The notes under the pieces are model-generated. The model did not search any database and was not told the origin of the DNA. It worked only from the letters and a program-made list of their open reading frames with translations. 64,000 nt of DNA, taken from NCBI GenBank assembly GCA_003971905.1, contig RSEE01000002.1, positions 992,001 through 1,056,000 of the forward strand, written 5' to 3'. Numbering within the stretch: the first letter of the stretch is position 1; each line of letters begins with the position of its first letter. Both the position numbers and the translations under genes were made by a program. Of the stretch, positions 1 through 64,000 are shown in pieces. The DNA is from Moniliella sp. 'wahieum' (Eukaryota; Basidiomycota; Moniliellomycetes; Moniliellales; Moniliellaceae).

Positions 1-8
1 TCAAGCTG

Positions 9-36
9 TTCAAGCTTCAAGCTTCAAGCTCGAAGT
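9..36. repeat. AAGCTTC heptad array
   Basis: Three to four copies of a 7-bp unit made of the palindrome AAGCTT plus a C spacer. Other AAGCTT arrays lie at 1085-1102, 1457-1508, 20358-20391, 25087-25170 and 34573-34612. Confidence 0.9.
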
Positions 37-138
37 GATCGCAGATCTGTCAAGCTTAATTAGATCAATTTCGATCGACCGTGGTATGTATTTGCAGTGC
101 CTAGTGGGGGGCGCCTGAGGCCTGAGAAGCATTCCACC

Positions 139-545
139 GTTCAACGTTCAACGTTCAACGTTCATCGATCGTTCATCGATCATCGTACGTTCATCCACCC
201 ATCTTCTGGTGTCCTCATGCATCATGTCCTCCTGCATCATGCATGCCATGCCATCATGGGGCAGAGGGGCTAGCCTGGAGGCTAGTGGCATGCTGCAAGT
301 CTCACTGACCGGTGACCGGTGACGTATGACCAACTGATCGATGATGCAATGATGCATGATCGATGATCGATGATCGATGACGCGTGACGCATGGCGCATG
401 GCGCTCGATGACGTGTGACGTATGACGCGTGACGGGTCATATAGTTATACGAATGTGTCATCATGTGCCACGTGCCACGCGCCACGTGATTATTGGGCCT
501 GGACCCACGTGATGTGTGACATGTGACGTGTGACGTGTGATGCTT
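139..545. repeat. Compound heptad cluster with several palindromes
   Basis: A run of 7-bp-period blocks: AACGTT+C three times, then ATCGAT+C in the same register (143-170); ACCGGT+G (about 306-322); ATCGAT+G three times (358-382), running into G-spaced ACGCGT/ACGCAT/GCGCAT blocks; and GTGTGAC-type heptads up to about 545. The period stays 7 where the hexamer drifts. The palindrome form is clear in the first three blocks and degenerate in the later ones. Confidence 0.85.
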
Positions 546-1456
546 GTGATGCTTGTGGGGAAAGCCAGAGGAGATCGACGAGAGCAACGTGCATGGGACA
601 CTCCCGTGGAACCTGTGCACCAGGCAATCAATCAATACCTGGCAATTCCCAGTCAAGAGACTCAGCCCAGAGCCCATTCTGGCTGAGCCGGGTGCAACGG
701 TCAGTTCGCTGGCGCTCAGCTCATACGCTGATGCCGTTGGCGGACTACAGCCTATTACAGCTGCTATAGCATGTGCTACATGCAGCAGGACAGCCCCCAG
801 CAAGCCCAGATCCATAGCCCGACAGCCTGATGAACATAGGACAGAGAAACTGCACCCCTTTTTCCTGCTAGAGCGCATATGAGCTCTCGGGTTTGTACCG
901 GGTACCGATTATCGATTCCTAGCTTTACCGGTTTCACCGGTTACCAATGATTAATGAAAGCGGAAACAAGCTAGGTTCTTCTGTCTCTGTTAGTTGAATC
1001 GATAACGTTGTTTGATACAACCTTTCCAGCTTCTGATAATCGATAATCGAGATAATCGACGGTCAGCGAGTTCAGACTTCAATATAAGCTTCAAGCTTCA
1101 GGCCAGGGGCCTGAGGTACTATATACTCAGTAATAGTAGTCATTAAGTCATTAGTCACTACTAGCTTCACGGACGTGTATTGAGCAACTGATTACTATTG
1201 CTGATAGTGCTGATGAGTTCTGGGGGTTTCCTGGGGTACTGAGATCTGAAAGATCTGAGAATCAAGCTTCAAGGCCGGCCCATTCCCTCATCGATCTCAG
1301 ATCTCATGGAGTATCAGTATATCAGGGTCCCAGGGGCATGCGGATTTGCAGCGGACTGTTGAACACATTGACGTTGAGCGCTGAGCACGTACGTTGAGCC
1401 CCCGATTTGGCCCTTTTACTTTTGTTGTGGGCTACAGAACCATGCCACTGTATCGG

Positions 1457-1508
1457 TATCAAGCTATCAAGCTTCAAGCCTTCAAGCTTCAAGCTTCAAG
1501 CTTCAAGA
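1457..1508. repeat. AAGCTTC heptad array
   Basis: About six imperfect copies of the AAGCTTC heptad, with one 8-bp unit (AAGCCTTC) near the middle. Confidence 0.9.
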
Positions 1509-3911
1509 CACGGCATGTGTGCTACGAGAGTGCCGCAGCCACAGCACAGCCTCTGCCGTCAGCGCGTCAGCGCATCAGTGCGTCTGGCCCCCAGACCCTC
1601 AGACCCAACCCTAACGTCTAAACCTCAGGCCCTCCTCACCTTTGACTTCTCGCCCAAGACTCTCCAGACCCTTCCCCCCTGGTCGGCCGCTAAAGCTTCT
1701 GGCTGGGCTCCCAAAGATCGCCTTATCCCCTAGTAGACTGATAGTCGATCTTTTGCCGATAGGCACCACAACAATATAACTAAGATCGTTAAGATCATCG
1801 ACCATCCTCCCATATCTCTATTTTGGGACCGTGTCATTGACAGAGCCTAAGGCTGGGACATAGAAACAGTATTTAAAAGCAGTTCAAAACTACGGCTGTT
1901 CAGTTCAAAAGAAACACTCAGACGTTCAGGTGTATCAATGCGTTAATATATGCCACTCAGCATTCGATTAGCAGAGGTAAACACCTTGCATTTTTATCGT
2001 TACGGTGTATAGGTTTGCTGTCCGCGGGGTGATAGTTTCTGGGAAAGAATGACACCAATGGGTATCAAACACCTTACTGTTTACCTATTGCATATTGGCC
2101 AGGGACGCGCTATCGAGATCCGGGATCGGAGCAGTTGCAGGACCACAAGCATCACTCTATGACAGTCTCAAAAAGTCGTCAACATTCCCTACTGCTTCAT
2201 CGGCCCTATAGGGCCTGTGAAATCTCCTGTTGCACGTTTTGGGCACTGTCTGGGGTGTACGGGTATGCAAATGAGGGCATTTGTTCGGGAGACCAGGCAG
2301 CTAGAGTTGGTATACTTAGCTGGATGATGTATACACGAGAGTATACGGAAGCCACCGAGAATATTTTTGGCCTCTCTCGTGGGGACGGATAGGTGCATAT
2401 GATCCGTATAAAAGGGGAGAGGGAACCAGGCTTTCGGCTGATGCGCCACAGTATTTGGACGCTATACCGGCTGTTAGACATTTCGTTGGTTATGTGTGAA
2501 CCACACACAGACCAAGCAAACCTATGCATTTTGCATTGGTGGAGGAAGACAAATGCCCATGCGTGCACCAACAGAGCTGTCCCGCAACAATTATCAGTCA
2601 CAAGTTAGTTACGACGCTCTAGATATACAGCTTCCTGCCTCTCTTTTACCGTTTTACTGTAACGCGTAAGCTAGGCTCCGGCCTGGGAAACACCTAGTCT
2701 CTATAAAGCACATAGAACGATCACAGTGTGTACGTGGTGCGTTGGATATGAGATGGCCTGATCAAAGCTAAGTCCGCCTGCTCTTCACATGCCCAGTAGA
2801 GCGCACTGAGAAGTCCACCAAGTTTGATGATATGGCCCGTAAAAACCATGTACCGTGGCCCGAGTGGCCATGCCCGTGCGACAATTACAATCAGCGAGTG
2901 AGAATCTATCAACAAGGTGAGCGATAGGTACTAAAGGGAAGAGAAAAGGAAAAGGAGAAGAGGGCAGTACAAGCAACAGTGGGCAGAGTGTATACAGTTT
3001 CTGGTCTGCCCGCGGCAACTCTAGGGTCTGTAACCCTTTTTTCACAATTACTACTAATCAGCCGCCAGAACGCCGCCACAGGTACGACGTAGCAGCATTA
3101 CATGCATTACCAGGTATTCTTTAGGGTGCATCATCATGATGGGTACAGCTTTTCTAATTGCTTGCTTCCTGACCCTCTTGGTCCCTGCTCAACAACTCAG
3201 CGCCTCATCAGTGGCCGCGAAACGCTTCCCTCCCGCCTCCCACAAGGGTTTACGATCAAGAAACCATAGACTGCGAGAAGTATTGAGAATTTGTAGGAAT
3301 TTTGGGAATTGAATATTGAGATCTGAGTACTCAACTGAAGGAGCGCACATGAGACCTGACCCTGAGGTCTGACGAGGCTTGATGCTTTGAGATCTGTTGA
3401 GATCTGAGATCCTGAGACTGAGAGGCGAATAGTCTTTTAAGCGCCTAAAAGCGCTTTTGAGCTTCATGCAGACAGCGAGTCAGAAGTAACGTCTCAGAGA
3501 CATTGCGGTGTCGCACAGGCCATAATTCGCGGACTTTCTGAGGTTTTATATACGCCAGGAACATTTTGGAACCTGAGGCTCAGGCCTGAGCATACTGAAG
3601 CTTGAAGACTGTTACGCGTTACGTGAAGCTTGAAGCTTGAAAGTGGGACAGCCCCTCCATATCAATGAGGCGCAGTTGTGAAGCTTAAAAGTTGTGTACA
3701 AAAGGGGCCTGTAAACACGGCCTACAAGTACAACAAGCTAGCCTAAGGTAAGGCCATATGAACGTTCGCCGAAGCCTGTAAGGGAACCCCTGGAAAAGTC
3801 TACATAGAGCAATCCAACGGTGGTGGTGGTGGTCTGCTTGTAATGGCATGATGCCCCTGAACTTGAAGATGAGGCAGGAGGCCGGCAGGAGGCCGCGGCA
3901 GGTTTCCAAAT

Positions 3912-3939
3912 TCATGCATGATGCATGATGCATCATGCA
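3912..3939. repeat. ATGCATG heptad array
   Basis: Four 7-bp units built on the palindrome ATGCAT with a G or C spacer. A matching array occurs at 26873-26925. Confidence 0.9.
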
Positions 3940-4560
3940 CATCATGCCTATACCAGGCAAAGCCATACTGTTGGGGGAGAGACAGGGGTTCGAAGAAACC
4001 AATGATACACACGTGTAGGCGTCGGAGGTCAAATTTTAAAGAGGGTGTACATGGTACAAGGGAGGAAATGTAATAAGACCTAAGGAAGCCTAAGGCCTAA
4101 AGGGCTTGGTAAGGATCGATGATCGGTGATCGCAAGGGCCGTCACGCGTCACGCGTCGCCCGTCACGTGCAGACATGAGATCTAAGAATCTGAGGTCTGA
4201 GAGCGCGGAGATATGTGAGATCGATCGGAAACCATACAGTACGTGTGTAACGTAATAATTGTCTGGAGTAATAACATCAACTGCTTGCATGATGCATCAT
4301 GCATCAATGATCTGTAGGATTTGCGTACAGTAAGAAGACGACGTTACGCGCTAACCGGCTTGACCATGGCGGGCGTGGCGGGGCATGGACCGATTCGCAT
4401 TGAGCGCGTTGAGCGCTGAGCTGAGCACATTGACCTATTTTTCCGTTGTGGCAAAAGATGTGGCTGTGGCAGGTGTTACTAGAGGGGGGAGCATATGGCG
4501 GATGTAAAGGGCATGTAACTTGCAAACGAGTAGTGACATATGTAAACGCCTGATAACGGG

Positions 4561-4592
4561 TACGCGTAACGCGTAACGCGCAACGCGTAACG
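4561..4592. repeat. ACGCGTA heptad array
   Basis: Four 7-bp units built on the palindrome ACGCGT with an A spacer; one unit has C for T. Related blocks are an ACGCGT+C pair near 4143-4160, 13798-13813, and ACGCGT+T at 20831-20850. Confidence 0.9.
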
Positions 4593-4647
4593 GGGGAAGG
4601 AAAAAGATACTGCAGAGTGGTGTGATGGGCAGCAAAGGCTCTCCTTA

Positions 4648-4677
4648 GGCCTCAGGGCCTCAGGGCCTCAGGCCTCA
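4648..4677. repeat. AGGCCTC array
   Basis: Four units built on AGGCCT or GGGCCT with 7- to 8-bp spacing, the same design as the other palindromic heptads. A similar AGGCCTA block is at about 62260-62280. Confidence 0.85.
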
Positions 4678-7367
4678 CATGTCACCTCAATTCCTATCGC
4701 AATGGGCTGCAAAGGAGAGAGACATATACCCAGAGTTATCTCACTGCCTTTCACTCTCTCCTCACTGCCCGCTGCTCTCTCTACTTCCACGCAGTATACT
4801 CATCGCCCAGCCTGAGCCTGAACATCTGAGAACGCTCGCCACTGCAGTAATCGATCCCTATCGATTTCTGAGACCTCTCGCACTTGATTACCTACTGTGG
4901 TATCGGGATGGCGAAAGATGGAACAAAAGATGGCCTGTGGTGGAAGTTTGAGCCCTCCGGACACTGAATATTCTTAATCGTTCTGAGAGAGCGCTCAAAA
5001 AACTTGCATTAAACACATAGTAGTAGCTTGCATCACGCCAAGCCGTGAAGAATGAAGAAAAGTTAGAGTTAGATGATTGATGCGACCTCTCGAAGAGGCT
5101 CGCGAGGGCCTGAAGCTGTTAAGACACTGTGGCCTGGCCTGTTTTTGGGGCTATGGATGCGATCGAAGGGATACAAGAGGGCTTAGATTGCTGCTGTCGA
5201 CTGCCGGCACCTGATGAGGCCGAGGAGGCGAGGAGACCTGAGGCCTCAGCCTGAGGCCCTAGGCCAGAGTTGGAAGAACAGAACAGCAGTGGGGATGATC
5301 GATCGATCATCGATGGTCGATGAAAAAACAAGATGATGGAAGGGAGACTAAGAAATACAGAGGATTTACTGAGTAATACTCATCCCATCAGTCACACCCA
5401 TCTCTGAGTGCTCAGAGAGTGCTCAGACCGAGCATTATACGGCTGTGACTAATACACTTGTATGAATTGAGTATACTTGTACCGAATACTGACATTCGTA
5501 GCCAAAGCAGTATTCTATGCAAGAAAATGACTCGGACGGAGTGCGACTCTCCGATGCATTCGGTTTGAGACATGTAGTGGCGCTTGAGGCCTGATGAGGG
5601 TGGATGGTGCGAACTGTAGTGCTAGAACCAATAAATGGGCGGGGCGAAGCAGGAAGGGAGGAGCGGGGAAAGTAGTTGTTGCGTGAAGTATCAGAGCGAA
5701 GTGGCGAAAAGAGATGTTAAAGGAATGGGCCACGAGATTAACGCATTTATCTGCACGGAGTTCCGACAGATCCGAGGTAAATAGAACTCCCAAGGCACGA
5801 CGGACGATGACTTTGACATTCTCGTGAGCTTGCCCCTTTGAGTGGGAGGATGCAGCAGCCCGCTAATGAGGTCAACGGCTAATACTCTCTTTATTAGTCG
5901 TTACCACTCCTTTTTAGACGCACGCGCGTCGACGAACGCATTTACGACGCGGCCCAAGCGCTGTCAGGGGGGGTGGAGAAGAGCCGGAAGGAAGTGCCCA
6001 AGAAGCTCGACGATGCCGACGGTCGCAATGTCGTCGAGCAAGCAACGCGCTCAATCACACCTGGCTCTCCTCAATCCCATGATCTGTGTGCCTTCGGCTC
6101 ACAAACAAGAAGTTCAGGTTGGTCTCCAGCTCCGCACCTGTTGTGCCGTTCCACGCACAGCATGGGCCAGTGTGTCGTGTCATGTCCTCGCTAAGCACAT
6201 CATGGCTTTAGCCTCACCCAGTCCAATTTTGGTGCATTTCACGAGGTTCCCATTCTTCACTGCGGCGATCCATCCCCCACGACCACATCCACGAGCCGAC
6301 TAAGGGGGGGGGGTAATGATGGGGCGAGGTGTGGAAGGATATGACGATGCGTATTATATTGACTACCGAGTGTTGAGACCTGAAGCCTTCGGAGGATAAA
6401 GAATGGAGATGGACCTCACTTTGTGGAGATCGGGAACGCGGGAGGCGCTGTCTGCGTACGGAAGGGTGGTACACGAGAAGAGCACGCGACGCCATTTGAA
6501 CGCCACGAGAAAACTGATCCAGCGACGGGGGTACAGGGCAACCCTCTTCTCATTCGCACGCCCCTCGGGTGCGAGTCAAAGTCGTTTGGGAGGGGAAGGG
6601 GAACGGACGGAGGAGGTAGCGGCGCTGTTGGCCCGCTGGCCAAATCTCGCCTCTTCGGGACTTGGGGAAAAGTATACGAGCTCCGCTGGCCCGCCTGCCA
6701 ACGTTCGCTCGCACGAATACAAGGTCCTGGGGACTGCTAAGAGGATCGGCGCTCTCCGCTGGCCCGCCAGCCAGTTTTCACCGTCACAAAAAATGGTTCT
6801 TGCGTGCGAACCCGGGTACTATACTAGACACTTGTCCCATTCAGATTATTCCTAGAGTCGAAGCATATGGAAGGAGGAGGGGGGAGAGAAGCCGAGAAGC
6901 GAGAGGGACAATAAGGGATTGGAGGTGGTTGGTGCAAGGCGACTTGATCAAGGCGACTTAATCTCACCCCGTTGCAATCCTGATCTGATGGCGGTTTCTC
7001 TGGTTCCTAAAGGGTTGACGCCAACAAGCAACGCACACCAGAGGTAACAGGTCAACAGTTTAGGCCCAGCATTTCTTTGTCTCAGCCTAAGCTCTCTGTC
7101 AATGATATCATTAGAGATCGAGATGTGGTACCTCGAACACAGTCCCAATGAAGGACTCCTGAAGCTTCTCTCAAGCGTTTCATCAAAGCGAATTGAGATG
7201 GCTTGCCTTAATTGTGCCCAACCGACGATGTAAACCATTGTTGGGGCGAGGGTTAAATACATGTCCGGTACACCTGATAACTATCATCATTTGCAAAGCG
7301 TAAGATATTAGGGATAGCGAAATGCTACACCTACCGAGCTCGCTCAATATGAGCCGGCATGTGCTGC

Positions 7368-8122
7368 TCACACGTATACAAAAATAACTAGAGGAGGCCA
7401 GTGGAGTCGCGCACACGTCAGACTTCTTGTTTCCCGCCACAGCTGCTTCCCAAAACCGGATGCAGTGTGAGGATACGAATAAGTTTGAAAGGCATATATG
7501 TGAGCGAAGAACCATCTCCAATGAGACTCTTCAGTAAGATTCTTCATGTGCTCAAACATCTTGTTGGCCGTCTTCGACGGTGTGACATAGTACCTTCCTC
7601 GTGTCACCATGGCCAGAGGGAAGGACAGGTCGCGAGTGCGTCCCTGATAATACTTGGTATTTTCTTGTCGCATCATTACGTTTGCTCCACAACAGTCCAT
7701 GCACCCCTTTCTCGCGGCGTTGCCCAAGGGGTTCCGTCTCCTCGCATGCTATTTGCCTGTAAGTGACCTTCATGGCCTCCTTTTTGGACCCGAGCCACTC
7801 ACTATACACATGCAGGATGTGTGGCCCGCACCTCCATTCCTGATCATCCTAACGCTCCTGGTGTCACACGGCAACACTCGCTTGTCCGTGCGTCTGGTCT
7901 TGCTTCCCCCGATGTTTCCTCGTCTTCCTCCACCGTCGGCTCATTGAAAATATGTGTACCCCGGTGGTACGCACAAGTCGGAAGATCGGCTTCCGCGCGA
8001 CCTCTCATGCAACGCCCTGCAAAACGCCCCGAAATGAATGTGTAAAAGGGGGCCGGGGATGGGACGCCTCTGAGAATTTGAACGTTCAAATGAACCCTGA
8101 ATAGTTGAAATATACCACCCAT
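7368..8122 (-). CDS. Possible frameshifted gene of unknown function
   Basis: Two or three minus-strand frames together read like protein rather than chance. The upstream part (about 7844-8122) carries an acidic run, NEPTVEEDEETSGEARPD. The downstream part (about 7400-7727) contains GRTRDLSFPLAMVTRGRYYV followed by TPSKTANKMFEHMKNLTEES. I do not recognise a family. Start, stop and introns cannot be fixed because the frame changes at least once. It could equally be a decayed transposon gene. It lies on the opposite strand from VPS55, and about 150 bp separates their 5' ends. Confidence 0.3.
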
Positions 8123-8278
8123 GGCCCACCTGAGGATTAGGTAACCTTGCCGCTGGCGTTGTCCACCGAGGCGACTACGACGCCATCAAACAGCCCATCA
8201 ACACCTGACCCGCCTACTCTGGCGGTTGTTTGAGTCGCTTTCTTTCCCTTTGTTCGCGCCGTGCTCGATCTTGGAACG

Positions 8279-8865
8279 ATGGCGTCTGGAATCCGCAGTA
8301 CGTGGTATTGCTACCTCTGACGAATAGCTACTGATTTTTTGTATGATGGGTAGCTGTCATCTGGCTCGCCTTTGTCTTGGCGTTTGGCTTTTTGCTGCTG
8401 ATTCTTTCGTGTGCACTTTGGTCCAACTGGTATCCCCTTCTGGTTGGTACGTGCTCCCCTGGTTCTCCACCCATCATCAAATCTTTGGCCGACGTATTGC
8501 TCAGCTGGCTCGGCTGTCGATCTGCTACGCATGTTTCTGACTGCTAATCCGCCTCCCGTCTTCTGTTTGTGTTCGCAGCTCTCCTTTTCGTTCTCGCCCC
8601 GATTCCTAATTCGCTTTGCTCCCGCCTGGCCGGTTATGACGACTACTCAGCGGATTACAACACGGCCTTTGTCGACCTAGGCAACTTTCTCACCTCCATC
8701 ATGGTTGTCAGTGGGGTGGCACTTCCCTTGGCCCTCGCCCACGCCGGCGTGATCACCACAACGGCGTGTGGCATGTCGATTGTAGGGGGGGCGTTGGTGT
8801 ACGCGACGATGGTCACGTACCATGCTTTCTTTGCTGAGGAGGAAGATGCCCACTTTGGATTTTGA
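8279..8865 (+). CDS. VPS55: Vps55/OB-RGRP family endosomal membrane protein
   Basis: Small four-helix membrane protein which, with Vps68, acts in sorting from late endosome to vacuole. Three exons splice cleanly: 8279-8297, 8354-8446 and 8579-8865, with introns of 56 nt (GTACGT...TAG) and 132 nt (GTACGT...CAG). The product is 132 aa, the usual size. It starts MASGIRTVIWLAFVLAFGF, has the family signature FVLAPIPNSLCSRL in the middle, and ends in two further hydrophobic helices (IMVVSGVALPLALAHAGVI; GGALVYATMVTYHAFF). The final exon ends acidic and aromatic (EEEDAHFGF). This is one of the few genes here with no frame break. The call rests on the whole-length pattern and on splice sites restoring it exactly. 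Confidence 0.93.
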
Positions 8866-11206
8866 GCATGGGCAGGGGGGTGCTGGGAGTGACCCACTGT
8901 CCTTCGCCTGAATGCGCGCGCCGCTGTAGGTCCCCCCCCAAATGGCTCAGGGTCGCCATCGCCATGCAATTCAACGTTTGGCACCGAGCGCACGTCATCG
9001 CCATGCACAGGAACGTGACTTTGTCCCGCTCCAACCAAGACGCTTCTAGATCTTGTCGAGATAGGGTGATGATGTGGAAGGAGCTGTTCGATGGGTCTGG
9101 CGGAGGACCGACGTGCTCCATGGTACCACAGAGAGTAAGGACCAGCAGTGTATGCAGGTCATGACGCGTAGACTAGTCCCACGCGTCGCAAAGCCCGGGG
9201 GTTTGGAGTGTTCGGGCTGGTACGGAGGTGCCCAACACACGTAGAGATTGTGGAGATGATGCTGCAGGTGCGGGGCATGCATCGCTCAATGTGAAGTGGC
9301 ACGGGTGAGAGGGAAACAGAAGCAAACTGAACATAAACAGCTATCTCTTCGCAGTGACTCAGGAGCCCCCGCAGGCCCCTGCAGGTGGTTTGTTGGTTGC
9401 CCTGGGGGTAATCGGTAAGTCTTGGCATTGGATACGATGGACTGGATCGTCGGTCAGCGCAAAGATGAGCCTGTACGTTGGCACCATAAACGTTAAACGT
9501 AAACCATTTTGCCTTGTTTCTCAGGAAAAGCCCTTGGAGGCTATCGTCCTCAGGCGTCGATATTCCATGCGGCAGATCCCAGTGAAGTCAATCAAGGCAT
9601 TCATCTATCAGCGTACTCAATAGTCAAGCTGTCAAGAGGTACAGAGGACTAGGTAGTGCAACAGAGTGTAGCGGTGAGTAACTGAGTAGTGTACTGTATG
9701 AACTAAAAACTGAGCCCCGATAGTGGGGGAGGGGGTCCAACTCTTGACGCAGTTCGAAATAGTTGTTATAACCAGCTGAGACGCGGGGGATTCCCTCTCC
9801 CAGCCTTCTGGACGGGAACGTACGCTTCGCCTGTCCCAAAACGCTACGGGTATCGTCCCATAGCATGTGGCACAGTCCCTGTGTGCCCTGCATTCTCTGA
9901 TGTGTGCCTCACTGACCCTGGGCCTAGTACGGCCTCCTATAGATGCACCTCTATGATCCCGACCCAACTCTTCTGACTCCAATCCATCACCTCCTCTCCT
10001 CATCCTTCTGCCCGTCCAGTCTGTTGACCAGGGTCCTATGGGCCAGCCACCCCCGCGGCACTCCTGACCATCTTACTCATCCGGGCACCACACCAGTATC
10101 CCTATCCCCTGGCCTAGTGCCGCTCTCCTTTCTTCTCCTTCTTCTCCTTCTTTTTCTGATCCTCAGTCTGGGTTCAACCCAGCTCCTGTCTTCTCTCTGC
10201 CATTGCACAACTGCACTTAGGACGTCGCTGGGTCACCAGGATCATTACAGTCCCCTAGGCCAACAGTCTCTTCTCCACACGAGGTTGATGGGGCTGCTCG
10301 TCCACGGAACCTCTGCCGTGCCCGTTCTCAAAGCCGTTCGCATGCGGTCGTGGGGGGCTGTTGGCCCTGAAGCTCCCTCTGCTCCCCGAACCCTCGGCTA
10401 TACAAGGCCCCACCCTTCTCATAGCCTTCCGTACCTCTCCTCAGAACTACATCCTCCTCCTCTTTCAGCATGTTGCCTTGTTTCCTTGTTTTTAGTCCTT
10501 TTTCTTGTTACTAGCCATAGTTCGTGGTTTTCCCTCACGGTCCACTAGGGTCTCCCCCTACTCTGCTCGTCAATTGATCAACCCAGTGCAAGCAACTCCT
10601 CCGCTTAATTGCTCCTCCATCTCCCGTCTTCAGCTTTCCGTTCTCAGTTCACCCAGGTCGCGAGGGACTCACAGGTGTCACCCCGAAACCCAGCTCAGTT
10701 CAGCCGCGTGTGACCCTGCCTACAGCCACGCCGCCCCCATTCCCAGTCCAGCTCCAACAGTCCACAGCGCAACATATCTACTATTGCCTCCTCCCCGTCC
10801 CTGAGCGCTGAGCGCGAAGGCTTCAGACACGTTACTGCCGCCCAAGTCGGTGCTACGCAGCCTCACTGTGGCTTGTACCCGCCTCTGCTATACGCCGGGA
10901 GGCCTCTCCACGGGCGGTCGAAAAAAATAATTTCAACTCTTAGGACACCCCATTAATATTTTGCTCTCAAAAATTCCTGCACGGCACAAAAACGCTCCTG
11001 GATATAGGACAGCGAATTATCTCCAGCGTAACATATTGCGCTCTCCTGACCCCCTAACATTGTTTGCTCTCCTACACCTCAGGGAACCATAAACATCTCC
11101 TGAGGAGCACAAACTGAAAAGCTCTCCTGAACCAGGGGATCAAACACGCTCTCCCGGGGCTACAGATACAAAAAGGCTCAAAAGATGATATAGATGAAAA
11201 CATAAT
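8866..11206. other. Gene-free stretch
   Basis: No supported gene. From about 9940 to 10800 the plus strand is strongly pyrimidine-rich (CTT/CCT runs near 10120-10160), giving long but low-complexity Ser/Pro/Leu open frames. From 10920 to 11190 it is AT-richer, with repeated phrases such as GCTCTCCTG at irregular spacing. Confidence 0.55.
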
Positions 11207-11897
11207 TCATTGGCACGAAAGGCAGCCGCCATAGCCATGGCCTCGGTCGCCGTTACAATGGTAAATGGAACCACGCGCACACAGCATGATCGACACCTGC
11301 AGGTCCAACTGGTAGGTCAACACATGACAGCCTTCTTGCCAAATAGAAGATCCCAAGGGTTGCCAAGCGTATCAACCATGAAAGTTGGCCCAAAACCATG
11401 GTGGCGGCGACGATTCACGACACACAACCCAAAGACTTCACGTACACAAGACATTGGGGTTAGGGGACCATGCAGTGAGGCTGACGCACTGACGTCCCTT
11501 GCGCTCGGCCAGCGACACAGAAGAGAAGAGTAAATGTGTAGCCTTGGGCGTGAGGGCGAGAGGAACCTTCCAATTGGAAAGATCATAGAGGGACATAGCA
11601 CGGGGAGGGCAACGTACCGTGCACTTGGATCTGCCGCGCGAGCATAGAGTGAGGACAAAGCATGGGGAGGGCAACGTACCGTGCACTTGGACCTGCCGCG
11701 AGATGAAAGAGTGAGGACAAAGCATGGGGAGGGCAACGTACCGTACACTTGGACCTGCCGCGAGATGAAAGAGTGAGGACATAACATGGGGAGGGCAACA
11801 TACCTTGCACTTGATGTAGGTAGATGGGAGGGAAGCAAGTAATGGTCAGTACAAGCAATTTCGACGTACCGAATACTGCAGGCAGGCGGGAGTGCAT
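11207..11897 (-). CDS. Small multi-exon gene with tandem 13-nt micro-exons, function unknown
   Basis: Read on the minus strand, a TATA box (11962-11969) precedes an ATG at 11897. Exon 1 is 28 nt (MHSRLPAVF + 1 nt) and ends at a GTACGT donor. The first intron (about 11810-11869) has a TACTGAC branch-like site. Three identical-length candidate exons of 13 nt follow (11742-11754, 11680-11692, 11618-11630), each preceded by GGCAG and followed by GTACGT, and separated by 49-nt introns. A further intron (11567-11617) leads to exon 5 (11446-11566), then a 137-nt intron to a last exon (11207-11308) that can end CNGDRGHGYGGCLSCQ-stop. Because 13 is not a multiple of 3, the number of micro-exons retained sets the frame of exons 5 and 6. 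The gene could instead be read unspliced, as all three frames stay open across the array. No family recognised; a small Cys-containing product is possible. Confidence 0.45.
11567..11822. repeat. 62-bp tandem repeat, four copies
   Basis: The phrase GGGGAGGGCAAC begins copies at 11602, 11664, 11726 and 11788, exactly 62 bp apart. Inner copies differ by only a few bases; the outer edges decay. On the minus strand each full unit is 49 nt starting GTACGTTGCC and ending CGCGGCAG, plus 13 nt (GTCCAAGTGCACG or one-base variants). Confidence 0.95.
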
Positions 11898-11961
11898 CGG
11901 TTTGTTGTCAACGCGGTGAAGTTGGAAGGGAGCGGGAATGGGGCATGCCGTTGGCGCATGC

Positions 11962-11969
11962 CTTTTATA
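11962..11969 (-). promoter_or_regulatory. TATA box of the micro-exon gene
   Basis: The minus strand reads TATAAAAG about 65 bp upstream of the ATG at 11897. The flanks carry two GGCATGC palindromes. Few other starts in the window have so clear a TATA element. Confidence 0.5.
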
Positions 11970-12187
11970 GCTCCCAAATTGTTGGCACCGCCGCGCGCAT
12001 ACACTGCCCCCGTGCATCTCACAGATTCTCTGCGCTCTCAACAGAAACCCAAGCCCGGGCCAGTGTATGGCGATTGGTAATCAAGGTTCCCTGAAATCAA
12101 GCCTGGGGCCAGTGTGGCCTTGATGAGTCATCGCATTAGTTGTTACGCGATTGTGTATTATACCAGCTGACGCGCGTGGCACGTGAC

Positions 12188-12913
12188 AGGAGGACGAAAG
12201 TAATATACCAAGGCTGGTCCACTTTCTATACCGCGACTTGGTCGAACTTTACGCAACTGAAGCGCCGTTCATTATTGGTAAGGTCCTGCGCATAGGGCGT
12301 AACAGTAACAACAGTGGAGTTGCATGGGTTGGATTTCGCCCATTTAAAATCACAGGGGTCAAGCACCGCTCCGGGTGCCGTATCGTTGAAGAGGTGGAAG
12401 ATGCTCCTGAAGAGTTTGCCTTACTTGATGTGAGTGGACACATCAACACTGTGTTGAGCTGTTTGAACTAACTATTGATCTCGTTATCAGAGACTTGGAA
12501 CGGAGGCCCCCTTCCAACACGCCTGCACTAAGCGCTGTCTCATTGACCCTCAAGGAAAGAGGGTAGTTGTGCATAATCACGAGATCGATCCCGAGACTGG
12601 CGACTTTGAGGAGATTGAGTACTACACTGAGGAAGCATATCACGAGGGGCAAGGCCGAAGGCCGGTACCCAATGAGTATGCCATACGCAGTCCTCCTCAC
12701 ACCAAACCCTATATGGACCTGCGCATCAGTCGCTCACTCACACACATCACGCCCGAGCGTTTGAGTAGGAACGTCGCCGCAAACATCGACAAAACGAACG
12801 CGATGGCGCACATGAACAAGAGGAATCAGACCAAGGCTCGGCTAGTAGCCAATGCCTTGGCGCCCGACACCACGAAGCCCCGGAGTCTGACTAGGACAGA
12901 GGCCCATGCATAA
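12188..12913 (+). CDS. Unknown two-exon protein, 5' end unresolved
   Basis: Two exons join in frame across a 61-nt intron (12430-12490, GTGAGT...CAG). The first readable exon begins after an acceptor-like CAG at 12187 (EDESNIPRLVHFLYRDLVEL) and has no ATG in its frame, so an upstream exon is needed. One candidate is an open frame ending with a GTGTAT donor at about 12060, which would overlap the promoter and exon 1 of the opposite-strand gene. The second exon includes HNHEIDPETGDFEEIEYY and a basic C-terminal tail ending SLTRTEAHA. Mixed acidic and basic composition and clean splicing favour a real gene. I do not recognise a domain. Confidence 0.5.
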
Positions 12914-14713
12914 ATGTATGTCCTCTCCCACAAATGACCCGAGCAGCCTTGAAGGCTTACGCATTCCGACAGCCTATACGTCTGATAAGGGTGCCGCTGG
13001 TCCAAATGAGCGTTGTAGGGTGTGTGGATAGGACCCTGGGCGAGAGAACAGTGCTCTTGTTCGCCCTTGGAATCTGGGCGAGCACGGTTGTGGGTTCCTC
13101 TCGGCGGCAGCGGGCTGGGCAAGCACATGGTGGGCAGGCGGTAAAGCAGAGAGAGGTCGGAGGCGTGGGATGAGGGCGTGTGCCAGGTCAAGCTGGCGTG
13201 CAGGACGGCAAGGGTGTAGCGCGGAGCGATGCCGCCGGTCTTATTCAGCGCGGGTGAGGGAGGCAGGTGGCGAGGCGGCGAGAGTGGCGTCGAGCATGGC
13301 TGTGTGGGGATGCTGACGATGGGATGGGTGGGCTGGGAATGGGGGTGGGAGAGCCAGCTGTGCGAGCCAAGGGGGGCAACTGGTGGGTAGGCGTGCGCTA
13401 TGTTTCAAGAATTGGCTTAAAATCTCAAGAAATCTCAACGTTGGGCCCGGCTGGCCCCAGTTGCGCGCCGAGACCAAAACAGCTCCTTGGCGCAGGACGC
13501 GGAATTCGCTCCTCTGTAATATTTTTCAAGCCTTGGCCGCCAGCCAGAGAGAGAATGGCCGCCAGAAGCTGATAAAATGAAATTGTGTTCTGCATTAAGA
13601 GTTTAAAATTTCCCAGTCGACCGCCCGTGTCCTTGTCTCTCTAGCCCCACTAGGACCCCCATCAATCATTCGCCAAAGCACGTAACTACCTTGAGTCGGC
13701 CCTTTAGGTTCTACAAGGGATTGTACCCCTAAACCCCCGGCCGGGCCCCCTGGCGGCGCACACCCGTGCGTGATACTGCCAGTGGTCTCAGCCATACCGC
13801 GTAACGCGTAACGGACAACCGCAGTTACAGGTGGCCAGTTTATTAGGCCACCGTTTAGAAGGGTATAGCATTTCTTTTTGTCCCAGACTTACTGCTGCAT
13901 GACATATATGCCTACGGCATAATTGTGTGAGACGGGCAACCCAGGATAGAAAAAGGAAGAGGAAAAGATACTCAACGGAGATTCGAACCTGCGGTCTTCC
14001 GTATTACCCAAGGATGGGCTTAACCGCAACACTGTTTAGTCTGGATAGGAGAGTTTCCAAAAAGGATTGACCTCTATAACGGATTTTGTGATGCCAAAAA
14101 ACCCCTTCATCAGTCCCCACACTACCAAAGTATGTAACCTGATCGACTAGATCTCAGGGACCTGGAAGGCCTGATCGCCGAGATCTGTCCCCATCATTAG
14201 GAAAATGCCAAAGCCATCGTGAGTAGGAGATACATCGATACAGGGAACCCAAGCCGGCGGGAAGTTCCGGTCACCGGTCGCATCATAGTATTCCATGTGA
14301 CCGGTGTCCTCTGTCTCCTAAGATCAAACGCGCTAATTGAGCGCTGGTGTATAGGTGGGGCCCCACACATTAGAGTGGGCCCATCTCGGAGAAAGCCGGG
14401 CCGGAGTCATGCGTCACGCGTCACGGGTGTCGAGCAGGGGGAACATCACATTTCAGGATCTCCCAAAAGGCTGTAGTGCGGGTGAGATGACATAATTGGG
14501 GTGGCGCCGTATGGGCTGACATGGGAAACCCAGAAACAACATGGAGCTGTCGGATGTGCTGCGATTTAGTAGTTATCCACATACTGTCATCCGGGGGAAT
14601 ATAGCAGGTGCCGCTGGCATCGCGCTCAGCGTTGGAGGCCAGCGAAGAACGATCCGGAATTAACTGTGCATTACTCTTTCATCCACCATCTTCGCGTTCA
14701 CACCTGTTGGCAA
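12914..14713. other. Gene-free stretch
   Basis: G-rich from about 13200 to 13400 on the plus strand, AT-rich after 13570. It holds a short ACGCGT block (13798-13813) and a tRNA-like sequence. No supported gene. Confidence 0.6.
13967..14036 (-). other. tRNA-like sequence, degenerate
   Basis: The minus strand has a B-box-like GGTTCGAATC, an A-box-like GCGGTTAAGC about 40 nt upstream and a TTTT run directly after the 3' end. The acceptor arms do not pair, two of five anticodon-stem pairs fail and the T-stem is broken. It is probably a decayed tRNA or tRNA-derived element; a structured ncRNA cannot be excluded. Confidence 0.3.
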
Positions 14714-16401
14714 TGCTGGTGCAAGACAAGCCGTTGCTCACCTTTACTCTCGTTGCCGGCATCTCGACCCTGGCTGTAGGATATGCGCTGTGGCGCACTT
14801 CCCGCGTACCTCCGTCCAAGAAGGACAATAAGGAGGGAAAGGGCCAACACCGTACGCGCACTACCTTCCTTAACCTTGGACCCGAGACCGATTCGGCACC
14901 AGAAGCATCATGACGGACCAATGGCTCATGAAGACATTCCCATTACCGTCACTACGAAGAAGAGTTGCCTGCGATACCCAATGGAGCAATCAGTAGGTTG
15001 TCTATCTTCGCTCCACGTTCATTACTGACCCTCGGCCAGACCTGGAGTCTTCCTCAAATCCTACCGGCCTGGAACCGCTGCGCGAACCATACCTGCTTCC
15101 GTCTCAGGAGGAACTCTCGAGTTATATCCAAAGGTCGCTGAAATCGAGACCCCAACCGTCAAATCGCGCAAGCCTGAACCAGTCATCCCCAATACTTCCG
15201 CCACGTCAGAGTTCTCTGATGTATCAACCACGAGGACCCAACAATCGAATGTTTTGCTCTCCGATCTAGTGAACAATAATCATTCGGGCACACACCTTTC
15301 CATGACGGCTCCGTCCCAGTGTCCTGCGCCTACTTTAGAAGCCATGGGGGATATGCCTGCAATGTCGCCCGCCCTTTCTACTCCCACAGCACCGAGAATA
15401 CTTCCCCTCCAGAAAGAGGATGATCGTCCTGTTGTCCCCGTCACCGTGACTGGGCTCCCCCCCGAAGCGAGCAAGACGGCAAACCAAATCCCCAGCACGC
15501 CACCGACGGCCCGCAGGAGCACACAACAGGACCCGCGCATTACGCGTGTGGACCAATCAGCATCACGTGAGGAAAAAGAGCCATCGAATCGGGGAGAAAG
15601 AAAATCCACTCCCCCGCTCGAACGGACACCTGTATCCAAGGTAAAGGACAGCAGTTTCCCCATGCCACCCCAGAACTCTCCTCGTATCCCTTTCTCTCAC
15701 AACCGCCCCGAATCGGATTGGCACAGTCCTAGTAGCCCCCCCGAGCCACGCCCTCTCCTCGTCCTCGCTCTTCCATGTTCTTCGGTTTGCACCGTCATGA
15801 TGCGGAAGAGAAGCCCCTTTCGACGGACAACGAGTCACCGGTCAAGTCGAAAAGCGTCGACAGTCGTTCAGCAAGCGCGCCTCGAGCCTATTCCACAAAA
15901 AGACGTCCTTGCCTACAAACGCGCCCCCGTTGCCGACGGATGCGGGGATGAACATCCATGCGGCACAGCCGGAACGCAAGCGTGTCTCAGCCGGCAGTGC
16001 CCCACCACTCCCATTTATCTTATGGCTCGGACACAACGCACCGTTCTGCATACCCTCTCATCATAACGGCTTTTGCGAGTGACACAACCAACAGGGAAAG
16101 CAGCGCACCTACACCCCCCTCGGCAACCAACACTTTCCTCAGCTCGGTGGGCAAGGTCTCCCCCATTGACAGTGAGGGAAATCTCTTACTCACTCCCAAG
16201 ACTTCTCCCAATATGGACAAGGGCCCCGCGCACTCTGCCGGTGGCTTATCCCCACCGGTTTCCAGTGAGCTTCATGAAGACGAGGAAAAGCGGCCTGGAG
16301 TCGGAACGCGTCTGGGGCGGCTGAGCATCATAACGAAGCGTGGATCCCAGCTGGATTCGAGCCAAGGGCCTCCCATGTCTCACAGCCTGCACCAAGTGTA
16401 A
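14714..16401 (+). CDS. Ser/Pro-rich protein with N-terminal membrane anchor
   Basis: Begins MLVQDKPLLTFTLVAGISTL at 14714, followed by one hydrophobic helix to about residue 28, then a basic linker (SKKDNKEGK). The rest is Ser/Thr/Pro-rich and disordered. A likely intron runs from about 14996 (GTAGGT) to 15041 (CAG). The coding frame changes several times: about 14910; between 15680 and 15860, where KRASSLFHKKTSLP appears in another frame; and near 16060, where the last frame (15958-16401) ends HSLHQV-stop. I read a single-pass membrane protein with a long cytosolic or lumenal low-complexity domain; no catalytic domain is visible. Two separate genes would also fit. Confidence 0.5.
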
Positions 16402-17109
16402 AGGACCTGTGATGGATGAGATCTTCTTTCGCCGTGGATTGTTTTCAAAGCCCATTCACCCACTTTCGTGTCTGCTACCACACAGATATCAGAGGTTTCG
16501 TCAACATGCTGAATTCATACCACCCGTCTTAGTATGTCGTTGAAATTGCGGACCGCTAAAGGCACAACATGTGCTATTCCCGCGTGCTTTTCGTGCCCTC
16601 TTTTGAATCTACGCTAGTGGAGGTTTAGGGTGTCTATAAATTGGCTTTCAATGGGTCTTCTCTACTAGAGACAAAACAGTTCAATAGGTATATGTGGCAT
16701 ACTTAGTATCACTCCAGTCTCTAAAATTCGTTAACCGTTAACACCCAGACAAGATCTGTCTCTGCATTATAAAAAACAGCTTCAGGCAATTGTTCCGAAT
16801 AAATGAATGGGGCAACTCATCGGGCTCATTAGGTCATACAGGGAAAGACGCTCGCCGATTAGTACGATAGGCTGGTTAGTCGCCCTCATAATGTACGGAG
16901 AGAAGGGGTCTTGTGAGCCCAGTAATATGAAAGACGTGAGTAAAAGACAGTTGGGCCAATTGGCCGTATATTGCTGCTGCTCAGGGTCGTATAGATGGCG
17001 CAGCTGTGGGTGTTGTTGTGTCATGAGTGCGAACCCGGGATTCGTGCACATGTAGGGGGTTCAAGCACTCTGGTATTCACAACTAGATGAAGAAATGAGA
17101 AAGAGGAAA
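16402..17109. other. Intergenic, nothing recognised
   Basis: AT-richer spacer between two genes that converge on it. No repeat array and no coding signal. Confidence 0.6.
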
Positions 17110-18791
17110 CTAGACGCTGTTGTCCCTGCAGGAGAAAGGTTGCCCAGAGGTGGAAGAGTCCTTGGCCATTGCCACAGCAGCGGCATACGTTCCGCACCCC
17201 GTAAAAAGCACCCTGCACCCACGAGAACGGCGCTCAAGATAAAGATCATCTGGTCTTTCTTGGACCCATGGTGGAACGAACGGTTCCAAGCGCGTTGCAG
17301 CCAAGTTTTGCCTGGAGGCGTAACAAGAGTGCCTGTGGAAGGATGCGCAAACTCGAGGGAGAGCATGTACAGCCCCATAAGGCCAGTGAGACCGACGACC
17401 AAGAATCCGCCCGTCAAAGCGCCAATGAGGGAAAGCAAGTCATCAAACACTGGTACCGCACATGCGAGCACAAAGCCGAGAATGAGTACGGTGCAAAAGG
17501 AAGCCGACCAGACGACCCAGTGTACAGGGGTAGAGTGGTTCAGGTGGCGTGTCCCGCGTAGAGCACGCACGAAAATATACTTGGCACCGATGTGCCACAG
17601 GAGAAGGGCACTAACAAACAATCCAAACAGAGCGATTGAATAGCACACAATCTTGAGTGTTGGCCCAGCCGTGGCGAGGACAGGGGAGGAGGAAAGCCAC
17701 TTGCCCGCCCGCCCATAGACCAGACAGGCAATCACAACGTACGTGATGCAGACAAAGCCTTGTCCCGCATAGACCGACTTGAGGAAATCTTCCGGTCTCT
17801 TCATCTCGGCCGAGATGGAGAAGAAACCAGGGGTTCCCATTAAGGCAAAGAGCTGCGTTGAAACGGCGTTCATTGCCTTGTACAGAGGGTAGCGTACGGC
17901 AGCCTGGACTTCGTTTCCCGCACCAGGAGGGCGGCTTTGGCCTTTGCCCTTGACGAGTATGGCAATCGTTTGCACCCACACTGATACGATAACGCATGTC
18001 AAGCCGATATAGGACAGGATTGCCACCCGTTCCATCTCGTGCAGAATTGATCCGATAATACACACAAAGCCGGTCACAATACCCGCAAATGCGAGTGTAC
18101 AGAGCCCGTGGAGGGTGATCGCATTAAAAGCGATGGTCAAAGTCCTGTCAAAGCATTAATATCTCTCTCCACCAGGGGATCATAGCCGTAATCGGGAAGG
18201 AAGGAAGATGACTTACTCAATGGCCGAACCGGCAAAGAGGATGAATACAATGCAATAACTCCAACCAAACACCTCACCGCCCACGCGACCGCCAATCATG
18301 TACCCAAAGTCGCCAACTGAGTGGATATGGGGATAGCGCATGCGGATCTTGGCAATGTACCATGACGAGAGAGTGGTGATTGCACATAAGAGCAAAAGGG
18401 AGATGAGGCCCGGTACAAAGCCCAGGGTCCCGAAAGTGGCGGGAATACCTAGGATGCCAACTACCAAAAGCCGAGTCAATCTTCCATCATCTCTCATATA
18501 CGAGAACAGGGACGGGAGTGGGGAAGAGGATGGGGACAATGAAGAGGATTGTGGGACGTACTTCCGATTTGGGATTTCGCAGCCACGACAGCACCTTCTT
18601 TCCAGTCCATTCGGCGAAGCTCGTTATCCTCGCCGAGCACGTCCTCCTCACCTTCGGGATAGGTATGCCCAACCTCGTATACGTCCACTCGGCCCCGTTC
18701 CCTCGCCCTCGTACCGCTTTTCATCTTTCTCCTCCTTGTTAAGGTGGGAAGAAGGGAGCTTCACGGTCTCTTCGATGGTAGAAGCAGACAT
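17110..18791 (-). CDS. AAAP-family amino acid transporter (AVT-like)
   Basis: Polytopic transporter for neutral amino acids, expected at the plasma or vacuolar membrane. The N-terminus MSASTIEETVKLPSSHLNKE (ATG 18791) shifts frame into a cytosolic segment containing EDVLGEDNELRRMDWKEGAV, which precedes TM1 in this family. Exon 2 (18217-18480) carries TM1-2 with GILGIPATFGTLGFVPGLI. After a 72-nt intron (18145-18216, GTAAGT...CAG), exon 3 carries about eight further helices, including MGTPGFFSISAEMKRPEDF, the usual loop of the family. A 1-nt break near 17197 moves the last helix into a frame reading CGTYAAAVAMAKDSS and stopping at 17110; without it the frame runs on to 17061. At least three breaks in all. 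Substrate cannot be told from sequence. Confidence 0.88.
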
Positions 18792-20357
18792 AATGTTGGT
18801 GTGGTCATGGTAGGGAAGTGAGTAGTGAACGGGGGCGGGCCGAACTGTTTGAGACGAGAGGCATAGGCCCGTAACCCATATTCAGCCCACGGTATTCCTA
18901 CCGAACCAACAAGCATCATCAGCTGATGCCTCACACGCCTCACACCCCCTGTGGAGAGTGGGGCTTGTCTTATCGTGGCGCGCCGTAGCAGGCCGTAGCT
19001 CTCGCTGCGGGCGGTTTCGCTGGCTCAGCGCTCAGCGCTCATCATTCGTCATGCATGACCAGGACCAGAGGCGTTCTGCCGTTACGCGTCACCGGTTACC
19101 TCTCGAACCGCAGCGGGGACTCCCCTACTGCCTCGGCTGAGTAGGCTGTGCGCCCTCCGCCGCTGAGTAGGGCGTTTAAGTTCTCAAGCTGAGTGCAGAG
19201 CCGCTGAACCTCGGACGCTGTCTCGGCCCACCGCCCAAACACCCCAATATATCACCCCGTTCGCGGGGAAAACTTCGCAGCGTGAGAGCAGTCTTCGGCC
19301 ATTCGGGCAAATGACGCAGGTATCGAAGCGTTATCGATTATCAGCCACTAGACACCAGCACAGGACCACTTCCATACCAAGATATAACAATTCGCGCGAA
19401 TGTTGTCGATGAAGACTTGCGCAGGGGCACCTACCCTGGTCTACCAGTGGCCTACCCTGGTCCAACACAGGCAAAATGATCATGCACCTGTGTGTGATGC
19501 ACCATGTGACCATTGTCACGGGCGGGCGCCGCCAGGGGGCCCGCCCTGGGGTTTTTGGGGTACAATCCCTTAGGCGACGGTAGGTCGACTCACGATAGTT
19601 TCGGGCTTAGGCTGGTTGGCGTGTCCGAGCGGAGCTAGGAACGAGGAGAGGCCTTTGGTGGGGCGGCTGCACGTGTGGCAAGGCTGCGTCTGCACCGGTG
19701 GGCCGTAGTAACGTGTCTGAAGCCTCCGGGACTTAGGGACGGGAGGAGGCAGCGGCGGACAAACACTGCCTTAACTGGGACTGGGAATCGCCGCGACCGA
19801 AGGAGGGCTCGCGCGATTGGACTGACGAAGGGCTGGAGGACGAGGTCGGAGATGTCGGACGCTAACAAGAGGAGCTGCCATTAGCTGGAAACGGACAGGA
19901 GTCGGACAGGATAGGCGGGAAAGGGACGAAGGTGGAGACGAGAGATGACGAGAATGGAAGGGGGGGAAAAGATCCCCATCAACCAGGGGTACAGGCAGGA
20001 TCAAAAGGGAAACGGATACAAGAGAGGGTGTAGAAAGGAAGACATGTCAAAAGCGGGGTTGGTCGCCGCAGGCGCGACCGAGAAAGGAAACGGAAACGGG
20101 GACGGGACGGCAGATGCCGCCACGGCACTGGAAGCTTGGTGGCCTTATTTATAGGCCGGCCGACTTGGACTTGGGCGGGGGGCGACTATTGTCGCGCGGA
20201 GCATGGCCCTTCGGCCACGATACTTAATTTAGCCAACCATCATCACACTTGGTTGGCCTGCGGAGCACGCTCTACTGGGCATGTTCGGAGCAGGCGGGCC
20301 TTAGCTTGGGTCGGACCATCTCGTGTCCGCCGCAGCCCGTGACAACCATAGTCGACT

Positions 20358-20391
20358 GCAAGCTTCAGGCTTCAAGCTTCAAGCTTCATGC
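20358..20391. repeat. AAGCTTC heptad array
   Basis: Four register-locked heptads, the second reading AGGCTTC. It is followed in the same register by ATGCGCC. Confidence 0.85.
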
Positions 20392-20830
20392 GCCCCGACG
20401 CCAGCGTTCCGCACACCTCAGGCTGAGGCCCTCGGGCCTTTGAGGCTCAGGACGCTCGCCAATTCGCCAAGCAGATCAGAGCCTAGGGCCTATAATCAGA
20501 GCGCCGAACCCCCAACGCTGAGCGTGTTGAATGTTGAACTGAACAAAAGGGGACCTTGGACCTTAAGCCTTTGCCGCATGCTGAGCGTTGATGTACTTCA
20601 TGTGGGCATCACCACACCCTGGCAGAATTGATACGTCGTTTGCCTTCGGATTATAGTACCTGAACGCCAACGTGGCTTTTAAGAGGCGCTGGATTGGAAC
20701 TGTGGCAGAGCAAGGGTGGTCACCCGGTCACTCAGGGGGTGGCCTCAGCGTGAAATCCGCCCAAGGGCCCTGAGGCCTGATGCAGATGAATGATGTCGAT
20801 GAGCACCGAGTCTGACATCTGTTCATACAT

Positions 20831-20850
20831 TACGCGTTACGCGTTACGCC
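20831..20850. repeat. ACGCGTT heptad array
   Basis: Two full and one partial 7-bp units of ACGCGT with a T spacer. Confidence 0.85.
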
Positions 20851-21070
20851 TCCTTGATGCACTTGATGGGTTACGGTTACGCTTAACGTGTTACGCTGCC
20901 ACCCATTCCTACTTGCAGCGACGATGGAGATGTGCAGATTGACTTCATTCGATCATCAACGTCAACGTTCAACATCATCCTATCCGATTCAGGTCGCGCC
21001 AGTGTTTGAGAGTGACTCAGCTGCGAGACCTCGATAGCTGCAACACTGCCGCAACCGTTTTCCGATGTTC

Positions 21071-21107
21071 AACGTTCAACGTTCAACGTTCAGTACTCAG
21101 TACTAGT
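21071..21107. repeat. Heptad array switching AACGTT to AGTACT
   Basis: AACGTTC three times, then AGTACTC and AGTACT, then AGT, all in one 7-bp register. The spacer base C is kept across the switch while four of the six palindrome bases change. Confidence 0.95.
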
Positions 21108-22171
21108 AGTAGGCTTTTCAGGTCCTCCGCCCCCTCGGCGCCTCAGCGCGCCAGAGCCTGGCTATTTCGCTCTGCCCTTTCTTCCTCACCCGTACCTGTC
21201 ACACTCACGTGCCACGGTCCTACTGTTAGGCCTTAGGCCTTTAGGTAATCTGCAATAAGCAATCCTTCATCTCCTTCCTAGCCACATGTCTACTCTTTTC
21301 TACCAACGAATCATTTGCCTCCTTGACTGTACTTGTGGTTCTACGCGTCTTCCGCCAACACATAATTATACCTGCTGCCGATACTCTGCGTCTGCCATGA
21401 TTGATTCATATTCGCCGATGCAGGCTGGGTACTGCTATATATACAAGCTAAAGTGGGAGGGAATGCGGAAATGTACACTTAGCATCAGGTACTCAGTCTC
21501 CAGTAGTAACTACTCGTGTACTCAGCACTCATGATACTTGCAAGATTGGCGGATCTGATGTCGTGCCACATGAGCTTCCCCTGTCCCTTCGGCTTAGGGA
21601 GGCGGAAGCCCTAGGCCTCAGGCCGCACCTGCCGCACTTCGCACGCTTTGCGCGTTACTAGGTAACACTAGTAGATCCACGGAGCAACCGGGTAGGCCCA
21701 CCTCCAACCTTTTCTCGGGTTGGCGCAAGGTTTCTCAGTACTCAGTATAGTATACGCTTTTGTTGATTGGCCGATACTGCCGACAGCCCCCCCTCCCACA
21801 CAGCGAGAACAAAAGGGCCCTCTCAAGTAGCAAAATAGCCAAGCTTCTTCATATTCCCCAGTGGTGCAGTTTGTTGATAGTCAAGCTTCAAGGTTGAACG
21901 TTGATGCATCATGCCCTGAATTGCAGGGCAATGAAGGCGACGTGCAACCCGACCCAGGAATAATGAGACGGCTATGGATGGAGGCCAGGCAGACTGGTGG
22001 CTCTTTAGGCATGTGCCATTTGGGGGGGATGGGGTGGGTACAGAGGTCGGGAGTATCGAGAGGAATGGGCATAGCGGCGTTTGCAAGAGAGAGGGACAGA
22101 CAAGGCTCTCCCGCCCAACAAACAGGGACGTACGAATAGTACAGCAAAGCATGTAACGGAGCAAACAAGAA

Positions 22172-22778
22172 TTACTTCTTCTTGCCAGCAATGGCACGAC
22201 CACGACGGCCGGTCGTCTTGGTGTGCTGTCCGCGCACACGCAGCTGGAGGTAGTGACGGATACCGCGGTGAGCGCGGATCTTCTTCAAGCGCTCAATGTC
22301 CTCACGCAGTGCAGAGTCAATGTTGTTCGAAAACAAGCTGGGACGACTTGCCCGTCGTCACATCGCGCTGCCGGTTAAGGAACCAATCCGGGATCTTGAA
22401 CTCCTGCGGGTTATGAAGGATGTTGACCACGCGCTCCAGCTCGTCCGAGTTGAGCTCACCGGCACGTGACAGCGTCAGCTCACGTTCACGATAGAATGGG
22501 TAGGAGAGGAGGAGGGAGAGGGAGGAAGGAGGGGACGGAGGCGGAATGGGGGCATCGCCTACGACGTCCGTGGGATGACAAAAGGGAATCGGGCGAGCCA
22601 CATACCGCTTGTTGAGGTCAATGTCGGCCTTCTTGCACACCATGTTGGCAAAGCGACGACCCACACCCTTAATCTGGGTCAAAGCGTACATAATCTTGAC
22701 CCTGCCATCAACGTTCGTGTTGAGCAAGCGCAAAATGTGCGCAAAGCTCTGCGATGCATCCATAGGAACAAGGGACAT
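22172..22778 (-). CDS. RPS18: 40S ribosomal protein S18 (uS13)
   Basis: Small-subunit head protein near the decoding centre and inter-subunit bridges. Exon 1 (22606-22778) begins [20 protein letters not shown] and includes [27 protein letters not shown] donor at 22605 opens an intron whose acceptor, near 22485, is not a clean AG in this sequence. Exon 2 resumes [20 protein letters not shown], then a 1-nt shift at about 22325 leads into the last frame with [20 protein letters not shown] and the conserved tail [14 protein letters not shown], ending AGKKK-stop at 22172. Total length fits the family (about 150 aa). As the protein is essential, the frame break and bad acceptor are more likely sequence errors than mutations. 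Confidence 0.95.
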
Positions 22779-25700
22779 CTTGGCAATTACTGGGGTGTGT
22801 AAGCTTAGCGGAAGGAGTTGGCCAACTTGTCCACCCACTGAGTTGCGTCCGGGTGGGTGCGGTCGCACTAGAAACAGTGGGTAGGGTTCGAAGGGCGCAA
22901 TAAATTCAACTCTTGAAGACGCGAAACATTAGGGTTGATGCCATTTTGTGCGAAGGCCATGGCAACCCTCGCATTCACGCGTCACGTGCGTCACGTGCGT
23001 CACCGGTCACCTAGCTCAGCGTACCAACAGCATTAGATCGCGTGATGATGTTTCGGAGGCATGATGTGGTGAGGCAGTAGGATAGATGATGCGTGATGCA
23101 CATGATGGGGACGCGGGACGAAGGAAGTAAGTATCCCAGCCTATCCCAGCTGTGCGAATACGCGAACGTCCTTGGCGCGACTGACTGCAAAACGAAAGGC
23201 AATGCCCTGCTGTGGGATGAGTTCAAATTCAAGCTGGCGAACAGGTAACCAAGGGGGACCAGGTGTAGCGTGCCGAAGGCGCTGAAGCTAGCGAAGATAC
23301 AAACGCCCGGCAACAGGGCAGCTTTAGCGGTGTGAGCACCAAGGCAAAAACGTATCAAGCCGTCGCCTTTCCTGCCTGTTGACTCGCGGCCGGCTGGATG
23401 GAAAGTTGTTGTTCAAGTGGCTCCTCGACGAGGATCCCCAGGCGCTCAAAGCCATCCAGTTTCTCATTTTTCTCGCGAGCAAGTCTCCACGGCGGTCTTT
23501 CCATGAACGTCGACGAGACGTCACCGTCGCTCCGTGGTCTCCTCGCCCGCCCCACCTCCTTCCAGCATGCCAACATACGCGACCGTCTATATATGACTGC
23601 TAATTTCTCAGGATAACGCAGGACCTCAGTGCTCCCGTGCTGGGACTTCTCATTGGCGATATGTGGTGTTGCCGCACTCTTTTTCACCTGGGCCTAACCA
23701 CAAAATTGGAGAGCCAGCATGCCAGCGGTAAGCTGCTGTCTTCCATTATATCATGTGCTGTACACATTCAAAGTGCGCGCCTCTTCCGTGGTCTGTGCTC
23801 CGTCCGGTTGGTGCTTAGTGGCTCAATTCAAAAGTCTCTGTAGTTCGGCTCTTCAATGACTACTGAGTTCGGGTTATGTTGACCGTAGCGTCTTTGCGCG
23901 ACGAAAATGCTACGACCTTTTTATTCAGTAAGTCGTCACATCTATTAAGAGGAAATGTCATCCGGTGGGCCACGGCAGGCGTCGGATATGACCTGTCTAT
24001 GTCCCTGGTGGGTGCCTCTATCGCCGCACCCGCCTGATGCCTTTAGAAAGAAGAGTCCCTTTGAGTAATCCCGCTTAATGTCGATCTCTATACTATGCTG
24101 GCTGCTCGCACTAAGAGCTGATAACTCTCGCCTCCCCTCTTTAACGCTCTCCCGAGAGGTCTTCGCTTCTTTCACGGACTCTCACGGATACGGATTCCCA
24201 CCTTGCTCGGCTGCCTGCCTCGAGGCGAGATAAGACCGGCAAACTGCAGCGGCCACGCTGCACGAAGGCACTATTGGTCCTAAACCCTCACGTGCGATGC
24301 TATACAGCTTTCAAGGTCGGCTGCGTGGCGCTGAATCGCTCCATCGGCCTCTTCTATCCCGTCTGAGCTTATTGACATCATGGGCCTGTAGTCTCACCTT
24401 CATCCCAATCCAAAAGATGCACTCTCTCGCTGTCGAGATCAGACTCACTTTTTGATCACGTTTTGTCACCAAGTTGTCTGGCCCCCTTGATTTGTTCTAG
24501 ACCCTGGTTTCCCCCTTTGGATTGCGCCCCCTCTTTCCCTCCATATGAATTAGCTCGCATGTTTCTTCTGCTTCGAGGCATATGCCTCGTTCTCTTTCCA
24601 CTCGATGAATATGATCCTCATCCTTTCCCCCATCTCCATCCCCCGATACTCTCTCCTTTACTGGCATAGAGGGGGGTTACGACGGCTGCACTCACGATCA
24701 TCAGATCGCCCCCTTCCCTCTCTAACGCTCGACGTGGGCTAAAATTGCTCGCTAAATGGATTGCTTTTCATAGAACTCTAAGGCATCTCGAAGGTAGCCT
24801 CTCTTCCGTCGTCGTGTTCGATCTACTACCACATAGAAGAGTATCAAGAGTACTGTACTAACTATTGATGCTTCTTTGGGCCTGACCCCCAAAGGCCCAG
24901 CCTCTCTCTCGGTTACCGTTTTGTCTGCGCGCATGATTTTGCCTTATCTTCGTTTCTGATTCTTTCTTCGGGAGTATAACTTATGATTGTTACTAGCTAC
25001 CATTAGATGTTCAAGCCCCGAACCCCCCGGCAGATCCTGCCTTATGATAAACCTTCCTCTCAACCGTGGCCGCTCTTCGCATGACCGCTGAAGTTTGAAG
25101 CTTTTGAAGCTTGAAGCTTGAAGCTGAAGCTTGAAGCTTGAAGCTTGAAGCTTGAAGCTTGAAGCTCGAAGCGTCCGTACGCTGAGGGGATGCTGTATGA
25201 TAGGTTCGGTTACGCGTTATCATACGGTTGAAACATGATGTATGACAAGGCTCGGACTGAGCAAACATATGGCCCTCGAATTCCCCCGTTTCTGAGCCAT
25301 CCGCGGGTGTATACAGGTATGAACTGGTATGGCACAATCGAACTGACGATCGGATGGAGTACCGAATGAGCTCGGTAAGCGAGCGTTCGTGTTATTTTCA
25401 TCTCTCTGATCTTAGTACCCTGATGCGCTGCATGATCATCGCCGGACCGTACTGCTGCCACTCTCCTTCGGGTTTTCATTTGGCGTCGTATTTGATGGTG
25501 TGGGTTCTGCCACACATTATGGTGACGACTCTTTTCTTTCTTGACATGCTTCGTAGCTGTGCCGGCTGACCGGTCTCTATTCCCCACCTTGCTCTTGTTT
25601 AGACAAGCTTTCTGGTGTGGAGGAGGGGGAGTTGGCGACGTGGAGGTGATATCTTCCCTAACAAATCCTTTGCGGCGCCGACATGCTCATAGCGGTGATA

Positions 25701-26535
25701 CTATGTGACAGTCGTGTCTTCGTTAGACTGCACCTTCCTTCGTGCTCTTGTGTCTCCGTCCTACCCTCTCTCTATGGCCCCGACACCGCTTTTCCACTCG
25801 CTACAATTCGTGCACCGATCACCGGTCATCGATCATCTCCGTGCTGGTGATATCGATGAGTTCCCTAGCTGTTGCGTCGCGGTCGGAGCGTTTTTTACAG
25901 TGGCCACTTGGTCCCGGCGGGCAGGGGTGCTGGAGTGGCTAGTGAGGCCGGACTGGGACAGACAAGCACTGCATGAAACTCAATGGGCGGGAGCGACTGC
26001 GGAAGCTGGCCTAAGGTCCAGAGGCCTCAGGCTCTCATCGATCTCAGGGGAGGAAAGTAAGTGTCGGCAAATGTCACACTCATCCTATGTGGCGCCCCAT
26101 AGTATGTAACGCCCTGTCGCACTTATGCCACGCTGTTATGGTGCGAACTAGGTGGATGAATGCAAGGGTTATAGCAGAGCTCCCCGCTCGTATGTCTGAG
26201 CACCCAGTCGCTGCGCGCGGCCTCTGTGGCGGCAGGAGGCACTCAAATGCCAAGCTTCAAATCATAATCAGGCGCGGCTGCGAGCAGCCTAGGCTGCTTG
26301 GCATGGGGCTAGTGCACAAGCATACACAGCTACCCGAGATATACACGTTGCACAGAGCACCTCGCCGAGCCCAATACGCCAAACCCCCATCCGGCTCTCG
26401 CTCAGGTACTCAGGCGCCCACAGCCAGCCTCAGGCGCTGGGTTTGGCCATTCCTCGGCAACTAGAGCGGCGTAGACCAGTAAAAGAGACAACACGATGAG
26501 TGCGATCGGCATGAATATGAGGCCAGGATGCATGA
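22779..26535. other. Gene-poor stretch
   Basis: No confident gene. A minus-strand frame at 23355-23687 contains DVSSTFMERPPWRLAREKNE and could be an ankyrin-like fragment, but this is weak. Near 22979-23011 ACGCGTC, ACGTGCGTC and ACCGGTC words follow one another. A strong AAGCTT array lies at 25087-25170. The rest is unique sequence without clear features. Confidence 0.5.
25087..25170. repeat. GAAGCTT heptad array, longest in the window
   Basis: About eleven units of AAGCTT with a G spacer, mostly 7 bp apart, with a few 6- or 8-bp units. Confidence 0.95.
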
Positions 26536-26540
26536 GGCCG

Positions 26541-27170
26541 AGGTAGGATGCATGAGAGATCAGATCGATCATCGATCATCGATCTTATTGGCGAACCAGC
26601 GAGCTGTCCATAGGCATGGATCCATTCGTAGTACCGGATGGTTGATGATCGATGATTGATGATCGATGAGCGCGAGCGCTGGGATGCATGAGAAGTATGG
26701 TTGCTATGGATGATCGCGTCCTGCGCGGGGGCCTGCGGGGGGCTTTGGAGGCTGGCCTGGGCTGGCAGTGCCTGAGTGTTCCGAAACTTGTCACACCACG
26801 CAGCGGCAAGCACATTTTTCGCCGCCGCAGCATCCGCGCACCAGCGCACCAGTTCGCACGCTCGAGATGGTACGAGGCATGATGCATGATGCATGATGCG
26901 GGAAGCGGGATGCGGGATGTGCTCCGCCGTGCTGCATCCCACGACCCAGGGGGGTGGTCCGGGTGGACGATGATCAATGATCGATGACGCTGGCGACGCG
27001 AGAGGCGTGGTGCTTGGTGGGGCGGTGGCGACCGGTGAGGCCGGAGTGACATGTGGGCGTGTGCGATTTGTGACGTGGGGGAGCGGCGGCCGGAACAGGC
27101 CGGACGCGACGATGAACGCTGCCGGGGCGGCAGATGGCGGCGGGTTGGCCGGTGACCGGTGACCGGTGAG
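26541..27170. repeat. Cluster of ATCGAT, ATGCAT and ACCGGT heptads
   Basis: ATCGATC three times (about 26561-26583) preceded in register by AGATCAG; GATGATC-type heptads at 26643-26670; ATGCATG three times passing in register into ATGCGGG units (26873-26925); and ACCGGTG (27149-27168). This cluster lies just upstream of the Zn2Cys6 regulator. Confidence 0.85.
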
Positions 27171-27721
27171 GTGAATGCTGGTGAGATGGCGATGGGGCGG
27201 GGAGAGCGGCAGCAGCGGCAAGGGGGCGGCAGCAGAGCAGCAGTGGGCGTGCGGCGCGGCGAGCAAGCGTGCCGGAGCGGGCAGGGGAGCATGGCAGCGC
27301 AGAGCCGCACAGAGCAGCACGCAGCAGCACAGAGCCGCACACAGCAGCACACAGCATGGCGCTGCGGCTTTCTGCGGCCTGCGTGCAGCACTGCTGCCTA
27401 CTGCAGTGCCCAGACACCTCGGTCCGTCAGCGCGGCCGGGCAGAACACCAGACAGCGCACACCCGCGCGGGCGGCAGCACAGGCAGCACCGGCAGACGGC
27501 TGCTCGCGCCTCCCGTCTCCTCCTCTCTTGCCTCCGCCTGTTCGCCGCTGCCTTGCCGTTGCTTCGCCTGGGCTGCTCGCGTTGCTGCGCGTGCGTGCCC
27601 ACAGTGCCCACCCGCATGTCTGCCCCGCGCCCCGCTCGTCCGTCGCCCTCGGCCACCCGCCCCGGCCGCGGCTGCGTCCACGCCCAGCACGCTCCCGCCG
27701 CTGCCGGCCCGCTGGCCGCCA

Positions 27722-30700
27722 TGCCCCCCCTCCGCCCACCCGCACGCCGCCCCCTCCAGCAGCGGCTACTCCGCCTCCGCCCCCCCCCCCGCCCGACTTG
27801 CCCGCATACGGCGCCTACGGCGCCTACGCCATGCCCGCCCCACCCACCGCCCCCGACGACGGGGCTGCCCCCAAGACGCGTACGAGTACGAGTACGAGTA
27901 CGGGTACGAGTACGATCCCTACTTCTACCCGCCACCGCCCACAAGCGTCCCCGCTACGCCCGCCCTCTGCCCGCGCCCCCTGTCCTACCTGCCCCGCCCC
28001 GTCTCCCCACGAGGAGCAGGCCTTTGCCTATGCCCATCAGCGCCACCTTGCTCCGCAGGCCAGCGCCCCCGCCGGCCTGCCAGCCTCGTCCGGAGCACCC
28101 ACGTCTGCTGCCGCTATATCTGCACCCACCACTGTCGGCGGTTGTCCCCATCCCCCCCCGGCAAGTAAGCGACAAAGACGCAGCGTGCGTGCGACTGCTG
28201 CCGCGCAAGCGCATCGCTGCGACATCATCGAGCCCCTCAAGATGTGTGTCCATTGTCGCACTTACGGCCTAGGTGCGTCATTTTACTCTGTTGTTATCAT
28301 CGCTTGCTAACCATGTGTCTGCCTTAGAATGATCCTTCGTTCTGCCCATTTCCGAGACGCGGTTCAAAAAGAAGAAGGAAGCAGATGGTGACACATCTGG
28401 CCACATATGCTGCTGTGGCAGGTCCTTCCTCTGGCGAAGGCTCGCTCTTGCCGCCGGAAAAGCCGAGTCCGGAAGATTCAGTCGACGACGAAGGTCTTCG
28501 CCCGCCATCGACCTCTTGCCTCGTGGCAGTGCCGGTCGGGTTGTGCGACGATACTGTCCTGGGGCCCACTTCCATCGCTTATCTCGTGCATTCCACGCCT
28601 TTGTGCCGACAGGTGCGATGAGGAGCACGACCGCCAGGCTCATCAGACCTTTGAGGTGGGTGCCAATGGAGATGGAGTCATCAAATTCCACAAGCTACCA
28701 GAGGCCGGAGCACGGTGGCCGAGAGCGATTCGGATGGGGATGAGTTGCCGTGGGCGCGCCGGCTTCCATCAAGTTGGAAGCGGACATGGCTCGTCGCAGC
28801 TAGCTGGCGATGTGGCCGAGAAACTGACCAATTCGTACTTTGCTCAATGGGCACTCTCTTTCCGGTGGTCACAAGAGTGAGTTTGTCTATACCACCCGAC
28901 CCCACCGGCGTTGCTCTATTCCATCTGTTCTGTTGCTGCGCAGAGCCGGGAGGTGCCGTCGGAGGTGCGGGCTGTGTTGCGAGGGGAAGTGGCCACCCTT
29001 TTCAAAGACGGTGCAATGCTTTCCCGCTCCCACACGACCACCATTCGCTCCCTTTTGATCATGTCCTTACACCACGATATTCATGGTTCCTTCTCCAAGC
29101 GCCCTCGCGGCACTGGAATCGGACCGGTCTGGGGATTCGGATGGCCCAAGATCTCGGTTTCCACCGTGAGTCCATCTCCCGCGCCAATGGCAGCACACCC
29201 GATGCGTATCATATCGAACAACGCCGGCGGATCTGGGGTGCTTGTGTGTCAGCGGATCGATGGGCGTCTTTGTACGCAGGCCGCCCGCTTTCCATCGATT
29301 TGACCGACTGCGATGTCCGGCTCCCCTCGCCCGTCGAGGTGGTACGTACCAAGCCCGGTTCCGATACGCCCCTCCCTGGCTCAACCGCCGTGACAGGGGG
29401 ACGCAGGTGTTTGCCTTTAACACTGAGATGGTCAAGTTGAGCATTTTGCTGGGCAGGGTGCTGAAAACGATTTACTCCCCCACGGGGCTGATGAATGCTA
29501 CCGATGCTCAGATCGAAGGTCTGCTGGCTGACATTGACGCATGGCATGATGCGCTGCCGCCTCAGTTGAAATACCATGATACGACGGCCAACCCCGGGGC
29601 CGGAATCTTGCAAGTGAGCTATGCCTGTCTCTTGGTCTCTTCTTCCGTGTCTTTATGCGCATCTCGTATGTCTGTCCCACTCATCTTCGCTTCTCCATCA
29701 CGATCGAGCGAATGACGGCGATGCTCACGGCGTGCAAGAGCGCCTGCGACTGGGCTGCCGCCCACCCATTCTATTGCGACACTTGTCCTGCATCTCGTAC
29801 TGCAATCGTCTCGTGTGCCCCTTGCTCTACCACGCGTATGTGCGAAGGAAGGACCAAGTGGCCCTGGAAAAGCTCCGAACCATTGAGAAGGTGTATGCGT
29901 CGGCGGACCCGTCAATGCACGTTCTCAAGAAGATGTGGAAGTTTCGCCAAAGACCACGCGCAGCTGCGTCCTCGCAGGAGGTGCAGGAAACGTGGAGGCC
30001 ATCTCTTCCACGGACGCTTCCTGGCGCAGCAAGTGGGGCGGTGCTCAAGATTCTTCTCGATGCAGCTCAGGGTGCTTATCCTTCCGACGCTCCTGCCAAG
30101 GGTCCGCGTCGTGCCTCTCTCTGGGACGGAGTGCTGAATCCCACAGCCGGAGTGAGCAACCGCAAAACGGTGGAAATGGTGGCTTCGCTCAAGTTCCGCC
30201 CGATCCCACCCTGCCAGGGGGCGGGGTGTTCGTTGCGGATGCCGACATGTTGGTGGCCAAGGATTTGCCTGGCGGAACAGTAATTCAGAAAAGCACAGAG
30301 AAAGCCAAAGGCGAATTGAAACGCAAGCGATCGGATGCGATGAGGATGCCGGTGCGGATGCGAATGCGGATGCGACCGAGCCGGATCTGCAGCAAGTCCC
30401 GCTTCGCACACCCTTCGCAGGACGTTGCACCCGAAGGCAAGTATGAGTGGCCCATCACGTCGGCTTCGCTCCTCCACATCCGCACAGGGGGGGGCGACGG
30501 ATGCTCCCGCTCGGTCGCCTTTGCGGCGGGCGGGGAAGCGCCTATGATGGCAAGCCCGTTAGGTTCGAGCCCGGTACGGGGCCAAGGTGGTCACACGTTC
30601 AGTCCACCGCCACCCAAGCTCGAAGCTGGATCGGCGCTGGCTCAGCCTCCATCTCTAGTTGGCAGTCGATCCCTCTGCGCCTCCGTTGTGGTAGGCAGCG

Positions 30701-31089
30701 CGCCCAACCTGAATCCGAGGCGAACGACCTGATCTGGTCGACGCCTACTGCATTTGTGTTGAGGCTCCAGCCGCTCGCGGCCCGAGGACTGCGTGGGCCT
30801 TACCAGGCCCTAGGGGGCAGGCGGAGAGCAACCCGTCACCCCTTCGCCAGGGCGAAGCGGTGCGTCTGCTGGCGCTCCTACTTTCCCCAGTGTCGATCCT
30901 ACCTTTCTCGACGGCCTACCCCAATCGTTGGACTTTGATGCTTGGTCCACCTGGGGGGCCAAGTTGCCCATGCCTCGCGCGTGGGGTAAGGTTCACGTTG
31001 ATGGCAGCTGGAACGTTGACTGCCCCATGTCCCTCTTTCTCCCTTTCCCCATTTCCTGTTCCCTCCGCCCCGCCCCGCCTACTATATAA
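27722..31089 (+). CDS. Zn2Cys6 fungal-specific transcription factor
   Basis: Nuclear DNA-binding regulator. In order: a Pro/Ala/Tyr-rich N-terminus (YGAYGAYAMPAPP; a YE repeat ending YDPYFYPPPP); a binuclear zinc cluster near 28180-28330 with ACDCCRA, RCDIIEPLKMCVHCRTYGLE and, after a 55-nt intron (28273-28327), SFVLPISETRFKKKKEADGD; a linker; and the Fungal_trans middle domain (about 28800-29700) with LTNSYFAQWA, TGLGIRMAQDLGFHRESISR and RRRIWGACVSADRWASLYAG, then DLTDCDVRLPSPVEV. The tail includes PTFLDGLPQSLDFDAW. The linker after the cluster and the middle domain resemble FacB/XlnR/CTF1-type regulators, so carbon-source control is a guess. Many frame breaks; the start is uncertain, and the codon at the sixth zinc-ligand position is TGA in this sequence. 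Confidence 0.85.
27882..27917 (+). repeat. TACGAG hexamer repeat, coding (Tyr-Glu)n
   Basis: Six near-perfect copies of a 6-bp unit inside the N-terminus of the zinc-cluster factor. One frame reads DAYEYEYEYGYEYDPYFY. Length polymorphism is likely. Confidence 0.85.
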
Positions 31090-32010
31090 CTCTGGACTTT
31101 CAATTTTGCTTTGCTGGACGCTCTTACCCCCCTCTCGGTTTGCCGTCTCTCTCTCTACGAGGAGGGAAGCCTGACACGATTTCTGTTCCAACCCCAGCGT
31201 GGTCGACCGTGTCCAACTGAAGCTTTCCCTGTCGCTGTGGGTGACAAGTCTATAGATCCATGCATACATGCTCGGGAGTCCTGCCGAGGTTGTGGCATAC
31301 GCCACTCTCGTCGTTCGTTCGTTCATTCGTTTACGTGCACCGGTAACAATCCATGTAGGTTCACTGGCCCGTAGTAGGAGGGCGATGGTCAGCCAAGATG
31401 GGAGGCGCAGCAGTCATCAACGTCACTGTGGTTGAAAAGGAGAAGTGGGTAGTTGGGTGTAGTGGGGAGGAGTAGGGGGAGGAGAAGGGAGATTGTAACC
31501 CCAGACACCAAAACAGAGAGGAATCCCCCTTACTGCGTTGCATTTCTGGGGCAGTAATCATGACCCAGCCCGAAGGAGATTGAGTCGCAAAGGAGACGAA
31601 AGTGGCAGTCATCACAAGGGTTGGGTTCGTAGCATCGTCTCGAGGATATTTCCATCCTCAAGCGGTCGCAAACAATCACAACTGGCATTCACTGTTGCAG
31701 TTCGAGGGGATAAGGTGAAGGAGACCTCAGTCGAGAAAGGATGGGGGGAAGTATAACCGTCGTTCGCGGGGAAGAGGGAAGCAGTAAGAGGGTAATCGAA
31801 ATGAAACCAAGCGGACGAACAGAACAGGCACAAAAAAAGAGACGCTCGAAAGACGCTCGAAAGATAGAGAGAAGGTTTGAAAAGGGAGCGAGAGCAGCCA
31901 ACCAAAACGACAGCCACTACCGCATTTACCGTTCCGTCACAACGATCCAGCCAATTCTCTGAGCAGCCTTCTGGTCTTGGCGGAAACACCAGTCCAGCGC
32001 TTTCTGGGTC
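31090..32010. other. Intergenic, nothing recognised
   Basis: Lies between the 3' ends of two convergent genes. CT-rich near 31030-31150; GTTCGTTC repeats at 31313-31325. No coding signal that survives comparison of frames. Confidence 0.5.
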
Positions 32011-32810
32011 TTACGCTGTTGCCTCGGAACCGAGCGGCGAGGGTGAAGCCAAGAGGACGCTTCCCTTGGTTGCAGTCTCGCTGATGGCCTTGTCAAGGAT
32101 CGCCTTGCGCTTGACAGCCGCCTTCCACTCCTTCTCGCGTGCCTCGTCTTCTTCTTTGACACGCGTATTCGCCCTCCGCTGGTTCCACTCCTTGAAAACC
32201 CCGCGCCTTTGCCCATTGCTTCAGCATTGGGGAAGTACTCGAGGGGCGCAACTTTGCCTCCGAGCGCGGAACAACGACCTTCGAAAATCGGCTCTCTTGG
32301 GTCACTTTCGAACGATACCGACTCAAGTGGAGGTGAATCTGGGAGACGAAGGAAAAGCGAGTTTTATCCGGTGCCGCTTGGGTTCCCCCCTGCTGTTGGA
32401 GGAGGAGAAGGAGTTTTTTGGTCGAAAGAATCGTGGCCTTCAATCCGCGAGGGTAAAACAAACGTTTGGTTGATGCGTTTGAGGTAAAAGTGGGTGCTCA
32501 CTTTGCTTTTGGCCGAACGAAGCATAATGGCCGACAGAGCCATGGACGCACCTACCAGTTGCACCAGCTCGATGGGTACGAGGCTGACTACGGCCCCCGC
32601 CACTTCAACCATTTCCAGAAATTGGGACCCGAGCGTAGCCCTGTTGAGGTGCTCAAGAAAGTCATGAAACGCGACTTCGTCCACGTCGTGCAACGCGAGG
32701 GCGGAGGAGTAGACCATCGGGTAGCCGTACGCCCACTTGGGGTCCATACAACGCGCACATTGCTGAGGAATGGCGACGGGGAGAAAGTTGGCGACCTTTT
32801 CCTTGGACAT
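32011..32810 (-). CDS. Conserved-looking fungal protein of unknown function
   Basis: Starts MSKEKVANFLPVAIPQQCAR (ATG 32810). A helical part follows (DFLEHLNRATLGSQFLEMVE) with one hydrophobic stretch (VAGAVVSLVPIELVQLVGAS), then YLKRINQTF. The frame shifts near 32455 into PRGLKATILSTKKLL and later, near 32210, into EEDEAREKEWKAAVKRKAIL, ending GSEATA-stop at 32011. The pattern of a hydrophobic helix, an NxxF...PRGL motif and a basic C-terminus fits a fungal family of uncharacterised proteins I have seen but cannot name with confidence. At least two frame breaks. Confidence 0.6.
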
Positions 32811-34233
32811 TGAAAAAGTACTGGGGGGGGAGGTGGGCAGGGAATGCGGTGTTATAAAGTGGGTGAAATGGCGGGGGACAGAGAGACGAGACAGAGGGAA
32901 TAGGGCAAGAGCTTCAGTACTTTCTCTCTCTATATATAGGCTCGCATGCCACACACTTCTGTTCAAGACGATGAGAGACCCTCGGCCGGGGTTGCGTGCC
33001 TTCTTTTTGTGTGTTGATGTGGCGTAGTCTGGCGTACCGCAAACAAGATGGTAAGGTGTAGAATCACTATGTGCTTTTTGCGGGACTCTAAAGTACGTAT
33101 ACATTAGCAGTGCTGCGGAGTACAATAACTCTCTTACCCTCTCGTACTCCTTCTCGGTACACCATCCTGCTTCCATCATCCAGCATCGACATCATAATCA
33201 TCCCTGTCAGCAATGCCTGTGCTGCCATCCATTTTGCCACTCTATCAATACTCTCAACGCATCGGCCCTGTGTGGCCTCTGTCAGCGCATCTGCCAAGAG
33301 AGAGTGTGGGTAAGCAGAAACGTTATCAATGATAGCGACGTTTGTTTCCCGATAGACTATCGGGCTGTTTTAGGGGGTGCTCGCGCGACGTCCATTCTCT
33401 CTCTTCTTCACTGAGAGACCTACGAGATCAGTGTGATCGCTCTATTATCATATCGCCATCAAAAGCATGCAGCTGTCTCTTCTGTTGAGATGGCGGGTGG
33501 CGGTACATGCATCTTGCTCTTGCTCAGTAGCTCAGTACTGTCGCGCTGACTTGATCCACGCCGTGCTCCGCATCCTGGACGCCAAGCTCCGCATCGTGCA
33601 CGCCAAGCCCGTCGCATGGCTTAGCGTGTGGGGCACCGCTCACGTATTAGGCACACAACAACTTGTGCCCACCGATAGCCATTGGAATCCGATCGTTGTA
33701 CGAAGCGCGTGTCAATTACAACTTTCAAACGAGCACCTTCATCGATCGATCATCGCTGCTCCAGGCACAATACCATGCAACGGGTACCCGGTAACATGTA
33801 ACCGGCAACCGGTAGCCCCAGGATCCTAATAGGCGCCTCGTCCCGCCCGAGCATGCCTGAGCGCCTGAGCCCTTGCGAGCGCCATCGATCATCGATCATC
33901 GATCCTCGATGCATATTGCGCCGTGCATGCGCCACGGGGATGTGCAGAATAGTGCTATGGTTCCCCCGCACGGCTCTCAGGTTGAACGTTGATCAGTGAC
34001 CTCACCGGTGACGTGCGCTCGCTGATTATCGGGGCGGAAGCTGGAAGGGTTTCTTCCTTGGCAGGCTGCACCGCCTCCAGTTTGCTCAATCTCCATCTCC
34101 CTGCCCTGTCCTGTCTCCTTCAGATATGCTCGAAGGCTTGGGGCACACCAAATACACGCTTGTTTGCCCGCCTTTCCAAGTCGTTATCCGCTCAACGTAA
34201 CTGAGTGAGTCAAAATATAGCCTGGACATCCAG
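32811..34233. other. Gene-free stretch
   Basis: One minus-strand frame at 33088-33297 (MADALTEATQGRCVESIDRV) looks protein-like but is isolated. ATCGATC heptads occur at about 33884-33905. Otherwise unique DNA. Confidence 0.5.
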
Positions 34234-34315
34234 GCCTCTTTGGCTCAGTGGTAAAGCATCTCACTAGTAAACCTGGTATATGAGAAGATCGGTCGTTCGA
34301 TTCGGCCAAGAGGCA
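34234..34315 (+). tRNA. tRNA-Thr(AGU) with a short intron
   Basis: The acceptor stem pairs perfectly (GCCTCTT with AAGAGGC), the D-arm is GCTC..AGC, the anticodon stem is TCTCA/TGAGA with a loop starting CTAGTA, and the T-arm is GGTCG-TTCGATT-CGGCC with all five pairs. About 10 nt of intron follow the anticodon-adjacent purine. The discriminator base is A, directly followed by a T6 pol III terminator. The AGT anticodon and body fit eukaryotic tRNA-Thr. Confidence 0.93.
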
Positions 34316-34572
34316 TTTTTTGGCTGAAAAAGGCCAGTTGCTCGCGACCCTGTTCCATGACACGAACATTCACTGTCCTGTACCTGATTCTGTCGCGCTG
34401 CGTGCGCCACGTTCCCAGGAACGACACCGTAGCAACTAGCCATTGTGTTAACTTATCCCATTAATCATGGGGAGCACGTCCAGCGCTACTAAGCCTGATG
34501 CACCGAAGGGCTGTGCTAGCATCTCCCGCTCAGGGCGCTCAGATCATCGATCAGGGGCGAAGATGAAGCTGG

Positions 34573-34612
34573 TGAAGCTTGAAGCTTGAAGCTGAAGCTT
34601 GAAGCTGAAGGA
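34573..34612. repeat. GAAGCTT heptad array
   Basis: Five AAGCTT-type units with mixed 6- and 7-bp spacing. Confidence 0.85.
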
Positions 34613-35262
34613 TCCCGGTGTGAAGAAACAGGGGGTATGGGTGCTGATTGAGGTGAAGGGGAAATTGTACGTAGGCCACGGGGGTTCCTCTACTCTTTCT
34701 TCATCTGTGGCCCGTTCACGGGAAGGAGAGGCAGTGCATCCAGTTCCACAGCGAGAAAGAGCACATCAACTGGTACCGACTGGGGGGGGTGAATGTACGC
34801 GATGAACCCCGGTGCTATGCCTCGAGGCGGAACGAACCAGAGATGCAATGGTCTGAGGCTAGAGGCCTGAGGATCACTTTGATCCACACTCTTGGGAAAC
34901 TTCGCATCGTTCGTCAGAGGGCCCAAGCCACCATGCAAGGTACACCTTCCTGCTAGGATCAAACTGGGGCGCTGGTCAACAGGGCACCCCTCCGAGGAGA
35001 GAAGGGGACAATCGTCAATGTGGTCGCATTGCTTTTGCTTCCGTTGTAGGCAGGGAGGCAGCTCCCTACCTGGGAACGAGGACAGTACGAATATGTTCCA
35101 ATAGAGTGGCAAGCCTTGCACTTTCCAGCCCTTCGTGCTGTGACAAGACGGCCATGCGAGTTGGTGCAACAGGGGTGGGACTGGGTTTGAGCTGGGGTGA
35201 GATAAATACAACAAACGGGTACATCGTTGCGTGAAGTAGTTGCGCCACTAGACAACACAACG
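34613..35262. other. Intergenic, nothing recognised
   Basis: Minus-strand open frames here (for example 34690-35214) have the composition of random GC-balanced DNA and no motif I recognise. Confidence 0.5.
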
Positions 35263-35535
35263 TTAGTTCACTTCAGCACGGCCATAAGCGTCTTGGCTTC
35301 CCGCTTGGCGCGAGCCATGGCCTTCGCATGATTCCCGGAGAGGACACGCAGGACCCGCAAGCAGTTGGAGGGTGGAAATGTAGGCCAGAGGGCCCAATAG
35401 GTGGATGATGGCGATGAATATGTGCTGCAGCAGCGGCTGGCTGGCTTGGTGATGGGGTGAAGCGTGGCGGCTACCAGACCCGGCTGGGTCGGCGTCCCGC
35501 GCGGCCATTGGTACTCGCCGGGTCAGCCTGCCCAT
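35263..35535 (-). CDS. Possible small single-pass membrane protein
   Basis: A minus-strand frame has a hydrophobic helix, HIFIAIIHLLGPLAYISTLQ. An adjacent frame continues as a basic amphipathic tail (NHAKAMARAKREAKTLMAVL) and stops at 35268. Together these would give a mitochondrial- or ER-type small membrane protein if one base is missing near 35345. No family recognised. Confidence 0.3.
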   Translation of the reverse strand: MGRLTRRVPMAARDADPAGSGSRHASPHHQASQPLLQHIFIAIIHLLGPLAYISTLQLLAGPACPLRESCEGHGSRQAGSQDAYGRAEVN

Positions 35536-35753
35536 CAGGCTAGCTGCCCAATATAAAGCAAGGTGCGGTGCAGCGGCGGAAGGGGTAGGCGGAATGACAC
35601 AGCTGATGTAACTGCATAGCCCCAGCCAACGAAAAAATTTGGAGGCCCATGCATGATGAAACCTGTGGCCTCAGGGCATCATGTGACCCATTCTGTCCTC
35701 CCGCTCTTCCCTTTCCATTCTCCTTCCTGTCACCGCCGCCACAACTGTACACT

Positions 35754-37047
<1,294 letters not shown>

Positions 37048-37459
37048 AAAGCTCGCATTCTCATGCGCGCCACGACGAAGGAATGGCTTTGATCCCCCTC
37101 ACATATTCACGTCCCTAATGCACCCTTGTGGAACGTGCTGTATATAAAGTGGCAGTAGCGGAGCGCAAGAGCATTTTGGCACGGCGATGCCCATGCCCAT
37201 CTCAGTCCGTGCACCGTCAGGGTGGTGTTCGACGAGGAGCGGGTGGGCTGAAGCGCCGGGGCGAGGTGTCACATGCTATTCCCTGTGGTCCTGTGTGGCT
37301 GCCAAAAGACCATTGAATATTGAAGGCCGACAATCGCGTCGCGTGGGAGGGCGGAACGCGCGGCGGAATTGGGTGTGGGAGCGGATGCCAGCAGCTCGTG
37401 CTGAGCATGGCCAGGAGGAATGCTCATCCCCAACTGCTCTGCCCCGCCTCGCGATCGCC
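37048..37459. other. Intergenic with possible promoter of the SWI3-like gene
   Basis: GC-rich spacer. TATATAA occurs at about 37140-37146, roughly 315 bp upstream of the next start; its role is uncertain. Confidence 0.4.
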
Positions 37460-40400
37460 ATGGCAAGCGACCCCAGTGCGGCTGACGCTGACGCCGGCCC
37501 GCCGCCGATGGCCACAACACCGCCGCTGCTGCTGCCCGCACTGCGTGTGACGGGCGCGCCCGACCCAGACCAACTCTACGACACCGAGTGGCACCGCCGC
37601 CTCCAAGTCCTCTCCGCCCCCCTCGCAGCCCAGCTCGGCAGCGTCGATGGCGCCGCCCTACGCCCACCGGCCGCCTCACTGGCGGACCTGCCGGCGTTGT
37701 ACCAGATTCAGCTCTTCCAGGAGCATGTGCTCGGCATGGATGCTCCGCGCCCCGCCAACCCCGACGCGTCTGAGTCTGCTGCACGCCACCCTACCGCCTA
37801 CCGGCTTGGTGCTTCCGACTGCCGCCCGACGCGCGCTCAGAGCAGGCCCTACACGCCCTGCTTCTCTGTCCTCCAGCAGTATGCCCGCTTCGTCCCTTCA
37901 ACCGGAGAGGACATCCTGGAACCTGCTCGCCGACCCTTCTACGCCTCCGTCTTGGCCACCGCACGCGCCCAGCTCAAAGCCCAGGGCATTCTCCCCTCCA
38001 TCTTAGTCTTTGCCCCACCCGAATGGCCTGAGGAAAAGAAGGCGCAGGCCAAGAGCTGGTCTGACTTTCTTGAACGTACGCACTGCTTCCCTCTAACCCC
38101 TTTGTACTGTTTGGTGGGGCTAACCTCCATACTCATTCTGCTTCTTAGTTGACTGGACGACGGACCGTGCCTCGGCCACCCACATCTTAAGAGACACGAT
38201 TCCTGGAGAAGAGAAAATTGAAGGCCACCAGGCATACCGTACTGTGGTGGTCGATGGTCCCAAAGCACTGTTGCATTTTTACGGGCGGCCCGGCTCGTAT
38301 GATCGCTGGGTGATCAACAGGACCGATTTGGCCCCTCCCTCAGGGGAAGTGCCTCCCCGTGTCCAACCTATGCGAGGGCGCGAGACAAGTTTGGCATGGC
38401 TTGAGAAGAGTGCATTGTACAACGAAATCTTGGACGAAGAGGACTTCGACCTTCCTCCTGCTTCTTCCGCCGCCGACCCCCATGCGGAGCTAAGTGTTTC
38501 CGATGCTGCTGCCCATGGTACCAAGCGCCTGCCTGATGAGCTCGATACGCCAGAGGGAGCAAGTATTAAAAAGGTGCGTCTGGAGATGGAGCCAACGCCT
38601 ATGCCAGAAAGTGCAAGTGGCACCCCACCCGCGCACCCTTTGCCTTCATCAACTCTCCCTACGTCCGCCGCTCCTACATCCCACCAAGAGAGCACGCAGG
38701 ACATTCCACCCGCTGGAGATACGCAGGACATTCCCACCACTGGAGATACGCAGGATATTCCCACCACTGGAGATACGCAGGATATTCCCACCACTGGAGA
38801 TGCGCCGGATATTCCCCTCCCTGAAGGTACCGAGGTCATCCGCCCTCCCGGGGAGGAGTTCGTTTGCCTGTCCAGGCTGCCTGGTTTTCTCTGCAGCGCA
38901 TCCATCCCATTGAGAGACGTTCTTTCCCGGAATTCTTCACAGGTCAAAACCGAAGCAAGACGAGCGGGGTGTACAAGCAGTACCGTGACTTTATGGTGTG
39001 CACGTACCGCCTTAACCCATTGGAATACCTTACGTTACCGCTTGCCGTCGCAACTTGCGTGGGGACGTGTGCACTCTCCTGCGGATCCATAAATTCTTGG
39101 ACCAATGGGGCGTGATCAACCATCAAGCTCTGCCTGACTCGCGGCCACAACGATTAGCCCCCCCTTTGTCGACCACTTCCGTATCACGGTGGATGTGGAT
39201 CGTGGCTGGGTCCCGCCCAAGCTGCCCCTTTCCAGACGGCGCGTCCCCAGACCGCACGAACCCGAGTGGACATCGAGTCGTTTGCCAAGGGGCTGGATGT
39301 CACTGACTGCTGCGCCGGAAAAGGGCGCCCCCAGAACGGGGACATTGCACCCGCCTGTTCGCCCTATGGTGCGGTTCACTTGCGATACGTGCGGGGTAGA
39401 TTGTACCCGAACACGGTATATGCTACTGCACCCCTCCAAGGAGGAGGAAGGAAGCTCGTGGTGTACTCTATGCTACGAGGCAGGGCGTTTTCCTTCCTCT
39501 GTGGGGTGGGGCGATCTGCTTCGAACCGAATTCGACCCTTTAATCCACAGGAAGGCGCACACGCTCTTTGGCGAGCTCCTCATCAGCCTCGGATGATTGG
39601 TCGGAGATGGAAACGTTGTTCCTCCTTCGTGCTGTGCGTGCACATGGCATTAATTGGGACGCGGTGTCCAATACGGTGGGTACTCGTTCGCCTCAAGAAT
39701 GCGCGCTCAAGTTCTTGAAGATGCCGTTGGAGGATCAGTTTTTGAACGAGATGGAACCTAATAAAGCGGGGAAACTGAATCGGGCGCAGCATCACGCCAC
39801 CCGTGCTGGGCCCATATGGGTTGACCGGACAAGGCCGGTTTGCTGCTCCTTTCAACAATACGGACAGCCCTGTGTTGTCCGTCTTGGCCGTCTTATCCTC
39901 TTTGGTTCCATCGGACGTGGTGCAGCATGCTACTGGGCGTGCCCTTGCTGCGCTGGAGAAAATTATCACCAAGGGAACGGAACAACGGGCTGAGCAGATG
40001 GAAGCCAAGGCAAGGCCCATGCTCTTGCCCAGAAGAAGGAACAAGCTAAAACCAGCTCCGAAGCCAACGGCCGGAAGAAAGAAAGCACTGCTGAAGCCCA
40101 GACCGGTGATCAGTCCAAAGATGAGCCTAAGGATGGGAAATGGGTCCCTCCAAGGGAGAAGAGAGCGGCTCTGGCGAACACACATCTGGAGGCGATCCAG
40201 AAAATAAGCAAGAGCATGGTAAGGAGCCTGCTCAACCGAGCCAAACTGAAGATGAAAGTACCATGGACAAGCCCGAGTCAGGGCCGGCTGGTCATCTTGC
40301 CTCAGAGGTTACTCCTCAAACTGCTTCCACCAAAGACGGCGCAGAGCCAGCTTCATCCGTGGGGAAGATGGCCCTAGCCGCAGTGTGCCTGCCGGTGAAA

Positions 40401-41176
40401 AAGGTTCATTGGAACCTGGTGTATCGGCGCCCAAATCGCCCGAAAAGGAAAACGAGGCATCTCTACAGGCAAACGGAGTCGTCAAGGAAAAGGATTCAAG
40501 CGCCTCCTTGGACGACAAGGCAGCGGGAGCAGTGGGTCAATATGTACGTTCGCCTCACTCCCGAAGAATTACGGGCACGGGAGAACTTGAGGGATGTGGT
40601 GGAGGCGCACACGGAGCGCTTCGACACCTACCTCAATGACTTTGAAGCGTATGAGGCCCGCTTGGGAGAAAAGCGGCAGCAGCTGGCCAAGAGACGATCT
40701 GAGCTGTATGCGGAACGGCTCGCGGTTCAGTCGCAAGTGTTGCAGCTAGCTAGTATGGTTGAACGACACCATCAGCAAGCCCAAGCGCCCCGCTTGTGTC
40801 CTCGCCTGCCTTGGCGCCTCCTGGCCAGTCTGCTCCCTCACCACAGCCCCAGTTGGGGCGTGAGCTTGCAAACGAGGCGGAACCTGGGGTAGAGCCCGAA
40901 TCGCAGACCCAGACGCAACTCGAGAGCGAATCTCCACAGAACGGACTCTCTGGCACAGTTGAACCCCTCGCTCTGACTCGTCTTCTTCTCCCGACGATGC
41001 AGAAGATGAGGGCTTCGAGGATGACCCAGCGACACAGGAGGCGTCACAGGCTGACGGTCAACTGGAACCTGACGCAACGCAGGCCGACGAGACGCAGGAC
41101 GACCCAGGCCGACGAGACGCAGGCAGACGAGTCGCTGGCTCCTTCCTCCTGGACGGGAGATGGGACGCCTGCGTAA
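37460..41176 (+). CDS. SWI3/RSC8/SMARCC-type chromatin-remodelling subunit
   Basis: Scaffold subunit of a SWI/SNF-class complex. Start [15 protein letters not shown]. The N-terminal SMARCC module ends FLE and continues, after a 73-nt intron (38076-38148), as [14 protein letters not shown]...[20 protein letters not shown] low-complexity linker holds a 9-aa repeat. The SWIRM domain (about 38870-39140) has [39 protein letters not shown] and [12 protein letters not shown] CxxC...CxxC finger follows ([22 protein letters not shown]). The SANT domain (about 39590-39740) reads [20 protein letters not shown]. Then comes [14 protein letters not shown], and a C-terminal coiled coil with [20 protein letters not shown] and [19 protein letters not shown]. 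The tail is acidic. At least eight frame breaks. SWI/SNF versus RSC membership cannot be decided. Confidence 0.93.
38694..38828 (+). repeat. 27-bp tandem repeat, in-frame (TQDIPTTGD)n
   Basis: Four near-identical units and one degenerate fifth, starting at 38694, 38721, 38748, 38775 and 38802. Each encodes nine residues in the linker between the N-terminal module and SWIRM. Confidence 0.95.
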
Positions 41177-41836
41177 TGCCGCGGTTTGTCGCACATTTCA
41201 ATACCTGAACTTGTTTTGTCTTTTTCATATGGAGTTCTGCCACAACTTGCGACACAGTGGCCGTTCACTTGACCGTAGTCCCACGTTTTAGTGAACCCCT
41301 GGATGTTGTAGAGGTGCAAGGCTGGCATAGACACTGGTTGTCTACTTGGGGATACCTTCTCTTGAATTCTTTTGTTTTGTCGAGTGTTGATGGCGAGCGT
41401 CTCGGTGGACTACATAGTAGTAGCGAGCTACACCAAGGCAGAGATACGGTAGCCAGCATTCTGTCGCCACAATGCGTCAGACTGGAGTGTGGACGGATCA
41501 TGCTCAGTTGGTCCTTTTATGGCTGTTCAACCACACATCACCTCCGTATTGATCAGGACTTGCTTATCGCTTTCATGCAAAAGGGTAATGCCGTCTATCA
41601 TCGTCCAGTCAGTTGAACGTTGAGGCGATGGTCGGCTGCCGCCTCGTTCAATGGAACTCGGATGGCTGTGCCAAAGAGTGCGTAGAACCATTCATTCACC
41701 TGCACTTGCCTATGCCGCCCACTGGAAATTGGTGAGGCACCAACGGGAAATGGCTAAGCAGTCAATATTCAATTTCCCTAGCGCAATGATTACGTCATCA
41801 TTCCACGTCATCTTGGGGCACCAAGCCGAGGAGCAG
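41177..41836. other. Intergenic, nothing recognised
   Basis: Unique DNA; one isolated AACGTT+G heptad near 41613-41625. Confidence 0.5.
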
Positions 41837-42470
41837 ATGTCGGATGCGAGGTCACAGTACCAGCACCACCATCACGATTGCGGCAACCACCATGACGCGC
41901 TCCCCCCGTGCGGCGGCCTCTTCGCCTGGGTTCTACTTGGACTTGTGTTCTGTGCGAGCAATGTTCAGGCCCAGGGTTTCTTCCAGCACATATTTGGTCA
42001 GCATGGTGGGCCCAGTGGTGCTGAGAAGGAACCCACTACGTCCGGCGATCCATCTTGGTTCCGCGAACGCGTTGACGCAGGTACGTTTGAATCTATGCTA
42101 CATCTCCCCTTACTCGGTCTGCATGGTTGTTCCGGATGATTCGTCGGCCATGCCTGTCCCGATTCGTCGCAGACTTGGTTGAGGCGCCGAAGTGTGATTC
42201 TATCAATAAAGCTTGGATGGTATGACTGACAATTGTGCTTTGCTCACAGCCAAATGCACATCTTACCTTTGTCCCGATACTCTTGCCTGCGTCCCGAACC
42301 CATCAGCATGCCCCTGTCCTTTTGCCGAACAGCAGCGGTGTATCTACTCGTCGGAGCCAGCCCCAGGTGAGGCGGCGCGCATCGATTCGGGAGGATACTT
42401 TTGTGTGCAAGCACCTGATTGCCATGCCGTCATGCTTGCCCAAGCTCTCACGCACAATCCGAGCCCTTAG
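41837..42470 (+). CDS. LCL2: LCL2-family secretory protein
   Basis: Small secreted/ER protein linked in yeast to chronological lifespan and ER-associated degradation. A hydrophobic signal segment (FAWVLLGLVFCASNVQA) is followed by mature GFFQHIFGQHGG, the family start. A 169-nt intron (42081-42249, GTACGT...CAG) restores WFRERVDA-AKCTSYLCPDTL. The Cys-rich core then reads ACVPNPSACPCPFAEQQRC and the protein ends after GGYFCVQAPDC, about 26 residues short of the stop at 42470. The Cys pattern (CxxYLCP..LACV....CPCP) is the family signature. The start is uncertain: the ATG at 41837 leaves a His-rich leader (YQHHHHDCGNHH); an ATG near 41893 in another frame would give a shorter signal peptide if one base is missing. 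Confidence 0.85.
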
Positions 42471-42639
42471 CCTCCGCTATTTCCCTTTCCCAATTAATCA
42501 CACCACATCTGCTCTTTGAGAGCTATCCAATCTGCAGCGCTCGCCTCTTTGATGAGAGTCACCCGGACCTCCGATTGCCCGAACTTAATCCTCAATTGTC
42601 CCTCTCCTCTCCCATATATAGTGAGATTCACGAGACAAC

Positions 42640-42865
42640 ATGTTCGGCCGTTCTGAATCGAAATGCCACGAGCATGGCTCCTTTTGGGAAGAAGAACGCA
42701 TGAGAGATCACTTATCCAGGTACTTCCACACTCTTATTGCGTCAGCTTCTATTTTGTCAGTCCTAACGTCTAAGCCGTTGTTGTGTTGCCTTATGGAGTT
42801 TTTGGTATACGAGAGTGCAGACATCCGCCTTAGGATCCGTCTGGGTGTGGATCATGTTGCTTTAA
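42640..42865 (+). CDS. Possible 56-aa two-exon protein
   Basis: ATATATA at 42614 lies about 26 bp before an ATG. Exon 1 (42640-42719) reads MFGRSESKCHEHGSFWEEER and continues MRDHLS. A 55-nt intron (42720-42774) has a GTACTT donor, a CTAAC branch site and a TAAG acceptor. Exon 2 ends in a Trp-rich hydrophobic stretch (LGSVWVWIMLL-stop). Consistent with a tail-anchored micro-protein; no family recognised. Chance splicing cannot be excluded. Confidence 0.35.
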
Positions 42866-43080
42866 AGGTGAGGCCATGACGCTGAAGGGGTATATAACAC
42901 AGGGGCCGCGGACCTGATCGATGCTCCATCTTTATTCTTGGGACTTAGGTCTACATGGGTGCACTGCCAACGAAGTACTGGAGCTGTCATTAATTGGCGT
43001 GCACATTACACCGACAATCGATCACCGGTCACTGATCATTCCGCCCCGCACCGGATTTTAAGCTGATTTTCTGTCGAACA

Positions 43081-43120
43081 TGGAACGTTGGACGTTGAAC
43101 GTTGAACGTTGAATGTTGAA
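43081..43120. repeat. AACGTTG heptad array
   Basis: Five register-locked units of AACGTT with a G spacer; two carry one substitution (GACGTT, AATGTT). It lies about 90 bp upstream of the TRM2-like start. Confidence 0.9.
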
Positions 43121-43211
43121 GTCAAGTACCAAGTGGCGCGAAGAAAAAGTGTCCTTCCGCTTGTCCAACTAAGGAAAGTATCTCCTTGTTCTCCACTACA
43201 ACCTATCCACC

Positions 43212-45080
43212 ATGACAAGCATTCGTGCATGGGCTACCCTCCCCACACACCTTGTGAGGCACACACGCCACTTATCCTCTTTTTTCGCCAATCTCGTCTG
43301 CCGAGAGAGACAAGGAGTCTGGCCTCTCGCGTGCGCCGGCGCCACCAAGCATCGAAACCCCGTTCTCGGCAGCCCGTCCGGACGCGGAACAGATCATGGG
43401 TGTTCCGGATCCCTCTGCCCCCAACCGCACTCCTTTGCGCAACTCTAACATTCGCACTCCTTTGCGCAAGTCTAACATTACTAAGCATACGAAAAAACGT
43501 CGTTCACCGTTCGTCTCCTCCAAGAAGGCCAAAATCATTGGTATCGATCCCGAAGAGCTGGAGGTGCAGCAGTTTTTGGGCCCTGAGGCGGTGGAGCGGC
43601 GTAGGTCGCCAAGTACAACCCAAGAGCATGTACATTCCATTGGACACACCTTTCAGGTCACTATTGAAAGGCTCACGCCGACCGGGTGCGGCCTTGCGCG
43701 AGATCCACTAAATGAGGATTGGGCCATCCTTGTTCCCAAGACGTTGCCCGGCGACAAATTGGTAGTGAGGGTCGTGCACAATTTGAGATGCATTCTAAAG
43801 CTCTCATCGAGGACATTTTGGTCCCTCTGAAATGCGTACCGAGACTCCCCTTTGTAAGAACTTCCACTCCTGCGGTGGATGCCAGTACCAGATGCTGTCC
43901 TATCCCCAACAACTTGATCTGAAACGCCAAGTGGTGGACAAGGCGTTTGCAAACTACAGTGGGTTGAAAGTCTCCCTCATCCCGCGGGCGGAGGAAACTT
44001 TGCCTTCACCTAAGGAATATGGCTATCGCACAAATTTTTACCTCACTTTGAGCTGCCTCCCAGAATACGCAAGTGGAGGGAACAAGAAACGCTCTACGCC
44101 AAGTTGTCCAAAAAGTCTTTGGACTTGTCGAACCCAGTTTACCCACCACCCCCGCCAGAACCATTTCCTATTGGGATGAGCGGAGATGATGGCTGCGTGA
44201 TGGATATTGATGACTGCCGTCTTGCGACTGATGCGATGAATCAATGCTGAAAGAGGTGCGGAAAGAGGTGCAGGACAAAATCCACCACTACCGTAATGGG
44301 GCGTCACTGTTGATACGGGATTCGCTGGTCCCTCCCAACTTGGACTCGGTTTCGAATGGGAACCACTCACCTCGCAAGTGGTAAACGGATCAAAAAAGGG
44401 GGTGTGGCGTATGAAAAAGTGGGTACTACGTGGTTCCATGTCCCGGCCAACGACTTTTTCCAGTTCAACCGTTCCATCCTCGTTCCCTTTGTCGAATACA
44501 TACGCAACGAGATTGTGCGCTGGAGGTCCACCCTCCCAGCGGCCCAGAGCGCCGAGCCAAGTTACCTGATTGACGCATACTGTGGGTCGGGACTGTTTGC
44601 GCTGACGCTGGCACCCATGTTCAAACAAGTGGCTGGGGTGGAAATCTCCTCAAAGGCAGTCGAATGTGCCGTGGAAAACGCGGCGGCCAACAACGTGCCA
44701 ACGTTACCTTTCAATTGGGCTCGGCCGAAAAGATTTTTGGCACCAAGCACATCAAAATGTTTGAACCGGAGAGGACTACGGTGGTGATTGACCCCCGCGA
44801 CGTGGCTCCGACCCAGTCTTCCTGAATCAACTACTCAAACTGCGCCCCAAATGATCATCTATGTATCTTGCAACGTGCATACCCAAGCTCGCGATGTGGG
44901 CTATCTCCTCAATCACGATCCCGCCTACTCGATCTTCTCCCTCCGTGGTGCCGACTTTTTCCCTCAGACCCAGTATGTTCATCCACTCGATGGGCATGGT
45001 CATTAACCATTTGTTATTGGTCATACTAACCCCTTTCTTGCAGCCATGTCGAGGGAATTTGCATACTGCACCGAGAATAA
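43212..45080 (+). CDS. TRM2: tRNA (uracil-5-)-methyltransferase, TRM2/TrmA family
   Basis: SAM-dependent enzyme that makes m5U54 in the tRNA T-loop. It begins MTSIRAWATLPTHLVRHTRH, a plausible mitochondrial presequence, then a Ser/Pro-rich stretch that continues in a shifted frame into SNITKHTKKRRSPFVSSKKA. The TRAM-like domain has FQVTIERLTPTGCGLARDP and IEDILVPLKC. A CxxC-type cluster follows in CKNFHSCGGCQYQMLSYPQQ. Motif I is YLIDAYCGSGLFALTLA, then VAGVEISSKAVECAVENAAA. The catalytic region DPPRRGSDPVFLNQLLKL is restored only if one C is added in a C-run, and IIYVSCNVHTQARD only if one A is added in an A-run. A 71-nt intron (44973-45043) precedes HHVEGICILHRE-stop. At least five breaks. 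Symbol by homology. Confidence 0.92.
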
Positions 45081-46271
45081 GGCCAGCCCACCCATAACCA
45101 TCCTCACCGTGCCATGCGCCCTACCCGCTTTTGCTCGGCTGGCTTTCCCTCTCTACCTGCAGGAGCAACGTACGGGAGTGTCCCACTGTGACCATAGGTT
45201 CCCTTACATCTGATCCAATCTGCTCTCGTATGCATCCACGAGGAACAGAGTGCAGGCCTGGGAAGCATTCCAGGAAGGCGGACCAGCTTTCGATGAGATA
45301 TGCATGCCCGGCAGTGGATGGCGGTGCATAAGAAATGGCCTATGCCGGGTATGGTGCTACAAACTGGGTTAGTGAGGCGGGGTGGTATGACAGCTCTGGC
45401 GTTCTGATAGTGGGGCGCGATGACTTTTCAACACCACGATGGCAGAGTTTCCCCCAAAGCAGAAGGCAAATGCTCATGCTTTGTAAAAAGTAGGAGGTCG
45501 CTCCCACTCAAAAATACAACCGTGTCTGCTGAAAAAGTCTTTGGTGCCATAGATGAAGCTAGCTAAGCTCTGATGCAGCAGGGCTAAAAAACTGGCCACT
45601 GGCAGGAATACAAACACCGTTTGAGGTCTACAGCCGGAGTGGAGGGACTTGGTAAATATAATCATGGCTCATCCTAAATCCACAGACAGATGGGTCTTCA
45701 TGAGGTCTTCATTTCTCTGTCCAACTCTAGAACTGAAGTCGCGTCGTATTTTCTTAACGGGGTCCTTTCCTGATCCAGTAAGTATTCCTTGCATCCGCAA
45801 ACCATGTTGACACCACAAAACCCTTATTCTTGGCTTGAAGTGCACCCTTGAATGCGTTTCGCCAACTCAGGACAGTGTCCAAGTTCGCTCCGAGAGTGTG
45901 GATACCTACCAAGCCCAAACCTCATATATAGTTTTTTATTTGGGGCCATCGACAACTGGTGGGACAATTACGATCGACCCCAGGGCTTCTGCGGTTCGGG
46001 AGCAGCAAAGGGTGCCTGTTCTCTTAGATGTCGAAGAAGGCAACGGTCATGAAGACGAGAGTAGTAAGGATGAGGTGCACAGGCGCGGCTGACGAAGGTG
46101 AGGAACTGTAACGGGTGCACTCCGGCAGCTTCAACTACGATACGACCTGGTTAGTTCATGGGCCGTTATCAGAAGGGCACTACTAACACAGCTACAACAG
46201 GCCAAATAGGGATATTGCGTGCAAAGAAAGGACATGGTGGCCGTCTCTTGTCCAAGAAAAAATAGATAGAG
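45081..46271. other. Intergenic, nothing recognised
   Basis: Spacer between convergent genes. Short open frames only; no arrays. Confidence 0.55.
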
Positions 46272-48083
46272 CTAAGGGCCCCAACTAGATCGCGGGGAAC
46301 GCGCTTGACGGTCCCTGTGGCCCCGAATGGAATGATCGCGCCGCAGCTGGTCCCGCCTGGAACCGTGGCTTGAGCGCGCATCGTACCCTCTGGACTCTGA
46401 ACGGTATCCCGGACCGACGGAAGAACGGTCATACTCCCCAGGTGAAGGAGGAGAAAGCATATCGCTCGCCCTTCGTTTCTTGGCCAAGTCAGGACCCAGA
46501 GAGCTATGCTTGCGCTTCGTAGGACGCTCGTCCTCTATCCGACGTGGAGGGGCCTCCGACGAACTTTCATCCAAGGCGGGAGAATTGTTCTGGACGAGCT
46601 TGTTGAAGAGGTCACGCATCTTACTTGGCTGAACCTGGGAGCATCAATCATGTTAAGCTTCCACCCTAACAAGAGATGAATGGGAATGGGGGACGTACCT
46701 CGGAAGGCCAAAAGTAGGATGCAAACGTCACAGGTGACGCTCAAGTTTTTGACGTTGAGCGCGCGACTGAGTCTGGGACTGGGTCTTGACCAAGCGATCG
46801 ATCTGTTTTCCGATTGCAGCGAGCGCAAGCTTAAGAATCGGCACTGTGTGTTCGCGATCCATCGGGTCGAGTCCATTCCGTAGACGTTTGAGATGCTTGC
46901 GACAGGGACGAAGGAGTTCTTTGCATTGCGCTTCATCCATATCGTCATCTTCATCCTCCTCTTCCTCTTCTTCCGAGTCAGAGTAATCCAGCGATACGCC
47001 CCCTGGACCGACGGAGGCACGGGCTGGGAATCCCTCACTCATGGAAAAATCCGACGCATCAGCAACCACGGCCTTGAGATGATCATCGTGTTCCCGCAAA
47101 ACCTTGAGCAGATAATCTGCCCTCCGCACGAGGTGGACTGAGCTGGGAATGGCCTTGACTTTGGACCAGTCATCGCCAGACTGAATGGCTGGGGCGGGGC
47201 TGTCCTTAGCTTTGTGTTTTTCCTTCTTGGCTTCCTCCACTTTCTTATTTCTCTCCTTTTCTTCCATCAAGAAGAATTTGCCTGTCAGCTTAAGACCCGG
47301 ATCGGCTTCGACTTGCTCCCACGAGCCCAAGCCATAGCGGTAGCACCCGATAAGCAGGTGGGCGTCATCCTCGGCACTCCAGGGCACAGACCAGTTCATG
47401 GTCGTCTTGAGCGACTTGGCCGGCACGCGCCACGCATTCTGTTCCTCCTCGTCTAGTGGGTCCAGCGTCTCGCCCAAGAGGCGAAGGTCGTTGTGGCGAA
47501 TGACCGTCGTCTCGGCATTGATCTTGTCGACGCCATGAAACTTGACTAGGACAGCCTTCTGTCGCAGTTTGGATACATCCTCACCGCGTGCTAGCATCGC
47601 GCGCAGCTGGCGGTCGTGGGCTTGAACAGCCGCCGTGCAGATCGCAAGGAGGTCGGCCGTGGTGCGCATGACAACGGCCTTGTTCTTACCTTGCAGACGG
47701 GCCTCCTCCACCAGCTGATCATAGCGGTAGCCGGGGTCGCCCCACTTGTGCACGCCACGGAGGAGTGTACGAATGTCGCGATCGTTGATCTCCATCGACT
47801 TTTCCGCAGCCGACTTGAGCTTGCGCCGGGGCACGGGTGCAGACGTTGGTTTGCTGGGGGCAGAGGAGGCGGCGGCGGCAGGCGGATCGGCGAGGCTGGC
47901 GCTGCGGCTGCGGCTAGGGTGGGGGCTGCTGCTGCCTCGACGGCTGGGTTCAGGCTCGGGCGAGGCAGCAGCGGACTCGGTGCCCTCCGAGTCGGAGGCG
48001 AAGATGGGCATGGGGGCGGCGGTGGTGGGAGGGGCAGAGGTGGGGATGGTGGCGGCCCGAGCAAAGAGGATAGGATGGGGCAC
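46272..48083 (-). CDS. CHD1 C-terminal module as a separate protein
   Basis: Matches the region of chromatin remodeller CHD1 after the ATPase: NDRDIRTLLRGVHKWGDPGY and KNKAVVMRTTADLLAICTAA (SANT/SLIDE-type DNA-binding part), KAVLVKFHGVDKINAETTVI, NWSVPWSAEDDAHLLIGCYR, YGLGSWEQVEADPGLKLTGK, and the C-terminal helical domain CKELLRPCRKHLKRLRNGLD with AAIGKQIDRLV. A 1-nt deletion at about 46729 (HLWTFASYFWPSE) and a 64-nt intron (46635-46698) lead to the tail VQPSKMRDLFNKL ending RSPRSSWGP. The N-terminus is a Ser/Ala/Pro-rich leader (MPHPILFARAATIPTSAPPT). No chromodomain or helicase is encoded upstream: the next gene, in the opposite direction, starts about 1 kb away. Start at 48083 is the first ATG in an otherwise long open frame. 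Confidence 0.88.
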
Positions 48084-49062
48084 GCAAGACCGGGGGGGCG
48101 GCGTGCACGGAGGCGGCAGGGGAGTGGGCGTGCCGACGGCGGCTGAGCAGGACGCAGGACCAGTGCGAGTGAGCGGTGAGGGTGAGCTGGCCAGTTGGCG
48201 CTGCTGCGGCTGGGGGTGCGGCGGGTGCGGCGTGGTGCCGGTGCACGGCGGCTGCTAGCAGCGGCGGGGCGCGGCTGCCGGGGCTGTCGGGGTTGCCGGG
48301 GTTGCCGCGGTTGTCGGCGGGGCGGGCCAAATTGGCCGCCCCGACGGAGCAGCGCCGCGCAGCCGCTTGGCTGCTGGCGGAATAGCCGCCACCTGCCCCG
48401 CCCCTGCCCCCCCCCTGCCCCGCGCTGCCTGCATCCTGTCGGCTATGCCCTGCGTGTCCGCCCGCGCGCGCCCGCATCCATGCCCACTAGTCCTGCGACG
48501 CACATCCCCGGCACCCACAGTTCTGGCACTCCACCACCGGCCCCGCCCGCAGCACCGCCTTGGGCACGCGGCAAATGCACGTCGCGCCCTCGGAGTTGTT
48601 GTCGCGCGCTTGGTTGCAGCGCACGCAGCACAACTTTCCGTACCCTTGCCGCTTTCACTTGGCCATCAGACTGACATAGCGTTCCTTGATCAACCAGTCG
48701 TATCCGGCTGGTACGGATCGATGGCATGGAGGGGGCACCGCGCTAGCTACGCTGCAAGTAGTAGCGTAGGGATGATGGGTGGGAATGTACTTGTGGTTGC
48801 GGTAGCTCTCGTGAACGACGCCACCAGCTTCTGCTACTGAGGGTCCCGCGTCCCGTGGGTCCAGCGTCCAGCGTCCAGCAGCCCCAAGCACCCAATTTCC
48901 GGCGGAGTAGTTGGGCACACGAATTAATGAACTTTCATATTTCACCCTCTCTCCAATTCCGCCGCCTGGGCATACGCGTTCCACCAACCACAGCGGCGGC
49001 GCACACATCCCCTCACGCCCAACCCCACCGTCGTCCCCCTCCCCTCCCCCTCCATCCGACCC
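48084..49062. promoter_or_regulatory. Shared divergent promoter region
   Basis: About 980 bp of GC-rich DNA between the divergent starts of the CHD1-like protein and the proteasome subunit. It includes GGGTTGCCGG-type reiterations at 48284-48310 and three GTCCAGC words at 48858-48880. No clear TATA. The long open frames here are GC artefacts. Confidence 0.4.
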
Positions 49063-49994
49063 ATGCAGACCGTACTCGCTCCTGCCTCCGCCCCGGGCTG
49101 CCTGTCGCGGGAGCCAACCAGCGTGGCTTCAACCCCTACACGTCCAACGGCGGCTCCATCCTCGCTGTGGCAGGACAAGACTTTTGCGTCCTGGCTGGCG
49201 ACACTCGTCAGTCTGAGGGCTACAACATCCAGACCCGCTACAAGCCGCGCGTATTTCGTCTGTGCGTACCCGCCTTTCTTCTGTTGGGCTGTTCTGCCAT
49301 GCTAACTCTTACGATGTAGGAACGACCGTGCGACGCTGGCGACCAATGGGTTTTCCGCCGACGCCGAGGCGCTGGTGCAACTGGTTCGGGCCCGCTTGGA
49401 GCTGTACCGCTATGCACATGGTAATCGATGCCCCTTGCGGGGATTGCACGCATGCTCTGCACTATTCTGTATGGCAAGCGATTCTTCCCGTACTATGTGT
49501 GGAATGTGCTTGGTGGTCTGGACGAGGAGGGGAAGGGTGCTGTCTACTCGTTTGATCCGGTCGGTTCGTACGAGCGCGAGGTGTGCCGAGCGGCCGGGGC
49601 GGCACAAAGCTTGCTGCAGCCTTTCCTCGACTCCCAGGTGATGTACAAGAACCAAACCGCCACCCCGGGGCGGCCGTTACCCATCCCAGGCCACATTTCG
49701 CTCCAGCATGCGATCAGCATCGCCACCGACTCGTTCACCTCGGCCACCGAGCGACACATTGAAGTTGGTGATGGCCTGGAGATCTTTGTTGTACGCAACC
49801 CCAAGGCGGAGACCGAGGCAAAGGAGGAGGATGCGACGATGACGGGGCAAGATGGATCGGTGGCGGTGCCGCCGCCGGCGAACGCGCTTAACCTCCTCGC
49901 CGCGCCGTTCAATGCCGTTGAGGCGCAAGGGGGAGAAGATGAGCAGCTTCCTGGTGCGACATTGGTCATTCGTAGGGAACTCAAGAAGGACTAA
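49063..49994 (+). CDS. PRE7: 20S proteasome beta-6 subunit
   Basis: Non-catalytic beta-ring subunit of the 20S core. The first ATG (49063) gives MQTVLAPASAPGCL, and after a 1-nt shift the family start NQRGFNPYTSNGGSILAVAG, then DFCVLAGDTRQSEGYNIQTR. A 58-nt intron (49262-49319, GTGCGT...TAG) restores NDRATLATNGFSADAEALVQ. A second shift at about 49422 leads to MPLAGIARMLCTILYGKRFF, PYYVWNVLGGLDEEGKGAVY and SFDPVGSYEREVCRAAGAAQ. The C-terminal part has an extra acidic loop (ETEAKEEDATMTGQDG) and an Ala/Pro-rich stretch before the stop, longer than usual. Two breaks, in an essential gene. Confidence 0.95.
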
Positions 49995-52186
49995 GTGGGT
50001 TGTCTGCCAATGAGATACGAAAGATGCCATGAATCTGTGTCCCCAAGGAGGCTGGAGTTGGGGCGATAACGTAGTTTGGATGGGACACCCCCTTGAGGCC
50101 AAAGTGCATGGGATCATGGTGCTCAATGGCCATTCTGCCGTCATGGTTTCCTACACGGTACAAAACACGAAGACTCGGTGCCGTCTCGTTCCACATGTGC
50201 TCATGGCGTGTCATATGCGCCAGTATAACACTGCTGGTCCCTAGAAATGACCAGCTACAGTCAAATCAAACTGATGAGGCACAAATGAAGGAGCTGCAAG
50301 TCGCCTGTTGGGGCAAACGAACTGATAGATGAAAGCCCCAGAAAAGACGAAGAACCCACCAGCATCCGTTGGAGTTGCTCCCTAGCCATAATAGCTCTCT
50401 GAGCCCTACTATTATACACTACTGAAAGCGCCAAGAAGATAATTGGCCACCCATGAACGAGCATTGGAGATGCTGCCCATTGAGAACATCATCGCTCACA
50501 TGGTCACCGCATCTGCATCCATTCGCGGACGCAGAGGAGTGTTGGAGGAGCCAGAAAGTATGGTGGTGAAACTTGAGAGCGCATCGGGGAGGGGGACGTC
50601 ATTGAGAGACAAGCGATTATCTCGATTATCCACCACAGCAAGTGATATCTGGGGAAATATTCAGTTCCCAAAACAGAAGACACTGTGGAGAGGCGTCTAG
50701 TGACAGCCCCCGGACTTTAGCTTGAAACTTGATCTACACTTAAAATATGAGATCTGTGACATGTGACGTGTGATCTGACTTGACGCTGCCGGTGATATGT
50801 CGATGATAGCGGCGAGAGAAAATAGTCGGGTCGGTCACTAGGTCACTAGCACTCGTCACGCGTCCCTAGTCACTAGTCACTGGCATTATGCGGAAGCATG
50901 CTTTGGGACATGTGTCGCGCAGGGCCCGTTGCTCGCACCTGAGCCTGAGGCGCGAGTTACATGTGAGAGGAAGAGGGAACAATACATGTGGATGCGATAT
51001 GGCCGGATGACCCAATCAATACCTTTGGTCGCTTAACTAGGACTCGTTCAGTACGTTCAGTTATTCGGCACATGCATGACGGGAACAAGCTCAAACACGG
51101 GGAGCCGGAGATACCGGTGGCAAGGTGCCAGACAGGTGGCGTTAATTAGATTGTACGATCGACAGAGGGCCACATCACCTCTACACACTGCATGTACCTT
51201 GGCTACATCCGATGGAAAACATGGTACAGAACGTCAGCCGCGTTATGGTGTGACATGAAGAAGTCATTCACGCAAGAACGAGAGCCCCTCCGCGTCGGAG
51301 TTTGGCCTCAAACCGGGAAAAAGCTCTCACTTTTTAGTGACCGGCGAGACTCGGTCGTATATAGTAGAGGCGAGATACTGCATTTCGCGATCAAAGGATA
51401 TACGCCATCTGTGTTGGTATACATCGTTTATGTGGTTTGTGTCACAGTCGGGGCTAAGGCGCTAAGGCGAGGAGACCAGAGCCGAGACTAAGCCAAGGGA
51501 TGCAGCAATCGTTCGTGAGGGAGAAGCAAGAGCAGAGGACATGACGCGAAGCGTAAAAACAAGGAAGCAGCGAGACGCTCGGGACGAATAGGAATTGGAA
51601 ATGGCAGCGAGCGATATCAACGTGATCAACCAAACTATGACAGTTTGGGACTCTCTGCTTTGCAAACTCGACAACAATAAGCTTCTTCCTCACCGGGAAT
51701 ACAACGGCTGCATTATTGAGTGAGAGCATGTACGTGGTAAGCAACGCGACAAAAAGACTGCAGATAGCAGTTAAGCTTATAGCACACCACAGTAGCGTGT
51801 GGTGGTGCTCGTCCCGGCGCGTCCCGCCCCCTTCGTGCAACGTTTTGGTCTCTCTCGGGGGTAAGGGAGAACCGGACCTAAGCCTTTTCTGATGTGAAGA
51901 GATGCGCGGTATGGTCCGCGTGTGTCGGATGATCGATGACGGGCCATGATCTATGGTCATATGTCTGTTGAAGTTCACCATTCAGCGCCCTCGGCGCGCT
52001 CAGCCTCTGAGGGTTCATGAGGCGGGAACAAATAACTGAGATGCAACAGAGAGGAGCCAAGCCCCAATAAACTGTGTTGAAGATTGTGGTATAAAAAGAC
52101 AATGGAATGCGTGCCCTTCGTCCTTTTATTTGACCCACACACCCTTCTTGTCGCCCATCCTCCCTCTCCCCTTATCTGTTCTCGCC
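49995..52186. other. Gene-free stretch
   Basis: AT-richer unique DNA. Around 50855-50885 ACTAGT and ACGCGT words with C spacers recur. No supported gene; a plus frame at 50443-50700 is open but unrecognised. TATAAAA at 52092-52098 lies about 90 bp before the next start and may be its TATA box. Confidence 0.5.
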
Positions 52187-53147
52187 ATGTCCAACGGCAT
52201 CACTCGCATCGCCCTTGTCGGTATTGGAAACGTGGGGGTGCCCACTTTGGAAGCGTTGCTGGCCACACCAGGGCTAGAGAAACCTGTTATTTTCTCACGG
52301 GACCCTACGAAGAATGCTTCGCTGCAACCGTTCCTTGAGAAGACGACCGTGATCACCGTGTCCTACGAAGATACCGAGGCAATGGCCAAGTCCCTCAAGG
52401 AACACAAGATCCAAGCCTTGGTGGCAACCACGGGCGGCGGCAATGGCCCCAGCCAGCTTCCTATTGCCACTGCCGCCAATGAGGCCAACGTTGACCTCTT
52501 TGTTTCGGCCGAGTTTGGCGTTGATTTCCTTACGGTGCCCGACAAGGAACTGCACCCTTGGATCCTGGGCCGAAAGCATTTCCATGCTACACTGAACGAG
52601 GTGCGACATCCCTCCAGTAGGCACCGAATTGTGGGCACCTATACTGACCCGATGTACATATATGCAGATGGGTTTGCGCTGGATCTCCCTTGCCACGGGA
52701 CTCTTTGCCGACTTTGTCCTGGACGCTGAGATTGGGTTCAACGTATCCAAGCAGACTGCCACTATTGTAGGGGATGGGAAGCAACTCTTTGGTGCGACCA
52801 GCCTAAAAGACATTGGTCGCGCTACCGTATTGGCGGTGCAGGCATCTTTGCCACCCCCGGGTAAAGGTAGAACATACGCTATCACCGGGTTTGAGGCTAC
52901 TTTGAACGACTGGGTCAGCGAGGCTGAAAAGATTACTGGCACCAAATGGGCCGTCACCTACCGTGCTTATGACGAGGCCCATGCGAATCAAGCGACCGAG
53001 GACGATGAGGGCTTTTCTGACTTCTTGCGTGCATCGATTGCTGATGGGCGCTTGCGTATTCCCTCCGACAAGTTGGACAATGCCCTACTTGGGTTTAAAC
53101 CTCAAGTGACTCTCCAAGAGGCAGTCAAGACAACTCTGTTGGCTTAA
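52187..53147 (+). CDS. NmrA-like / isoflavone-reductase-type NAD(P)-binding protein
   Basis: Rossmann-fold protein of the atypical short-chain dehydrogenase group. The nucleotide-binding loop is IALVGIGNVGVPTLEAL (GxGxxG) from residue 7. Exon 1 (52187-52600) also has VATTGGGNGPSQLPIATAAN and SAEFGVDF, the usual strand after the substrate pocket. A 67-nt intron (52601-52667, GTGCGA...CAG) restores KHFHATLNE-MGLRWISLATGLFADFVL. Exon 2 holds IVGDGKQLFGATSLKDIGRA, EKITGTKWAVTYRAYDEA and ends VKTTLLA-stop. About 297 aa, normal for the family, with no frame break. Substrate unknown; sensor (NmrA) and reductase roles are both possible. Confidence 0.92.
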
Positions 53148-54126
53148 GCTTTGGTGTTTTCTTTCATCCCCATCGTGGGAAGAGAGGTGAGAAAGTGAAC
53201 CCGGGACGATGCTACGTGTTTGGTGTTACTTTTCAAGCTGTACTCTTATTCCAGTGTCCCTACTGTTTGTGAGATCACGCGCATAGCTATGAAACGTGGT
53301 ATCTGAGAGGGCCTTACATTCCCGTGACATTCATAGTACCCAGCCCCATAGCCACTTCAACATCTTGCACGTCAATACCGTGAGAGGTCAAAACATCATG
53401 CGCGACGGGGAAGAGAAAGGGTAGTCTCACAGACAGAGTCCTTATCAGTAGCTTTGGGACAGCTACTAGGGACTATTATAAGCCTTGCAGCACACACACA
53501 AACGCTCACAGCCCCAGCTTTCTCCTCATATGTCATCTACTTTGAGTCTACTCTCGCATCTTACTACATTTCCTTCTCCCTTTCCTTTCTTTATTCGCAG
53601 TTGACTTTGGGAAAGTTGGATCCCTTGTTAATCGCACATAACGTGCTTTTGTCAACTCTAGATGGCTATATCAAACACTACATGATAGAAGAGATGCAAG
53701 AAACGCGAGAGACTGTAAGGGCACCAGACTAAGATGTTATAATAACCCTCTGCTAAAGCCGTGAAAGCTGTAGCAGTGGAACGAACGTGACGCATCACAG
53801 GGTTTGCGTGTGAGAGTCGCGTCCATACGTTGTTGACTCTGATAGGTAGAGTGCCATTCCACACATTGGCTCTCTCTTCCCGTCTTCCATGCGTCTCTTT
53901 CACGAGTGTATAGTGTGTGTTGTGAGTGCAGTAGTGATTATAGGTATAGTTGAGCTTTTGGATTTCTTCGATGTGGTTAGTACGTCAAATTTTTAGCTCT
54001 TGCTTGACACTGTCAGCCGTCACCGGTGATGTCACCAGGTTTATGCCAAGCATGTCGCTAATTCAGCACCTCCACCTCCACTCAGGACCCACCGCTCTAC
54101 CACACCACCACCACTTTTCGCCAACC
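53148..54126. other. Intergenic, nothing recognised
   Basis: AT-rich spacer between two genes on the same strand. An open frame at 53454-53732 is unrecognised and probably chance. Confidence 0.5.
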
Positions 54127-57100
54127 ATGGCAAGCGAGGCCCAATCCTCTCCTGGGATTAGTAGCGCACCTGAAGCGCGAGAGCGTGATGCCACCGCTCG
54201 TTTTCTCTGGCAACAGGCGCACTTGATCCAGCGCGAGTTCGCCGCCACACAGGCCCGCGACAGTCTACTGGTTGAGCCCCATCCGCCCGAGGAGCTCGAG
54301 GCACAGGGTCTTGGCATTTTGCACCTTTATGCCCGGAAGGTTCGGCACACATGGCAAGGCGTCAGTCTCACATTGGAGCTCTTGCCATCAATTCGATCGC
54401 GCTACCTCCCCATCCATGCATTCAAGAAGGGTAGCGTTGCGCCTTGCAGGACGAAACCGCTCCATGGGGCGATTATTGGTCCACCCCTACCAACGGCGAT
54501 GGGACCAAAGTGCGTGCTGCTAATAAGAGCCGCAAACCCCGTTCCAAGCGTGGGCGTGGTGAGTCGCACCTCTCCTTGGGCTGTGGAGGTGATTGTGCGT
54601 CTGCCACACGGCCAGAGGCCACCCCTGATAGGGTAGCCAAGTTTGCCGCCTCGTTACCGACTTCACTGCGTCCGTGGCCCGAGCGGACTTTGAGGTTTTC
54701 CAAATCATGCGACAAGCCATCGAGGCAGTGGCCACCCCATTGAACGCTCGTCTCCCTGCGAGCCACCATAAGACCTCTACGGACAGCAAGAAGAGCACTC
54801 CCCAAACAGTTGGGCCGTCGCGCGCCTTGCAACCTGGGAATACCAGGCCATTTCCACGCACATGCGCGCTATTCTCTGTTCGGACGAATTTGCCTCTGCT
54901 CCTCAAGCGAATGAGGAGAACCTCCCCCTTTGCCCTTCAAGCCGTTTAACCAAGGGTTGAACGAGGAGCAGCTTAAGGCGATTCGCCGTTCCTTCCTCCA
55001 CCCTTCACTACACTATGTCCAGCCCACTGAAGACGGTTCTCCCCGCCGCCTTTGGTTCAGGAAACGAATGATGAGTCGGATGACGACACATCGTCACAAG
55101 CGTCAGACCTCGTCTGTCATTACCGCGGAACTGGTTCGGAGGAAGCATGAACTTGATGATCTTACCGACCAAATGTCTCGTTTGGACGTGCAAAAACAGG
55201 AGGATCCCAGTCCTAGTCTGAATCTGTTCCGTCCTCCCCAACTCAATGAGCTAGAGATGGGGAAGAACGTGCTTCCCCTTCATCTTCTTCATGGCCCGCC
55301 TGGAACAGGCAAGACGACAACGCTGGTGGAGCTGATTGTTCAGTTGGTGCTAGGAACAAGGATTGGCACCGAACCCGTGATGGTGGACGGACAAGTTGTC
55401 AACTATGGCCGTCGCCCCCGAATTTTGGTCACGGCCCCTTCCAACTTGGCCATTGATACGGTTGCGGAGCGGCTGGTAGCGCATGATAAACCTTGGTTCC
55501 GATTTTTCCGTGAGCACCAAATCAAGGTAGCCCGAATTGGTAACCCCGTGAGGATGACCGAGCGGGTGGCACGGCACATGCATCACTTTCATGGGTCTGC
55601 TCTGGTGAGCTCTGCACCTGTTCGTACCAGCTCTGCGTCTGCTCCTGCCAGTTCTGCAGTTCCTCCAGCCGGGCCTACTTCGCCGGCTGGTGGAGACACT
55701 GGTTCAGGTACCGCATCGCCTTCACCTGCCGATGGGGGTGCCGCCTCAGCTGCACCGGAGCACCTACTCGAACGACCTGTAACCGGCACTGCTGATTCGA
55801 AGAATTGGGACCAAGCAGCTGAAGTGGTGCTGAGCACCTTGCATGCAAGTGGAGTTTGGGATCTTCACGGGACGTTTGACTTTATCATTATTGACGAGGC
55901 GTGTCAGGCGGTTGAACCACTGTGCTGGGTGCCGCTGACACGGGCCTGTCCTGATCCGCAAGGCCCACCTGTGAAGGTGGTGATCGCAGGCGACCCAAAG
56001 CAACTGGGTCCAGTGATTATTTCGGAGGATGGGATGACACCTCCCCCTGCGCCCGATGCTGAGGAGTTGGAGAAGGCGGGCGCTCCAGTTCTTGTTCCTC
56101 CTCAGATGCTGCAGGAAACCATGTTTGAGCGTCTGCTTTTGGCCTATCGCGGCTGGCCGGGAATCAAGACATTCCTCAGTGTTCAGTACCGATTCAATGA
56201 GCAGATCATGGCGTTCCCCAACACGTCCATGTACGAAGAAGGACTGCGGGCCTATGCGACCAACGCATCCATTAGATTGAACGATTTGCCCAATACGTCG
56301 CAGCTCACGTCCAAGCATGGCTTGCCTCTTCTACCTCCTACAAAAGGGACAGAGATGCCATCGGGTTTCAAGCATACTGCCTACTTCAACAAAGACAAAG
56401 GCAAAGGCAAAGGCAAAGGCAAGGGACCCCCTCCTCGCCCTGCCAAGTCTGGGGGAAATGGCAAAAAACCATCGACCAAGAGTCAAAAGGAGAGGAAATC
56501 CGCTTTGCGGGCCGAGAAGAAGGCTAAGAAGCAAGAGGAACAAAGGTCGCTCAGAATGCTGGGAAGAAGGCTGCCAAGGAGGCGATGCGCGAGGAGAAGG
56601 CCTATGCCTCATCTTCGGAAGAGGAAGAAGAGGAAGCAGAGGAGGATGCCGAGTGGGATGCCCCGCTCGTGTTCTACGACACGGCAGGATACGACCTCTG
56701 GGAATCGAAGCCGACCAGTGGGGTCTGGGGAAAGTCTAAGAGCAACCAAGCCGAAGCGCGTTTGGTCGTGGCTCATGTGCTCAAACTCTTGGCTCATGGG
56801 GTCCGGCCGGAGCAGATTTCGATCTTGACTCCGTACACGGCCCAGGTGCGCGCGTTGCTGGAGATGGAGGTGATGCGTGCAGGAGGATCGACGGCTCGAT
56901 TCGCTCGATTTTACCCCGAGATTGCGATTGGCTCCATTGACTCGATGCAAGGCCAGGAGAATGAGTTGGTCATTGTTTCTCTGGTGCGGAGCAACCGAGC
57001 CCATGAAGTGGGCTTCCTCAAAGACCTTCGCCGGCTCAATGTCGCCTTGACGCGGGCCAAGCGTCAACTATGTATTGTGGGTGACAGCGAAACGATCGGG

Positions 57101-57190
57101 GGCAAGCATTACTCGCTTCCGTACTTGCGGAGCTTGATGCTTCACTTGAAGAGCAACGCTAGTTTGCCTTCGATTGAGGCGCTAGTCTGA
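54127..57190 (+). CDS. SF1B DNA/RNA helicase, HCS1/IGHMBP2 type
   Basis: ATP-dependent 5'-3' helicase of the Upf1-like group. Start MASEAQSSPGISSAPEARER; the N-terminal region has LEAQGLGILHLYARKVRHTW, typical of the beta-barrel domain, and runs through several frames to 54950. From there one frame carries FNQGLNEEQLKAIRRS (Q motif), LLHGPPGTGKTTTLVELI (Walker A), ILVTAPSNLAIDTVAERL (Ia), FIIIDEACQAVEPLCWVPL (II), VVIAGDPKQLGPVI (III) and LSVQYRFNEQIMAFPN (IV). A break near 56570 leads to ISILTPYTAQV, IGSIDSMQGQENELVIVSLV (V) and LNVALTRAKRQLCIVGD (VI). Two low-complexity insertions interrupt the core: Ser/Ala/Pro-rich between Ia and II (about 55600-55790) and Lys/Gly- then Glu-rich between IV and V (56393-56670). 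No intron seen. Confidence 0.9.
56393..56426 (+). repeat. AAAGGC hexamer repeat, coding (Lys-Gly)n
   Basis: Five to six copies of a 6-bp unit inside the helicase, encoding DKGKGKGKGKG in an insertion between helicase motifs IV and V. Confidence 0.9.
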
Positions 57191-57536
57191 TATCAGTCTG
57201 TCTCCGATCGAAGCAGTGTGCGAAATGAATGCATACGAAGCTCCGTCATTCACTTTTACCAAGTATTGGCCAGTTTGGGCTATTGGAGGAACACATACAA
57301 TGCATAGAGCACTACAATGAGGGGCAGGAAGGGGATATGTCGGAGTCACATGTGGACATAGCGGGAGGGAGAAGTATGAAGGAAAAGTACGGCACACCTG
57401 TGCGCCAGAGCAAGGACAAGGGGCACAGCGCGATTCCATACGAGACCCGGGGCGAACCACAGTCGCCAGGCCAAGAGATCCGGGCAGGGGACACTCAGTA
57501 CTCAGTTTGAGTACTCACGGGCGAAAGACTGGGCGG

Positions 57537-58572
57537 CTAAAAGTCCACATGGTCCGGGTCAAAGTATTTGCCAAAGTCGACCTTGCGCCAGGGGCGTCCG
57601 CGTCCAAGTCCCCGGCTCCCTCCCGACCGCCGGCTCGACCAAACTCCAAGGCGCCTACCGGAGCTGACTGTGACGAGCGGAAGGTGCGGCGAGCAAAAGG
57701 GGTTCCTGCACCAATGGGCGCCACAGGCTTGCCCAAGTTGGGGTGACGGTGCGACGGCACTGGCTGCACATACGGCGCTGTTGTGGGGGCATGCGGGTTC
57801 ACTGTCTCATCTTCATCGGATGAGCTGGAGCTGGCATCATCCGAGCCAAAGTTGCTGCAGAGCACAATGAGCGGTCAGTGGCGGTGGAGGGCTTGAGAGC
57901 AGGGGCGGGGCGGGGGGGGGCACTTACGCTTCTTCATCTTCCTCGGCCCAGCGGGCAAGGACAGAGTCGACATCTTGTCCCCCCAGGGCACCTTCATGTT
58001 CCACTGAGGGCTTGACACCCAAGACGTCGAGCACTGGCACCTCAAGGTCCGAGCGAGAAGCAGCATAGGTCGACAGCGTGGGCTGGGACCGAGGCGTAGC
58101 GCTGCATCCCCCCCGAGGTGCGAATCAGACGCAGCGTCATTCCACGTGGCTGGGGTTTGAAGCTGGCGAGAGGCTGGAGTTCATTGATCCCGCCTCACAG
58201 AGGGATGATAGTTGGCCTTGACCGGTTCAAAGAAGGGCCCAGGGGCCGGGCGGGGCCCCGGCTCATGTGGCGCACGGGCAGGCTGGCCGTGCGCTCAAAG
58301 TCGGAACGGGTGCGGCGGATGTACTGCAAATCGTCCTCGGTTGCATCGGGCGAACTGGTGGGCGCGGTACGCAGCAGGCGCCTCCGGATCTGGGTCGGAT
58401 GGGACTGCAGACGGTCAAAAATGCGCATGTCGACGTAGTTGTTGGCCGAGATGGAGCCCCGCCAGGTGGCTGGGTGCTCATCGCGCTGGGCCAGCGCAGC
58501 ATCGTCGGCCTCGGCCTGCGGCCCGGCGTTCCTGCCGAGGAGGCCGACGGGCGAAGAGAGGCTTGGGATCAT
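57537..58572 (-). CDS. Unknown protein, two exons
   Basis: Read from a candidate ATG at 58572 (MIPSLSSPVGLLGRNAGPQA) the frame gives DEHPATWRGSISANNYVDMR, IFDRLQSHPTQIRRRLLRTA and TEDDLQYIRRTRSDFER. After shifts it gives FFEPVKANYHPSV, LASFKPQPRGMTLRLIRTSG, then VPVLDVLGVKPSVEHEGALG ending EEDEEA. A 73-nt intron (57855-57927, GTAAGT...CAG) with a C-run joins NFGSDDASSSSSDEDE. The most natural C-terminus is RPWRKVDFGKYFDPDHVDF-stop at 57537, in a frame different from the upstream part. Consistent charged and hydrophobic patterning across frames marks it as real, but no domain is recognised. At least four breaks. Confidence 0.6.
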
Positions 58573-59639
58573 GGACGGCGCTTGTCCAGCGGCGTGGCGA
58601 GCACAGCCATGCCGAGGGAGAACGGGGCGACGGTGGGGTTGGGGGTGATGGGCGCGCGGCTGAGGCTGCGTTGCACGTTCAACGTTCACGGCTGGTTGGC
58701 TCAGACGCCGCTTGTGGTGGAGTGACCTGAAGTGCGGCACCGCCGACTTCAGCCGCCCCCACCCGTCTGTGGCGACGACCCACTCTAAAAGCGGACATTT
58801 ATTTGCAACTCGGCGGCTACGCGACGCGGGCCCTACACTGGCCCTGTGCGGCACTTGCACGCGTTGCTCTCCACGTGTTCACGCGCTGGGAAAGGAGCCG
58901 GCAGGGCGTGTTACCTGTCGGACGCATCTATCGCGATATGCGGGCTACGGACTGGGCCATCCTGCGACGAACGCCTACCAGCTGCGGAAGGTGTCTCCAC
59001 CACCCGCCGACTTTGTATCTGTCCGCGCTGCCAAGCATATCCATGCCGATTTCGGGCAAAGGCACAGAGTGCCATGATTACCACCGCTGACATGATGGGT
59101 GCAATGGAGAGACGACAACGATCCCAACTAGGCCGGGATGAGTCGGAATCTGACGGATCGGAGCAGCAATTGCTCGCTGTCCGAAGGTTCACTTCGATTG
59201 CCAACACAATTCTATCTGTTCCTCGCCATTTTCCCTATCGAGGGGTGTGGTCAGGGGTGGACTCACAAAGGGGAAGACCGTTTTCGGTAACTCGACTATA
59301 TACCTAGCCTAGTCTGATCGATTGATTCAGATCGCATCAGGATCGCACGTCAGCGTCACCCCCGTTATGTCTCCACACTATGTTGATGTGCACGGCCTGA
59401 TGGCTATTGATCCGTCCGTCGATATATATAAGCTGTCCTGTCGTTGAGATGCCTTGTGGGGATTCTATTTGGGTAACACAGCACGCGTATGGGTACCAGT
59501 GCACAGGACAAGTGCTGAGAGAGTCAAGGGGGGAAGCCAAAAGAGCGGTGGTGTGCATTGATCCAGGACACGAGACTAAAACGAATAAAGGGAGGGGCAG
59601 CCCGAAAGAAAACAACCTGTGTTTCACACAGACTAACAA
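58573..59639. other. Intergenic or unresolved coding
   Basis: Plus-strand frames between 58797 and 59210 show protein-like phrases in shifting registers (VALHVFTRWERSRQGVLPVG; KHIHADFGQ; GRDESESDGSEQQLLAVRRF), which could be a small frameshifted gene, but no family, start or stop can be defined. 59210-59640 shows nothing clear. Confidence 0.35.
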
Positions 59640-61097
59640 GAGAAAGGTGCAATCAAAGAGAAGCGCGAATGCGCCTAGGGTCATGAGAAGCGCGGGGGCA
59701 GCAATGTGGGTGCGCATCGCGCCCGACTTGGAGGAGGAAGAGGATGGGGAAGATCCCGAGCTTGAAGCTGAGCCAGACGGGGAGGAAGAGCTGCTAGCGG
59801 AAGTGCCGCTTCCGGTGCCGCTCCACTGCTGCTTCCTGCAGGCGCTTCGACATGCACGTCAATGTCTTGAACAAAGATGCGGTACTGGCTTTGCGGGTCA
59901 GAGAGCATAGGGTAATCTTGGTGGGAGTAAGGCAGAATATCAAGCGTAAAGTTGGCTGCATTGAAGGGCTTGTATGCGTTTTCCAGATTCGTTCCGCGCT
60001 CGAGATGGGTAGAGCCCTCACATTGCGCAGCCGGCTTGGTGTCGCCAGGGCCATTGTCTTTGGATCCCAGAGCATGGTGCATGGTGCGCGAAAAGTAGCG
60101 TTGAATCGTAGCGTTGCGGTCGAATCCGTTCTTGGCGTAAGCAGGCACACCGTCCAGGCCGTAAGGCCAGGTGTCGAAGCCGGTGGATGGGCACCGGCCC
60201 TGACCAGGCGAAACGGGGCGGTCGGTCGTTGGCCAGGTGTAGGAACCGCAGTTGCCGTACCAGTAGCGCAGGTTGGCGTCATTGGGGCCGGGCTTACGCA
60301 GCATGGCGTACCGCTGCGTAAAAGAGCAACCGAGCGAGTGGCCAGCAAGGACAATGTTGTTCAGGTTAGGGTAGGTGGTGCGGTTGAAGAACAAGTCGAG
60401 CATCTGATCGAACGCACGGAACGAGGAGACGGATGCATCCCCTGGACCCTGGGAGATTTGCCCTTCGGCCCAGCTGCTCGGGCCAAAGTACAGATCGCCA
60501 TCTTGAACAGCACCGGCTTTCTGCTCGAGGGTGGACTGCCACGCGGGGGCAGCAATAAGGATGGTGGACAAGTCGACGCCCAAAGTAGCATTGTTGGCAG
60601 CACAAAGAAGATCGTTGCGGACCAAGCTGGCGTACTTCCAACTATCGCGCGGCTTGCCGGGCTGAATAACAACGACACGTTTGATCTTGGTTGGGTCTTT
60701 GCCCGTCTCGACATAGTAAGGCAGAATGCCGCCCTTGGTGTTTCCGCCTACATGCAGGTCACGCTTGAGGTCAAAGCCGAGGAGCTGGGGAGCTCGGTCC
60801 AGCCAGCGGTCTGGCTGCCGCCTACCTGAGGCGACCCAATAAAGGCCGTGTTGGTGCACCAGGCCGTCTGGGAGTTCTGCGCGACGTCTTGGCCTTGAAG
60901 AATGACGGTCTGACCCGCCGCATCGCCGGGGCGAGCGCCGGGAGGGCATCGCCATTTTTGAACTTGCTGGCCAAGTAGCTGGCTGGGTCGAGGGGGTCTG
61001 CGCCGGCCTGGCGGGCGAGAGGGACACGCTGCAGGCGGTGGGCACTGGCTGTGGCCACGGCGGCGCCGAGGGCAGCGATGGTAAGCGAGAGGCGCAT
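59640..61097 (-). CDS. Secreted alpha/beta hydrolase, probably GPI-anchored
   Basis: Start MRLSLTIAALGAAVATASA at 61097, a clear signal peptide. The mature part reads LDPASYLASKFKNGDALPA, then after shifts TNTAFIGSPQVGGSQTAGW, FDLKRDLHVGGNTKGGILPY and KRVVVIQPGKPRDSWKYASL. The nucleophile elbow is IVLAGHSLGCSFTQRYAMLR (GHSLG), followed by RYWYGNCGSYTWPTTDRPV and YPMLSDPQSQYRIFVQDIDV with a candidate late Asp/His pair. The C-terminus runs into a Ser-rich stretch (SSSGSSPSSSSSKSGA) and a hydrophobic tail (HIAAPALLMTLGAFALLF), the form of a GPI-attachment signal, in a frame shifted from the body. The longer frame to 61696 is an artefact upstream of the signal peptide. Reaction unknown (esterase, lipase or cutinase-like). 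At least three breaks; the end is approximate. Confidence 0.75.
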
Positions 61098-63051
61098 GTT
61101 GTCGGCTGCTGGGGCGAGGTGGTGGGGGTAGGAAGCGGGATGGGGGGGGGTGCCGGGGCGGGAGGGTGGATGGATGCGCGCGAGAGGCGGCCACGCATTG
61201 GAGGGTTCGGCTTGGCGCGTAGCCTGCCTTGGCCTGCCTGCTGCATGCCAACGACACCGGAGATCCAGGGTCTGCCGGCGCAGGCCGGCGCTCTAGAGGC
61301 CTCGTGCAGCGCTTGCGGCAGACGGGCTGTGTGTTGCTGTGTCGCAGTGTTCTCTTGGCGTTGCGGGGCGGCGGAGCCAAGAGAGTGCACGTGGAGCCAT
61401 CGTACCTCGTGCTGATGCACTGTTGCAGATGCAGGGGGCCGCTGAGCGCTGACTATGACTAGGCGGCCTGGGAGCTGGTGCACCGGCGCCGATCGGCCAC
61501 AGGGGCGCAGGATGCCCGCAAGGGGAGAGGTGCGTGCGCCCCCTCGCAGCACGGGGGCAGGGAGCCGCTTCGCGTTGATCGACATCCCATATGCCACCAG
61601 GGCGAGGTGCTGCTGCGGAACGGAGGCGGACGCGGAGTACGCGAGCAGGGCAGGGCAGCTGAGCACTGTGGGCGGTGCGGGTGGCGGTGGCGGCAAGTGA
61701 TCTGCATGGCGCGTGACTAATAACGTCCTACTGATTAAGCAACGAGTTCAGTACGTTCAGCGTACTGGCAGCTCAAGCACTGGAGCTGAAGCAGGCTGAA
61801 GCACTGCTGCAGCGCTCCTGCCGAGCTGGTGGCTGGCTGCACCGCCCTGCCCCATTCCACCGCTGACCGGTGATCATCCTACCACGCACTAGCCGAGCGT
61901 GGGCGGAGCTGCGCCGGTAGCATGTAGGCAGCACCTCGGGTGACCGGTGACTAGTGACCAGTGACTAGCACTGGTGACTAGCTGGTGACCGTGCCCGGTG
62001 GGACGGCTGGCCATATGCCAAGAGTCAGTCACGTGGCTGCTCGCCACATGCGGCACACGTTACCGTCACACGTCATGAATGCCTAGGGACATGGTGGCTG
62101 GCTACTAGGCTACTGCCGGTAGCTCGGCACGCCTCAGTCTGAGTACCCAATCACTCTACTCAGTATAGGCGCTAGGTTCTCGGTAGATACCGTGCTGAAC
62201 CGATGAACCTCTGAGGTGGAAAGGGTATGTGCACCCAGACGAGGGCAGGAATGTGTTAGCCCTAAGGCCTAAGGCCTTAGACCAAATCCTCCACGTGCAT
62301 GCTTGGCCACATCATGTGAATGTCATCTCTCGTCGCATGTCACACCCATGCGTGCGTGAGATAATATGCACATCACGTGCATCTCACTGCCGCAGGGATG
62401 CAGATAAAAAAGGTCACCTGGAAATGTATGATGGCCACGGCATGCTGGCAGCTTGTCTCGTTCTATGGATACGAACAAGACTGCGCCAACACTTCAAAAG
62501 CTTGGGGACACGACGACGGTCGATGCCGATGAATCAGGACGATCGGAGTCGATCGAGAGGCAATTGCACCAAGCATCAGATCGATGAGAGCATAACGAGA
62601 GAATAGGGAGTTTAAAAGCGGGGGGAACTATGCACCTTCGCTCCTAAGTACCCTAAGTAGAGAGTATAAAATCAACAACCAAGACAGCGGAGCAGGGAGA
62701 AGACAACTGTGCTCCCACGCCGTTGGAAGTGTGTTGGTAAGCTAAGTGTGTGTTGGTAAGCTGTTCGGCGCGAATAGCAAGCACCCTTTCCGTCCCTTTT
62801 GTATAAAGAAAAGCCTCCCTTTGAATGGTTACGCTGGCAACCTCAAGCACAGACTATATGAAATCCGGCCGGTCTCTTGACCCTCCCCCCCCCCCCCCCT
62901 CTCCCGGGTTGTGTATAGTCTCTCCTGTTGGTCATATTGGTTGTACCATGTGGCATGCATATACACAGGGATCACCAATTGCCCGTCACGCGGGCATGCG
63001 TGCTGGGAGCCTTGCCTCTGCGACGCTATTAGTATCGACACCTGCATCGAC
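61098..63051. other. Gene-free, repeat-bearing stretch
   Basis: GC-rich to 61700, then mixed palindromic heptads (61941-61990; AGGCCTA at 62260-62280; CACGTG words). A tract of about 14 C lies at 62883-62899. No supported gene. Confidence 0.6.
61941..61990. repeat. Heptads alternating ACCGGT, ACTAGT and variants
   Basis: In one 7-bp register: ACCGGTG, ACTAGTG, ACCAGTG, ACTAGC, then ACTGGTG, ACTAGC. Several palindromes and near-palindromes share the ACNNGT frame and a G spacer; one unit is 6 bp. Confidence 0.85.
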
Positions 63052-64000
63052 TCAAAGTACAGTTGCGTATCCAAATGATGATGCATAGGACTGGCGTGAA
63101 CATGGCGCTTTAGAAGAACGATCGTCCCAACGTTCCTGTTGACGGGGCGCCACCTCCAGCACGGCCGAGTGGATGAGGTTGACTGCCTTGAGCGCATTCC
63201 GACGATGAATGGCCGTCGAGATGGAGATCTCGGAAGCACCTTGGGAAATGAGTTCAATGTTGATGTTGCCTTCGGCGAGCGTGGTGAACATCTTGCCTGC
63301 CACGCCGATCGCGCTGGGCATCTCCTTGCCGACCAGGGAGACGATGGCCATGTCCCGGATCACAGATACGTTCCCGATCGGGGACAGGTCGGCCTTGACA
63401 CGGTGCAGGTGGCGCGTCGAGCTGGAGATAGCCATTGAGACGTGCACCTCTGACGTGGCAATCAGGTCCACCACGACTCCGTACCGGTTCAACACTGAAA
63501 AGATCCGAGCAAAAAGTCGTGCGAGATGGTCTTGCGGTTGGAGTGGACGTTGAGCACGACAATATCGTCCTTGATCGTCACTGCCGTCGGAAGTTTGCGC
63601 TTGTTGGCGGGTTGGGGCAGCGGGGTAAAGCCGTGGGTGGGAGTCGCGGCGCCACTGGCCAAGGGCGTAGCAGGCTGCGTCACGTGGCCATCTACGCCAT
63701 GGTCCTTTGCGGCCGACGGCACAATCACCGTCCCTTGTCCCTTTGGGTTTTCAACGTTCTTGATGCGGATCGGGATGGCCTCGCGGATGGCCTGCTCCAT
63801 GGTGAAGGGATGGATGACTCCGAGCCATAGTAGGTCAACTCGGCCGCGCTTCTTCAGGAGAGATGGCTGGGATCAGACGAGCAGAGGGCACCTTTCTTGG
63901 GTCCGCCGTGAAGACGCCATCCACCTCCTTCCAGATCTGCAGTTCCCCGCTCGCACCCCCAGCGCACAAGGCGGCACAAAGGTCCGTATACCCTGCCGAC
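63052..64000 (-). CDS. HOM3: Aspartokinase, C-terminal part (cut by window edge)
   Basis: First step of the aspartate pathway to threonine, methionine and isoleucine; feedback-inhibited by threonine in fungi. The 5' part lies beyond the right edge. From the edge: SAGYTDLCAALCAGGASGEL, IWKEVDGVFTADPRKVPSAR and, after a 1-nt break at 63840, ELTYYGSEVIHPFTMEQA, IPIRIKNVENPKGQGTVIVP. This is the end of the kinase domain. A linker and the regulatory ACT domains follow: VTIKDDIVVLNVHSNRKTIS, RYGVVVDLIATSEVHVSMAI, LSPIGNVSVIRDMAIVSLVG and NINIELISQGASEISISTAI. A break at about 63507 falls in an A5 run. The C-terminus after SAVLEVAPRQQERW is longer and unlike the family, so the true stop may be before 63052. 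Symbol by homology. Confidence 0.94.

Follow-up and report, generated by a model that had tools for sequence, protein, structure and literature searches.

Palindromic heptanucleotide arrays in a Moniliella genome are probably scars of a recurrent, TNA-anchored templated insertion

The question raised by this locus is how a genome comes to hold many short tandem arrays whose units differ in sequence and still follow a single palindrome rule. The window, by which we mean the whole 64-kb stretch of Moniliella sp. 'wahieum' DNA analyzed here (C2:992001-1056000, from a 69.5-Mb assembly of 223 contigs), had been described in an earlier note as carrying 7-bp arrays of ANNNNT palindromes between positions 139 and 545, and such arrays are indeed found there, with AACGTT at 139-164, ACCGGT at 306-322 and ATCGAT at 357-380 among them. 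Sequences of this kind, short palindromes and heptamer repeats, are readily classed as products of slippage or as binding sites. Our best explanation is that a single recurrent mutation left the arrays behind as scars, and that they are neither an element nor a set of binding sites. The main sample, 264 kb in all, combines the window with 20 stretches of 10 kb each from contigs C1-C4, spaced at regular intervals and chosen without regard to their content.

Exact period-7 runs of at least 14 bp number 184 in the 264 kb and 114 of these are palindromic at six of the seven positions, 109 of the 114 having the form A....T. Shuffled units lead one to expect only 36.8 palindromic runs, and the rule proposed in the earlier note thus holds up against shuffling in this larger sample. 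The observed and shuffled values are 93 and 81.7 at period 4, 78 and 76.1 at period 5, and 5 and 7.2 at period 6, and periods 8-13 contribute a single palindromic run altogether, at period 11; no palindrome excess comparable to that at period 7 is seen at any other period from 4 to 13 in the 264 kb, period 3 not being assessable by this comparison. Most of the 16 possible ANNNNT hexamers are used, as had been claimed, with 14 of them present as arrays. Genome-wide, TGAAGCTTGAAGCTTGAAGC gives 1198 matches and its reversed control 0, and TGACCGGTGACCGGTGACC gives 250 and its control 2, long arrays being counted repeatedly in both cases; an unrelated heptamer pattern gives 0 matches and its reverse 1. 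Stretches of a second haplotype that lie on separate contigs (52.6 kb, see below) repeat the result with 66 of 88 runs, and it is therefore not the fault of one contig.

The fraction of palindromic N4 tetramers was tabulated for every pair of flanking trinucleotides seen. The four strongest pairs are TGA..TGA (122 of 216), TCA..TCA (114 of 201), TAA..TAA (19 of 37) and TTA..TTA (16 of 36), that is, 44-57% palindromic as compared with 5.9% overall, and since all four are of the form TNA..TNA the anchor is T-N-A with the same N on both sides. The unit of a palindrome plus one spacer base, as first proposed, stands, with the amendment that the spacer is identical on the two sides and belongs to a T-N-A anchor. 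The central base is mostly G or C, with rates of 18 per 1000 for G and C and 6-8 for A and T when arrays are counted repeatedly. The 7-bp period continues past TNA-pal4-TNA by no bases on the left and two on the right in 29 cases, by two on the left and none on the right in 22, and on neither side in 8; one-base extensions number 10 and 8 and three-base extensions 7 and 10. In the control classes, non-palindromic TNA pairs and palindromes in other trinucleotides, extension simply declines from (0,0). Because an extension of two bases on exactly one side is the commonest, the unit can be written as TNAxy-YX-TNAxy or its complement, where YX is the reverse complement of xy. The commonest form is thus 12 bp long, a 5-bp direct repeat flanking a 2-bp inverted copy.

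This definition of the unit can be examined from several sides. Where TNAxy-NN-TNAxy occurs (n = 418, arrays counted repeatedly) NN is the reverse complement of xy 322 times and that of TN once, the other 95 fillers matching neither. Per 1000 starting 5-mers, again with arrays counted repeatedly, TNA yields 15.3 such 12-mers, as compared with 0.10-0.96 for the 15 other classes of first and third base, and self-complementary flanks are the lowest of all (ANT 0.10, CNG 0.10, GNC 0.19). In a scan of the general geometry u-v-V-u-v the combination of a three-base u and a two-base v is the sole strong standout, with 389 occurrences against 158 and 161 with wrong fillers; weak excesses are found for u of four and five bases with v of two (57 and 49 against 25-33). 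All xy dinucleotides but TA are present when single and multiple sites are pooled (15 of 16). Outside TNAxy no position carries more than 0.12 bits in 135 oriented single sites, a set that includes second-haplotype stretches and some sites twice and of which 90 fall in the 264 kb, so that the address is about three bases long.

Independent clusters of the unit number 181 in the 264 kb, whereas Markov simulations give a mean of 1.2 and a maximum of 4 in 20 trials. The exact length of a cluster is 12 bp in 109 of the 181, 14 bp in 34, 19 bp in 17, and takes other values in 21; the count per 10-kb stretch ranges from 2 to 20, and the 64-kb window has 69. Isolated TNA-N4-TNA chains are palindromic in 143 cases and non-palindromic in 159, and since about 10 palindromic ones are calculated to arise by chance the excess is some 14-fold. 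Single sites outnumber tandem arrays and are the main form, which displaces the array from the position of basic object that it had been given at the outset; arrays look like repeated single events.

The most direct evidence comes from a second haplotype in the assembly, detected by a DNA search of the organism's own genome. C50:303001-340000 (minus strand) is syntenic to window positions 1-32533, with 80-97% identity per aligned block, and much of the genome is therefore probably represented twice in the 69.5 Mb. Window positions 1-34000, stretch L023 and parts of stretches L016 and L025 were aligned with their counterparts, giving 41,743 aligned positions of which 3.7% are mismatched; the alignments contain 465 one-base indels, from which it follows that some assembly noise is present. 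Indels of 4, 5, 6, 7, 8 and 9 bp number 31, 16, 11, 38, 7 and 9, or 16, 7, 6, 27, 4 and 6 when clean, well-matched flanks are demanded. As a direct test, exactly TNAxy in one haplotype and TNAxyYXTNAxy in the other is found at 22 of the 38 seven-bp indels, for example TTACA and TTACATGTTACA at window position 755, TGAGC and TGAGCGCTGAGC at 1375, TGAAG and TGAAGCTTGAAG at 3596, and TAAGA and TAAGATCTAAGA at 4331 (Table 1). Allowing any u, with a two-base v, raises the number to 24 of 38; two of the 24 are non-TNA (window 1270 and L016:1701) and one, L023:8942, can be read either way. The analogous form at indel lengths of 5, 6 and 8-12 bp fits 3 of 58. The remaining 14 of the 38 seven-bp indels fit no u-v-V-u-v form, some resembling versions with one mismatch (window 20362, L023 7400) and others bearing no resemblance (window 10454, 27232 and 30339).

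Table 1. Period-7 palindromic units, arrays and haplotype differences in the window
Feature	Position in window	Strand	Remark
Polymorphic unit, window GCC TGA GGCC TGA G, other haplotype GCC TGA G	113..126		7-bp indel, de novo class
C-AACGTT array (TCA-ACGT units)	139..164		Exact period-7 run
Single unit TCA-TCGA-TCA-TC	173..184		
G-ACCGGT array	306..322		
Mixed 7-bp chain, TGA constant, tetramers TCGA, TGCA, CGCG, CGTG, CGTA; imperfect units included	335..434		
Shorter form CCTA TTA CAGC; other haplotype TTA CATG TTA CAGC	755..761		7-bp indel, de novo class
Longer form TGAGC GC TGAGC; other haplotype single TGAGC	1375..1386	+	7-bp indel, de novo class
C-AAGCTT array	1480..1507		
Shorter form TTTGACTT; other haplotype TTTGA AA TTTGA CTT	1641..1648		7-bp indel, de novo class
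Longer form TGAAG CT TGAAG; other haplotype single TGAAG	3596..3607	+	7-bp indel, de novo class; flanks 20/20 identical
Shorter form; other haplotype TC TGA GATC TGA GA	4195..4203		7-bp indel, de novo class
Shorter form TAAGAAG; other haplotype TAAGA TC TAAGA	4331..4337		7-bp indel, de novo class
12-bp polymorphism TGAGC / TGAGC GC TGAGC TGAGC (7-bp + 5-bp step)	4410..4426	+	
Mixed array, three ACGT units then GTAC, TCA constant; other haplotype GTTCAATACTCAG	21067..21101		
G-AAGCTT array, longest exact one in window	25125..25164		
Site CCCTGA/TGCG; other haplotype with 36-bp insert of GGCC-TGA-type units, TGA at end	25424..25424		
CCGG unit then CTAG unit, common TGA register	61939..61950		

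A search within 14 bases of the site in the shorter haplotype shows the unit to be absent at 13 of the 24 fitting indels; all 13 of these sites, which we call de novo, have TNA, and two of them (window 3336 and 5593) lie in poor flanks with 12 and 11 of 20 positions matching. In these 13 haplotype differences an inverted copy of adjacent sequence appears together with the extra 7 bp, and TNAxy stands as a direct repeat on both sides of the inverted copy, the flanking duplication expected from the return in a template switch. Since the shorter haplotype at these sites has xy without the palindrome, the palindrome cannot be ascribed to the target and instead arrives with the extra 7 bp, two bases being copied inverted and the neighboring sequence repeated. 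At any single site the difference could instead be a deletion, a filled site losing 7 bp between its 5-bp repeats, and in the sequences examined here there are no third copies of polymorphic sites beyond the two haplotypes. That the process is insertional we infer from the excess of units and from the haplotype pairs rather than from an outgroup, because the units must be made somehow and chance does not make them. Comparison of the haplotypes at 86 aligned clusters shows no difference at 36, substitutions alone at 12 and gaps at 38. A 3.6-kb haplotype-specific element in L023 holds 0 of the 20 clusters of that stretch and two haplotype-specific insertions in the window hold no sites; this absence from haplotype-specific insertions, three in number, fits with accumulation over time.

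The haplotype pairs bear immediately on microsatellite slippage of chance 7-mers, with foldable palindromic arrays being favored. Slippage would account for the observation that arrays differ between haplotypes by whole units, and as the shorter haplotype is scored as already carrying a unit at 11 of the 24 fitting indels it would explain those 11 as well. The 13 de novo indels, however, offer it no unit in the shorter haplotype on which to slip, single chains exceed chance about fourteen-fold (143 as against roughly 10), and a comparable palindrome excess is missing at other periods. As an account of everything seen here slippage is thus very improbable; it is contradicted for the origin of the units and may still act on long arrays. 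The claim, made before any comparison of haplotypes, that arbitrary units copied by slippage could not conserve a palindrome rule is supported by the pairs TNAxy / TNAxyYXTNAxy.

A second possibility is that selection maintains the arrays as binding sites for proteins of one family that recognize TGA half-sites spaced 7 bp apart, another of the causes listed in the earlier note. TGA and TCA do recur at a lag of 7 (216 and 201 pairs), and long ORFs hold fewer clusters than their share of the window: 36 stop-to-stop ORFs of at least 200 aa cover 36.5% of it and contain 12 of its 69 clusters. Avoidance of coding sequence, claimed earlier as a property of the arrays, is on these numbers a rough tendency; 4 of the 12 clusters lie in a single putative coding region, the array-rich ORF at 282-908. 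The idea of binding sites is hard to reconcile with tetramers that vary freely while remaining palindromic, with an xy that is nearly free and with scant preference in the flanks; there is no conserved recognition sequence, T and A alone being fixed and the preference at N weak. Moreover, most sites are single units, and 38 of the 86 aligned clusters have gaps between the haplotypes. We consider selected binding sites highly improbable.

Footprints left by transposon excision, with TNA or 5 bp as the target duplication, would resemble the units in outline. Tc1-type footprints consist of a duplicated target around a remnant of the inverted repeat, and the 5-bp sequence GGTTA, duplicated at a haplotype-specific insertion bounded by TG...CA ends, fits TNAxy by eye when reverse-complemented, a chance fit being expected for about 1 in 8 five-mers. 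Six further haplotype-specific insertions, likewise judged by eye, show duplications of about 2-8 bp of a different form. A footprint should carry a fixed-end remnant, whereas xy takes 15 of its 16 values and mostly matches the neighboring bases, and is therefore not a transposon end. Exact 9-mer inverted pairs within 2.5 kb share the same flanking TNA in only 5 of 4037 cases, and no parent element emerged from the search for TNA-flanked inverted repeats or from the target duplications at haplotype-specific insertions. There is accordingly very little probability that excision footprints are the source.

What remains to be accounted for is an insertion with a fixed geometry, and that it is templated and anchored at TNA is something we hold with high confidence. 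Fold-back synthesis, the first cause offered in the earlier note, is supported by the inverted copy of xy within the extra 7 bp and is the best of the options given there. Taken as a whole, with the route still conditional, a fixed-geometry, TNA-anchored template-switch mutation whose iteration builds the arrays is a probable explanation. At TNAxy 7 bp would be inserted to give TNAxy-YX-TNAxy in the order direct-inverted-direct, with two bases copied inverted, or three if the returning T is a copy of the A. From the fixed sizes of 5, 2 and 3 one may read a displaced flap of 5 nt, the copying of two bases and a loop of three. Strand-displacement synthesis may raise a 5-nt 5' flap, pTNAxy; the growing 3' end, ...TNAxy, would move onto the flap at the junction and copy y and x, a ligase would connect the 3' end so extended with the flap's 5' T, leaving TNA as a three-base loop, and the resulting 7-nt bulge would evade mismatch repair and become fixed. 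The product predicted by this route is exactly the observed insertion, in the right orientation and with the same N. Each product would hold two copies of TNAxy, which are new substrates for an identical unit. Repetition at one or at neighboring TNA would then give uniform arrays, and TNA with other neighbors on a shared register explains mixed arrays such as CTAG-CTAG-CGCG-CGCG (L016:2522) and ACGT-ACGT-ACGT-GTAC (window 21069). Long arrays would probably be lengthened further by plain slippage.

The flap-and-ligation route on its own is put forward tentatively and we would regard it as doubtful. It leaves the demand for T and A, that is, for TNA over GNC, unexplained. At the switch point the T and A of TNA are the only complementary bases; other complementary flanks have the lowest rates. 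Template switches are also expected to vary in length, which is not what is found (24 of 38 fitting at 7 bp, 3 of 58 at other lengths); known fold-back events do vary and a fixed 7 bp is not their prediction. Hairpin strength was tried as a driver and set aside: its relation to rate is weak (Spearman -0.46, p = 0.07), the GC stem, one of the two strongest, rates below average, GC-only stems do not lead, and the predicted mini-hairpins have a positive free energy in every case. Searches of this genome give 9 matches to MutS-type and 12 to XPG-type sequences, paralogues not being told apart, and simple loss of these families is therefore not indicated.

Two other routes to the same product deserve consideration, both of them rather unlikely. 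In the first the work is done by a dedicated enzyme, perhaps a nuclease derived from a transposase or of some other origin, which would make a short staggered break at a two-fold symmetric TNA target, after which one end would hairpin and be opened two bases off-center to leave P-nucleotides, and fill-in would repeat the target. V(D)J joining is known to add P-nucleotides of about two bases, TNA is symmetric with a free central base and almost no other preference is seen, and a fixed geometry is more enzyme-like than free jumps of a polymerase. TNAxy, however, is asymmetric, and the filler comes from xy 322 times and from TN once where a symmetric break should use both sides; in addition, a 3-nt TNA break with P-nucleotides would give TNA-YX-TNAxy, a gain of 5 and not 7 bp.

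In the second of these routes, an out-and-back template switch, the polymerase, having passed TNAxy, would take the opposite strand as template for y, x and A, which gives YXT, and return, one base pair deep, onto the T of TNA. The returning T is the complement of A, so that the product can equally be written N-Axy-YXT-N-Axy, and this form with three copied bases fits 23 of the 38 indels; template switches are documented in rad27 yeast (PMC5677150). A one-base return should, however, serve ANT, GNC and CNG equally well, and their rates are 0.10-0.19 against 15.3 per 1000, nor is the constant copying of two bases explained.

Returning to templated insertion with a fixed geometry, several known systems come close to it. 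In rad27 (FEN1) yeast (PMC5677150), mutant cells undergo fold-back template switches, quasi-palindrome correction and elongation of palindromes with amplification, events that the authors place at Okazaki-fragment borders and that affect 21 loci, with varied lengths, among 455 changes. There as here a new strand copies itself inverted and returns, leaving a palindrome and sometimes an amplified direct stretch; the events described here differ in their fixed 7 bp, their TNA site, the absence of any need for a prior inverted repeat, and their occurrence as scars in a natural genome, 181 in 264 kb. Small inverted triplications, DUP/INV/DUP, are linked in PMC13334657 to loss of FEN1 and to Okazaki termini, and the second template switch is stated there to be unresolved. 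The direct-inverted-direct order is common to both, but the triplications have dimensions of about 148/160/148 bp, a spacer and 6-bp junctions (PMC13334657), unlike the 5/2/5 bp, the lack of a spacer and the fixed anchor seen here. Fold-back templated insertions at yeast double-strand breaks, according to PMC11724301, are likewise very short, inverted and templated, but use microhomologies beside the break and are mostly about 5-34 bp long. According to PMC5427490, MutSalpha/MutLalpha-dependent mismatch repair in S. pombe goes no further than four-base loops, and Msh3, Exo1 and FEN1 are among the factors on which hepta-nucleotide repeats depend; with such a limit on loop size a 7-nt loop could survive. 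The rad27 events, the FEN1-linked triplications and this limit are points in favor of the flap route.

Unless an enzyme turns out to cause it, the recurrent TNA-anchored insertion is most plausibly a kind of template-switch mutation. The haplotype pairs suggest that units arise singly, each through a templated insertion of constant size with an address of three bases, and the dense set of 5-2-5 scars in a natural genome, 181 in 264 kb and by extrapolation tens of thousands, provides data at base resolution for testing how a strand leaves and rejoins its template, which bears on the second switch of DUP/INV/DUP events (PMC13334657). It is possible, though we think it unlikely, that this lineage has a dedicated or altered DNA-processing activity, for instance a TNA-cutting enzyme that has been domesticated or a changed apparatus for flap processing and ligation, and that this activity writes 7-bp palindromes into intergenic DNA and has shaped much of the non-coding sequence. 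Should an enzyme be the cause, it would write non-coding DNA in a manner for which we know of no parallel.

Other 7-bp tandem units exist, among them the heptamer repeats of cyanobacteria. AAGCTTG heptamer arrays are frequent in Pseudomonas and its relatives among the matches listed, and an AAGCTTG array is found in 11 IMG/VR contigs. The Pseudomonas unit has the form TGA-AGCT and resembles the fungal arrays in being a 7-bp tandem unit, with the difference that there is one unit type and that no palindrome rule across units is seen in 120 listed loci. Around these 120 bacterial loci (940 kb) 127 of 133 clusters are AAGCTT, the word searched, and 14 of 15 IMG/VR contigs have a single hexamer type, L166 having one extra TGATG site; all were found by way of one chosen unit and the sample is therefore biased. 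A rule that holds across units is seen in this fungus alone, the comparison being with AAGCTTG-selected bacterial and IMG/VR loci. In the literature searched (titles and abstract openings, largely open-access) no description of a TNA-anchored rule was found.

Several further features were observed. A helicase ORF of the fungus has a relative at 51%, and its best named relatives, at about 30-35%, belong to the Ustilaginomycotina, which agrees with a basidiomycete placed near that group and no closer. Among the matches listed, AAGCTTG arrays are common in the genomes of Pseudomonas, Stutzerimonas and Zobellella (loci L043-L162). In the fungus, window positions 10909-13630 and 19520-20345 are insertions missing from the other haplotype, with terminal inverted repeats of the type CACGGGC...GCCCGTG, and L023:2862-6499 is a 3.6-kb repeat that the other haplotype likewise lacks; its target duplication is near AACCACT, and it has at least 11 near-full copies of 94-96% identity among the matches listed. 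A dispersed repeat of about 150 bp at window 24500-24650 has at least 38 further copies (80-88% identity), and window 6511-6867 appears inverted between the haplotypes, with inverted copies at its flanks. Longer tandem repeats, unrelated to the 7-bp rule, occur at window 11591-11813 (62 bp, 3.6 copies) and 38694-38816 (27 bp, 4.6 copies).
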